From NCBI GenBank assembly GCA_009619075.1, contig WJOY01000017.1:1-39556 (forward strand): 39,556 bases of DNA. The letters are read 5' to 3'. Numbering within the stretch: position 1 is the stretch's first letter; the number at the start of each line of letters is the position of its first letter. The position numbers and the translations under genes were made by a program. The DNA comes from Dehalococcoidia bacterium (GTDB lineage: Bacteria > Chloroflexota > Dehalococcoidia > GIF9 > AB-539-J10). Under the pieces are notes generated by a model, which did not search any database, was not told the DNA's origin, and saw only the letters and a list, made by a program, of their open reading frames with translations. Shown here piece by piece: positions 1 through 39,556 of the stretch.

Positions 1-77
1 ACCAAAGCTTACTCACTACACTAAACCTGGCCCAGACCATCCCTGGCGTAGGCCTTTTAGAATCCATATCGATAGGG

Positions 78-120
78 GGTGACAAATTCGCTGAATAATT
101 AAGGTGACATTTTCGCTGGA
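78..120. repeat. Pair of tandem 18-bp repeats, transposon-end type
   Basis: Two near-identical units, GGTGACAAATTCGCTGAA at 78-95 and GGTGACATTTTCGCTGGA at 103-120, lie 25 bp apart in the same orientation, with AT-rich spacer between them. Tandem short repeats of this kind are common at the ends of transposons with rve-type transposases, and a decayed transposase fragment starts about 50 bp away. A degenerate third match lies at 5443-5460. No matching opposite end was seen nearby. Confidence 0.5.
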
Positions 121-168
121 CAACAACATACCACTTTCTTAACCTTTCCTCCATTTTCAGGAAAATAA

Positions 169-417
169 CTAACACACAGCTTTATTCCACCCCAAACAAT
201 TTTGAAGGCGTTTCACATCCCAGGGCCTGGTGTGGGCGTTCATGGTTACAGTATATCGCCATACATCAAGCTTCCTTTGAGCATCTAGAGGGTCCAGATA
301 GTCATTAGCATGGCTCACCTCTTCTTTAATTGTCCGAATAAGCCTTTCTACCATCACGTGGTTTGAGGATGGTAGTTTCTCCCTTGGATGTGGTAGTAAG
401 GAGACACTTGAAGCATT
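169..417 (-). pseudogene. Decayed DDE (rve) transposase, C-terminal fragment
   Basis: The minus strand reads through from a stop at 418-420 to a stop at 169. It contains the signature MVERLIRTIKEEV, the conserved Glu-containing helix at the end of the integrase core in IS3/IS481-type transposases (normally N-x-M-x-E-R-x-x-x-T-x-K-x-E). The following sequence (L-D-A-Q-R-K-L-D-V-W and N-A-H-T-R-P-W) resembles the usual Y-N-x-x-R-P-H tail, but degenerate. The rest of the transposase cannot be read: the upstream 420-700 stretch is broken by stops, although short islands such as AFRHLPTSKWVKDYIEDY hint at further remnant. This is a dead insertion-sequence scar, not an active gene. The exact IS family is uncertain. 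Confidence 0.6.
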
Positions 418-420
418 TCA

Positions 421-732
421 ACCACTCAAAGTAATTTAAGAAGGATATGACTAGGTGTTCCCTAGATTATAAAGAGCTTGAGGTAATGTTAAGGAGCTAT
501 ATTACAAATTGAGCAGTTACATATGCCTGGTAGAGAGCTGACAAAGATAGTCTTCTATGTAATCTTTGACCCATTTGCTGGTTGGTAGATGCCGAAATGC
601 CCTTCGCACAGTATATCAGCTTTGTGGTCAGTGTGCTTTCGCTAGGTAAACGGCAATTATAGGGGTGTTATATCTCAGCGCTGCCGATGATATAAATATT
701 TCCCCGTATATGAAAAGGCTTGCTCATAGCCC
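421..732. other. Gene-free stretch, probably more decayed transposon
   Basis: About 310 bases with no credible coding region. Stops interrupt every frame. On the minus strand, an island around 540-605 reads as a plausible protein segment in the direction of the transposase remnant, so it is probably the decayed middle of the same element. No tRNA, repeat array or clear promoter was seen. Confidence 0.4.
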
Positions 733-1206
733 CTATCTCCTGGAGGTAGCCCTAGCTAAAAGCTCCTTTTCCCTGGCTCTCATTTTGGCTTCTTCCTCTG
801 GTTGCTCATGGTCATAGCCTAAGAGATGAAGTATGCCATGAATAATTAGCAATGCTAGCTCTTGCTCAACGGAATGTCCTTGTTCCTTGGCTTGCTCCAC
901 TGCTTGAGGGTAAGAAATGATTACCTCTCCTAGGCGAGTTACGCCGTCAGGAGGCAGGACAAAAGGGGGAGAGGTTTCTTTTTGAGAAAGCATATGGAAG
1001 GCAATGACGTCCGTGGGGGCATCTACACCTCGGTAGTCTCGATTGAGCCTTCGCACCGTCTCAGAATCAGTGAAAACTAAGCTTACCTCATAAGGAGGGA
1101 TTATGCCTTCAGCTTTAAGCCCCTGCTGGGTTATTTCCCTGACCCAACTTTCGTCAACTAGCCCCCGAAATTTTTCCTCAACAGAAATTCCAATCTCTTC
1201 CAACAT
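733..1206 (-). CDS. ybeY: Endoribonuclease YbeY (16S rRNA 3'-end maturation)
   Basis: A 157-aa single-domain UPF0054 metalloprotein. The metal-binding signature H-G-x-L-H-L-x-G-Y-D-H is intact, with His123, His127 and His133. The upstream conserved T-D-V-[IL]-[AS]-F segment is present at residues 65-70. YbeY is a zinc-dependent endoribonuclease that acts in 16S rRNA maturation and late 70S ribosome quality control in the cytoplasm. The length is normal for the family and nothing looks truncated. The start is ATG at 1206 with a weak AGGAA site just upstream. It is transcribed in the same direction as the unknown 1382-2641 gene, 175 bp downstream of it, so the two may share a transcript. It lies next to an insertion-sequence scar. 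Confidence 0.95.
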   Translation of the reverse strand: MLEEIGISVEEKFRGLVDESWVREITQQGLKAEGIIPPYEVSLVFTDSETVRRLNRDYRGVDAPTDVIAFHMLSQKETSPPFVLPPDGVTRLGEVIISYPQAVEQAKEQGHSVEQELALLIIHGILHLLGYDHEQPEEEAKMRAREKELLARATSRR

Positions 1207-1298
1207 AGCAAATTCCTATCTTGCTCCCTAGGCAGCTCACTCATTTACAATATACATAGAGCTTTCGTCCTTAGCCCAAAGAATGTCGCCCATTCCGA

Positions 1299-1312
1299 GG
1301 CTTTGCGAAGCC
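1299..1312. repeat. Short perfect hairpin in intergenic repeat-like DNA
   Basis: GGCTTTGCGAAGCC forms a 5-bp stem with a TGCG loop. It sits in a GC-rich segment between ybeY and the unknown gene that has the look of dispersed intergenic repeat DNA, with nearby GGGCGAAGCGAAAC similar in flavour to the GCGAAGC repeats seen elsewhere in the window. There is no T-tract on either side, so it is not a clear terminator. Confidence 0.35.
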
Positions 1313-1381
1313 ACCAAAGGCGCTTGGGCGAAGCGAAACAAAGCTGCAAAACCCGTGTTAGGGGACGCTGTGTATGATCCT

Positions 1382-2641
1382 CTAATCGCGGCCATGCGGA
1401 AAGATCTCCCTATCAATTTCCTTTGCAAACCTAACGTAGTTATTCCATTCGGATTGCTTGATGGGGGCGCCAAACAATCTCGCTATATCACCAAGTTGAT
1501 GCTGAATAGCTGGTGCCTCCTTGGCTAGATTCCATGCATCCAGCAGGCTCTTGTAGCGATTAAGAATGAACTTCTCTTGATCCCGCTCGATAATCCTATC
1601 CACAGTCGTAGTAAACCATTTGAGAGGGTCTGCCTCTTTCACGATGTCCCAAAAGCGATAGACTAGTCGCTTTGACCTTCGATCAAGTTTCTTGGACAAG
1701 ACTTCCCAAAACTCGTTAAACTCTTCTATTGCATCAAACTGCTCACCTAGTGTGGAGGCTTTCGCTAGCCTTTCTTCATGTTTTCGGCCTGCTTCCCGTA
1801 GTTCAGCAAACTCGGAGCGCAGCTTTAGCAACTCATTGGGAAGTTGATCCCTCGCTCGACATCGGGAGAGCAATATCGAGGTTAAGGGGGGAATAGGGAT
1901 TACAGTATATCCACGATGCCTCAAGAGATCCTCAACTTTCACCTGGTAAATCTCTGCTAGCCTATGATAGAGTTCGACGGAAGGAGTTGTACTCTTAAAG
2001 AATTCCAGTTGAATGCTCGCAGCGTATAGTGGAAGCGCGGGATGGAATTGAGACGCTTGGGATAGACCAAGAATAGAACTTATGAATTTGCGCAAGTCTC
2101 GTTTAAAAATGCATATAGCGTGGTTACAATGGTCAGGTGCTCCACCAAGTACCAGAAGTGCCGTTGATTCAGCAGGCATTTTGCCAATCGGGTATAACGG
2201 CAAGATTCGTCTGAGCATACCTTTATCTACGTTTTCACGGTATTCGCGATACCACGTTTTGTCAGAATCGAGCGTCTCACCAGAAGCAGTCTCAAAGATG
2301 TATATAACGGTACCTATGTCCTCTTGTAGATGTTCGGGACCCTCTACAATCACTCGCAACATCTTTTCGCGAACGAGGGTATCAACTATAGGGCGACCTT
2401 CTGGGAATAGTGGGGCTGCAAGATTTAAGTGCATAGCGTCCGTAAAGGTGACAAAAATAGCATCGCTTAAAACGAAGCTTTCGACGAAGGTGTTAAGAGA
2501 ATACAAGAATTGAGGTGTTGGCCTTCCATAACCCCCGACGACCCAATCTAACTCATCAAGAAGATTCACAACCGTGAGTGCAGAGTTATATCCAGAGAGC
2601 GGATGTGCATTTGCCTCTGTGCTAGATCTAGCGTTGACCAT
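1382..2641 (-). CDS. Unrecognised 419-aa protein
   Basis: I do not recognise this family. The start is ATG at 2641 with a strong AGGAGGG site 6-7 bases upstream, and the frame is open for 419 codons, so it is very likely a real gene. The N-terminal half (about 20-220) looks like a mixed alpha/beta globular domain. It has a cluster G-G-A-P-D-H-C-N-H near residue 185 that could bind metal or nucleotide, but I cannot assign it. The C-terminal half (about 250-400) is highly charged and helical (many E, K, R), possibly a coiled coil around 270-310. No signal peptide or membrane helix is apparent. It lies between an insertion-sequence scar with ybeY and the divergently read mutS, a position where such housekeeping blocks often receive accessory genes. 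Confidence 0.75.
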   Translation of the reverse strand: MVNARSSTEANAHPLSGYNSALTVVNLLDELDWVVGGYGRPTPQFLYSLNTFVESFVLSDAIFVTFTDAMHLNLAAPLFPEGRPIVDTLVREKMLRVIVEGPEHLQEDIGTVIYIFETASGETLDSDKTWYREYRENVDKGMLRRILPLYPIGKMPAESTALLVLGGAPDHCNHAICIFKRDLRKFISSILGLSQASQFHPALPLYAASIQLEFFKSTTPSVELYHRLAEIYQVKVEDLLRHRGYTVIPIPPLTSILLSRCRARDQLPNELLKLRSEFAELREAGRKHEERLAKASTLGEQFDAIEEFNEFWEVLSKKLDRRSKRLVYRFWDIVKEADPLKWFTTTVDRIIERDQEKFILNRYKSLLDAWNLAKEAPAIQHQLGDIARLFGAPIKQSEWNNYVRFAKEIDREIFPHGRD

Positions 2642-2827
2642 CGCTCACCCTCCTATGCAACGTCGCCCAACCTTGCTATATACGAAACTTCCCTTCCATT
2701 CCTATAGTAGGTGCGACTTTTAATTCCCCTTACCCCATTGCTATTATACTTCTCTGGCTGTTTTTGTTGAAGTCTCCTTCTCGGTGCCTGCTGGCTTTAT
2801 GTGTCCTTAACTAATAAAATAATAGTG

Positions 2828-5374
2828 ATGGCAATAACTCCACTCAGGCAACAGTATCTCAGGGTTAAGCAGAGGTATCCTGAAGCTATCGTTTTCTTTC
2901 GCCTAGGTGATTTTTATGAAACCTTTGATGAGGATGCCAGGGTTGCTTCGCGAGAGCTGGACATTGTCTTAACCTCTCGTGGGATGGGCAAGGGGCACAA
3001 AGTGCCTATGGCGGGGATACCTTACCATGCTTTAGATAATTATTTAGCCAGGCTCATCAACCGAGGTCATAAGGTGGCTATTTGTGAGCAGCTTAGTCCT
3101 CCGGGTAAAGGGTTGGTGGATAGGGATGTCATCCGGGTAGTAACACCGGGAACAGTGATTGAGCCTAACCTGCTTGAGAGCAAAAGGAATAATTACCTGG
3201 CTAGTCTGGTTATCGAAGATGAGGAGGCAGGGATTGCCTATGTTGATATAACCACAAGCGAGTTTGCTACTACTCAGCTTCCTGCTGGTAGGATTCTCCC
3301 TGAATTGGAACGTCTTCAGCCAAGCGAGCTTCTTATTTCTGAGAATGCCAATGACTACGGTCAATTGCCATTCACTATCACCAAGCTTGATGACTATTGG
3401 TTTGATTTGGAAGTTGCGCAACAAGCTTTATTGGAGCATTTTGGCGTGGCTACTCTGGAGGGCTATGGCTGTGCCCATTTGCCTTTAGCCATAAGGGCTG
3501 CGGGCTCATTAATCCATTATGTCAGAGCGACCCAAAAGGAAGCCCTGTCACAGCTAATCAGCCTCGCCACCTACTCTACAGATTCCTTTATGATTCTCGA
3601 TGGTCAAACATGCCGCAATCTGGAGCTTTTTCGGGGTGGCAGGTGGGGAGAGACCAGCAACTCACTCCTTTCCATCGTTGACTTAACCAGAACAGCTATG
3701 GGTGGCAGGTTGCTGAAAAATCGGCTCGGGCATCCTCTTATTGACACAGTAGAATTGAATCAACGGCAAGAAGCTGTCGCCTGGTTTTATGACAATACTT
3801 TGGCTCGTCATAAAGCTGTGGCACTTCTGGCAGATATTGCTGATTTGGAGCGCTTAATTAATCGGGTGAGAAATGGCAAAGTTATGCCCCGAGAGCTAAT
3901 AACGCTACGCTCTAGCTTGGAGAAGATACCTGAACTAAAGGCAGTGATGGAAGTCAGAGAGTTTGTAGATTGGTTAGCAGCCAAATTGAAACCTTGCCCT
4001 GACATTGTGGATTTAATTAGTCAATCTATTGCCGATGAACCTGGAGATTTTGAGCAAGGTGGAGTAATAAAGGAAGGTTTCTCCCCTGAATTAGATGCGC
4101 TTCGCCACAACTCAAAGGAGGCTAAGCAGCATCTGGCTAGTCTGGAGCAGAGAGAAAGGCAGCGCACAGGAATTAAATCCTTAAAGCTAGGTTACAACAG
4201 GGTGTTTGGCTATTATATTGAGGTCTCTCGGGCTAATCTCAAGTTGGTTCCTCATGATTACATCCGTAAGCAAACATTGGCAGAAGCGGAAAGGTTTTTT
4301 ACTCCCGAACTTAAGGAATATGAGTCGCTGATCTTAACCTCACAGGAAAAGATCGCTGACCTGGAGAGTGCTATTTTCCGACAAGTTTGTCAGCAAATAG
4401 GTGCTGCTGGTGAGCAAATTTTGGCTATCGCCAGGGCTATCGCCCAGATTGATACCTTCTGTGGTCTTGCTGAGGTGGCAGCACGCTATGCCTATGTTAG
4501 GCCAAATTTAACTGCCGAAGATGTCATAGATATTAAAGGAGGGCGCCATCCTATAGTGGAGAGAAGTATAGGTAGCGATAATTTTATCCCCAACGACACT
4601 TACTTATGTAATAAGGATAACCAACTTATCATACTTACCGGTCCAAACATGTCGGGGAAATCCACTTATTTGAGACAGGTAGCCTTGATAGTTCTTTTGG
4701 CTCAAATAGGCAGCTTTGTTCCTGCGGATTCTGCCACCATTGGTATCACTGACCGCATCTTCACCCGAATTGGCGCTCAAGAAGACTTAGCTGCTGGGCA
4801 GTCTACTTTCATGGTGGAGATGACCGAGACGGCAAATATCTTACATAATGCCACTTCTCGCTCTTTGATTATCTTGGATGAAATCGGGCGGGGCACAAGT
4901 ACTTATGATGGGCTTTCCATTGCTTGGGCGGTAGCTGAGTTTATTCATGGGTCACCCAGGCTAGGCGCACAAACTCTTTTTGCTACTCACTACCATGAAT
5001 TAGTGGAATTAGCTAATACATTGCCCAGGGTGAAAAACTTTAATGTGGCTGTGGCTGAGGAGGGAGACAAGGTCGTCTTTTTACATAAAATTGTTCCTGG
5101 AGGCACTGACAGGAGTTATGGTATTCATGTAGCTCAGCTAGCTGGCTTACCAAGATCGGTGATTAATCGAGCTCAGGAAGTTTTAATTGAGTTGGAAGAG
5201 AGTCATGCTTCCAAGAAAAGCAAGACCCTTCGGCGGAAAGCACAGCAGTTTTCCCTTTTCCCGAAAGACTCTTTATTAGCCGATGAGATTGCTAAACTTG
5301 ACATTGATTCCATGTCACCCTTGGAAGCTATTACCAAGCTTTATGAACTCAAACGAATGGCCAAGGAGAAATAA
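2828..5374 (+). CDS. mutS: DNA mismatch repair protein MutS
   Basis: MutS1 ATPase that recognises mismatches and recruits MutL. With the ATG at 2828 it is 848 aa. The mismatch-binding motif G-D-F-Y-E is at residues 27-31 (Phe29 and Glu31 are the wedge pair). Connector, lever and clamp domains follow, then the ABC ATPase with Walker A GPNMSGKST near residue 605, the ILDEIGRGTST Walker B/signature region and the ATHYHEL switch. The C-terminus ends in a helix-turn-helix dimerisation region. A GTG at 2801 is in frame and would add nine residues. I prefer 2828 because family members begin M-x-x-T-P-x-x-x-Q-Y-L. Neither start has a clear ribosome site. It is read divergently from the unknown 419-aa gene, and the 186-bp gap must hold both promoters. 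Confidence 0.97.
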   Translation: MAITPLRQQYLRVKQRYPEAIVFFRLGDFYETFDEDARVASRELDIVLTSRGMGKGHKVPMAGIPYHALDNYLARLINRGHKVAICEQLSPPGKGLVDRDVIRVVTPGTVIEPNLLESKRNNYLASLVIEDEEAGIAYVDITTSEFATTQLPAGRILPELERLQPSELLISENANDYGQLPFTITKLDDYWFDLEVAQQALLEHFGVATLEGYGCAHLPLAIRAAGSLIHYVRATQKEALSQLISLATYSTDSFMILDGQTCRNLELFRGGRWGETSNSLLSIVDLTRTAMGGRLLKNRLGHPLIDTVELNQRQEAVAWFYDNTLARHKAVALLADIADLERLINRVRNGKVMPRELITLRSSLEKIPELKAVMEVREFVDWLAAKLKPCPDIVDLISQSIADEPGDFEQGGVIKEGFSPELDALRHNSKEAKQHLASLEQRERQRTGIKSLKLGYNRVFGYYIEVSRANLKLVPHDYIRKQTLAEAERFFTPELKEYESLILTSQEKIADLESAIFRQVCQQIGAAGEQILAIARAIAQIDTFCGLAEVAARYAYVRPNLTAEDVIDIKGGRHPIVERSIGSDNFIPNDTYLCNKDNQLIILTGPNMSGKSTYLRQVALIVLLAQIGSFVPADSATIGITDRIFTRIGAQEDLAAGQSTFMVEMTETANILHNATSRSLIILDEIGRGTSTYDGLSIAWAVAEFIHGSPRLGAQTLFATHYHELVELANTLPRVKNFNVAVAEEGDKVVFLHKIVPGGTDRSYGIHVAQLAGLPRSVINRAQEVLIELEESHASKKSKTLRRKAQQFSLFPKDSLLADEIAKLDIDSMSPLEAITKLYELKRMAKEK

Positions 5375-5442
5375 TTTGGGTATGGATATAGCACCTACCA
5401 CTAGCCTCTCAGACTATCTTTTGAGGACTGTAGTGGCATCTG

Positions 5443-5460
5443 GGTGACAAAATCGTAGAA
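5443..5460 (+). repeat. Lone match to the transposon-end repeat
   Basis: GGTGACAAAATCGTAGAA differs at about 3 of 18 positions from the repeat at 78-95. It sits in the mutS-rpmF gap without any transposase nearby. It may be the scar of an excised element or chance. Confidence 0.3.
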
Positions 5461-5484
5461 CATTAACAAATAACCACAATGTGC

Positions 5485-5516
5485 TTGACTTAGGAGAGAT
5501 AATACGTCAATATACT
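5485..5516 (+). promoter_or_regulatory. Candidate sigma-70 promoter for rpmF-fabD-nusB
   Basis: TTGACT at 5485-5490 is a good -35 box. TATACT at 5511-5516 is a fair -10 box, but the 20-bp spacing is long; a weaker CAATAT at 5508-5513 would give 17 bp. It lies about 70 bp before the rpmF start, in the only sizeable gap between mutS and rpmF. Confidence 0.4.
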
Positions 5517-5584
5517 GTGCTAAATTTGCTTATGAAACCAGTATGACGACCTGATCGCACCGGGATTAAGGAGGTAAGTTCTAT

Positions 5585-5779
5585 ATGGCTCTGCCTAAGA
5601 AAAAAACTGCCAAGGCACGCCAAGGTAAAAGGCGTAGCCACCTTAAGCTTAATCTACCGGCCTTGGATATCTGCCCTCAGTGCCAGAGTCTTAAGTTAGC
5701 TCACCATGTTTGCCCTACTTGCGGTAGTTATAATGATAGACATGCGGTCGAGGTCAAGACACCTAAGAAAAAAGGCTAG
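5585..5779 (+). CDS. rpmF: 50S ribosomal protein L32
   Basis: A 64-aa basic protein beginning M-A-L-P-K-K-K-T-A-K-A-R, the L32 N-terminus, with two C-x-x-C knuckles (C-P-Q-C and C-P-T-C) forming the zinc ribbon of the C+ form of L32. It is a component of the large ribosomal subunit. The start is supported by an AAGGAGGTAAG ribosome site just upstream. It heads a short operon with fabD and nusB (8-bp gap to fabD), a translation-plus-fatty-acid arrangement common in bacteria. Confidence 0.95.
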   Translation: MALPKKKTAKARQGKRRSHLKLNLPALDICPQCQSLKLAHHVCPTCGSYNDRHAVEVKTPKKKG

Positions 5780-5787
5780 CTAGGGGT

Positions 5788-6735
5788 ATGGCTGAGATAT
5801 CTAAGACAGCCTATGTTTTTCCTGGGCAAGGGTCCCAGAGCGTTGGTATGGGGTTGGACTTATATCGCCGCTATTCCACAGCTAGGGAAGTCTTCGATGA
5901 AGCTGATGCTACCTTAGGTTTTCCTCTCTCTCGCTTATGCTTCGAAGGACCGGAAGAGGAACTAACAAGAACAGATAATGCCCAGCCAGCGATATTAGTA
6001 ACCAGTATTGCTTGCCTAAGAGCAGCTCAACAAGCTAGCAATAAGGATTCGCCTTCCCCTTCCTTTGTCGCTGGACATAGCTTGGGGGAATACACTGCCC
6101 TCGTGGCTGCCAATGCCCTCAGCTTGGGCGATGCCGTGCGCTTAGTTCGGGAAAGGGGGAGATTAATGAATGAAGCGGGTCAAAAAGTTCCAGGGAGCAT
6201 GCTAGCCATAATAGGGCTTGATGTAGACACTGTTGAGGATGTATGCCTTCATAGTAAAAGCACTATCTCCAACATCAACTGCCCAGGACAGATTATAATC
6301 AGTGGCGCTACTGATGCTCTGGCTGAAGCCAGCAAATTAGCTAGAATGAAAGGTGCCCGTCGCCTTATTCCCTTGAAGGTAAGCGGGGCTTTCCATTCCC
6401 CCTTAATGGAACCGATTATGGCTGAATTCGACGAAGTTATCTCAAACTTCATCTTTCATCCACCAGTTATTCCCTTGATAGCTAACGTAACTGCTCAGCC
6501 ACTGACTGATGTTGATTTCATCAAAGAGGAACTCCTAAAACAGCTTCGCCACTGCATCCAATGGCAGCCTTCTATTGAATATATGATGCGTAACGGGGTT
6601 ACTTCCTTTTATGAAATTGGCCCCGGAAGGGTGCTCTGTGGTTTAATTAAACGAATCGATCCAAGAGTACAGATTTTCAACATCTCAGGAATTGAGGATG
6701 TCACACAGCTAGAAAATTCAGCCACATCCAACTAA
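5788..6735 (+). CDS. fabD: Malonyl-CoA:ACP transacylase FabD
   Basis: A 315-aa acyltransferase that moves malonyl from CoA to acyl carrier protein, supplying fatty-acid elongation. The N-terminal F-P-G-Q-G-S-Q motif is at 11-17. The nucleophile elbow G-H-S-L-G-E-Y has Ser98. The catalytic His is in G-A-F-H-S-P-L-M at His203. Length is normal. The ATG at 5788 follows the rpmF stop by 8 bp, indicating cotranscription. No neighbouring fab genes are in view. Confidence 0.96.
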   Translation: MAEISKTAYVFPGQGSQSVGMGLDLYRRYSTAREVFDEADATLGFPLSRLCFEGPEEELTRTDNAQPAILVTSIACLRAAQQASNKDSPSPSFVAGHSLGEYTALVAANALSLGDAVRLVRERGRLMNEAGQKVPGSMLAIIGLDVDTVEDVCLHSKSTISNINCPGQIIISGATDALAEASKLARMKGARRLIPLKVSGAFHSPLMEPIMAEFDEVISNFIFHPPVIPLIANVTAQPLTDVDFIKEELLKQLRHCIQWQPSIEYMMRNGVTSFYEIGPGRVLCGLIKRIDPRVQIFNISGIEDVTQLENSATSN

Positions 6736-6737
6736 CT

Positions 6738-7202
6738 ATGGGTTTAAGGCGAAAGGCGCGAGTCACTGCTCTTCAGATACTCTATGAGCTCGATTGCACA
6801 GAACATGGAGCAAAAGAAACTTTAGCTCGTTTAGCCACTGAGAAAGCGTTACCGCAAGAGGCACTTAGCTTCAGTGAGGAACTTATACAAGGGGTGCTGC
6901 AAAATAAATTCAAACTCGATGACATCATTAAGCGCTTTGCACCAGCTTTTCCTATAGAACAAATGTCTGTTATCGATAGAAATATCCTGCGTCTTGCCAT
7001 CTTTGAGATTTTATTTGATAATAACACCCCAATTAAGGTAGCTATAAATGAGGCTGTAGAGCTAGCTAAGGCTTTTGGCAGCGATTCTTCGCCAAGGCTA
7101 ATTAACGGAGTGTTAGGGTCAATAGTAACTGAATATGGTGCGAAGAAACTCAAGTCAGAAAACCTAACAGACCGTTCAAGACACTATTGCTTACCTTTAT
7201 GA
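6738..7202 (+). CDS. nusB: Transcription antitermination factor NusB
   Basis: A 154-aa all-helical RNA-binding protein of the NusB family. It starts R-R-K-A-R-V-T-A-L-Q-I-L-Y-E-L-D and contains the conserved D-R-N-I-L-R-L-A-I-F-E-I-L and P-x-K-V-A-I-N-E-A-V-E-L-A-K segments. It binds boxA RNA with NusE (S10) for rRNA antitermination. The ATG lies 2 bp after the fabD stop, so translation is probably coupled. The last 15 or so residues diverge from the family but do not disturb the core. Confidence 0.95.
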   Translation: MGLRRKARVTALQILYELDCTEHGAKETLARLATEKALPQEALSFSEELIQGVLQNKFKLDDIIKRFAPAFPIEQMSVIDRNILRLAIFEILFDNNTPIKVAINEAVELAKAFGSDSSPRLINGVLGSIVTEYGAKKLKSENLTDRSRHYCLPL

Positions 7203-7288
7203 CCACGGAATAGAAGACGAGTAACTCTCCTTTTAATAACTTTGCCATGCCGACTTTCAGGAAAATTTGGAAATTTTTACGCAAAGTA

Positions 7289-7318
7289 TTGCTTTTTGCT
7301 TAATCTTTGTTTTATAAT
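7289..7318 (+). promoter_or_regulatory. Sigma-70-type promoter for the hdr/mvh operon
   Basis: TTGCTT (-35, 7289-7294) and a consensus TATAAT (-10, 7313-7318) are separated by 18 bp in very AT-rich DNA. Transcription would start near 7325, only some 15 bases before a terminator-like hairpin. No other candidate promoter was noticed between nusB and the hdr genes. Confidence 0.6.
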
Positions 7319-7338
7319 ATTTTCTCGTGCTTAAAAAG

Positions 7339-7376
7339 GGATAGCTAGAGGGTTTTTACGCTAGCTATCCTTTTTT
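7339..7376 (+). terminator. Intrinsic terminator or attenuator before hdrD
   Basis: Perfect 10-bp inverted repeat: GGATAGCTAG (7339-7348), a 12-nt loop, CTAGCTATCC (7361-7370), then TTTTTT (7371-7376). A5 precedes the left arm, so the structure could work in both directions. It may simply terminate the nusB operon. However, the promoter at 7289-7318 lies upstream of it, so transcripts reaching hdrD from that promoter must read through, as in attenuation. Confidence 0.75.
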
Positions 7377-7410
7377 ATTGCCCATTTTGGAAAGTGCGGT
7401 TTATGTTGAA

Positions 7411-8559
7411 ATGGAAGTGCTAAGCCCCTACAAGGAAGCTACAGAGGTAATAATTGAGGCTGGCGGTGAGCCTCTTAGATTGTGTTACCAATGTGGTATT
7501 TGCACCGGCACCTGTCCTTGGAATTTGGTTAGAGGCTTTATTGTTCGCCGTATTATTCATGAAGCTCAACTCGGAGCGACAGATTTTGGCAACGAAGAGG
7601 TCTGGCTTTGTGCTACCTGTCGGGCTTGTGTCCAGAGGTGCCCTCGCGGTGTAGAGATAATTGATGTTATGAGGGCTATGCGCCGAGCCGTAGTTAGCTT
7701 GGGCATTGGCATTGTCCCTGATGCCCTCAGAATCTCAGCCAAAAACATCGCTGGTGCTGGCAATCCACTTGGCGAGGCCCCAGAAAAACGAGGTGATTGG
7801 GCCAAGGATTTAGGGCTGAAGAAATTCTCGCCGGGCACGGAAATACTTTATTTCCCGTGTTGTGTTCCCGCATATGACCCTGATGTTAAAGTGGTGTCTC
7901 GGGCTACCGCCACTATCCTCAGCGAATTAGGAGTAGATTTTGGCATTTTAGGCAGTGAGGAGAGATGCTGCGGTGAGGCAATCCGCAAGGCTGGATATGA
8001 AGATACATTTCACAGCCTGGCTCAGAGCAATATTAATGCCTTCAGTAGCAACGACGTTAAGACTGTAGTGGTCTCCTCACCGCATTGTTACCACACCTTT
8101 AAGAATGAGTATCCTGAACTCGGAGGTGAATTCCAAGTAATTCATATCACTCAATACTTAGCCCAGCTTATTGACCAAGGGAGATTAAAGTTTTCTAAGG
8201 AAATAAATAAAAGGGTAATTTACTCTGATCCTTGTTATTTAGGACGGCACAATGGCATATACGACGAGCCAAGGAGGGTATTACAAAGTATTTCCGGCCT
8301 GGAATTAATTGAATTTCCCGATCCTCGTGAGGATAGTCTTTGTTGTGGTGGTGGTGGTGGCAGAATCTGGATGGAGACCGTGAAGGGAGAAAGATTTTCT
8401 GATATAAGAGTGGAGCAAGCTCTAGAGAAGGGCGCAGATATAATAGCTGTGGCTTGCCCTTACTGCTTCCTCAACTATAGGGATAGCGTGCTCACTATGG
8501 ACAAGGCAGAGGTTATTGAGGTTAAAGATGTCTCGGAGCTTGTTGCTGAAGCAATGTAG
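7411..8559 (+). CDS. hdrD: HdrD-type subunit 1 (HdrC-HdrB fusion)
   Basis: About 382 aa from the ATG at 7411. TTG codons at 7378 and 7387 are in frame but sit against the terminator hairpin, and no start has a good ribosome site. N-terminal HdrC-like ferredoxin: C25-x2-C28-x2-C31-x3-C35 and C67-x2-C70-x2-C73-x3-C77, two [4Fe-4S] clusters. HdrB-like CCG domains follow: the first has F-P-C-C, E-E-R-C-C-G and S-P-H-C; the second has S-D-P-C, S-L-C-C-G-G-G-G-G and A-C-P-Y-C. Such proteins carry the non-cubane clusters that reduce a disulfide or similar acceptor in heterodisulfide-reductase complexes. It is first in the operon, before HdrA1 and MvhD1. The natural acceptor is unknown. Confidence 0.88.
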   Translation: MEVLSPYKEATEVIIEAGGEPLRLCYQCGICTGTCPWNLVRGFIVRRIIHEAQLGATDFGNEEVWLCATCRACVQRCPRGVEIIDVMRAMRRAVVSLGIGIVPDALRISAKNIAGAGNPLGEAPEKRGDWAKDLGLKKFSPGTEILYFPCCVPAYDPDVKVVSRATATILSELGVDFGILGSEERCCGEAIRKAGYEDTFHSLAQSNINAFSSNDVKTVVVSSPHCYHTFKNEYPELGGEFQVIHITQYLAQLIDQGRLKFSKEINKRVIYSDPCYLGRHNGIYDEPRRVLQSISGLELIEFPDPREDSLCCGGGGGRIWMETVKGERFSDIRVEQALEKGADIIAVACPYCFLNYRDSVLTMDKAEVIEVKDVSELVAEAM

Positions 8560-8577
8560 CCAAGAGAGAGGGATGAA

Positions 8578-10569
8578 ATGGAAGAGGTAAAGATTGGTGT
8601 TTATGTTTGCCATTGTGGATTAAATATTGCCGGCACGGTAGATGTAGAAGAGGTAGCTAAGTATGCAGCAACCTTACCTTCGGTGGTGGTGTCCCGTGAC
8701 TACAGGTATATGTGCTCTGATCCGGGGCAGGATCTGATCAAAAATGATATTAAAGAGTATGTACTTAATCGAGTTGTGGTTGCTTCCTGCTCCCCAAGGA
8801 TGCACGAGCCTACCTTCCGCAATGCTTGCCAAGAGGGGGGGCTAAATCCTTATTTGTATGAGCATGCCAATATCAGGGAACACTGTTCCTGGGTTCACGA
8901 TGATAAGAAGATAAATACTGAAAAGACTAAAGATTTGGTAAGAGCGGCAGTAAAGCGAGTTTACCATCATGAGCCTTTAGAGGTTAAGGAGGCGCCGGTT
9001 AACCCCAACGTCTTGGTTGTTGGCGGAGGTATCGCTGGAATTCAGGCTGCTTTGGACATCGCCAACGGTGAAAAGAGGGTCTATCTCGTGGAGCGGGAAC
9101 CTAGTATTGGTGGGCACATGATTCAGCTTGATAGGACCTTCCCCACTTTAGACTGCTCTGAATGCATTCTTACCCCAAAGATGGCTGATGTGGGGCACCA
9201 TCCTTTCATCGAGCTTCTAGCCTATAGTGAAGTGGAGGAGGTTTCCGGATCCATAGGCCAATTTAAGGTCAAGGTGAGAAAGAAAGCTAGACATATAGAT
9301 GAGAGTAAATGCGTCGGCTGTGGAATTTGTGAGGAGAAATGCCCTTGGAAAGTGCCAAGTGCGTTCGAGATGGGCTTGGCAATGAGAAAGGCGATTTATA
9401 TTCCCTTTGCCCAAGCTATCCCCAATCTAGTAACAGTAGACCCAGATCTCTGTGTCTATATTCAATCAAATGGGAAGAAATGTGGAGCTTGTATAAAGTT
9501 CTGTGAAGCGAAAGCCATAACCCCTGAGACTCTTCTTAATCAAACCGACCAAATCATTGAGCTTGAGGTGGGCTCGATCATTGTTGCCACCGGCTATGAC
9601 CAATTTGATCCCTCTGTTATACCTCAATATGGATATGGAAAGTATGACAACGTGTTAACGGGACTTCAATTTGAGAGGATGACCTGTGCTGCGGGGCCGA
9701 CTGGTGGCAAAGTTCTATTGAAAGATGGCAGAGAACCAGAGAGTGTGGCTATCATACACTGCGTTGGCAGTCGAGACCAGAATTACCATGAGTATTGCTC
9801 CCGAGTTTGTTGCATGTATGGTCTCAAATATGCCCACTTAATAAAAGAGTTTACTAAAGCCGATGTGTATGAATTTTATATTGATATGCGTTGCTTTGGA
9901 GAAGGTTATGAGGAATTCTATAAACGTCTCTCCGAAGAGGGGGCCAATTTCATTCGAGGCAAAGTAGCTAAAGTTACTGACCAAGCCGTAACTGAGGAAG
10001 AAAAGGGGAAGTTAATCGTAGTTGCTGAGGATACACTTCTAGGAAGGCTGATACGAGTTCCCGCAGATATGGTTATCTTATGTGCTGCTTTAGAGGCGAG
10101 GGCCGATGCTGACAAGGTTGCTAGCCTCTTTACCCTCAATCGGAGGGCAGATGGCTTTTTCCTGGAGAGGCATGTTAAGCTTGACCCCGTAGCTACTCCA
10201 ACGGATGGAGTCTTTATCGCCGGCTGTTGCGAGGGGCCAAGAGACATACCCGATACTGTAGCACAAGCTTCGGCGGCGGCAGCTAAAGCTTTGTCGCTAA
10301 TAAGCAAAGGCAAAATCACACTTGAATCCGCCATAGCTAGTGTAGATGAGACTCGGTGTATAGGTTGTGGACGGTGTGAAGAGATATGCACTTTCCACGC
10401 CCCTAAGGTCATTAGCAAGAATGGGGTCATGGTTTCTGAGGTAAATGAGACCTTGTGTAAGGGCTGTGGGGCTTGTGCTGTTGTCTGCTCTACAGGGGCG
10501 ATGTTGATTAGGCATTATAAGCCTGAGCAAATATTAAGCCAGGTCGCTGCTTTAACAGAGGTGTTGTAA
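8578..10569 (+). CDS. hdrA: HdrA 1, complete electron-bifurcating-type flavoprotein
   Basis: A 663-aa HdrA with every domain of the family. The N-terminal C-H-C-G motif is at 11-14. A Rossmann FAD motif V-V-G-G-G-I-A-G is near 147, and T-L-D-C-S-E-C-I-L follows near 196. The inserted ferredoxin has C245, C248, C251, C255 plus C292, C302, C305, C309. Two C-terminal [4Fe-4S] sites are C594/597/600/604 and C627/630/633/637. HdrA holds the FAD that splits electrons between ferredoxin and the HdrB/D acceptor. The start is preceded by AGAGAGAGGG, 18 bp after hdrD, and the stop overlaps the mvhD start (TAATG). With hdrD, mvhD and the mvhGA genes it matches the Mvh-Hdr complex layout. Confidence 0.93.
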   Translation: MEEVKIGVYVCHCGLNIAGTVDVEEVAKYAATLPSVVVSRDYRYMCSDPGQDLIKNDIKEYVLNRVVVASCSPRMHEPTFRNACQEGGLNPYLYEHANIREHCSWVHDDKKINTEKTKDLVRAAVKRVYHHEPLEVKEAPVNPNVLVVGGGIAGIQAALDIANGEKRVYLVEREPSIGGHMIQLDRTFPTLDCSECILTPKMADVGHHPFIELLAYSEVEEVSGSIGQFKVKVRKKARHIDESKCVGCGICEEKCPWKVPSAFEMGLAMRKAIYIPFAQAIPNLVTVDPDLCVYIQSNGKKCGACIKFCEAKAITPETLLNQTDQIIELEVGSIIVATGYDQFDPSVIPQYGYGKYDNVLTGLQFERMTCAAGPTGGKVLLKDGREPESVAIIHCVGSRDQNYHEYCSRVCCMYGLKYAHLIKEFTKADVYEFYIDMRCFGEGYEEFYKRLSEEGANFIRGKVAKVTDQAVTEEEKGKLIVVAEDTLLGRLIRVPADMVILCAALEARADADKVASLFTLNRRADGFFLERHVKLDPVATPTDGVFIAGCCEGPRDIPDTVAQASAAAAKALSLISKGKITLESAIASVDETRCIGCGRCEEICTFHAPKVISKNGVMVSEVNETLCKGCGACAVVCSTGAMLIRHYKPEQILSQVAALTEVL

Positions 10570-10997
10570 TGGCTGAATTTGAACCTCAGATTATTGCCTT
10601 CACCTGCAATTGGTGCACATATGCCGCAGCCGATTTAGCTGGAACAAGTCGCATTCATTACCCAGCAAATGTCAGGATTGTGAGGGTAATGTGCAGCGGT
10701 ATGGTAAACCCTATGTATGTCTTTAAAGCTTTTGAGAGCGGTGCCGACGGAGTCATAGTCGCTGGGTGTAACTATACAGACTGCCATTACATCGATGGGC
10801 CGGTGAAGTGCGATGCCATGTTTGCCAGGCTGAAGAAGATGGTTCATGTGCTTGGCTTAGAGGAGGAGAGGTTAAGGCGTGAGATGATTTCCACCTCTGA
10901 GGGAGTAATATTTGCTCGAGTAGTTGAGGAGATGGTGGAGCAACTCAAGAAATTAGGCCCTTCACCTTTTAAAATTAAAATGGAGACTCTGGCGTGA
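10569..10997 (+). CDS. mvhD: MvhD 1, [2Fe-2S] electron-transfer subunit
   Basis: A 142-aa MvhD/FlpD-family protein, which passes electrons from hydrogenase (MvhAG) or formate dehydrogenase to HdrA. Five conserved cysteines are in place: C13 and C16 (C-N-W-C), C42 (V-M-C-S-G), C67 and C72 (G-C-N-Y-T-D-C-H-Y). The ATG at 10569 overlaps the hdrA1 stop by one base, and the stop overlaps the next gene's GTG start by four bases, so translation is coupled on both sides. It is a close paralogue of the MvhD at 16762-17178, with the same cysteine spacing. The C-terminal tail is slightly longer than in the paralogue. Confidence 0.93.
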   Translation: MAEFEPQIIAFTCNWCTYAAADLAGTSRIHYPANVRIVRVMCSGMVNPMYVFKAFESGADGVIVAGCNYTDCHYIDGPVKCDAMFARLKKMVHVLGLEEERLRREMISTSEGVIFARVVEEMVEQLKKLGPSPFKIKMETLA

Positions 10998-12142
10998 ATT
11001 TAGAGGATATTATTCAAGAAACTAAGACCTACTATTGTTTGGAGTGTGGCAAGTGTTCCAGCCTATGCCCTATTTCAAGGTATGATCCTCAGTATTCGCC
11101 ACGAGTGATGGTGGAGAATGCCTTGCTTGGACTCGAAGATGAGATAGTTTACAATAAAAAGCTCTTTTCCTGCCTTACTTGCTATACCTGCCAGCTCAAA
11201 TGCCCCTCCGATGTAGATTATCCTTTATTCATTCAGAAAGCACGAGTTTTAGCCACAGCAGCAGGGCAACATGGTGATTATGCCCATTCAGGCACCTTGC
11301 AATCCATTGCCATGCTTATGGCAAGGTCGCCACTTAAGCAAAATAGATTAGAGTGGCTTAAGAAGGATGGGTATCGCACTTCGGAGAAGAGCGACGTCAT
11401 GTTATTCATTGGCTGCTCTCCCTATTTCGAGCCCGTTTTTGAGGACATCCCGATGAGAACGCTAAACATCGCCGAGGCAAGCCTGAAGGTTCTCAATTCT
11501 CTAGGGATAGAGCCTTTGGTGCATCCTGATGAGAGATGCTGTGGGCACGATGCTCTGTGGATGGGAGATGTGGAGACTTTCAAGAAGCTAGCAGAGCACA
11601 ATGCTACCGTTATAAAGGAAAGCGGTGTAAAGAAAGTTATTTTCTTCTGCCCTGAGTGTTATCGCACCTTTAAATTGGATTATCCCAATTATGTCAAACT
11701 AGATTGCGAGGTTATGCATATTTCCGAACTTTTGGCTCAGAGGCTGGAAACAGAGGGCTTACGCTTTAACGAAGTCAAAAGGAAAGTCACTTACCAAGAC
11801 CCTTGCCGCTTAGGAAGACATTTGGGGATTTACGATGCTCCGAGGAAAGTGCTACAGGCTATCCCTGGGATAGAGCTCGTGGAAATGGAACATAATAGAG
11901 AGGAATCCATCTGCTGTGGCACGAGCTGTTTTACCAATTGCGATTCATATTCCAAGCAGATAAGGGTGGAGAGGCTGCTTGAAGCTAAAGCCACTGGGGC
12001 GGAGACCTTAATCACCTCTTGCCCCAAATGTCAAACCCATTTCAGATGCGCTATGGTGAACAAGGGTGAGGAGAAAGGCCCTGATATAGAAATAGAGCTT
12101 ATGGATTTGGTTAATCTGGTAGCAACTTCCCTAGGAGGCTAA
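10994..12142 (+). CDS. hdrD: HdrD-type subunit 2 (HdrC-HdrB fusion)
   Basis: A 382-aa paralogue of the protein at 7411-8559, starting GTG at 10994 in a GTGA overlap with the mvhD stop. Two [4Fe-4S] sites: C15/18/21/25 and C60/63/66/70. Two CCG half-domains follow: G-C-S-P, E-R-C-C-G-H and F-C-P-E-C in the first; Q-D-P-C, S-I-C-C-G-T and S-C-P-K-C in the second. The first CCG half here keeps a full C-P-E-C, whereas the paralogue at 7411 has only P-H-C. The glycine run after the second CC is also different. The operon therefore holds two non-identical disulfide-reductase-type catalytic subunits, which could serve different acceptors. Confidence 0.9.
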   Translation: MNLEDIIQETKTYYCLECGKCSSLCPISRYDPQYSPRVMVENALLGLEDEIVYNKKLFSCLTCYTCQLKCPSDVDYPLFIQKARVLATAAGQHGDYAHSGTLQSIAMLMARSPLKQNRLEWLKKDGYRTSEKSDVMLFIGCSPYFEPVFEDIPMRTLNIAEASLKVLNSLGIEPLVHPDERCCGHDALWMGDVETFKKLAEHNATVIKESGVKKVIFFCPECYRTFKLDYPNYVKLDCEVMHISELLAQRLETEGLRFNEVKRKVTYQDPCRLGRHLGIYDAPRKVLQAIPGIELVEMEHNREESICCGTSCFTNCDSYSKQIRVERLLEAKATGAETLITSCPKCQTHFRCAMVNKGEEKGPDIEIELMDLVNLVATSLGG

Positions 12143-12144
12143 GA

Positions 12145-14874
12145 ATGAATGGGCAAAATGGACATAAATCAGTCTTAGTGATTGGTGGTGGCATTGCCGG
12201 CATTCAAGCCTCGCTCGACTTAGCTAATATGGGTTTTAAAGTTTATCTGGTGGAAAAGTCACCTAGCATTGGGGGGAGGATGGCACAGCTAGATAAGACC
12301 TTTCCCACTAATGATTGTGCCATGTGCATTCTTGCCCCTAGGATGATAGAAGCGAACTCTCACTCTAATATAGACCTTTATACTTATTCTGAAGTGGAGG
12401 ATGTCTCCGGAGAGGTTAGCGACTTCAAAGTCAAGATAAAGAGGAATTCACCTTTTGTTGATTGGAGTAAATGCACCGGATGTGGTCTCTGCGAGGAGGG
12501 ATGCCCTGTTATCCTGCCCAAGGAATTTGATCAAGGACTTGGGAAAAGAAAAGCTATCTTTATCCCCTTCCCTCAGGCTGTTCCCAAGAAATATACCGTT
12601 GATAAGAGGGAGGAGAGGCCATGTAAAGCAGCCTGCATGGATGCTTGCCCTGCTCATACTAATGTGCTGGGTTATATCAAGCTAATTGCCGAAGGGGAGT
12701 TTCAAGAGGCTTATAAGCTTATAAGGGATACAAATCCCCTTCCGGCATCCGTTGGTCGAGTTTGCTACGCTCCCTGTGAGGAAGCTTGTAATCGAGGGCA
12801 GATTGACGAGCCTATGGCTATCCGCGACCTTAAGAGATTTGCTGCCGACCAAGTGAATATTGAGGAGCTTGAAGTTCCGACTGTTACCAAAACCGATAAG
12901 AAGGTAGCGATTGTAGGCTCAGGCCCTGCAGGTCTCGCTGCTGCCAATGACCTTGCCTTGAAAGGGCATGATGTGACTATCTTTGAGGCTCTTCCCGAAT
13001 CTGGAGGTATGCTTCGCGTCGGCATCCCTGAATATCGCCTTCCAAAAGAGATTTTGCGGAAGGAGATAGGCTACATCCAGAAGCTTGGTGTAGAGATAAG
13101 AACAGGGGTTCAGGTCGGCAAAGATATTGCGCTGGAAGAAATAAGGGGAAACTATGATGCCCTTTTTATTGCCGCTGGAGCTCACGGTGGGATGAGACTC
13201 AGGATGGAGGGGGAGGAGCTTCCTGGGGTGATAGAAGGGATAAGATTCCTGCGAGCGGTGAACCTTGGTGAGAAGGTAGAAGTAGGGAAGAAGACAGCAG
13301 TGATTGGCGGAGGGAATACTGCTGTAGACTGTGCTAGAACAGCAAAGCGCCTTGGAGCAGAAGAGGTAAAAATAGTGTATCGTCGTTCCCGAAGTGAGAT
13401 GCCAGCTTCTGCAGAAGAAACAGCAGCAGTGGAGGAGGAAGGGATACCAATTGAATTTCTAACCACTCCAACCCGCTTCTTTCCAGGAAACGGGAAACTT
13501 GCCAGGATGGAGTGCGTAAAGATGAAGCTTGGGGAGCCAGATGCCAGCGGTCGTCCTCGCCCCATCCCTATCGAGGGCTCCGAGTTCACTACTTCGGTGG
13601 ATACGGTGATTGCTGCTCTTGGACAGGCTCCGGAAACGGAATTCGTTAAGGAGTTCGGGGTCTCGCTCTCCAAGAGAGGCATGATAGAAATTGATCCTGA
13701 GACCGGGGCGACTAACATTGAGGGAGTCTTCGCCGGGGGGGATGTAGTTACCGGACCTGCTTTCGTGATTGATGCCATAGCAGCAGGAAAAAGGGCGGCT
13801 CACTCCATAGATCGGCATTTGAAAGGAGAGCCTATTGAGGTTAAAGAGGAGGGAAAAGAGCCGGAGAAGCTCTCTGAGGAGGAGGTTGAGGATAGGAAGA
13901 AACGCTTCCCCTCCCAAAAACGGGTGAGGCTGAGAGATGAGCCTATCGGGGAGAGAATAAAGGACTTTCGTGAGGTTTCTTTAGGTTATACCGTGGAAGA
14001 GGCCATAGAGGAGGCTTCACGCTGCCTTGCAGGACAAATAGAAGGGTGCATCGAGTGTCATGAATGCGCGAAACGATGCGAGGCAAATGCGATAGCTTAC
14101 ACGATGCAAGACGAACACATCGAAATCGATGTCGGTGCGATAATCCTCGCCACAGGCCTTGACCTCTACGATGTCTCACCATTAACGGAATATGGCTATG
14201 GAAAGATAAAGAATGTCGTCACCGCGATAGAATTTGAGAGATTAACTGCAGCATCAGGACCCACTTTCGGAGAGCTCAAGCGCCCTTCGGACGGAAAGAT
14301 TCCCCATGCTATAGCCTTCATTCAGTGTGTTGGCTCTCGTGATTTCAAACACAAAGCATACTGCTCCAGTGTCTGCTGCATGCATGCTACCAAGGAGGCG
14401 ATACTAGCCTACGAACATCATCCAGGGACAAAATCCACCATCTTCTATATGGACTTAAGGGCTGTAGGCAAAAGATTCCAAGAATATGTCACCAGGGCGA
14501 AAGAGGAGTACAACGTGACATATATCAGGAGTCGTCCTGGTAGGGTCGCAGTCAACCCGGAAAACCAAAATCCCATCGTGTGGTATGAGGACACCACTAC
14601 TACGGAAACAAAGAATATGGAAGTAGATTTAGTGGTCCTTTGTCAGGCGATGACCCCTCGAGGCAGCAAGGAATTAGCAGAGATGCTAGGCATAGAGCTA
14701 AATGAATATGGTTTTGTAGAGGTTCCTGATAAATTGTCCCACCCAGTAGATAGCACCAGACCGGGAATATTTGCCTGTGGCTATGTTCACAGCCCCAGGG
14801 ATATCCCGGACTCTGTAACACAAGGGTCAGGGGCAGCAGCTAGAGCAGCCGAGGTCATAGCAGGAGGTAGTTGA
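12145..14874 (+). CDS. hdrA: HdrA 2 with a nested GltD/NfnB-type NAD(P)H:FAD module
   Basis: A 909-aa chimera. Residues 1-155 are HdrA: FAD motif I-G-G-G-I-A-G near 14, D-C-A-M-C-I-L, and the first central cluster C110/113/116/120. From about 156 to 632 a whole GltD-type protein is inserted: N-terminal double-cluster region (C160, C164, C168, then R-V-C-Y-A-P-C-E-E-A-C), FAD motif G-S-G-P-A-G at 258-263, an NADPH-type motif I-G-G-G-N-T-A near 389, and Y-R-R-S-R-S-E-M-P-A. HdrA resumes at C635/638/641/645, the second central cluster. The usual HdrA N-terminal C-H-C-G domain and the two C-terminal ferredoxin sites are absent. The design would let NAD(P)H exchange electrons with the Hdr flavin centre. 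The ATG is 2 bp after hdrD2. Confidence 0.9.
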   Translation: MNGQNGHKSVLVIGGGIAGIQASLDLANMGFKVYLVEKSPSIGGRMAQLDKTFPTNDCAMCILAPRMIEANSHSNIDLYTYSEVEDVSGEVSDFKVKIKRNSPFVDWSKCTGCGLCEEGCPVILPKEFDQGLGKRKAIFIPFPQAVPKKYTVDKREERPCKAACMDACPAHTNVLGYIKLIAEGEFQEAYKLIRDTNPLPASVGRVCYAPCEEACNRGQIDEPMAIRDLKRFAADQVNIEELEVPTVTKTDKKVAIVGSGPAGLAAANDLALKGHDVTIFEALPESGGMLRVGIPEYRLPKEILRKEIGYIQKLGVEIRTGVQVGKDIALEEIRGNYDALFIAAGAHGGMRLRMEGEELPGVIEGIRFLRAVNLGEKVEVGKKTAVIGGGNTAVDCARTAKRLGAEEVKIVYRRSRSEMPASAEETAAVEEEGIPIEFLTTPTRFFPGNGKLARMECVKMKLGEPDASGRPRPIPIEGSEFTTSVDTVIAALGQAPETEFVKEFGVSLSKRGMIEIDPETGATNIEGVFAGGDVVTGPAFVIDAIAAGKRAAHSIDRHLKGEPIEVKEEGKEPEKLSEEEVEDRKKRFPSQKRVRLRDEPIGERIKDFREVSLGYTVEEAIEEASRCLAGQIEGCIECHECAKRCEANAIAYTMQDEHIEIDVGAIILATGLDLYDVSPLTEYGYGKIKNVVTAIEFERLTAASGPTFGELKRPSDGKIPHAIAFIQCVGSRDFKHKAYCSSVCCMHATKEAILAYEHHPGTKSTIFYMDLRAVGKRFQEYVTRAKEEYNVTYIRSRPGRVAVNPENQNPIVWYEDTTTTETKNMEVDLVVLCQAMTPRGSKELAEMLGIELNEYGFVEVPDKLSHPVDSTRPGIFACGYVHSPRDIPDSVTQGSGAAARAAEVIAGGS

Positions 14875-14875
14875 C

Positions 14876-16564
14876 GTGGAACAGGCTCGCATCGGAGTTT
14901 TCGTCTGCCATTGTGGCGTAAATATTGGAGCATATGTGGATGTTCCACAGGTAGTGGAATATGTCAAGGGACTCCCCAATGTAGTGCATGCCGAGCGCAA
15001 TTTATTTACTTGCTCTGAGGAAGGAATCTCGGCAATAAAGAAAGCAATCCCGGAGTATAGCTTGAATCGGGTTATAGTAGCCTCCTGCACCCCGAGAACC
15101 CATGAGCGACTATTCAGGGCTGCCTGTGAGGAAGCAGGCTTGAATAAGTACCTCTTTGAATTTGTCAATATAAGAGACCAGTGCTCTTGGGTGCATATGC
15201 GTGAGCCAGGGAAGGCAACCGAAAAGGCTAAAGAGCTCATCAAGATGGGGGTAGCCAAGGCAAGGCTTCTCCAACCACTGGAGGAAATTGAGATCCCGGT
15301 GATTCCCTCATGCTTGGTCATGGGCGGCGGCGTGGTTGGGATAAGTGCTGCCTTGAATCTAGCTGAGCAAGGCTTTGAGGTTCATTTAGTGGAGAAAGAA
15401 GGAGAACTTGGGGGTACTTTGTTGGACATCTATAAGCTCTTTCCTACTAATGAGCAGGCCAGTAAATTAATTGGAGCTCTCATTCAAAAAGTAAAGGACC
15501 ACAGCAAGATCAAGACCCATCTCTCCACCAAGGTAAAGGATGCAAGCGGGTTTATAGGGAACTTCGATGCTACTTTAGACGAGGATGGGAAAGAGAGCAA
15601 ACTTAAAGTTGGCACCATTATTGTTGCCACCGGCGCTGAGGAACTAAAGCCACTAGGTCAGTATGGTTATGGCAAGTTTCCCAACGTCATCACCCAGCTT
15701 GAGCTAGAACAGAGGATGAAGAAAGAGGGGTTTGATGGGCAAAATGTAGTGATGATCAACTGCGTTGGGGCAAGAGTTCCTGAGCGAACGTATTGCAGCA
15801 GATTCTGCTGCATGACAGCAGTCAAGAATGCTACCTTAATTAAGGAAAGTAATCCTACTTCTAAGGTCTGGCTCCTTCACCGCGATTTAATGGCTTATGG
15901 GGTAGAGTTTGAAAACTATTATCGCAAATCCATGGAGCAAGGTGTTAGATTTATAAGATATGAACTGGAAAAGCTGCCCCGAGTCATCGGGAATGGGAAG
16001 GCTGAGAAGGTGAAAGTATGGCACCAGTTGAGGGGCAGAGAGGTAGAGCTCTCTGTGGATATAGTAGTGCTTACCACTCCCTTAATTCCTCGAGCCGACA
16101 ACGAGGAAATCTCCAAGATGCTTAAAGTCCCTTTGAGTGAGCAAGGGTTCTTCCTTGAGGCACATCTTAAATTGATGCCAGTTGAATTTGCCACCGATGG
16201 CATCTACCTTTGTGGCTCTGCCCGCTGGCCAACAGACATTGCTGAGGGTGTTTCCCAAGCTTATGCTGCTGCCGCAAAAGCAGCAATTCCCATGAGAAGG
16301 GGCTATGTGAAACCTGAGGCGATAACCGCCTTGGTTGATGAGGATAAGTGCTCCGGTTGTGGAACTTGTGAGCCTGTATGTCCCTTCAAAGCCATTGAAC
16401 TTCAAGCTCGAGATGGTAAGAAGGTGTCTCACATCAGTGAAGCCGTATGTAAAGGTTGCGGCACCTGTGGTGCTGCCTGCCCTGCTGGAGCAATCATTAT
16501 GAACCATTTTAGAGATGTGGAGATTCTAGCCCAGATAGAAGCTTTGTTTAGTAAATCTAATTAG
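14876..16564 (+). CDS. hdrA: HdrA 3, lacking the central ferredoxin
   Basis: A 562-aa HdrA variant starting GTG at 14876, one base after the hdrA2 stop. It has the N-terminal C-H-C-G motif (11-14), the FAD motif G-G-G-V-V-G near 150 and two C-terminal [4Fe-4S] sites (C-S-G-C-G-T-C-E-P-V-C and C-K-G-C-G-T-C-G-A-A-C). The central ferredoxin is missing, and the D-C-S-E-C cysteines of HdrA1 are replaced (F-P-T-N-E-Q-A-S). The domain content is complementary to HdrA2 next door, which lacks exactly the N-terminal C-H-C-G part and the C-terminal ferredoxins. They probably pair as a heterodimer in one complex. That pairing is inference. Confidence 0.9.
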   Translation: MEQARIGVFVCHCGVNIGAYVDVPQVVEYVKGLPNVVHAERNLFTCSEEGISAIKKAIPEYSLNRVIVASCTPRTHERLFRAACEEAGLNKYLFEFVNIRDQCSWVHMREPGKATEKAKELIKMGVAKARLLQPLEEIEIPVIPSCLVMGGGVVGISAALNLAEQGFEVHLVEKEGELGGTLLDIYKLFPTNEQASKLIGALIQKVKDHSKIKTHLSTKVKDASGFIGNFDATLDEDGKESKLKVGTIIVATGAEELKPLGQYGYGKFPNVITQLELEQRMKKEGFDGQNVVMINCVGARVPERTYCSRFCCMTAVKNATLIKESNPTSKVWLLHRDLMAYGVEFENYYRKSMEQGVRFIRYELEKLPRVIGNGKAEKVKVWHQLRGREVELSVDIVVLTTPLIPRADNEEISKMLKVPLSEQGFFLEAHLKLMPVEFATDGIYLCGSARWPTDIAEGVSQAYAAAAKAAIPMRRGYVKPEAITALVDEDKCSGCGTCEPVCPFKAIELQARDGKKVSHISEAVCKGCGTCGAACPAGAIIMNHFRDVEILAQIEALFSKSN

Positions 16565-16583
16565 AGAAAGGAGGTAACAGAGA

Positions 16584-16775
16584 GTGCCTTTTAATCCACC
16601 ACAAAGGATGACCTTAATGGCAGGAAACATAAGGGTCTATAAGGCGAAACTGCCGGTATTTCAATTACTTCTCTGTGGATTTATGGCAGGGCTTTACATC
16701 GCTATGGGGGCAGCATTGTGCACTATGTGTGGCACTGGTTTTTTAAAAGGAGCTAATTACCATGGAGGAGTTTGA
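16584..16775 (+). pseudogene. 63-aa stub of a formate/nitrite channel (FNT) N-terminus
   Basis: GTG start at 16584 with an excellent AAAGGAGGT ribosome site 8 bases upstream. The product resembles the first 60 residues of FocA-type channels: a P-P-Q-R-M amphipathic start, then V-Y-K-A-K-L-P and one membrane helix ending in a Thr-Gly pair. The intact FNT at 22424-23641 has the matching stretch V-T-K-A-S with G-L-L-A-G-F-F-I-G-L-G-A. It stops after TM1, where the intact channel needs six helices. Its last codons overlap the start of mvhD2, which carries its own AAGGAG site. It is probably a truncated relic kept for its translation signals, though a small one-helix membrane protein is possible. 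Confidence 0.55.
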
Positions 16776-17178
16776 GCCGAAAATAATCGCATTTTTATGC
16801 AATTGGTGCTCCTATGCTGGCGCTGATTTAGCCGGTACCTCGCGGATTCAGTATGCTCCTAACGTGCGGGTAATTCGAGTTATGTGCAGCGGGCGGGTTG
16901 ATCCTACCTTTGTAATTAAAGCCCTCAGAGCCGGGGCAGATGGTGTATTGATCGGCGGTTGCCATTTTGGCGACTGCCACTATATGGAAGGAAACTATAA
17001 AACGGCTCGGCGTGTTGCTTTACTGAAAAAGATGCTTGGGCAACTAGGGATTGAAGAGGAACGAGTGTGGCTGGAATGGATATCTGCTGCCGAAGGAAGC
17101 CACTTTGCCCAGGTCATTAACGACATAACAGCCAAGGTAAAAGAGCTGGGACCTTTTGCCCGTCAAAATAATAGCTAG
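16762..17178 (+). CDS. mvhD: MvhD 2, [2Fe-2S] electron-transfer subunit
   Basis: A 138-aa MvhD/FlpD protein with C13, C16, C42, C67 and C72 at the same positions as the copy at 10569. The ATG at 16762 follows AAAAGGAGC and overlaps the FNT stub. Its direct neighbours mvhG and mvhA indicate this copy is the one docked to the [NiFe] hydrogenase, passing electrons to HdrA. The other copy, inside the HdrD1-HdrA1 block, may serve a second donor. That division of labour is inference from position only. Confidence 0.92.
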   Translation: MEEFEPKIIAFLCNWCSYAGADLAGTSRIQYAPNVRVIRVMCSGRVDPTFVIKALRAGADGVLIGGCHFGDCHYMEGNYKTARRVALLKKMLGQLGIEEERVWLEWISAAEGSHFAQVINDITAKVKELGPFARQNNS

Positions 17179-17188
17179 GAGGCGTAAC

Positions 17189-18142
17189 ATGGTTAAGCTT
17201 AAGTTGGCTCTCTACTGGGCAGCTACTTGTGGTGGCTGCGACGTAGCTGTTCTAGACACAAATGAAAAGATACTTGATATAGTTAATATTGCTGATATCG
17301 TGTTTTGGCCTATAGCTATGGACTTTAAACGCCATCACGTTGAGGCTATGGAGGATAAAAGTATTGATGTCTGCCTATTCAATGGGGCAGTGAGGAACTC
17401 TGAGCTAGAGGATATTGCTAAGCTGCTTCGAGCCAAATCGAAAACGATGGTCGCCTTTGGCTCCTGCGCCTGCTTCGGCGGCATACCATCGCTAGCTAAC
17501 CTCACCAACCGAAGGGAGATATTTGAGCGCGCCTATGTAGAGGCGCCATCTAATGTTAATCCCGAGAGGGTTTTTCCCAAAACTAAGACCAAGGTCAGCG
17601 AGGGAGAACTAGAGCTACCCGAATTCTATGATACTGTACTGGCTCTGGGGCAAGTGGTGCCGGTGGAATACTTCGTTCCTGGCTGCCCACCACCGGTAGA
17701 CCTCATACTCAAGGTGGTGGATGCCCTGGCTACAAATCAATTGCCACCGCCAGGCGCTACTATAGCTGCAGAGAAGACCCTTTGCGATGAGTGCCCTCGC
17801 AAAAAAGAGGAGAAGAGAATTACCAAAATCTATCGCCCTCACGAGATCATCCCCGACCCCGAGAGATGCCTTTTGGAACAGGGGATAATCTGCATGGGTC
17901 CAGCCACCAGAGGAGGTTGCGGTGCCAGGTGCATTGAGGCAAATATGCCCTGCCGTGGCTGCTTCGGACCACCAACGGGCGTTTATGACCAAGGAGCAAA
18001 GATGCTCAGTGCCCTAGCTTCTATTTACGATGTGAAGGACGAAAAGGAGATCGCCAGAATGGTAGAAGAGGTACTCGATCCGGCAGGCACCTTTTACCGA
18101 TTCGGAATGTCTACTTCACTATTACAAAGAAAACGAATGTAG
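17189..18142 (+). CDS. mvhG: MvhG-type [NiFe]-hydrogenase small subunit
   Basis: About 318 aa from the ATG at 17189, which has an AGGAGG site 6 bases upstream; an in-frame TTG at 17156 is unlikely. Proximal-cluster ligands C14-G-G-C17-D are at the N-terminus. F-G-S-C-A-C-F-G-G and V-P-G-C-P-P-P supply further ligands. The C-terminus has the extra cysteines of the medial and distal clusters (near C-L-L-E-Q-G-I-I-C-M-G-P and C-G-A-R-C-I-E-A-N-M-P-C-R-G-C). The subunit conducts electrons from the NiFe site to MvhD. There is no Tat signal or membrane anchor, as expected for the cytoplasmic group 3 enzymes. Confidence 0.92.
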   Translation: MVKLKLALYWAATCGGCDVAVLDTNEKILDIVNIADIVFWPIAMDFKRHHVEAMEDKSIDVCLFNGAVRNSELEDIAKLLRAKSKTMVAFGSCACFGGIPSLANLTNRREIFERAYVEAPSNVNPERVFPKTKTKVSEGELELPEFYDTVLALGQVVPVEYFVPGCPPPVDLILKVVDALATNQLPPPGATIAAEKTLCDECPRKKEEKRITKIYRPHEIIPDPERCLLEQGIICMGPATRGGCGARCIEANMPCRGCFGPPTGVYDQGAKMLSALASIYDVKDEKEIARMVEEVLDPAGTFYRFGMSTSLLQRKRM

Positions 18143-18151
18143 GAGTGGCAG

Positions 18152-19612
18152 ATGAAAAAAATAACTATTGACCCGATAACCAGACTCGAAGGACATGGCA
18201 AGATAGAAATTTTTCTTGATGAAGAAGGTAATGTAGCTAATGCTTATTTGCAGATCCCGGAGCTTCGTGGTTTTGAGAAATTCTGCGAGGGGCGCCCAGT
18301 GGAGGAGTTGCCACGGATAACACCAAGAATTTGTGGTGTCTGCCCCGCGGCACACCACATGGCTTCCACCAAGGCTACCGATGCCGTGTACCACGTTGAC
18401 CCACCATTAGCAGCCAAGAAGCTCAGGGAACTCTTCTACTGTGCCCATATGATTCACTCCCATATAGCTCACTTCTACGTCTTGGCTGGCCCTGATTTCA
18501 TCCCGGGCTATGATGCTCCACCAGAGGAGCGGAATATCTTAGGGCTTATTAAGAAGGTGGGGCTAGAGATCGGTGGTGAGGTGATAAAACACAGGGCTTA
18601 TGCCCAAGATATCCAAGCAACCATTGGTGGCAAGGCAACACACCCTGTCTGTGGTCTCCCCGGTGGGATGAGCAGAGTTATAACTGAGGAGGAAAGAAAG
18701 GATTTTGAGGAGAAGGCAAAATCTTTTGTTGAGTTTGGCAAGTTTGGGCTGAAGCTGTTCGATGAGCAGGTATTAGCCAATAAAAAATACCTCGATTTAA
18801 TCACCGGCGACGTTTACTTTATGAAGAGCTACTACATGGGCATGGTAGATGGTAATAACAAGGTGAACTTCTATGATGGAGACATCAGGGTGGTGGATGA
18901 AGATGGCAAGGAGGTAGCCAAATTTAAGCCGGCTCAGTATCTGGATTATATCTCAGAGCGTACCGAGCCCTGGTCTTACCTCAAGTTCCCCTACCTGAAG
19001 AAAGTTGGCTGGAGGGGAATGGTTGAAGGCAAGGATAGTGGTGTCTATCGAGTGAATTCCTTAGCTCGGCTCAACGTCGCTGATGGCATGGCAACACCTT
19101 TGGCTCAGGAGGCATATGAGAAGTTCTTCGCCACCCTTGGTGGCAAGCCTGTGCACGCCACCTTAGCCTTCCACTGGGCAAGGCTTATTGAAATCCTCTA
19201 TGCTGCGGAGCGCCTTCTAGAACTGGCCAAGGATAAAGAAGTAACCGACACCAATATTCGCACCATTCCCACGGCTATCCCAGACGAAGGTGTGGGTGTG
19301 GTGGAAGCACCCCGAGGCACTTTATATCACCACTACCAGACGGACGAGAGGGGCATCATTCAAAAGGTAAACCTGATTGTAGCTACAGGAAATAACCATG
19401 CTGCTATGTGTATGTCGGTAAAAAAGGCAGCACAAGCGGTTATCAAGAAAGGGGAAGAAATTAGCGAGCCTCTTTTGAATATGGTGGAGATGGCCTTCCG
19501 TGCCTATGACCCCTGCATGGCTTGTGCTACTCATTCTCTTCCCGGGCAGATGCCCTTGGAAATCAATATCTACGATTCGGATGGAAATATCTGCCAGAGT
19601 TTGAGAAGATAG
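18152..19612 (+). CDS. mvhA: MvhA-type [NiFe]-hydrogenase large subunit
   Basis: A 486-aa catalytic subunit. NiFe ligands are complete: R-I-C61-G-V-C64 near the N-terminus and D-P-C455-M-A-C458-A-T-H461 near the C-terminus. The 25 residues after His461 form the removable peptide cut by the maturation protease once nickel is inserted; the protease gene is the very next gene. The features fit group 3 (bidirectional, cytoplasmic, Mvh-like) hydrogenases. A GGAG site precedes the ATG at 18152, 9 bp after mvhG. It would oxidise or evolve H2 and feed the Hdr proteins through MvhG and MvhD. Confidence 0.95.
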   Translation: MKKITIDPITRLEGHGKIEIFLDEEGNVANAYLQIPELRGFEKFCEGRPVEELPRITPRICGVCPAAHHMASTKATDAVYHVDPPLAAKKLRELFYCAHMIHSHIAHFYVLAGPDFIPGYDAPPEERNILGLIKKVGLEIGGEVIKHRAYAQDIQATIGGKATHPVCGLPGGMSRVITEEERKDFEEKAKSFVEFGKFGLKLFDEQVLANKKYLDLITGDVYFMKSYYMGMVDGNNKVNFYDGDIRVVDEDGKEVAKFKPAQYLDYISERTEPWSYLKFPYLKKVGWRGMVEGKDSGVYRVNSLARLNVADGMATPLAQEAYEKFFATLGGKPVHATLAFHWARLIEILYAAERLLELAKDKEVTDTNIRTIPTAIPDEGVGVVEAPRGTLYHHYQTDERGIIQKVNLIVATGNNHAAMCMSVKKAAQAVIKKGEEISEPLLNMVEMAFRAYDPCMACATHSLPGQMPLEINIYDSDGNICQSLRR

Positions 19613-19613
19613 T

Positions 19614-20078
19614 TTGAAAACTCTTGTTTTAGGTATAGGAAATCCAATATTAGGAGATGACGGTATAGGTTTTTATGTTGCTCAAGAGCTAGCTAATAAA
19701 GTTAAGGGTGAAGACGTAGACGTAAAAGATGCCAACACCTACGGTTTAAATTTATTAGAGCTCCTTGCTGGATACGATAGAGTAATTATAGTGGATGCGA
19801 TTAAGACTGAGAATGGAGAGGCAGGGCGAATATATAAGCTCAGACCAGAAGATTTCACTAATATTGTGCATTTCGCCACCTCGCTGCATGATACAAACCT
19901 TGCTACCACAATCGAAATCGGCAAAAAACTTTTAGCGGAGCAGATGCCAGATGAAATAGTAATATTTGCAGTAGAGGTTGAAGAGGTGATAAAGTTTACC
20001 GAAAAGATGACGGAAAAGGTAAAGGAAACTATTCCAAAGGTTGTAAATCTCGTCTTGGGGGAGATTGGTTCAACGTAA
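19614..20078 (+). CDS. [NiFe]-hydrogenase maturation protease
   Basis: A 154-aa HycI/HoxW-family endopeptidase that removes the C-terminal peptide of the hydrogenase large subunit. It has the G-I-G-N-P-I-L-G-D-D-G-I-G start with the nickel-sensing acidic residue, V-D-A-I around 60, and S-L-H-D near 92 with the second ligand His. The start is TTG at 19614, one base after the mvhA stop. A decayed relative is found at 33677-33952. The likely client is MvhA, and perhaps the Mbh large subunit farther on. Confidence 0.93.
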   Translation: MKTLVLGIGNPILGDDGIGFYVAQELANKVKGEDVDVKDANTYGLNLLELLAGYDRVIIVDAIKTENGEAGRIYKLRPEDFTNIVHFATSLHDTNLATTIEIGKKLLAEQMPDEIVIFAVEVEEVIKFTEKMTEKVKETIPKVVNLVLGEIGST

Positions 20079-20110
20079 CCCGAATGTGACCTTGGGACGG
20101 TGGTTTGATA

Positions 20111-20719
20111 ATGACTTCCATTATTCTTGCCGGCGGCAACAGCTCAAGGTTTGGTTGGAATAAAGCTCTCGAAATTATTAATGGTAAGAATCTTGTTCAG
20201 CGTGTAGTTAACCGCCTTATCTCTCTTAGCAAGGAGATCATTATAGTAACTGCCCGGCGTGAAAGTCTTTCTTGCTCTCCCTCCTCCCCAATGATAAAAA
20301 CAGTGGCTGATATTCATCCCGGCAAAGGTCCGCTTTGTGGCATCTATTCAGGTCTAGTTATATCGTCTTGCTCACGGGCCATCGTTGTTGGCTGCGATAT
20401 GCCATTTCTAAACATTGATTTACTTAACTACATGACTCAGCTCTCCCCAGCTTTTGATATTGTCATCCCCCGTATAGGAGAGAGGATAGAGCCACTCTGT
20501 GCAATATATTCTAAGAATTGTTTAGTCCCCATCCACAAGTTACTAAAGCGTAATGAGCTAAGGGTTGGTGAGCTTTTTAGTGTAGTTAGGACGAGGTATG
20601 TCGAAGAGGATGAGATCGATAAGTTTGACCCGGAGCACTTAAGCTTTTTCAATATAAACACCCAAGCTGACCTGGATGAGGCAAGGAGGCTAGCAGTCGA
20701 GAAATGCCTCTTGTTATAG
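20111..20719 (+). CDS. mobA: Molybdenum cofactor guanylyltransferase MobA
   Basis: About 202 aa from the ATG at 20111; a TTG two codons upstream is also possible. The nucleotidyltransferase loop I-L-A-G-G-N-S-S-R-F-G-x-x-K-A is at the N-terminus, and V-G-C-D-M-P-F-L supplies the metal-binding Asp. MobA attaches GMP to molybdopterin to make the guanine dinucleotide form needed by formate dehydrogenase. It is probably cotranscribed after the hydrogenase genes and overlaps mobB by 16 bp. Its presence here fits supply of cofactor to the FdhA at 26290. Confidence 0.9.
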   Translation: MTSIILAGGNSSRFGWNKALEIINGKNLVQRVVNRLISLSKEIIIVTARRESLSCSPSSPMIKTVADIHPGKGPLCGIYSGLVISSCSRAIVVGCDMPFLNIDLLNYMTQLSPAFDIVIPRIGERIEPLCAIYSKNCLVPIHKLLKRNELRVGELFSVVRTRYVEEDEIDKFDPEHLSFFNINTQADLDEARRLAVEKCLLL

Positions 20720-21384
20720 CAATTACGGGCAAATCTGATGCCGGCAAAACATCTCTAATTAAGGGACTTATACCCGAGATGAAAAGGAGAGGATATAAAG
20801 TTGCTGCTGTTAAGAATTGCCCGCATGGCTTTGATTTGGATGTTGAAGGGAAGGATTCATGGCATTTTACTAAGGCTGGGGCTGGGGGTATCCTTCTCCA
20901 GTCCCCATCAGAACTCGGACTCATTCGCACGAAAGGCAATACAGTTGGCAGCTTAAATGAGGTGGTGAAATATTATCTAGCCGACTTCGATCTTGTACTA
21001 GCCGAAGGTTTTGCCCAAGATACCAGCACAAGGAGGATAGAGGTACTCCGTAAGGGGATGAGCCCAGAGCTTGAGTCTCCCCAGGAAAGATTGGTTGCAA
21101 TTGTAACCGATTTTGCCTTCCCTATAGACAAGCCAACCTTTAATCCTACCGAACTTTCCGAGCTTGCAGATTTTATCGAAAAGGTCATGAAGGAGGATAA
21201 AGAAAGTAAGCCTTATGTTGAGCTTAGCATAAATAAAAATCCCGTATACCTAAATGAATTCGCCCAGAGCATGATAAAGGGCACGATTACCGGACTCGTG
21301 GCTTCTTTAAAAAGGGAAGACAAGGAATTAAGGGAAATTGAAATAAGGATCCGCCCTTCTGAGGAGGTAAAAAAAGATGAATAG
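20704..21384 (+). CDS. mobB: Molybdopterin-guanine dinucleotide biosynthesis protein MobB
   Basis: A 226-aa P-loop GTPase: G-K-S-D-A-G-K-T-S at residues 9-17, then A-V-K-N-C-P-H-G-F-D and V-L-A-E-G-F. MobB assists MobA in handing GTP or product to target enzymes. The C-terminal 50 or so residues (from about 170) go beyond the core MobB fold and include N-P-V-Y-L-N-E-F-A-Q, an extension also known in some bacterial MobB proteins. It overlaps mobA upstream by 16 bp and the next membrane gene by 8 bp, so all three are translationally linked. Confidence 0.9.
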   Translation: MPLVIAITGKSDAGKTSLIKGLIPEMKRRGYKVAAVKNCPHGFDLDVEGKDSWHFTKAGAGGILLQSPSELGLIRTKGNTVGSLNEVVKYYLADFDLVLAEGFAQDTSTRRIEVLRKGMSPELESPQERLVAIVTDFAFPIDKPTFNPTELSELADFIEKVMKEDKESKPYVELSINKNPVYLNEFAQSMIKGTITGLVASLKREDKELREIEIRIRPSEEVKKDE

Positions 21385-22027
21385 GTCTTTAAAAACCAAC
21401 ATAAGAGATGCTTTACCTATCATTTTAATTTGTGGAACGGTCTGGGGCTGCGTTGAAGCAGGCCTGGGACTATTGCCTAAGTATCCCTTCTCCTCTGTCC
21501 CGCCAACGTTAATAAGCCTTATGGTTTTGGCTTTAGCTCGAACTTACTTGCCCAAACCTGGCTCATCAACGGCTACCGGTGCCATTGCCATGCTTTATAG
21601 GGCGATGACCGCCCATGGCTGGCCCTGTCACATATGGGCAGTGCTCCTGATCGGGGTTTCCTTCGACGTAGTAGCTACACTGCTAGCCAAAAAGAATGAA
21701 AGGTTAGCCTGGAGGATTGTTAGTGGGCCAGCTACTGCTTACCTAGCCTATGCCCTTTTTGGATTTACTATGACCTATATCATGCTTTATATACCACCTA
21801 TGAAACATTGTGCTCATTGGTGGGTAATAGGAGGATTGCCCAAGATTTTAAATTACATTGGCAAAAGCGGAAGCCTTGCGGCTGTCGGCTCGACAGTTTT
21901 CGTACCTCTGGGGTATTGGTTAGGCTCTTTAGTACCTAGCATAAAGTTACGGCAGCGATGGGCTATGATGGGAGCAGGATTTATTCTTGCTGCTCTCTGG
22001 ATCCTTGGGTTTGTTATCTTCCCTTGA
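21377..22027 (+). CDS. Unrecognised six-helix membrane protein
   Basis: A 216-aa hydrophobic protein with six likely membrane helices, at about 12-33, 39-57, 84-103, 115-138, 163-186 and 195-215. The size and helix number resemble substrate-binding S components of ECF-type transporters, but I cannot assign a family. The overlap with mobB (8 bp) puts it in the molybdenum-cofactor end of the operon, which makes transport of a cofactor-related solute a guess only. Polar residues within helices (H-G-W-P-C-H before helix 3, K-H-C-A-H-W-W after helix 4) could form a binding site. It is the last intact gene of the long plus-strand operon. Confidence 0.75.
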   Translation: MNRSLKTNIRDALPIILICGTVWGCVEAGLGLLPKYPFSSVPPTLISLMVLALARTYLPKPGSSTATGAIAMLYRAMTAHGWPCHIWAVLLIGVSFDVVATLLAKKNERLAWRIVSGPATAYLAYALFGFTMTYIMLYIPPMKHCAHWWVIGGLPKILNYIGKSGSLAAVGSTVFVPLGYWLGSLVPSIKLRQRWAMMGAGFILAALWILGFVIFP

Positions 22028-22102
22028 CTTGCGGTGGCGAATGGTTAAGCTGCTGACTGGAACAAGAAAAGCGGTAAATTAGGAAAAGGCGAAAAATGGC
22101 TT

Positions 22103-22276
22103 GTGCCTACGACGTGTCCCATATTGTGGCTGCGGCTTAAGTGTGGTCGTTGAAGAAGGCATAGCTAAAAACGCCGAGTATATGGAAGAGCATCCAGTTT
22201 CCCAAGGTACTCTCGGCCCAAGAGTAACGCAGCTCTACAGGTAGCCTACCATCCGGATTGCTTACGCTATCCCTTT
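22103..22276 (+). pseudogene. Frameshifted stump of a formate dehydrogenase alpha subunit
   Basis: Reading GTG at 22103 gives V-P-T-T-C-P. One extra base at 22121 then moves the frame to Y-C-G-C-G-L-S-V-V-V-E-E-G, together the [4Fe-4S] motif C-P-Y-C-G-C-G at the start of the molybdopterin domain of formate dehydrogenases (here with Leu in place of the fourth Cys). H-P-V-S-Q-G-T-L-G-P follows, then a second frameshift into V-A-Y-H-P-D-C-L-R-Y-P, the usual next block. Everything after about 22280 is unreadable, and the catalytic domain is gone. It sits between the membrane protein and the FNT gene. Confidence 0.75.
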
Positions 22277-22423
22277 CACTGTCAGTCGGAGGTTGCTTCG
22301 CTTGCGATGATATCTTGTATCCTAACTAAGCTCAACGGCTCTCCGGTGTCGAAGGGCTATCCAGAGCTTGTCCCCGGATAAATCCACAAGGGGAAGAAGA
22401 GAGGTGGTAGAGGCTACTAGCGG
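22277..22423. other. Non-coding remainder of the gap before the FNT gene
   Basis: No coding sequence is recognisable. A degenerate copy of the GCTTCGC repeat lies at 22289-22310, apparently inside the decayed formate dehydrogenase gene. No clear hairpin terminator was noticed for either flanking gene. Confidence 0.4.
22289..22310 (-). repeat. Dispersed GCGAAGC repeat, degenerate copy
   Basis: GAGGTTGCTTCGCTTGCG and flanking bases match the complement of the repeat at 38475-38502, with a short deletion in the middle. It is one of three copies in the window. Confidence 0.5.
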
Positions 22424-23641
22424 CTACCACTTCTCCTGAGATAATCGAGAGCTAAGCCAAGTACGCAAGGGCGCGTCTAACATGCCCACCCTAGACTCCA
22501 GCCAATGCACATCTCCACTAGATAGAGCAGCTTTTGCCTCATCGGTCAAATTATAGCCCTCGAGAGCTTTGTCTGGATTCTCAGACAATTGGGCCAAGAA
22601 AGTGGCGTCATCCCTGGCTTTAGCCAGCACAGATAACAAGGCGGTGGTTTCCACATCGGGAGTCCATACCTTTTGGGGTTGAGCTTCAACGGTAACAAAT
22701 CTTCCAAGCCAGCGCCTGGCGGCAACAACTTCAGCGGCTCGTTCCTTGCGAAGGAACACCAACCAGTAAAGCATGCCCACCGAGCTACCACCGATTACAT
22801 TACCTATAGTCACTGGTATGAGGTTGTGAACAAAACCAAGTGCGGTGACATTAGTTATTTGAGCTGCAGTTACCCCTGCAGCTTGGGCAACCTCAGCTTG
22901 ACCTGCCATAGCCATGCCCATAGGAATGAAGAACATGTTGGCGATGCTGTGTTCAAAACCACAGGCTACAAAGGCAGTTATGGGAAAGACAATGACCAGT
23001 ATCCTACTGGTAACCGAGCGAGCAGCGAAGCATAGCCAAACAGCTAGACACACTAAAACATTACACATTATGCCTCGGTATAATGCTGGCACGAAGGCTA
23101 GATTCACCTTGGCATTGGCAATCATTAGAGCGTTAACTCCGACTCGATAGCTATCAAGTGCCCAGAACTGGGCATAAAAGATTAAGACTACTAAAATCAA
23201 TGCGCCAGCAAGATTGCTAAAGTAAACTATTCCCCAGTTACGCAGCAGTTGAGACCCACTGATTCGGGCACTCATCCACGGAGCAACTATAAGGCAATTG
23301 CCGGTGAATAGCTCCGATCCGGCAACTACCACCAGGATAAGTCCTAGGGAGAAAGCCAGTCCACCTAATAACTTCCCCAATCCAAATCCTAGGCTAATAT
23401 TAGTGGTAACCAAAGTGCAGAACACTGCCCCCAAGCCAATGAAAAATCCTGCCAAGAGGCCCAAAAGCACCATACTAAGGGTATCCCGAGAGGCTTTAGT
23501 TACACCGGTGCTTTCCATCTTGTGAACCATTTCCACTGGCTGATGGGCATCAGGCACTAACTTGTCCAACTTCTCGGCAATAGGTTGCATACCGGGCAAT
23601 TCCGCTACCCGAGGCACACTTGTCAATTTAGTTCGCGCCAT
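22424..23641 (-). CDS. Formate/nitrite-family channel with an added C-terminal LigA-like tail
   Basis: A 405-aa protein. Residues about 50-300 are an FNT channel with six helices: G-S-E-L-F-T-G-N-C at 108-116, and G-F-E-H231-S-I-A-N-M with the pore histidine. FNT proteins are pentameric inner-membrane channels for formate, nitrite or hydrosulfide. The formate context argues for formate. Residues about 332-405 are not part of the family. This soluble tail (F-L-A-Q-L-S-E-N-P, L-T-D-E-A-K-A-A-L-S-S-G-D, ending R-L-S-Q-E-K-W) recalls the small LigA-type helical domain and recurs as the free 94-aa protein encoded just upstream. The ATG at 23641 has an AAAGGAG site. The N-terminal 50 residues are also longer than usual. 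Confidence 0.92.
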   Translation of the reverse strand: MARTKLTSVPRVAELPGMQPIAEKLDKLVPDAHQPVEMVHKMESTGVTKASRDTLSMVLLGLLAGFFIGLGAVFCTLVTTNISLGFGLGKLLGGLAFSLGLILVVVAGSELFTGNCLIVAPWMSARISGSQLLRNWGIVYFSNLAGALILVVLIFYAQFWALDSYRVGVNALMIANAKVNLAFVPALYRGIMCNVLVCLAVWLCFAARSVTSRILVIVFPITAFVACGFEHSIANMFFIPMGMAMAGQAEVAQAAGVTAAQITNVTALGFVHNLIPVTIGNVIGGSSVGMLYWLVFLRKERAAEVVAARRWLGRFVTVEAQPQKVWTPDVETTALLSVLAKARDDATFLAQLSENPDKALEGYNLTDEAKAALSSGDVHWLESRVGMLDAPLRTWLSSRLSQEKW

Positions 23642-23659
23642 CGTGTTAACTCCTTTCGC

Positions 23660-23944
23660 TTACCATTTCTCTTGAGACAGCCGGCACCACAGCCAAGTAG
23701 CTAGCTCTTTATCCAGCTTGCCGACCCAGGCCTCTATTTTCCTGATATCACCACTAGCTAGGGCAGCTCTCTCCTCGGCAGTTAAAGTGTAATACTCTCT
23801 GAGAACCTCGTGAGGATTCTGGGCTAATCGGGCTAAGAATTCCGGCTCATTGGCAGCTCTTTTTAGAACGGCGAGTAGCTCCTCCCTCCCCGATACCACT
23901 TCTCCACTAACCTTTCCTCTGGTTACTTCAACCACTTTAGTCAT
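23660..23944 (-). CDS. 94-aa stand-alone copy of the FNT tail domain (LigA-like)
   Basis: The start is ATG at 23944 with an ideal AAAGGAGGG site. Residues 22-94 align with the last 74 residues of the neighbouring FNT channel at roughly half identity: L-L-x-V-L, F-L-A-x-L-x-x-N-P, L-T-x-E, A-A-L-x-S-G-D, and the identical final seven residues R-L-S-Q-E-K-W. The pattern of a helical domain with x-N-P-x-x-x-L-x-x-Y-x-L-T-x-E-E-x-A-A-L-x-S-G-D resembles the LigA subunit fold and the leader regions of some peptide precursors, but I cannot assign a function. It is first in a two-gene minus-strand operon (18-bp gap). An interaction with the channel tail, or a gating or docking role, is inference. 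Confidence 0.8.
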   Translation of the reverse strand: MTKVVEVTRGKVSGEVVSGREELLAVLKRAANEPEFLARLAQNPHEVLREYYTLTAEERAALASGDIRKIEAWVGKLDKELATWLWCRLSQEKW

Positions 23945-24030
23945 TTTTATCCCTCCTTTCTTTTTATTCCAGAGCGAGTTTAGCAACTGCCCGACCGCCT
24001 GCCATCGTCCATAAGTTGTAATTTGCAATA

Positions 24031-24080
24031 CCCTTTGGTCGCGCCCAAAGGGCCAACTGCCTTGCCCTAAGGGGCAGGCA
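24031..24080. repeat. Two adjacent hairpins in the divergent promoter region
   Basis: Hairpin 1: CCCTTTGG (24031-24038) with CCAAAGGG (24045-24052). Hairpin 2: TGCCTTGCCC (24058-24067) with GGGGCAGGCA (24071-24080), one bulge, TAA loop. They lie between the channel operon (minus) and the two-component genes (plus). They could be regulator sites or mRNA structures. Confidence 0.45.
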
Positions 24081-24091
24081 TGCTTTATAAT
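24062..24091 (+). promoter_or_regulatory. Candidate promoter for the two-component genes
   Basis: A consensus TATAAT at 24086-24091 has a weak TTGCCC -35 box at 24062-24067 (18-bp spacing) that overlaps hairpin 2. Transcription would start near 24098, about a dozen bases before the TTG start of the response regulator. Confidence 0.45.
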
Positions 24092-24110
24092 TACTTAGGC
24101 ATTTGAGAAA

Positions 24111-24794
24111 TTGAGCGCAAGAGATAAATTAAGGATCTTGATTGCCGACGACCATCCGTTGCTGTGTGAAGCTCTGCATCGAGCATTGGATAGTGAGAAG
24201 GATGTGGAGGTTATCGCTGAGGCCAGCGATGGTGAGGAAGCAGTAAAACTTGCCTCAGAGCTAAAACCTGATGTCGTGGTGATGGATATTGTTATGCCCA
24301 AACTCAATGGAATTGAAGCCACTAAAAAGATCAAAGAGATGACTCCCAACGTAGCCATTTTGATCCTCACTGCTTACGATGACGATGAGTACGTATTAGG
24401 GTTGCTTGATGCCGGAGCCGCCGGCTATCTCTTGAAAAGTGCCAGAGGGCATGATTTAGTTAACGCTATTCGGGCTATACAAGCAGGAGAGTCAGTGCTC
24501 CATCCCAGCATCATCGCCAAGTTACTAAAGCGAGCTATGATGGCACCGGTTAAGGAGCAGAAACACCCAGAACTACTGAGTGAGCGAGAATCGGATATAC
24601 TTAAGTTAGTCACCTTGGGGATGAGCAATAAAGAGATAGGGAAAAAACTGTTTCTCAGCGAGCGCACTGTTAAAGCTCACCTGACCAATATTTTCAACAA
24701 ATTAAATGTTGCTTCACGCAGCGAGGCAATAGTCAAGGGATTAAAATGGGGATTAGTTACCTTGGAAGATACCACAGACAAATTCCAAGATTAA
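24111..24794 (+). CDS. NarL/LuxR-type response regulator
   Basis: A 227-aa regulator. The receiver domain (1-125) has the acidic pair D-D-H and phosphoacceptor Asp59 in V-V-M-D-I, plus the T-A-Y and L-K-S switch residues. A LuxR-type helix-turn-helix is at about 158-220, with L-S-E-R-E and S-N-K-E-I-G-K-K-L. The start is TTG at 24111, since no ATG or GTG gives a full receiver; the ribosome site is weak. It overlaps the histidine kinase gene by 49 bp, so the two form a pair. Position between a formate-type channel and the formate dehydrogenase operon suggests control of these genes. That is inference. Confidence 0.9.
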   Translation: MSARDKLRILIADDHPLLCEALHRALDSEKDVEVIAEASDGEEAVKLASELKPDVVVMDIVMPKLNGIEATKKIKEMTPNVAILILTAYDDDEYVLGLLDAGAAGYLLKSARGHDLVNAIRAIQAGESVLHPSIIAKLLKRAMMAPVKEQKHPELLSERESDILKLVTLGMSNKEIGKKLFLSERTVKAHLTNIFNKLNVASRSEAIVKGLKWGLVTLEDTTDKFQD

Positions 24795-26233
24795 GGGGCC
24801 CACACCTCTGGATCATAATTATCCTCTTTGTCGCCTTAACTCTATCCCATTATACCGATCTCCTATCTGAAATACCTATCCTGGGCGACATTTCGCTGCC
24901 TGTAGCTCTCGGTCTTTCACGACACAGTTTGGAGCGGCTTCTTTATTTGCTGCTAGTGCTATATTCCAACTGGGCACTGGGGATAATCGGTGGTGGGGCA
25001 CTATGGCTTTCAAGCAGTGTGGCAATGTTACTTCACCCCTTCCTCATTCCCTCCCATTTTAGAGCTGCATTGCTAGAAAGTTTCGCCTGCCTCGTCATCA
25101 GTGCTCTAATTATCATGCTTATACAAACCCGCCATGAATATAAGCAGCGACAGGAGATGCTAGAAAAGGCCGTGGAGGATCTGGAATTGTCGCGGCGAAA
25201 CTATGAAGAGTTATTCACCAACACCAGCGACGCTGTTTGGGTTCACGATATGGAGAGCAATATCACTTTAGCTAATAAAGCCTGTGAAAAACTCACCGGC
25301 TATCCTGTTCCAGAATTGATCGGCAAAAATGTCTCCCAGTTTCTTGCCCCAGAGGCGCTAGCTTTGTTTAGACAGGCAAAAGAAAGGCTACTGAGAGGCG
25401 AAGCTATGGAACAGCGCTATGAGCAGCAATTAAATAGGAAAGATGGCTCTAAAGCAATCATACACTTAGCTACGCGGCTTATAGTTAGCGACGGCAAGCC
25501 TCAAGCTTTTCAGAACATAGCTCGAGATATAACTGAGGAGAGAAAGTTGCAGGATAATCTGCGATTTTACCTCAGGGAATGTCTCAGGGCTCAGGAAGAA
25601 GAACGTAAGCGCCTAGCCTGTGAGCTCCATGACGATACTTCACAGCTAGTATTGCTACTATCTCATCACATAGATAACATTGCCTCTGAAGCCAGCAATT
25701 ATTTACCCCAGAAGCTAAGAAATGAGTTTGAGAAGTTATATGAACTGTCTCAGCAAGCCTATGAGGGCATCAAGCGCTATGCTCAAGCTTTAAGGCCCCG
25801 CATTCTGGATGACTTAGGTTTGGTGCCAGCTCTGGAGTGGCTAGCTCAGGAAATAACCAAGCTTGCAGGAATCAAAGTTCAGGTTAAAACAGATACCGTG
25901 CCCCCACTACCTCCAGAAACACAGCTGGTTTTGTTCCGTATCGCTCAAGAAGCCCTAAATAATATTCACAGACACTCTGAGGCATCTGAAGCCAACATTA
26001 TGTTGGAGTACCAGGAAGATGCGGTCAAGATGACCATTAGTGATAATGGCAAGGGCTTTGAGCTTCCCCGGTGGCTAAGCGATTTTGCCGCTCAAGGTAA
26101 ACTAGGACTTACTGGCATGGCAGAACGAATTCAACTGGTAGGCGGGGAAATTGAAATCACTTCTCAAATAGGAAAGGGAACTAAAATAATAGTTAAAGCA
26201 CCGACAAAGCTTTATAATGAGAGCAATAGTTAG
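24746..26233 (+). CDS. PAS-domain sensor histidine kinase (HisKA_3 type)
   Basis: A 495-aa membrane sensor. Helices are at about 21-37, 63-100 (two or more) and 108-127. There is a short coiled coil at 128-150 and a PAS domain at about 152-265. The HisKA_3 helix has His295 in E-L-H-D-D-T-S-Q, and the ATPase domain has E-A-L-N-N-I-x-R-H-S and D-N-G-K-G-F, ending G-K-G-T-K-I. These are the hallmarks of NarX/LiaS-class kinases that partner LuxR-type regulators, as here. There is little periplasmic sequence, so sensing probably occurs in the membrane or through the cytoplasmic PAS domain. ATG at 24746 with AAGGGA upstream. It converges with the fdhA gene. Confidence 0.92.
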   Translation: MGISYLGRYHRQIPRLRGPHLWIIIILFVALTLSHYTDLLSEIPILGDISLPVALGLSRHSLERLLYLLLVLYSNWALGIIGGGALWLSSSVAMLLHPFLIPSHFRAALLESFACLVISALIIMLIQTRHEYKQRQEMLEKAVEDLELSRRNYEELFTNTSDAVWVHDMESNITLANKACEKLTGYPVPELIGKNVSQFLAPEALALFRQAKERLLRGEAMEQRYEQQLNRKDGSKAIIHLATRLIVSDGKPQAFQNIARDITEERKLQDNLRFYLRECLRAQEEERKRLACELHDDTSQLVLLLSHHIDNIASEASNYLPQKLRNEFEKLYELSQQAYEGIKRYAQALRPRILDDLGLVPALEWLAQEITKLAGIKVQVKTDTVPPLPPETQLVLFRIAQEALNNIHRHSEASEANIMLEYQEDAVKMTISDNGKGFELPRWLSDFAAQGKLGLTGMAERIQLVGGEIEITSQIGKGTKIIVKAPTKLYNESNS

Positions 26234-26244
26234 AGCAGTCCAAG

Positions 26245-26264
26245 GAGATTGCTTTGCTTCCCTC
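26245..26264 (-). repeat. Dispersed GCGAAGC repeat, copy in a convergent gap
   Basis: GAGATTGCTTTGCTTCCCTC matches about 18 of 20 positions of the complement of the 38475-38502 repeat. It lies in the 56-bp gap where the kinase and fdhA genes converge. No separate terminator is visible there. Confidence 0.5.
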
Positions 26265-26289
26265 ATAGCTAACATTTCTTGCCAAGTGC

Positions 26290-28962
26290 TCATAGTTTCT
26301 CCACTCTAACTGCTGCGACTTTGAGTTCAGGAATTTTGGATATCGGGTCTAGTTTGGGGTTGGTGAGGATATTGGCAGGGCTTTCAACGAAATGGAAGGT
26401 CATAAACACCACTCCAGGGGGCGATGCCTCAGTTATCTTGGCTTTAACGCGGATTTCACCGCGCCGAGAACTGACTCTAACTTTATCACCCTGAGCTATG
26501 GCAAGTTGTGAAGCATCCTCAGGGCTGATTTCCACAGTACCCTCGGGTTCTATAATATTAAGTCCGGCTACCTTACGAGTCATCGTCCCGGTATGAAAGT
26601 GATATAAGCTGCGCCCTGTGGTGAGAATCAAAGGATAGTCTTCGTCTGGCGACTCTCCTGGGGGAACATATTTTAGCGGGATAAATCTGCCTTTCCCCCT
26701 AACAAAAGTATTCACATGGAGTATTGGTGTACCTGGATGGTCATCGCTAGGGCAAGGCCATTGGAGTCCCCCACTCTCTAAACGCTGGTAACTTATGCCA
26801 CCATAGCTGGGAGTGAGATAGCGAATTTCCTCCATTATGTCAAACGGGTGGCTATAATCAAAGCCTCCAGCCTCTAACCTTTTGGCTATCTGGCAAATAA
26901 TCCACCAATCAGGATGGGAATCGCCAATTGGCTCAATAGCCTTCCTTACCCGCTGCACTCGCCGCTCAGTATTAGTGAAGGTGCCATCCTTCTCAGCAAA
27001 GCTCACTGCAGGCAAGACAACATGGGCAAATTTTGCTGTTTCGGAAAGGAAAATGTCCTGAACCACAAGAAACTCAAGTTTAGCTAGCGTCTCCCGAACA
27101 TGCCCAACATCAGGATCGCTTAATGCCGGGTTCTCACCAATGAGGTATAGCGCCTTTATCTCTTTCCGGTAGGCGGCTTCAAGCATCTCAACCAAGGTTA
27201 GCCCTGGAGATGAGGGTAATGAGCACCCCCAGGCAATTTCAAATTTCTCTCTGATAGCTGGACTGGCTACTGCCTGGTAACCAGGATAGACATTGGGCAG
27301 GGCACCCATATCGCAAGCACCTTGCACATTGTTCTGACCCCTGAGTGGATTGACCCCGGTTGAGGGCTTGCCTACATTCCCGGTGAGCATTGCCAGGTTG
27401 GCAGTAGCCATCACATTATCAGTGCCATGGGAATGCTGGGTGATACCCATGGCATAGAGGATGGTGGCTGGACTATTGGTGGCAAACATACGGGCTGCTT
27501 GAGCTATTTTGTCACGTGGCACTCCCGTGATGGGCTCAACAAAATCGAGATCAAAATCATTTAATGCCTGCTTGAAGGCATCAAGGTTTTCACATCTCTC
27601 CTCGATAAAGGCTGCGTCAAGCAGCCCCTCGTCCACTATAACCCGCATCATGCCCATAAGTAAGGCAACATCTGTGCCAGGGTTATGCCGTAGCCAGAGG
27701 CTGGCAAAGCGGCAAAGGTCGATCTCACGGGGGTTAGCTACAATGAGCTTTGCCCCTTTATCTACTGCTCTTTTCACCTCAAGCCCGATCACGGGGTGGT
27801 CTTCTGTGGTGTTGGTGCCGATAGCTAAAATGCAAGCGGCGTTACCAACCTCGTTGATGGAATTAGTCATAGCCCCGCTGCCAAAGCTTTGGACAAGGCC
27901 AGCTACAGTAGGAGCGTGACACAGTCGGGCACAGTGATCAACATTATTAGTACCCAATACCGCTCGGGCAAATTTTTGCATGACATAGTTCTCCTCGTTG
28001 GTGCACTTGGCCGATGCAATCACTCCTATCTCGTCTGCTTTATAGCCTTTCAATTTCCTAGCCACCAGATCTAGTGCCTCATCCCAGGATGCCTCTTTCA
28101 ACTCCCCATTCCTTCTTATTAGGGGAGAAGTTAAACGCTGGGGATGTTGGACGAATTCTGCGATACCGAAACGCCCTTTGACACATACTTGGCCATGATT
28201 AACTGTACCATCTGGAGCCGGAATGGAACTTATTATCCTCTCATCCTTGACCTCGAGCTTGAGTTGGCAGCCAACTCCACAATATGGGCAAGTAGTAACT
28301 ACTTCACGGTCAGGCAAGCCCTCCCACTTATTAGCTCTTTCCATCAGGGCTCCGGTAGGACAAGCATCAATACAAGCTCCACAGAATTCACAGCTTACTT
28401 CCTGAAGTGGCTGATTGAAAGCGGTGCCTATCAAAGTTTCACTCCCTCGATAGGTAAAGGAGATGGCTCCCACCTTACGTACCTCTTGACACACGCGGGC
28501 GCAGCGACCACAAAGAATGCACAAGTTATAATCTCGGTCGAAGAATGGGTTTTCCCTGTTAACGGGGAGCTCCTTATAAGTATAAGGGAGAGTTACTTTC
28601 TCCAGTCCGATATAGCGAGCAACCCTCTGTAATTCACAGTTTAGATTTTTGGGGCAGGTGAGGCAGGAATATGGATGCTCGCTTAAAATCAGCTCCATTA
28701 TGTTACGGCGAAGCTCTTGCAATTTTGGGGTATTGGTATGGACTACCAATCCTTCAGTCGCTGGGGTAGTGCATGCTGGGGGAAAACCGCGCATCCCCTC
28801 GATGTCCACAATGCACAGGCGGCAAGCACCAAAGGGAATTAGGTCTGGATAGTAGCAAAGCGTAGGAATATAGATGCCAGCTTCCAGGGCTGCCTCCAAA
28901 ATTGTAGCCTCCCTTTTCGCTTTTACTTCCTTCCCGTCAATAATCAAAGTAACAGTATCCAT
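26290..28962 (-). CDS. fdhA: Formate dehydrogenase alpha subunit, NuoG-like N-terminus (Cys form)
   Basis: An 890-aa molybdopterin enzyme that oxidises formate or reduces CO2. N-terminal [2Fe-2S] ferredoxin with C36, C47, C50, C64. His-Cys [4Fe-4S] region H-P-Y-S-C-L-T-C-P-K-N-L-N-C. Two [4Fe-4S] clusters C-I-L-C-G-R-C-A-R-V-C and C-E-F-C-G-A-C-I-D-A-C. The molybdopterin domain starts C-P-Y-C-G-V-G-C near 226. The metal ligand position is Cys (H-C-A-R-L-C-H-A-P, a TGT codon), not selenocysteine. A dinucleotide-binding C-terminal domain is present. The N-terminal array matches soluble NAD-linked formate dehydrogenases. ATG at 28962, 22 bp after the nuoF-type gene; last gene of the operon. Confidence 0.95.
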   Translation of the reverse strand: MDTVTLIIDGKEVKAKREATILEAALEAGIYIPTLCYYPDLIPFGACRLCIVDIEGMRGFPPACTTPATEGLVVHTNTPKLQELRRNIMELILSEHPYSCLTCPKNLNCELQRVARYIGLEKVTLPYTYKELPVNRENPFFDRDYNLCILCGRCARVCQEVRKVGAISFTYRGSETLIGTAFNQPLQEVSCEFCGACIDACPTGALMERANKWEGLPDREVVTTCPYCGVGCQLKLEVKDERIISSIPAPDGTVNHGQVCVKGRFGIAEFVQHPQRLTSPLIRRNGELKEASWDEALDLVARKLKGYKADEIGVIASAKCTNEENYVMQKFARAVLGTNNVDHCARLCHAPTVAGLVQSFGSGAMTNSINEVGNAACILAIGTNTTEDHPVIGLEVKRAVDKGAKLIVANPREIDLCRFASLWLRHNPGTDVALLMGMMRVIVDEGLLDAAFIEERCENLDAFKQALNDFDLDFVEPITGVPRDKIAQAARMFATNSPATILYAMGITQHSHGTDNVMATANLAMLTGNVGKPSTGVNPLRGQNNVQGACDMGALPNVYPGYQAVASPAIREKFEIAWGCSLPSSPGLTLVEMLEAAYRKEIKALYLIGENPALSDPDVGHVRETLAKLEFLVVQDIFLSETAKFAHVVLPAVSFAEKDGTFTNTERRVQRVRKAIEPIGDSHPDWWIICQIAKRLEAGGFDYSHPFDIMEEIRYLTPSYGGISYQRLESGGLQWPCPSDDHPGTPILHVNTFVRGKGRFIPLKYVPPGESPDEDYPLILTTGRSLYHFHTGTMTRKVAGLNIIEPEGTVEISPEDASQLAIAQGDKVRVSSRRGEIRVKAKITEASPPGVVFMTFHFVESPANILTNPKLDPISKIPELKVAAVRVEKL

Positions 28963-28984
28963 GCTTACTCTCTCTTAATCAAAT

Positions 28985-31900
28985 TTACTCCCGCTCCTCC
29001 AAGTCGCATCTCAAGCACCGCGTTGCCTCCTCAATGGCTAGTTCCTCACTAAGGCTAAGTTCCACCTCAGCAAAACTACCAAGTCGCTCACCTAAAGGCA
29101 GAGTAGGTATTGGGAGACGATGCTTCTCCCCCTCGTCAATTTCAGGCAGCGCCTCTAGCTCTTCAGGTGGCGCCAGCTTTTCGTCTATCACTCCCTTGCC
29201 ACCTAAATATTTATCAATCGAGATTGCTGCCTGCCTTCCAGCAGCGATGGCCTCGATGACTGTGGCTGGTCCAGTCACGGCATCGCCGCCAGCAAAGACA
29301 CCCTCCCTACCTGTAGCTAAAGTATAAGTGTCAACCTGGAACGTATTCCCCCTTCCCAAGGGGAGCCCGAATTGGTCTGGAGTCTCTGGCATCTGACCGA
29401 TAGCAGCAATCACAGTATTAAAGCTCGAGCTGAATTCACTGTCCTCGATTGGCACTGGGCGTCGTCTACCACTGGTATCCACCGCCCCCAGCTTCATGCG
29501 AATGCATATAAGCTCCACCACACTGTCTTTGCTCTCTATTCTAATCGGGGCAGCAAGGAACTCTATCTTCACCCCTTCATGTATTGCCTCATTTATTTCT
29601 TCCTCGCTTGCTGGCATCTCAGTCCTAGTGCGGCGATAGATAATGGTTACCTCCTTGGCACCAAGTCGAAGTGCGTTGCGGGAAGCATCTATGGCGACAT
29701 TGCCCCCGCCGATGATTGCTATTCTGTTCCCTACCCTAACTTTATTCCCCATATTTATCTCTCTGAGAAAGGATATACCTTCCATAACCTCAGGACTATC
29801 CTCTCCTTCAATCCTTAGCTTAGCCCCTTGGTGAGCGCCAATGGCAAGGAAAATGGCGTTATAACCATCGGCAAAAAGCCCGTCTAAGGAGTTGATTTTT
29901 GCATTTGTCCTTATGTCAACTCCAACACTCTTTATCTCCTCAATTTCCTCAGTTAATACCTCTCGGGGCAAGCGATACTCGGGAATGCCATAACGCATCA
30001 TGCCACCTGGCTCAAGGAGCGCCTCAAACACAGTAACGGTATGTCCTCGCTTCGCCAGGTAATAGGCTGCAGTAAGTCCTGCTGGCCCGGAGCCAATGAT
30101 GGCAACTTGCTTTCCTGTAGCTGGAGCTATTTTTGCCCTCATTTTCCAGAGCCCATTGCCCCTCTCGGCGGCAAAGCGCTTGAGCACCCTTATAGCAATA
30201 GAGTCATCTAATAGTCCTCGCCGACATTTGGCTTCACAGGGATGGGGACAGACACGCCCACAAACTGAGGGGAAGGGTATTTTCTCTCGAATTACCGCCA
30301 ACGCTTGGTCAAACTGCCCCTGACTAATGAAGCGAATATAGCGAGGTACATCCACACCAGCGAGACAGGTATGGCTGCAAGGTGCCTTGACCAGCCCCTT
30401 ACAGACCGCAGCAGGACATTTCTTTCTTTTGATATGGGCTTCATATTCATCACGGAAGTAGCGGATGGTACTCAACACTGGATTGGGTGCTGTTCCCCCT
30501 AAGGCGCAGAGCGAGCCATCCCTGACTGTTTCAGCAAGTTGCTGTAATTTATCAATGTCTCCGTCTTGCCCCTCTCCACGAGTTATGCGTTCCAAGATAT
30601 CGAGCATCTGTCTTGTGCCCACTCGACAGGGGGCACACTTTCCACAGGATTCGGCTTGAACAAAGGTGAGGAAGAATTTGGCAAAATCAACTATGCAAGT
30701 ATCTTCGTCAGCCACGATCATGCCACCTGAGCCCATAATGGAGCCCGCTTGGGTCAAAGCTTCATAATCTACAGGTAGGTCTAAGAGCTCAGCGGGAAGG
30801 CAGCCTCCAGAAGGACCACCAGTCTGCACCGCCCTAAACTGCTTATCGTCAGCAATGCCACCTCCAATATCATAGACGATCTCACGAAGGGTGATGCCTA
30901 AGGGAACTTCAATGAGTCCGGTGCGCTTTATCTTTCCCGCCAAAGCAAAAGTCTTTGTTCCTTTGCTCCCCTCTGTTCCATATTGGGCATACCAATCTGC
31001 GCTTTTTTGCAAAATCGCCGCCACAGCGGCAAGGGTTTCTACATTATTGATATTGGTTGGTTTGCCCCAGATGCCTGATTGAGCGGGGAAGGGAGGACGG
31101 GGGCGGGGCATACCCCGTTTACCCTCAATAGAAGCCATCAATGCTGTTTCTTCGCCGCAGACGAAAGCTCCTGCTCCCTCTTTGATTTCTATGTCGAAAT
31201 TGAAGCCTGAACCAAGGATGCTTTCCCCCAGAAGCCCATATTCCTTCATCTTAGCAAGGGCAATATTCAATCGTTCTAGAGCCAGTGGGTATTCGGCGCG
31301 GCAATAGATATAGCCATGTGTTGCCCCTATAGTGTAGGCAGCAATAAGCATTCCCTCCAGAACAGCATGTGGGTCTCCTTCCAAGACGGATCGATTCATA
31401 AAGGCCCCAGGGTCTCCTTCATCGGCATTGCAAACGAGGTATTTTTCCCTGCCGGGAGATTTACGGCAGAAATCCCACTTGAGCCATGTAGGGAAGCCAG
31501 CACCACCTCGCCCTCTGAGCCCTGACTTTTTAATCTCCCCTATAATTTCCTCCGGGCTCATTTTAAGTACCCGGGCAAATCCGCTATAGCCACCACGGGC
31601 AATATAGTGATTAATATTTTCGGGATCAATAGTTCCACAATTTCTCAGAATGATACGAACCTGCGGTTTGAGCATGGGCAAGTCAAAGAATCTGGGAATA
31701 CCCTCAATGCTACCATCACCTATAGTGCCTAAGGCGAGGTCTGGGCGAGGATTATCTTTAATCAGATAATCCTCGACGAGCTCGGGCACAATTTCAGGGG
31801 TGATATTGCCATAGCAAATGCGGGGTCGCCTTGGCTTGATGATATCAACTAAAGGCTCAAGATAACATAGCCCGACACATCCCACCTGTATCACAATAGC

Positions 31901-32065
31901 ATCGATACTGCGCTTGGCTAATTCATCATTAATAGTTTGGAGCACATTTAACGCGCCCGCTGAGCGACCACAGGTGGCAGCACCAACGAGGATGCGGGGC
32001 TTTTCACTGTGCTCTAAGGCTTCCCATTCCGATTTTGCTCGACTTTGAATCTGGTCAAAAATCAT
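28985..32065 (-). CDS. NuoF-like flavoprotein fused to a GltD-type NAD(P)H:FAD module
   Basis: A 1026-aa protein. Residues 1-110 are a thioredoxin-like [2Fe-2S] domain (A-T-C-G-R and V-G-C-V-G-L-C). Residues about 125-540 are NuoF/HydB: the FMN motif G-R-G-G-A-G-F-P-T, and [4Fe-4S] ligands C-G-K-C-A-P-C. From about 565 onward it is GltD-like, with C-S-H-T-C, C-G-R-V-C-P-H-P-C-E-A-K-C, FAD motif G-S-G-P-A-G, and I-I-G-G-G-N-V-A with Y-R-R-T-R-T-E-M-P. The GltD module replaces the ferredoxin tail found in HydB-type proteins. The enzyme thus has two nucleotide-linked flavins (NADH at FMN, NAD(P)H at FAD). ATG at 32065, 15 bp after the nuoE-like stop. It supplies the pyridine-nucleotide end of the formate dehydrogenase. 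Confidence 0.92.
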   Translation of the reverse strand: MIFDQIQSRAKSEWEALEHSEKPRILVGAATCGRSAGALNVLQTINDELAKRSIDAIVIQVGCVGLCYLEPLVDIIKPRRPRICYGNITPEIVPELVEDYLIKDNPRPDLALGTIGDGSIEGIPRFFDLPMLKPQVRIILRNCGTIDPENINHYIARGGYSGFARVLKMSPEEIIGEIKKSGLRGRGGAGFPTWLKWDFCRKSPGREKYLVCNADEGDPGAFMNRSVLEGDPHAVLEGMLIAAYTIGATHGYIYCRAEYPLALERLNIALAKMKEYGLLGESILGSGFNFDIEIKEGAGAFVCGEETALMASIEGKRGMPRPRPPFPAQSGIWGKPTNINNVETLAAVAAILQKSADWYAQYGTEGSKGTKTFALAGKIKRTGLIEVPLGITLREIVYDIGGGIADDKQFRAVQTGGPSGGCLPAELLDLPVDYEALTQAGSIMGSGGMIVADEDTCIVDFAKFFLTFVQAESCGKCAPCRVGTRQMLDILERITRGEGQDGDIDKLQQLAETVRDGSLCALGGTAPNPVLSTIRYFRDEYEAHIKRKKCPAAVCKGLVKAPCSHTCLAGVDVPRYIRFISQGQFDQALAVIREKIPFPSVCGRVCPHPCEAKCRRGLLDDSIAIRVLKRFAAERGNGLWKMRAKIAPATGKQVAIIGSGPAGLTAAYYLAKRGHTVTVFEALLEPGGMMRYGIPEYRLPREVLTEEIEEIKSVGVDIRTNAKINSLDGLFADGYNAIFLAIGAHQGAKLRIEGEDSPEVMEGISFLREINMGNKVRVGNRIAIIGGGNVAIDASRNALRLGAKEVTIIYRRTRTEMPASEEEINEAIHEGVKIEFLAAPIRIESKDSVVELICIRMKLGAVDTSGRRRPVPIEDSEFSSSFNTVIAAIGQMPETPDQFGLPLGRGNTFQVDTYTLATGREGVFAGGDAVTGPATVIEAIAAGRQAAISIDKYLGGKGVIDEKLAPPEELEALPEIDEGEKHRLPIPTLPLGERLGSFAEVELSLSEELAIEEATRCLRCDLEERE

Positions 32066-32079
32066 CTCAGCTTCCGAAG

Positions 32080-32529
32080 CTAATGATAAGAGGACAGAAC
32101 TTGCTTTGCCTTTATCGGGGTCATCCTACTATAAACTGTCTTATCCACCACCATCACTGGGGATAAAGCACAGCAACCAAAACAGGCAACCCTCTCCAGA
32201 CTAAATTTATAGTCCTCCGTAGTCTCTCCCGGCTTGATGCCAAGTTTTCTTTGCACCGTTTCCATAATGCGCGCTCCAGCCCGCACATAACAGGAAGTGC
32301 CAAGACACACCTTAACAGTATATTCACCAGAACGGGTAAAGCGAAACTGAGCATAGAAAGTAGCCACACCGAAAATCTCACTCTTTGAGAGGCCTAGAAA
32401 GCGGGCGATTTCGGATACCGCTTCCTCCGGGAGATAGCTCAGTTCTTCCTGAACTTTTTGCAAGATAGGAATTAAGGTTCCTCGCTTCTCTCTATATGGC
32501 GCTAATATCTCAGCCAGTTTATCGCTGAT
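32080..32529 (-). CDS. NuoE-like [2Fe-2S] subunit, non-canonical start
   Basis: A thioredoxin-like [2Fe-2S] subunit with ligands C-L-G-T-S-C and C-F-G-C-C. It shuttles electrons with the NuoF-like partner. The first standard start codon in frame is TTG at 32463, which would begin inside the conserved P-I-L-Q-K-V-Q-E-E-L helix. The reading frame stays open to a stop at 32548-32550, and the extra residues (S-D-K-L-A-E-I-L-A-P-Y-R-E-K-R-G-T-L-I-P) are clearly the NuoE N-terminus. A GGAGG site (32534-32538) precedes ATC codons at 32532 and 32529. I therefore annotate from ATC at 32529 (149 aa), with CTG at 32517 as an alternative. A well-formed promoter lies about 40 bp upstream. Confidence 0.8.
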   Translation of the reverse strand: MSDKLAEILAPYREKRGTLIPILQKVQEELSYLPEEAVSEIARFLGLSKSEIFGVATFYAQFRFTRSGEYTVKVCLGTSCYVRAGARIMETVQRKLGIKPGETTEDYKFSLERVACFGCCALSPVMVVDKTVYSRMTPIKAKQVLSSYH

Positions 32530-32577
32530 GATGCCTCCGAAAACTAACTAATTTCAAAAGGCTAGGTTCAAACCCAT

Positions 32578-32607
32578 ACTATAGCGTAAATGGAGAAGTT
32601 AATACAA
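32578..32607 (-). promoter_or_regulatory. Promoter for the formate dehydrogenase operon
   Basis: Read on the minus strand, TTGTAT (plus 32602-32607) and TATAGT (plus 32578-32583) are 18 bp apart. This is a good sigma-70-type promoter, with transcription starting near 32571. The transcript would begin about 40 bases before the proposed nuoE start. Confidence 0.5.
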
Positions 32608-32676
32608 GTAGTTGTGCTCGTTGGGTCTGCATTTTTTAGTGTGAAAATCTGTAAAAGGTGCCGGGCCATTTAAAAA

Positions 32677-32728
32677 TGTAGTTGCCCAATTTATTGGGCG
32701 ACTGTGCCTGATAAATCAGGCAACTACA
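32677..32728. repeat. 52-bp palindromic element able to form a three-way cruciform
   Basis: Outer arms TGTAGTTG and CAACTACA enclose two separate palindromes, GCCCAATTTATTGGGC and GCCTGATAAATCAGGC. The structure folds as a base stem carrying two hairpins. It lies in the divergent gap next to the formate dehydrogenase promoter, with A/T-rich flanks. It looks like a small non-autonomous repeat (MITE or REP-like) or a structured regulatory DNA. Confidence 0.65.
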
Positions 32729-32744
32729 AAAATTTGGGGGGAAA

Positions 32745-32757
32745 CACCTCTGAGGTG
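32745..32757. repeat. Perfect palindrome CACCTC-T-GAGGTG
   Basis: Six-base perfect arms around a single T. With no loop it cannot form a normal hairpin, but it could be a binding site for a dimeric regulator. It lies in the gap between the formate dehydrogenase operon and fdhD, far from the likely start of either transcript. Confidence 0.3.
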
Positions 32758-32819
32758 GCTGAAATTGAACGGGGAATCAAAATTAAACAGCCTGGGTGCC
32801 GGGAAGGAGGTGATTATTC

Positions 32820-32856
32820 GTGGAAGTAAAGGACGTTACCAACTTTAGTGGCAAAT
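32820..32856 (+). repeat. 37-bp direct repeat, left copy (piece of dead protease gene)
   Basis: Matches 33827-33863 at all but three positions. It would read V-E-V-K-D-V-T-N-F-S in the frame of the maturation protease. It follows a near-perfect AAGGAGGTGAT ribosome site at the right distance from its GTG, which gives a 16-codon mini-frame. The last codons of fdhD on the other strand are made from it. Confidence 0.7.
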
Positions 32857-33561
32857 GTGCTTATCTATAACTCTCCACTCATGAGAATAAATATTAAATC
32901 GATGCCCTCGAGCAAAGCCGATCAATGCTATGCCAAACTTCTGGGCAGCTTCTATGGCTAGGCTAGTAGGGGCTGAGATGCTTACTATCACAGGAATTTG
33001 GACACGGGCTGCCTTCACCACGGTTGACTTTGTCTGCCGACTCGAGGTTACCAGTGCGCTGTTAGCCAGGTCCATCTTGGTACCAAATGCAAGGCCAATG
33101 ACCTTATCTATAGCACAATGCCTACTTACATCTTCAACAAAGATATAACTACGCTGATTACGTATCTGAGCAATATGAGTACCTCCAGTCTCCTTAAATA
33201 GGAGGCTATCTTCATCCAGCTTCTTGATAGCATCCCAGATCTCGGTGACAGTTATCTTGGCTTGCGAGTTAACCTCTTTCACCTTTACAGAATTGCACCT
33301 GCCAATTGTAACGGCAATGGCAAATTTGCTTCCATCCGACTTGACTTCTATGCCTTTTATATTCGAGGAATGGCATATCCCCTCAGAAATCAGATGCCCC
33401 CTAGCCAGCTCCTCTAAATGGGTTGGCAAACAATAGAGTGACCGATAAACCTCACCGTTAAGCCTGATCACAACCTCGGCCTCAGAGGTAACTAGATCAA
33501 AACAGACTTCCCTATGACAATCTAAAATTCTGTGTATTTTAACCTTTCTTAATTCTGCCAC
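32845..33561 (-). CDS. fdhD: Formate dehydrogenase accessory sulfurtransferase FdhD
   Basis: A 238-aa protein needed to sulfurate the molybdenum cofactor of formate dehydrogenase. The C-terminal core is typical: V-V-K-A-A-R, I-P-V-I-V-S-I-S-A-P-T-S-L-A-I, then I-G-F-A-R-G-x-R-F-N-I-Y. The C-x-x-C pair near the middle, needed in E. coli FdhD, is degenerate: only C89 remains (G-R-C-N-S). GTG start at 33561. The extreme C-terminus (H-I-C-H) is read from the antisense of the 37-bp repeat, suggesting the gene end was created by a rearrangement. It is oriented like the formate dehydrogenase operon but separated by about 315 bp with hairpins and its own likely promoter. Confidence 0.88.
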   Translation of the reverse strand: MAELRKVKIHRILDCHREVCFDLVTSEAEVVIRLNGEVYRSLYCLPTHLEELARGHLISEGICHSSNIKGIEVKSDGSKFAIAVTIGRCNSVKVKEVNSQAKITVTEIWDAIKKLDEDSLLFKETGGTHIAQIRNQRSYIFVEDVSRHCAIDKVIGLAFGTKMDLANSALVTSSRQTKSTVVKAARVQIPVIVSISAPTSLAIEAAQKFGIALIGFARGHRFNIYSHEWRVIDKHICH

Positions 33562-33587
33562 TACTTCTCTGTATCAGAGTTGCTTCT

Positions 33588-33609
33588 TTATTTTTATCCC
33601 TAAAAATAA
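33588..33609. repeat. AT-rich inverted repeat upstream of fdhD
   Basis: TTATTTTTA (33588-33596) and TAAAAATAA (33601-33609) are perfect 9-bp arms with a TCCC loop. It lies about 30-50 bp upstream of the fdhD start, a position that would suit an operator. It could also be a mere AT-rich hairpin. Confidence 0.45.
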
Positions 33610-33676
33610 GCGTATGCGTTCACCATGGATTTTACGCTGCTACTTCCTCCATTTCAATTTTGTCCGTGCCGGCTAA

Positions 33677-33952
33677 GGAAAAGCAGGCCAAACATATCGG
33701 CTAGAACCCAAAGATTTTTCCTTCCCTAAACATCTCTCCTCCCCTCATCAGATAAACTTGGTCACTGCTCTAGAGCTGGGCAGAATGCTTAGCTTGTCCA
33801 TGCTCCAAAAGATCGCTATATTTGCTGTGGAAGGAAAGGACGTTACCAACTTTAGTGAGAAATGCACACCAGAAGTGGAGCGAGCAATTCCCAAAGTGGT
33901 TAAGATGGTGCTCTGTGAGCTAGGCAAGCAATTTCTTGGCACAAAAACCTAA
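33677..33952 (+). pseudogene. Remnant of a second hydrogenase maturation protease
   Basis: Open from a stop at 33674-33676 and readable to the stop at 33950-33952. It aligns with the second half of the intact protease at 19614-20078: G-K-A-G-Q-T-Y-R-L matches G-E-A-G-R-I-Y-K-L, then S-P-H-Q-I-N-L-V-T-A-L-E-L-G, I-F-A-V-E, and a tail A-I-P-K-V-V-K-M-V-L. The nickel-binding N-terminal half is gone. It lies between fdhD and the Mbh-type complex, where such a protease would fit the group 4 enzyme. The 37-bp segment at 33827-33863 is repeated at 32820-32856. Confidence 0.8.
33827..33863 (+). repeat. 37-bp direct repeat, right copy
   Basis: Part of the dead maturation protease gene, repeated about 1,007 bp to the left in the same orientation so that fdhD lies between the copies. 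Confidence 0.7.
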
Positions 33953-34031
33953 ACCCCCTTGTTTTTTCCCCCACCTTGGTTTAATATTTACCTTTTGAAT
34001 ACGTAAGTGACTTTCTTGCCAAGTGTAGTGC

Positions 34032-34060
34032 TTGTGCAAAAACTGGGTAAATTAAATACT
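34032..34060 (+). promoter_or_regulatory. Candidate promoter of the Mbh-type operon
   Basis: TTGTGC (34032-34037) and AATACT (34055-34060) are 17 bp apart. Both boxes are imperfect. The spacing and position (start near 34067, gene from 34077) are reasonable. Confidence 0.3.
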
Positions 34061-34076
34061 CACCAAGTTTAGCAGA

Positions 34077-34601
34077 GTGACCGTGATAGCATTTTTAGCA
34101 ACTGCGTTTGGGACTTTTTTACTATACCTACTCTTGACCACCGCATCTGGCCCTTTGTTTCTCTGGAGTAAAGAAGAACTAATTATTGGGGCTATTTTCG
34201 CTCTAATAGTAGCAGCAATAGTAAGGAAGATATTCCCAGCGGAAAACCTTCGCTTGCTAAACCCGAAGAGATGGTTTCTACTCCTTGCCTATATTATATG
34301 GCCATTCTTTCCAGCGATGGCAAAGGCAAATATTGATGTTGCCTACCGAGTAATAACAGGAAGGATAAACCCAGGCATTGTGAAGATTTCCCCAAAGCTA
34401 AAGACTGACGCTGGTTTAACCATGCTTGCCAACTCCATAACCCTAACTCCAGGCACTTTGAGCGTGGATGTAGATGAAGAAACAAATGACCTGTATGTCC
34501 ATTGGATAAATGTGAAGGAAGAGGCCTTAGAAAAAATGCCCAGAGATTACAAATACATATGTGGTGAATTCCCTGATTGGGCAAGGAGAGTGATGGAATA
34601 A
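34077..34601 (+). CDS. mnhE: MnhE/MbhA-type antiporter subunit
   Basis: A 174-aa MnhE-family protein, first in the membrane complex. It has three N-terminal helices (about 5-22, 32-50, 66-85) and a cytoplasmic C-terminal domain with N-S-I-T-L-T-P-G-T-L-S-V-D, the family signature. In Mrp antiporters and Mbh complexes the MnhE/F/G group forms part of the sodium-translocating module. The start is GTG at 34077 (or 34083); no ATG is available. The stop overlaps the next ATG by one base. The gene order that follows (F, G, D, E, B, C, D', I, J, K, L) is that of archaeal Mbh-type operons. Confidence 0.9.
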   Translation: MTVIAFLATAFGTFLLYLLLTTASGPLFLWSKEELIIGAIFALIVAAIVRKIFPAENLRLLNPKRWFLLLAYIIWPFFPAMAKANIDVAYRVITGRINPGIVKISPKLKTDAGLTMLANSITLTPGTLSVDVDEETNDLYVHWINVKEEALEKMPRDYKYICGEFPDWARRVME

Positions 34602-34852
34602 TGTGGCTTCCCGTAGCCATATTCCTTGCAGTTTGCGCCACTATAATTCTTATAAGGCTGTTCTTAGGCCCTACCCCACCAGACCGACTAGTAGGATTGG
34701 ATACCTTAAACACCGTAGTTGTAGTGTCCATGGTTATCCTGGGGGCGGCATTTGAAGAGCTAATATATGTTGATGTGGCTATTGTCTATGCCTTGCTTTC
34801 CTTTGTCAGCACCCTTTTCATAGCCAAGTATATTGAGAAAGGCAAATTCTAA
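34601..34852 (+). CDS. mnhF: MnhF/MbhB-type antiporter subunit
   Basis: An 83-aa MnhF protein of three helices with the conserved G-P-T-x-x-D-R between helix 1 and 2 and L-D-T-L-N-T-V following. The ATG at 34601 overlaps the mnhE stop (TAATG) and overlaps mnhG at 34852 by one base; upstream in-frame codons belong to the mnhE region. It is a small membrane subunit of the Na+/H+-antiporter-like module. Confidence 0.9.
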   Translation: MWLPVAIFLAVCATIILIRLFLGPTPPDRLVGLDTLNTVVVVSMVILGAAFEELIYVDVAIVYALLSFVSTLFIAKYIEKGKF

Positions 34853-35211
34853 TGATACTAGATATAATCACCTACATATGTATAGGCATCGGATGCTTGC
34901 TTAACTTGCTGGCGGCGATCGGCCTGCACCGTTTCCCTGATGTTTATACCAGGCTACACGCCGGAACGAAGTGCACTACCTTCGGCTCCATACTTTTAAT
35001 TGCGGCTGTTGTTATACAATCTGTAAGTGTTTGGGTAGCGGAGGGTCTTTCCTCTCCCCAATCAGTACTTACCCTACATGCAGTTATTGCTTTGGTAGTT
35101 ATTTTGCTGACCAATCCTACCAGTGCTCATGCCATCGGTAGGGCAGCACATAGGAGCGGGATCAAACCAGCGAGAGCGGTGGTGGATGACCTGGAGAAAG
35201 AAAAACCATGA
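34852..35211 (+). CDS. mnhG: MnhG/MbhC-type antiporter subunit
   Basis: A 119-aa MnhG protein with three helices and the family signature G-L-x-R-F-P-D-V-Y-T-R-L-H-A-G-T-K. The conserved L-T-N-P-T-S-A-H-A-I-G-R-A-A segment closes helix 3. The ATG overlaps the mnhF stop, and the stop overlaps the next start (ATGA). It is the third of the small E-F-G set that supports ion translocation. Confidence 0.92.
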   Translation: MILDIITYICIGIGCLLNLLAAIGLHRFPDVYTRLHAGTKCTTFGSILLIAAVVIQSVSVWVAEGLSSPQSVLTLHAVIALVVILLTNPTSAHAIGRAAHRSGIKPARAVVDDLEKEKP

Positions 35212-35450
35212 TTGAGCTAGGAGTTCTACACATAATTATCCCTATTTTGATTGTAGTGTGTGCCTTGTTAGTAGCTATATTCAAAGACCTCATCGCTGCT
35301 GTAATAAGTTTAGCTGCTATGAGCCTGCTCTTAGCCCTAGAGTTTTACTTACTTCAAGCCCCTGATGTGGCTATTGCCGAGGCTGGGGTAGGAGCAACTA
35401 TCACCGTAGCGATTTATATCCTGGCCATAAGGGCAACAAGGCGTGAATAG
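35208..35450 (+). CDS. mbhD: MbhD-like small membrane subunit (DUF4040 type)
   Basis: An 80-aa protein with three helices. The core L-L-A-L-E-F-Y-L-L-Q-A-P-D-V-A-I-A-E-A matches the C-terminal fragment of MnhA-type subunits that stands alone as MbhD in membrane-bound hydrogenases. The acidic residue in D-V-A-I-A-E is thought to lie on the ion path in the family. ATG overlap with mnhG upstream. Its stop overlaps the alternative start of the following gene. Confidence 0.85.
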   Translation: MIELGVLHIIIPILIVVCALLVAIFKDLIAAVISLAAMSLLLALEFYLLQAPDVAIAEAGVGATITVAIYILAIRATRRE

Positions 35451-35457
35451 GAGGAAC

Positions 35458-35730
35458 ATGAGAAAAATTGCTATCGCAGTATCCTTGAGCATCTTTATCG
35501 CCTTCTTAATCGCAACAGCATTCCTCATTCACCCCTTTGGCTATCCTCCATCTGAAATGGATGACTACATAATAGAAAATACCCAGAGTGAAACTGGAGC
35601 CAATAATGCCGTAACTGCCGTTGTCTTTGATTACAGAGGCTTTGATACTTTAGGAGAGGCTACTATTTTGTTTACCGCAGTGACCGGCGTGGTAATGCTA
35701 TTTAGAGCCAAGAAGAAAAGGGAGAAATAA
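35458..35730 (+). CDS. mbhE: MbhE-like small membrane subunit
   Basis: A 90-aa protein (ATG at 35458; GTG at 35443 also in frame). It has one N-terminal helix, an extracytoplasmic stretch of about 35 residues with N-N-A-V-T-A-V-V-F-D-Y-R-G-F-D-T-L-G-E, then a second helix. The V-F-D-Y-R-x-x-D-T-L-G-E block is the signature of MbhE and of the corresponding part of MnhA C-termini. A GGAGG lies very close before the ATG (spacing 3), which leaves the start uncertain. Confidence 0.85.
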   Translation: MRKIAIAVSLSIFIAFLIATAFLIHPFGYPPSEMDDYIIENTQSETGANNAVTAVVFDYRGFDTLGEATILFTAVTGVVMLFRAKKKREK

Positions 35731-35734
35731 AACC

Positions 35735-36196
35735 ATGATGTCTAAAATTGTGCGTACTATGGCCAGCCTCTTAATCCTTTTTGCCCTTATCTATGGCTTA
35801 TACATCATCATGCATGGTCACTTGACCCCCGGCGGTGGGTTTCAGGGAGGTGCTGTAGTTGCCTCAGGCGTAGCCTTGCTCATTGTTGCTTTTGGCTCCG
35901 ATAACATTCACAAAAGCCTAAAGGAACACCATCTCTCTATCTTAGAAAGTAGTGGAGCACTAATATTCATCGGCTTAGCCTTTGGCGGTCTAGCCATCGT
36001 ATTCTTCTATAATTTCCTTGTTGGCTCCTCCATTTTCGGTCACATCCCTCCCTCTGGCCCTAACACTGGAGATATATGGACTGCCGGGGTAATTCCTTTT
36101 ATGAACATAGCAGTAGGCTTAAAAGTCCTGGCCGGCTTGTCTGCCATCCTTCTGGTCATGGCTTTAGCCACCACCGTAATGGAGGTGGAAGAATGA
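35735..36196 (+). CDS. mnhB: MnhB/MbhF-type antiporter subunit
   Basis: A 153-aa MnhB-family protein with four helices. The signature H-G-H-L-T-P-G-G-G-F-Q-G-G-A-V is at about 27-41. Start ATG at 35735 (a second ATG follows at once). The stop overlaps mnhC by four bases (ATGA), so the two are translated together. It belongs to the sodium-translocating arm. Confidence 0.93.
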   Translation: MMSKIVRTMASLLILFALIYGLYIIMHGHLTPGGGFQGGAVVASGVALLIVAFGSDNIHKSLKEHHLSILESSGALIFIGLAFGGLAIVFFYNFLVGSSIFGHIPPSGPNTGDIWTAGVIPFMNIAVGLKVLAGLSAILLVMALATTVMEVEE

Positions 36197-36549
36197 CACA
36201 AGGCACTCCTTTTAATGTTCCCTTTTTAGCAGTAGCGGCATTAATAGGCATTGCCTTTTATATCATCCTATCCCAGAGAAATCTGATAAAGCTGGTAATG
36301 GGGCTCAGTATCCTGGCATCTGGCGTTAACCTATTCTTGATCACTTTGGGGTATAGGGAAGGTGGGGTGGCTCCCATTTACACCCACGCTCCCGCAGGGG
36401 TTATGGTATTGCCTGTCCCCCAAGCTTTGACTCTCACCAGCATCGTTATTGCCGTAGCATGTTTGGCTTTGATGCTTTCCATGGTAATACACATTTATCG
36501 CCACACCGGAAGTACAGATTCAGAAAAATCTAGAATAATGAAAGGGTAA
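36193..36549 (+). CDS. mnhC: MnhC/MbhG-type subunit (NuoK-like)
   Basis: A 118-aa protein with three helices, homologous to NuoK/MnhC: N-L-I-K-L-V-M-G-L-S-I-L and P-Q-A-L-T-L-T-S-I-V-I, the latter the usual antiporter-lipid interface motif. The start is ATG at 36193, overlapping mnhB; an open frame upstream of it is not coding. Its stop (36547-36549) is followed in the same frame by the next gene. Confidence 0.92.
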   Translation: MTQGTPFNVPFLAVAALIGIAFYIILSQRNLIKLVMGLSILASGVNLFLITLGYREGGVAPIYTHAPAGVMVLPVPQALTLTSIVIAVACLALMLSMVIHIYRHTGSTDSEKSRIMKG

Positions 36550-36555
36550 AGTAAA

Positions 36556-38121
36556 CTGGACACTCTAATAATTCACTCCCCTATCCTGATAATAGCCATC
36601 CCACTATTAGCAGCATTTTTAACTCCTCTAATTGGCAGAGCCAGTGGAAAGGCTAGAGATGTCTTGGTAGTAGCCAGCCTGGCATTTGTAGAATTCTTGG
36701 TCATAATTTTAGCTCGGGATATTTACCTCAACGGATTACACATCTATACCCTGGGAGCATCTTCTCCCAACCTTGCCATCCCTGAAAATTATATCGTCCC
36801 GGTGCGCATAATCCTGGAAGTGGATAGCATATCCATATTTATGGCCATAATAGCGGCCACTGTTTCCTTAGCCGCAGCTATATATTCCCTCTCCTTTATG
36901 AAAGGGGAGACAGGCCAGAATAGGTTTTATACTCTCCTGCTACTTTTGGTAGCGGGCATGTTTGGCATGGTGCTTACCGGCGACTTGTTCAACCTGTTTG
37001 TCTTCCTAGAAATAGCTTCTATTGCTGGGGCAGCATTGGTCGCTTTCAGAACCAAGTTTGCCGATACCGCAGAAGGCGGATTGAAATACATAGTTATATC
37101 TACCGTTGCTGCCCTGATGGTCCTATTCGCTATAGGCATATTTTATGCCCAATACAACTTGCTCAATATAGGTGCTCTGGCCCATGTAATGCAATATACC
37201 ATGTTGGATAAGATAGCCCTAGTCTTGTTAGCCATAGCATTTATGATGAAGCTAGCAAGTGTGCCCCTGCACATGTGGTGCCCCGATACCTATAGTGTTG
37301 CCCCGGCTGGTATAACCATTATGCTTGTAGTGGCAAGTTACGCCTGCCTGTACGCCCTTTTCCGGACATGCTTTACCCTGTATGGAGTTAGTCCAGACAT
37401 GGTTACGGTGGGGTGGATAGTGATAACCCTGGGGATGTTAACTATGTTCGTTGGAGTTACTATGGCTGTTTTCCAAACGGATATCAAGAGGTTGATGGCC
37501 TATCATTGTATCTCCCAGACAGGATATATGCTGCTTGGAATAGGAGTCGGGCTTGCTGTTTTAAATCGCCCAGAAGCCCTAAACACTTACGGTATAGCCG
37601 CTATGGACGGAGGGATTTTCCACATAATAAATAACGCCCTATACAAGGGACTCCTATTCCTAACTGCGGGGGCTTTATTCTACCGCACGGGCACCAGAGA
37701 CCTTAACAGAATGGGTGGCTTAGCCCATAAGATGAAGTGGACTACTATATTCTATATCATCGGGGCTTTGTCCATCTCTGGTATCCCTCCTTTCAATGGA
37801 TTTGCCTCAAAGTTATTAATTTACGAGTCTGTGTACCGTTTCAATCCCATCCTGGCTATAGTAGCCATGATAACATCGATCCTCACCCTAGCTTCCTTTA
37901 CCAAAGCTTTCTACTCAGCATTTATGGGAGCAGAGCTCCCCGAATACCAGGAGGTAAAAGAGGTGCCAAAATCTATGATAGCCGGCATGGCCGTCCTAGC
38001 TGCAGGCATTATCTTCTTTAGCCTTTTCCCCGGGCTTATTGTTGATTGGCTAGCTCACCCAGCTACTGAGGCACTGATAAATCAGGGAGCCTACATCAAT
38101 GGAATTATAGGAGGAGGATAG
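36556..38121 (+). CDS. mnhD: MnhD/MbhH-type antiporter subunit (NuoL/M/N-like), non-canonical start
   Basis: A large membrane protein of about 14 helices (proton or sodium channel family of complex I and Mrp). Motifs such as L-F-V-F-L-E-I, G-L-K-Y-I, M-K-L-A-S-V-P-L-H-M-W-C-P-D and the lysine-bearing helices are present. The first standard start in frame is TTG at 36664, which would cut off the first transmembrane helix. The 36 residues before it (L-D-T-L-I-I-H-S-P-I-L-I-I-A-I-P-L-L and on) look like the true N-terminus. They contain only a CTG (36556), placed 9 bases after AAAGGG. I therefore annotate 36556-38121 (521 aa) with a CTG start. Confidence 0.82.
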   Translation: MDTLIIHSPILIIAIPLLAAFLTPLIGRASGKARDVLVVASLAFVEFLVIILARDIYLNGLHIYTLGASSPNLAIPENYIVPVRIILEVDSISIFMAIIAATVSLAAAIYSLSFMKGETGQNRFYTLLLLLVAGMFGMVLTGDLFNLFVFLEIASIAGAALVAFRTKFADTAEGGLKYIVISTVAALMVLFAIGIFYAQYNLLNIGALAHVMQYTMLDKIALVLLAIAFMMKLASVPLHMWCPDTYSVAPAGITIMLVVASYACLYALFRTCFTLYGVSPDMVTVGWIVITLGMLTMFVGVTMAVFQTDIKRLMAYHCISQTGYMLLGIGVGLAVLNRPEALNTYGIAAMDGGIFHIINNALYKGLLFLTAGALFYRTGTRDLNRMGGLAHKMKWTTIFYIIGALSISGIPPFNGFASKLLIYESVYRFNPILAIVAMITSILTLASFTKAFYSAFMGAELPEYQEVKEVPKSMIAGMAVLAAGIIFFSLFPGLIVDWLAHPATEALINQGAYINGIIGGG

Positions 38122-38466
38122 ATGTCAATTTTAGGACTTAGTTATTCTCCTTGGAGCCCAATCTTTTGGCTCCTTGCCTCTGTAGTTGTGATGATAATGG
38201 CCTACTTTTTTAGGAGGCGAGGACAGAAAAAATATAAGAAAGATACCGAGCAAACAAAGATCTTCTTATGCGGTGAAGAGGTGCCTGAGGCAAAGCAGCG
38301 ACATATAAGAGCCCACAATGTATACTGGGGGTTTTTTGAGACTATGAAAGAATACTATGACGCGAATATAAAAGCGCATACGGGAATAATAAATGATTAT
38401 ATAATCTGGTTCCTAGTTCTTATAGCTATAAGCGCCATAATACTCTTTATCGTGGGGATAGTTTAA
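38122..38466 (+). CDS. mbhI: MbhI-like small membrane subunit
   Basis: A 114-aa protein with one helix at about 13-30, a charged central stretch (Y-K-K-D-T-E-Q and C-G-E-E-V-P-E) and a C-terminal helix at about 92-112. Position between the large antiporter-like subunit and the NuoB-like subunit equals MbhI, which links the ion-pumping and hydrogenase arms. Family identity rests on size, topology and synteny. The ATG immediately follows the mnhD stop, with GGAGG at the end of that gene as ribosome site. Confidence 0.75.
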   Translation: MSILGLSYSPWSPIFWLLASVVVMIMAYFFRRRGQKKYKKDTEQTKIFLCGEEVPEAKQRHIRAHNVYWGFFETMKEYYDANIKAHTGIINDYIIWFLVLIAISAIILFIVGIV

Positions 38467-38474
38467 ATAAGAAT

Positions 38475-38502
38475 GTTATTGCGAGCGAAGCGAAGCAATC
38501 TC
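38475..38502 (+). repeat. Dispersed GCGAAGC repeat, best copy
   Basis: Contains ATTGC and GCAAT arms around GAGCGAAGCGAA, followed by CTC. Similar dispersed sequences are common between genes of environmental bacteria. Two degenerate copies are at 22289-22310 and 26245-26264. It sits within the operon, just before the mbhJ ribosome site, where it could fold in the mRNA. Confidence 0.6.
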
Positions 38503-38515
38503 AACTGGAGTGCAT

Positions 38516-38944
38516 ATGAGCCTTAACGCAATAAAGAGAGCACTTTGGATCTACCATATCAATACTGGCTCGTGCAACGGATGTGATATTGAGATCCTTG
38601 CCGCACTCACCCCCAGGTATGACCTTGAACGTTTTGGTATGATGCTTGTTGGCTCACCGCGCCATGCCGATGTATTACTGGTGACTGGTCCAGTGGCAAG
38701 ACAGATGGCTCCAAGGCTCAAACGGGTATATGAGCAAACACCCGACCCCAAGGTAGTCCTACAAGTCGGTAGTTGTGGTATGGAAGGAGGAGTGTTCTAC
38801 GAATCCTACAATTTGGTGGGACCAGTAGATCAACATATACCTGTAGATGTATATGTTCCCGGATGTCCCCCTAGGCCCGAGGCTATTATAGAGGCTGTAG
38901 CTAAAGCCTGGGTAAAACTGGAGAAAGCTGAGCAGGTGGCATAA
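38516..38944 (+). CDS. mbhJ: MbhJ / NuoB-like [4Fe-4S] small subunit
   Basis: A 142-aa protein homologous to NuoB, MbhJ and other group 4 hydrogenase small subunits. Cluster ligands: S-C-N-G-C-D-I-E at about 20-27, G-S-C-G near 94, and V-P-G-C-P-P-R-P. It passes electrons between the catalytic large subunit and ferredoxin. ATG at 38516 with GGAG five bases upstream; GTG at 38510 is a less likely alternative. There is no membrane helix. It is the first gene after the dispersed repeat and opens the hydrogenase arm. Confidence 0.93.
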   Translation: MSLNAIKRALWIYHINTGSCNGCDIEILAALTPRYDLERFGMMLVGSPRHADVLLVTGPVARQMAPRLKRVYEQTPDPKVVLQVGSCGMEGGVFYESYNLVGPVDQHIPVDVYVPGCPPRPEAIIEAVAKAWVKLEKAEQVA

Positions 38945-39478
38945 ATGGAAATACTGAGTCCCGAAGAAATAGTTGAGAGCTTTAAGGCTGCCCTGGGTAG
39001 CAGCTTTATCGATTCAAAGATTTACCAAAGAGAGGTGGCGGTCAAAAAGAACCTTTTCCAAGCAATTTGGATATATGTAAAGAGGGACGCCCTTAGGCAA
39101 GCAGTAGAACACATCTGCGAGTTACAAGAATATCCTCATTTGTCCATAATCTCATCCTCTGACCTCGGGGATAGCATTGAGTTGATATATCACTTCACAA
39201 TATATTATGGGCAGCACCTTAAAGAATTATCACTAGGACTATGCCTAAATCTACCAAAAAGCGACCTGAAGATACCAACAATTACAGATATCATTCCCGG
39301 CGCAATATTTACCGAGCGTGAAACTCAAGAGATGATGGGAGTAGAGGTGGTCGGCATACCCGATAACAGAAGGTTGTTCCTGCCAGAGGATTTCCCCGAA
39401 GGTGTTTATCCCTGGAGAAAAGACGAGAAAGGACCAGAGGACATGCTCAGAGTCCTACCGGGGAGGGAGAAGAAATGA
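38945..39478 (+). CDS. mbhK: MbhK / NuoC-like subunit
   Basis: A 177-aa soluble subunit. The NuoC signature lies at about 115-160: F-x-E-R-E-T-Q-E-M-M-G, then F-L-P-E-D-F-P-E-G-x-Y-P-W-R. NuoC/MbhK supports the large subunit in the peripheral arm. Start ATG at 38945 right after mbhJ; the stop overlaps the next ATG (ATGA). Confidence 0.93.
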   Translation: MEILSPEEIVESFKAALGSSFIDSKIYQREVAVKKNLFQAIWIYVKRDALRQAVEHICELQEYPHLSIISSSDLGDSIELIYHFTIYYGQHLKELSLGLCLNLPKSDLKIPTITDIIPGAIFTERETQEMMGVEVVGIPDNRRLFLPEDFPEGVYPWRKDEKGPEDMLRVLPGREKK

Positions 39479-39556
39479 AGAACGAAGAGATGGAAACGAC
39501 TTACACCATCCCTGTAGGTCCAATCCATCCGGCACTGAAGGAACCTATCCGTAAGT
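39475..39556 (+). CDS. mbhL: MbhL / NuoD-like large subunit, cut by the window end
   Basis: ATG at 39475 overlaps the mbhK stop. The 27 codons in view include Y-T-I-P-V-G-P-I-H-P-A-L-K-E-P, the conserved N-terminus of group 4 hydrogenase large subunits and their non-hydrogenase relatives. Whether the four NiFe cysteines are present cannot be seen, so H2 production versus another ferredoxin reaction (as in Mbs-type complexes) is open. Confidence 0.85.
   Translation, partial: MKNEEMETTYTIPVGPIHPALKEPIRK

Follow-up and report, generated by a model that had tools for sequence, protein, structure and literature searches.

A helical domain shared by a formate channel and a free paralogue in Dehalococcoidia: a putative plug-and-socket module for formate handling

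Introduction

Channels of the FNT family are usually regarded as bare pores. The best known of them, FocA, interacts with the cytosolic enzymes PflB and TdcE. Both termini of FocA are cytoplasmic, and only five residues follow its Y-L-R motif (PMC5572259). A survey of the family and a study of the FocA C-terminus describe termini that are short or variable only (PMC5525234, PMC5572259), and no description of an FNT channel with an added C-terminal domain was found in the open-access literature.

Small helical domains that serve as docking units are known from the borosins. Here, a leader with a LigA-like fold docks onto an enzyme, either as a separate protein (in the split SonA/SonM systems, SonA is the leader partner in the SonM-SonA complex) or fused to it, as in OphMA; in both, the leader is the substrate of a methyltransferase. 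A related small protein of the NHLP clan, Os1348 of Pseudomonas sp. Os17, lies within a RiPP-like cluster together with modifying enzymes. It has six helices, and in the crystal it forms a dimer via helices 1, 4, 5 and 6 (PMC7726476). A transporter C-terminus may also carry a signal: helix 8b, at the C-terminus of the carboxylate transporter DctA, signals to the PAS kinase DcuS (PMC8307970).

The locus described here has something in common with all of these. It was met in a stretch of 39,556 nucleotides ("the window"; contig WJOY01000017.1 of assembly GCA_009619075.1) from a bacterium of the class Dehalococcoidia, phylum Chloroflexota. In it, an FNT channel carries a C-terminal helical domain that its neighbour in the operon consists of. 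The comparison points to a module of the plug-and-socket type, previously unreported, that handles formate in Chloroflexota and whose job is putative.

The channel and its free counterpart

The two genes lie on the minus strand, the gene for the free protein upstream, with 18 bp between them and a purine-rich ribosome-binding site at each:

22424..23641, minus strand: FNT formate channel with C-terminal helical domain, 405 aa (PF01226, predicted fold, pore-position histidine)
22655..22714, minus strand: flexible linker from helix six to the tail, residues about 310-329 (pLDDT below 50 at residues 310-327)
22427..22648, minus strand: tail domain of the channel, residues about 332-405, six predicted helices, C-terminal RLSQEKW (profile, BLASTP, model)
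23660..23944, minus strand: the domain as a free 94-aa protein of the Os1348 family (NHLP clan), encoded by the first gene of the operon (NF038399 43.7 bits, six-helix model)

Judged by its sequence, the larger protein is an FNT channel. It matches PF01226 over residues 37-294 with 245.5 bits (curated cut-off 34.6), its predicted fold resembles that of E. coli FocA (9g49, TMt 0.93), and H231 in GFEHSIANMF occupies the position of the FocA pore histidine. It scores 250.3 against the FocA equivalog TIGR04060, where the curated cut-off is 290.1; it is not a FocA equivalog by that measure, and its specificity for formate is putative. Unlike FocA, it has a longer N-terminus and a 74-residue domain on a linker. 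In the model, a FocA-like channel is followed by a low-confidence linker at residues 310-327 and then, at 330-404, by the same six helices that are predicted for the free protein. Because both termini of FocA are cytoplasmic (PMC5572259), it follows by analogy that the tail would lie on the cytosolic side. Such a tail is an exception, as an earlier note on this DNA, made from the letters alone, had assumed in stating that FNT channels normally stop soon after helix six: in 14 of 15 untailed comparison FNTs, 0-30 residues follow the aligned part of the channel; in the fifteenth, 67 do.

The same note had aligned tail and neighbour at about half identity, with a common ending. This is borne out. 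In BLASTP, 39 of 72 residues are identical (54%, one gap, E 3e-21), the alignment score of 181 compares with a best of 53 in 2000 composition shuffles (z = 32), and both proteins end in RLSQEKW. The codon-aligned DNA, conversely, is only 59% identical, with different codons at 22 of the 39 identical residues. The pair is therefore neither an artefact of assembly nor the outcome of a recent duplication, the latter being ruled out also by the three old subfamilies described below. No third copy of the domain is present in the source assembly, which is 68% complete.

Relation to known domains

The free protein belongs to the Os1348/NHLP clan, whose helical fold is like that of RiPP leaders and akin to LigA-type domains. 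It matches NF038399, the NCBIfam model for the Os1348 family of the NHLP clan, with 43.7 bits against a cut-off of 40. The tail of the channel stays under that cut-off (30.5 bits within the full protein, 34.6 alone), although its homology to the free copy, as judged from their alignment, is secure. Pfam gives a weak match of the domain to PF14407, the match of the tail to TIGR03793 is very weak, and a Pfam scan at E up to 1 gave none to LigA (PF07746).

A profile of 18 copies, compared with the PDB, found 6lk7 (E 0.004) and the LigA-type leader SonA (E 0.01). The former, an 85-residue entry named "nitrile hydratase, alpha chain," we take to be the crystal structure of Os1348; the profile alignment to it leaves out the last helix of the domain. 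For the free protein, a six-helix model was obtained (mean pLDDT 69.6; the structure models were built on shallow alignments of 6 and 13 sequences). In Foldseek it resembles SonA and part of DesB, with weak E-values of which the best is 0.16, and Os1348 is not among the 50 fold matches listed. Thus, of the resemblance to LigA-type domains and peptide leaders proposed in the earlier note, the part concerning fold and clan stands, through the weak profile and fold matches in the PDB, while membership in the LigA family itself is not borne out by PF07746.

Like Os1348, the free copy is a small six-helix protein of the NHLP clan. Unlike Os1348, the domain has a conserved RLSQEKW end, occurs also as a tail on FNT and, as shown below, on FdhA, and has no recognised modifying enzyme near it in the window. 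It shares with the borosin leaders the occurrence of a LigA-like fold in free and fused form; here, however, free and fused copies belong to one operon of carboxylate metabolism.

Distribution and evolution of the domain

The domain was sought in 60 relatives, 393 genomes of the class Dehalococcoidia and 400 genomes of the phylum, and the loci found were then read. All of these genomes are drafts, many of them incomplete, and the whole-genome profile searches lie within the Chloroflexota.

The tail is not peculiar to the window: the earlier note would have taken its absence from all other genomes as a refutation, and 14 further tailed FNT proteins were found. The total is 15 proteins in 14 genomes of the class (G000, G011, G023, G033, G041, G042, G047, G052, which has two, G169, G210, whose copy has a degenerate end, G336, G369, G392 and G409). 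In G023 (L079), a TAG codon stands at the E of EKW, and the FNT tail ends in RLSQ.

In 11 other genomes (G020, G022, G028, G058, G128, G164, G180, G191, G234, G254 and G264), the tail is carried instead by FdhA, the catalytic subunit of formate dehydrogenase, at the equivalent position in the operon; G396 has a frameshifted FdhA in addition. Here the tail begins immediately past the normal end of FdhA (...DPVAKIPEFKVSAVNAVLAVLDRA...). In L137, L138 and L139, an in-frame TGA breaks the tailed FdhA in two directly after NNIDHCARL, at the expected active-site residue; this TGA is a probable selenocysteine codon.

A free copy is present at every tailed locus whose contig extends far enough to show it. 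Free copies without an adjoining tailed partner occur in G393 and G403, beside acetyl-CoA synthetase (Acs) and an acetate permease.

Outside the class, the 400 phylum genomes gave only generic NHLP domains, below 50 bits and mostly ending short of the last helix. One phylum relative has four weak NHLP-type matches within about 11 kb (G452:C20:19463-30854), three of them in open frames of 901-1387 aa. A contig scan with short peptide patterns found the tail on two Chloroflexota records only, L035 and L036, the first of which matches G033 in its gene layout and in its sequence ends. Absence of the tail beyond the Chloroflexota is weakly tested, because the scan there used short peptide patterns only; viral contigs and plasmids gave nothing.

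In a tree of the domain, the FdhA tails form one group (96/90) and the FNT tails another (92/36), and the free copies, except that of G260, lie across a supported branch (97/93). These are three old groups that have been kept separately. The tailed FdhA proteins are likewise one clade (SH-aLRT 99), outside which the FdhA of the window falls, and the tailed FNTs are all on one side of a weakly supported branch (62/83). The tail is as conserved as the channel that bears it (mean pairwise identity of 64.7% for the FNT tails against 60.4% for the channel), and RL.QEKW is nearly invariant across free copies, FNT tails and FdhA tails. A mirror-tree comparison (partial Mantel test) of tails with free copies gave no sign of coevolution once common descent was allowed for (partial r 0.15, p 0.22; -0.02 when the channel served as control).

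Gene order

Upstream of the free gene, the window contains the following:

23945..24110, no strand assigned: divergent promoter region common to FNT-tail and FdhA-tail loci (GCCATCG..., CTTGCCC...GGCA, TATAAT; alignment of 8 loci)
24111..24794, plus strand: LuxR/NarL-type response regulator (PF00072, PF00196)
24746..26233, plus strand: PAS-HisKA_3-HATPase histidine kinase (PF13426, PF07730, PF02518)
26290..28962, minus strand: untailed FdhA-type molybdopterin oxidoreductase, the catalytic subunit of formate dehydrogenase (PF00384, PF01568, PF04879)
28985..32065, minus strand: NuoF-like flavoprotein fused to a GltD-like domain (PF01512, PF10589, PF07992)
32080..32463, minus strand: NuoE-like [2Fe-2S] subunit (PF01257)

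Pfam matches thus confirm the two-component pair (24111-26233) and the formate dehydrogenase (26290-32463) that had been proposed as neighbours of the channel. In the usual layout across genomes, the free protein heads an operon, and the genes for a response regulator and a PAS kinase run divergently from it. This operon comes in four versions:

(a) free protein, then tailed FNT
(b) free protein, then NuoE, NuoF and tailed FdhA
(c) free protein and tailed FNT with, in varying combination, a cyclic-nucleotide-binding protein, acetyl-CoA synthetase and a YaaH-type acetate permease
(d) free copy ahead of acetyl-CoA synthetase and permease, with no tail (G393 and G403)

Names such as NuoE or HdrA were given to genes at related loci by BLAST against labelled proteins of the window or of other loci, and part of them was checked against Pfam.

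The two-component pair stands opposite the free gene at most loci, in the FNT, FdhA and Acs contexts, and even a short kinase of 353 aa retains the PAS-HisKA_3 core. The promoter blocks are the same ahead of FNT-tail and FdhA-tail operons. Within one genus (g9), two genomes have the FNT version (G033, G392) and two the FdhA version (G022, G028), with the same regulator pair and free gene; a MetF-like gene adjoins the locus in G392 and in G022. The two versions look like the same locus. In G260, FdhA is untailed, and a separate gene right downstream encodes a tail-type protein of 110 aa.

Some further features were seen in passing. A 63-aa ORF between HdrA-like and MvhD-like genes (window 16584-16775, plus strand) resembles the first FNT helix (PF01226 E 1.2e-5, below cut-off) and has a similar piece in G002; it may be what is left of another FNT, or else a small membrane peptide. 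A 216-aa apparent membrane protein without Pfam match (21377-22027, plus strand) lies beside MobA and MobB. Between it and the FNT gene, an open stretch (22092-22241, plus strand; VPYCGCGLSVVVEEG...) resembles the Fe4S4 domain of molybdopterin oxidoreductases (PF04879, 19 bits, under cut-off) and is a probable gene remnant. At 34077-39478 (plus strand), genes like those for Mrp-type antiporter subunits are followed by NuoB- and NuoC-like genes, of which the NuoB-like one alone was checked. Elsewhere, at L152:6256-8673, an acetyl-CoA synthetase with an N-terminal response-regulator receiver domain (PF00072, 91.8 bits) is encoded downstream of a diverged free copy.

Discussion

The reading that we favour, and that we would believe about as readily as doubt, is that the tail is a homotypic docking or regulatory domain whose paralogous partner is the free protein. 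The tail would be a small, all-helical NHLP/LigA-like domain, tethered by the flexible linker to each channel subunit at the cytosolic face, where a free copy would pair with it; in species with the FdhA variant, the free copy would pair with the FdhA tail instead. The pair would act as a regulatory or assembly subunit that regulates or positions the channel or FdhA, and so might tie the uptake or oxidation of formate (in some species, acetate) to the state of the cell. FocA, of course, also meets a cytosolic partner; for the window channel, the proposed partner is the free protein.

Several observations support this. The tail and free protein are homologous and encoded together, three subfamilies have been maintained for long, FNT and FdhA replace one another as partners at equivalent loci, a split, non-fused version exists, and the promoter and the two-component neighbour are common to the loci. 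The free protein is the constant partner across tailed loci. That free copy and tail pair physically is suggested by their fold, paralogy, co-encoding, the alternation between fused and split forms, the conservation of the last helix and the dimer that Os1348 forms in its crystal; that the pairing changes the activity or placement of channel or enzyme is a further inference. Counting against docking are the missing coevolution signal, the free copies in G393 and G403 that have no tailed neighbour, the weak fold match in the PDB and the last helix left unaligned to Os1348.

The main rival is that tail and free protein form a relay, reporting the activity of transport or enzyme to the neighbouring PAS kinase, as helix 8b of DctA does to DcuS (PMC8307970). 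We regard this as unlikely. In its favour, the pair of regulator and PAS kinase accompanies the free gene at most loci, whether the context is FNT, FdhA or Acs, and the PAS-HisKA_3 core is retained. In G008, the kinase is interrupted by stops, the match to the regulator is truncated, the end of the free copy is altered and no tailed partner was found, as if all had decayed jointly. In G020, however, all that is left of the two-component pair is fragments of the kinase, flanked by the free gene and an untailed FdhA (L065:9400-10100), yet the free and FdhA-tail genes are intact, which argues for docking rather than a relay; nor does G260 (64% complete) show a close regulator, the best match being 42%. 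Adjacency, moreover, may reflect transcriptional control only. The likeness to DctA-DcuS, a transporter C-terminus beside a PAS kinase system for carboxylates, also has its bounds: DctA uses a single helix and has no free paralogue, and any such interaction in the window system is putative. The domain might conversely be an inert stabilising or dimerising one, aiding folding or oligomer stability, with the free copy functionally unlinked. This would explain both the lack of coevolution and the free copies without tailed partners; it sits poorly with a free copy at every sufficiently complete tailed locus and with a C-terminal motif conserved in all three subfamilies, and we consider it quite improbable.

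Slightly less probable still is that the tail recruits formate dehydrogenase, or Acs, to the channel for hand-over of substrate at the membrane. Formate dehydrogenase genes do lie near the tailed FNT in G000, G033, G023 and G392, and Acs, acetate permease or both in G041, G042, G047 and G336. The FdhA near a tailed FNT, however, is untailed, and a search of 19 genomes with the Pfam FNT model, including all 11 with an FdhA tail, found FNT in G028 and G403 only, untailed in both. A direct bridge between channel and dehydrogenase is disfavoured because, among the 11 genomes with an FdhA tail, an FNT gene is seen in G028 but in none of the other 10 (62-100% complete); probably, the tail does not join the two directly. 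Finally, the free protein could be the leader-type precursor of a ribosomally made modified peptide, as its NF038399 clan membership, the weak PF14407 match and the very weak TIGR03793 match of the tail might suggest. The nearly invariant RL.QEKW leaves no variable C-terminal core, a channel and an enzyme carry the domain as a fusion, and the neighbours that could be identified in the window and at related loci, where part of the unlabelled ORFs was scanned, include no recognised maturation enzyme. The conserved C-terminus and the lack of a recognised maturation enzyme rule against a modified-peptide system, which the earlier note had entertained; a peptide natural product is unlikely, and a precursor of this kind most improbable.

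The docking or gating idea of that note survives, and is stronger because the same tail is found on FdhA in other species; its simplest form, a tag that recruits an enzyme to the channel, is weakened by the same genomes. A broader version of the docking reading is possible but rather doubtful: that a leader-peptide-type fold has become a general plug-and-socket control module for the metabolism of C1 and C2 acids, in which each operon supplies a single free socket that, under a dedicated two-component system, switches or positions an exchangeable tagged partner, be it the formate channel or the formate dehydrogenase.

A conserved cytosolic domain on an FNT channel, together with its free paralogue, offers a way to study how formate flux can be gated or sensed. 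It is unusual for one tag to be swapped at equivalent loci from a channel to an enzyme or back, and this makes the function of the tag directly testable by assays of binding and flux. If the docking reading is true, a fold known from the leaders of peptide natural products would be working in the central energy metabolism of uncultured Chloroflexota.
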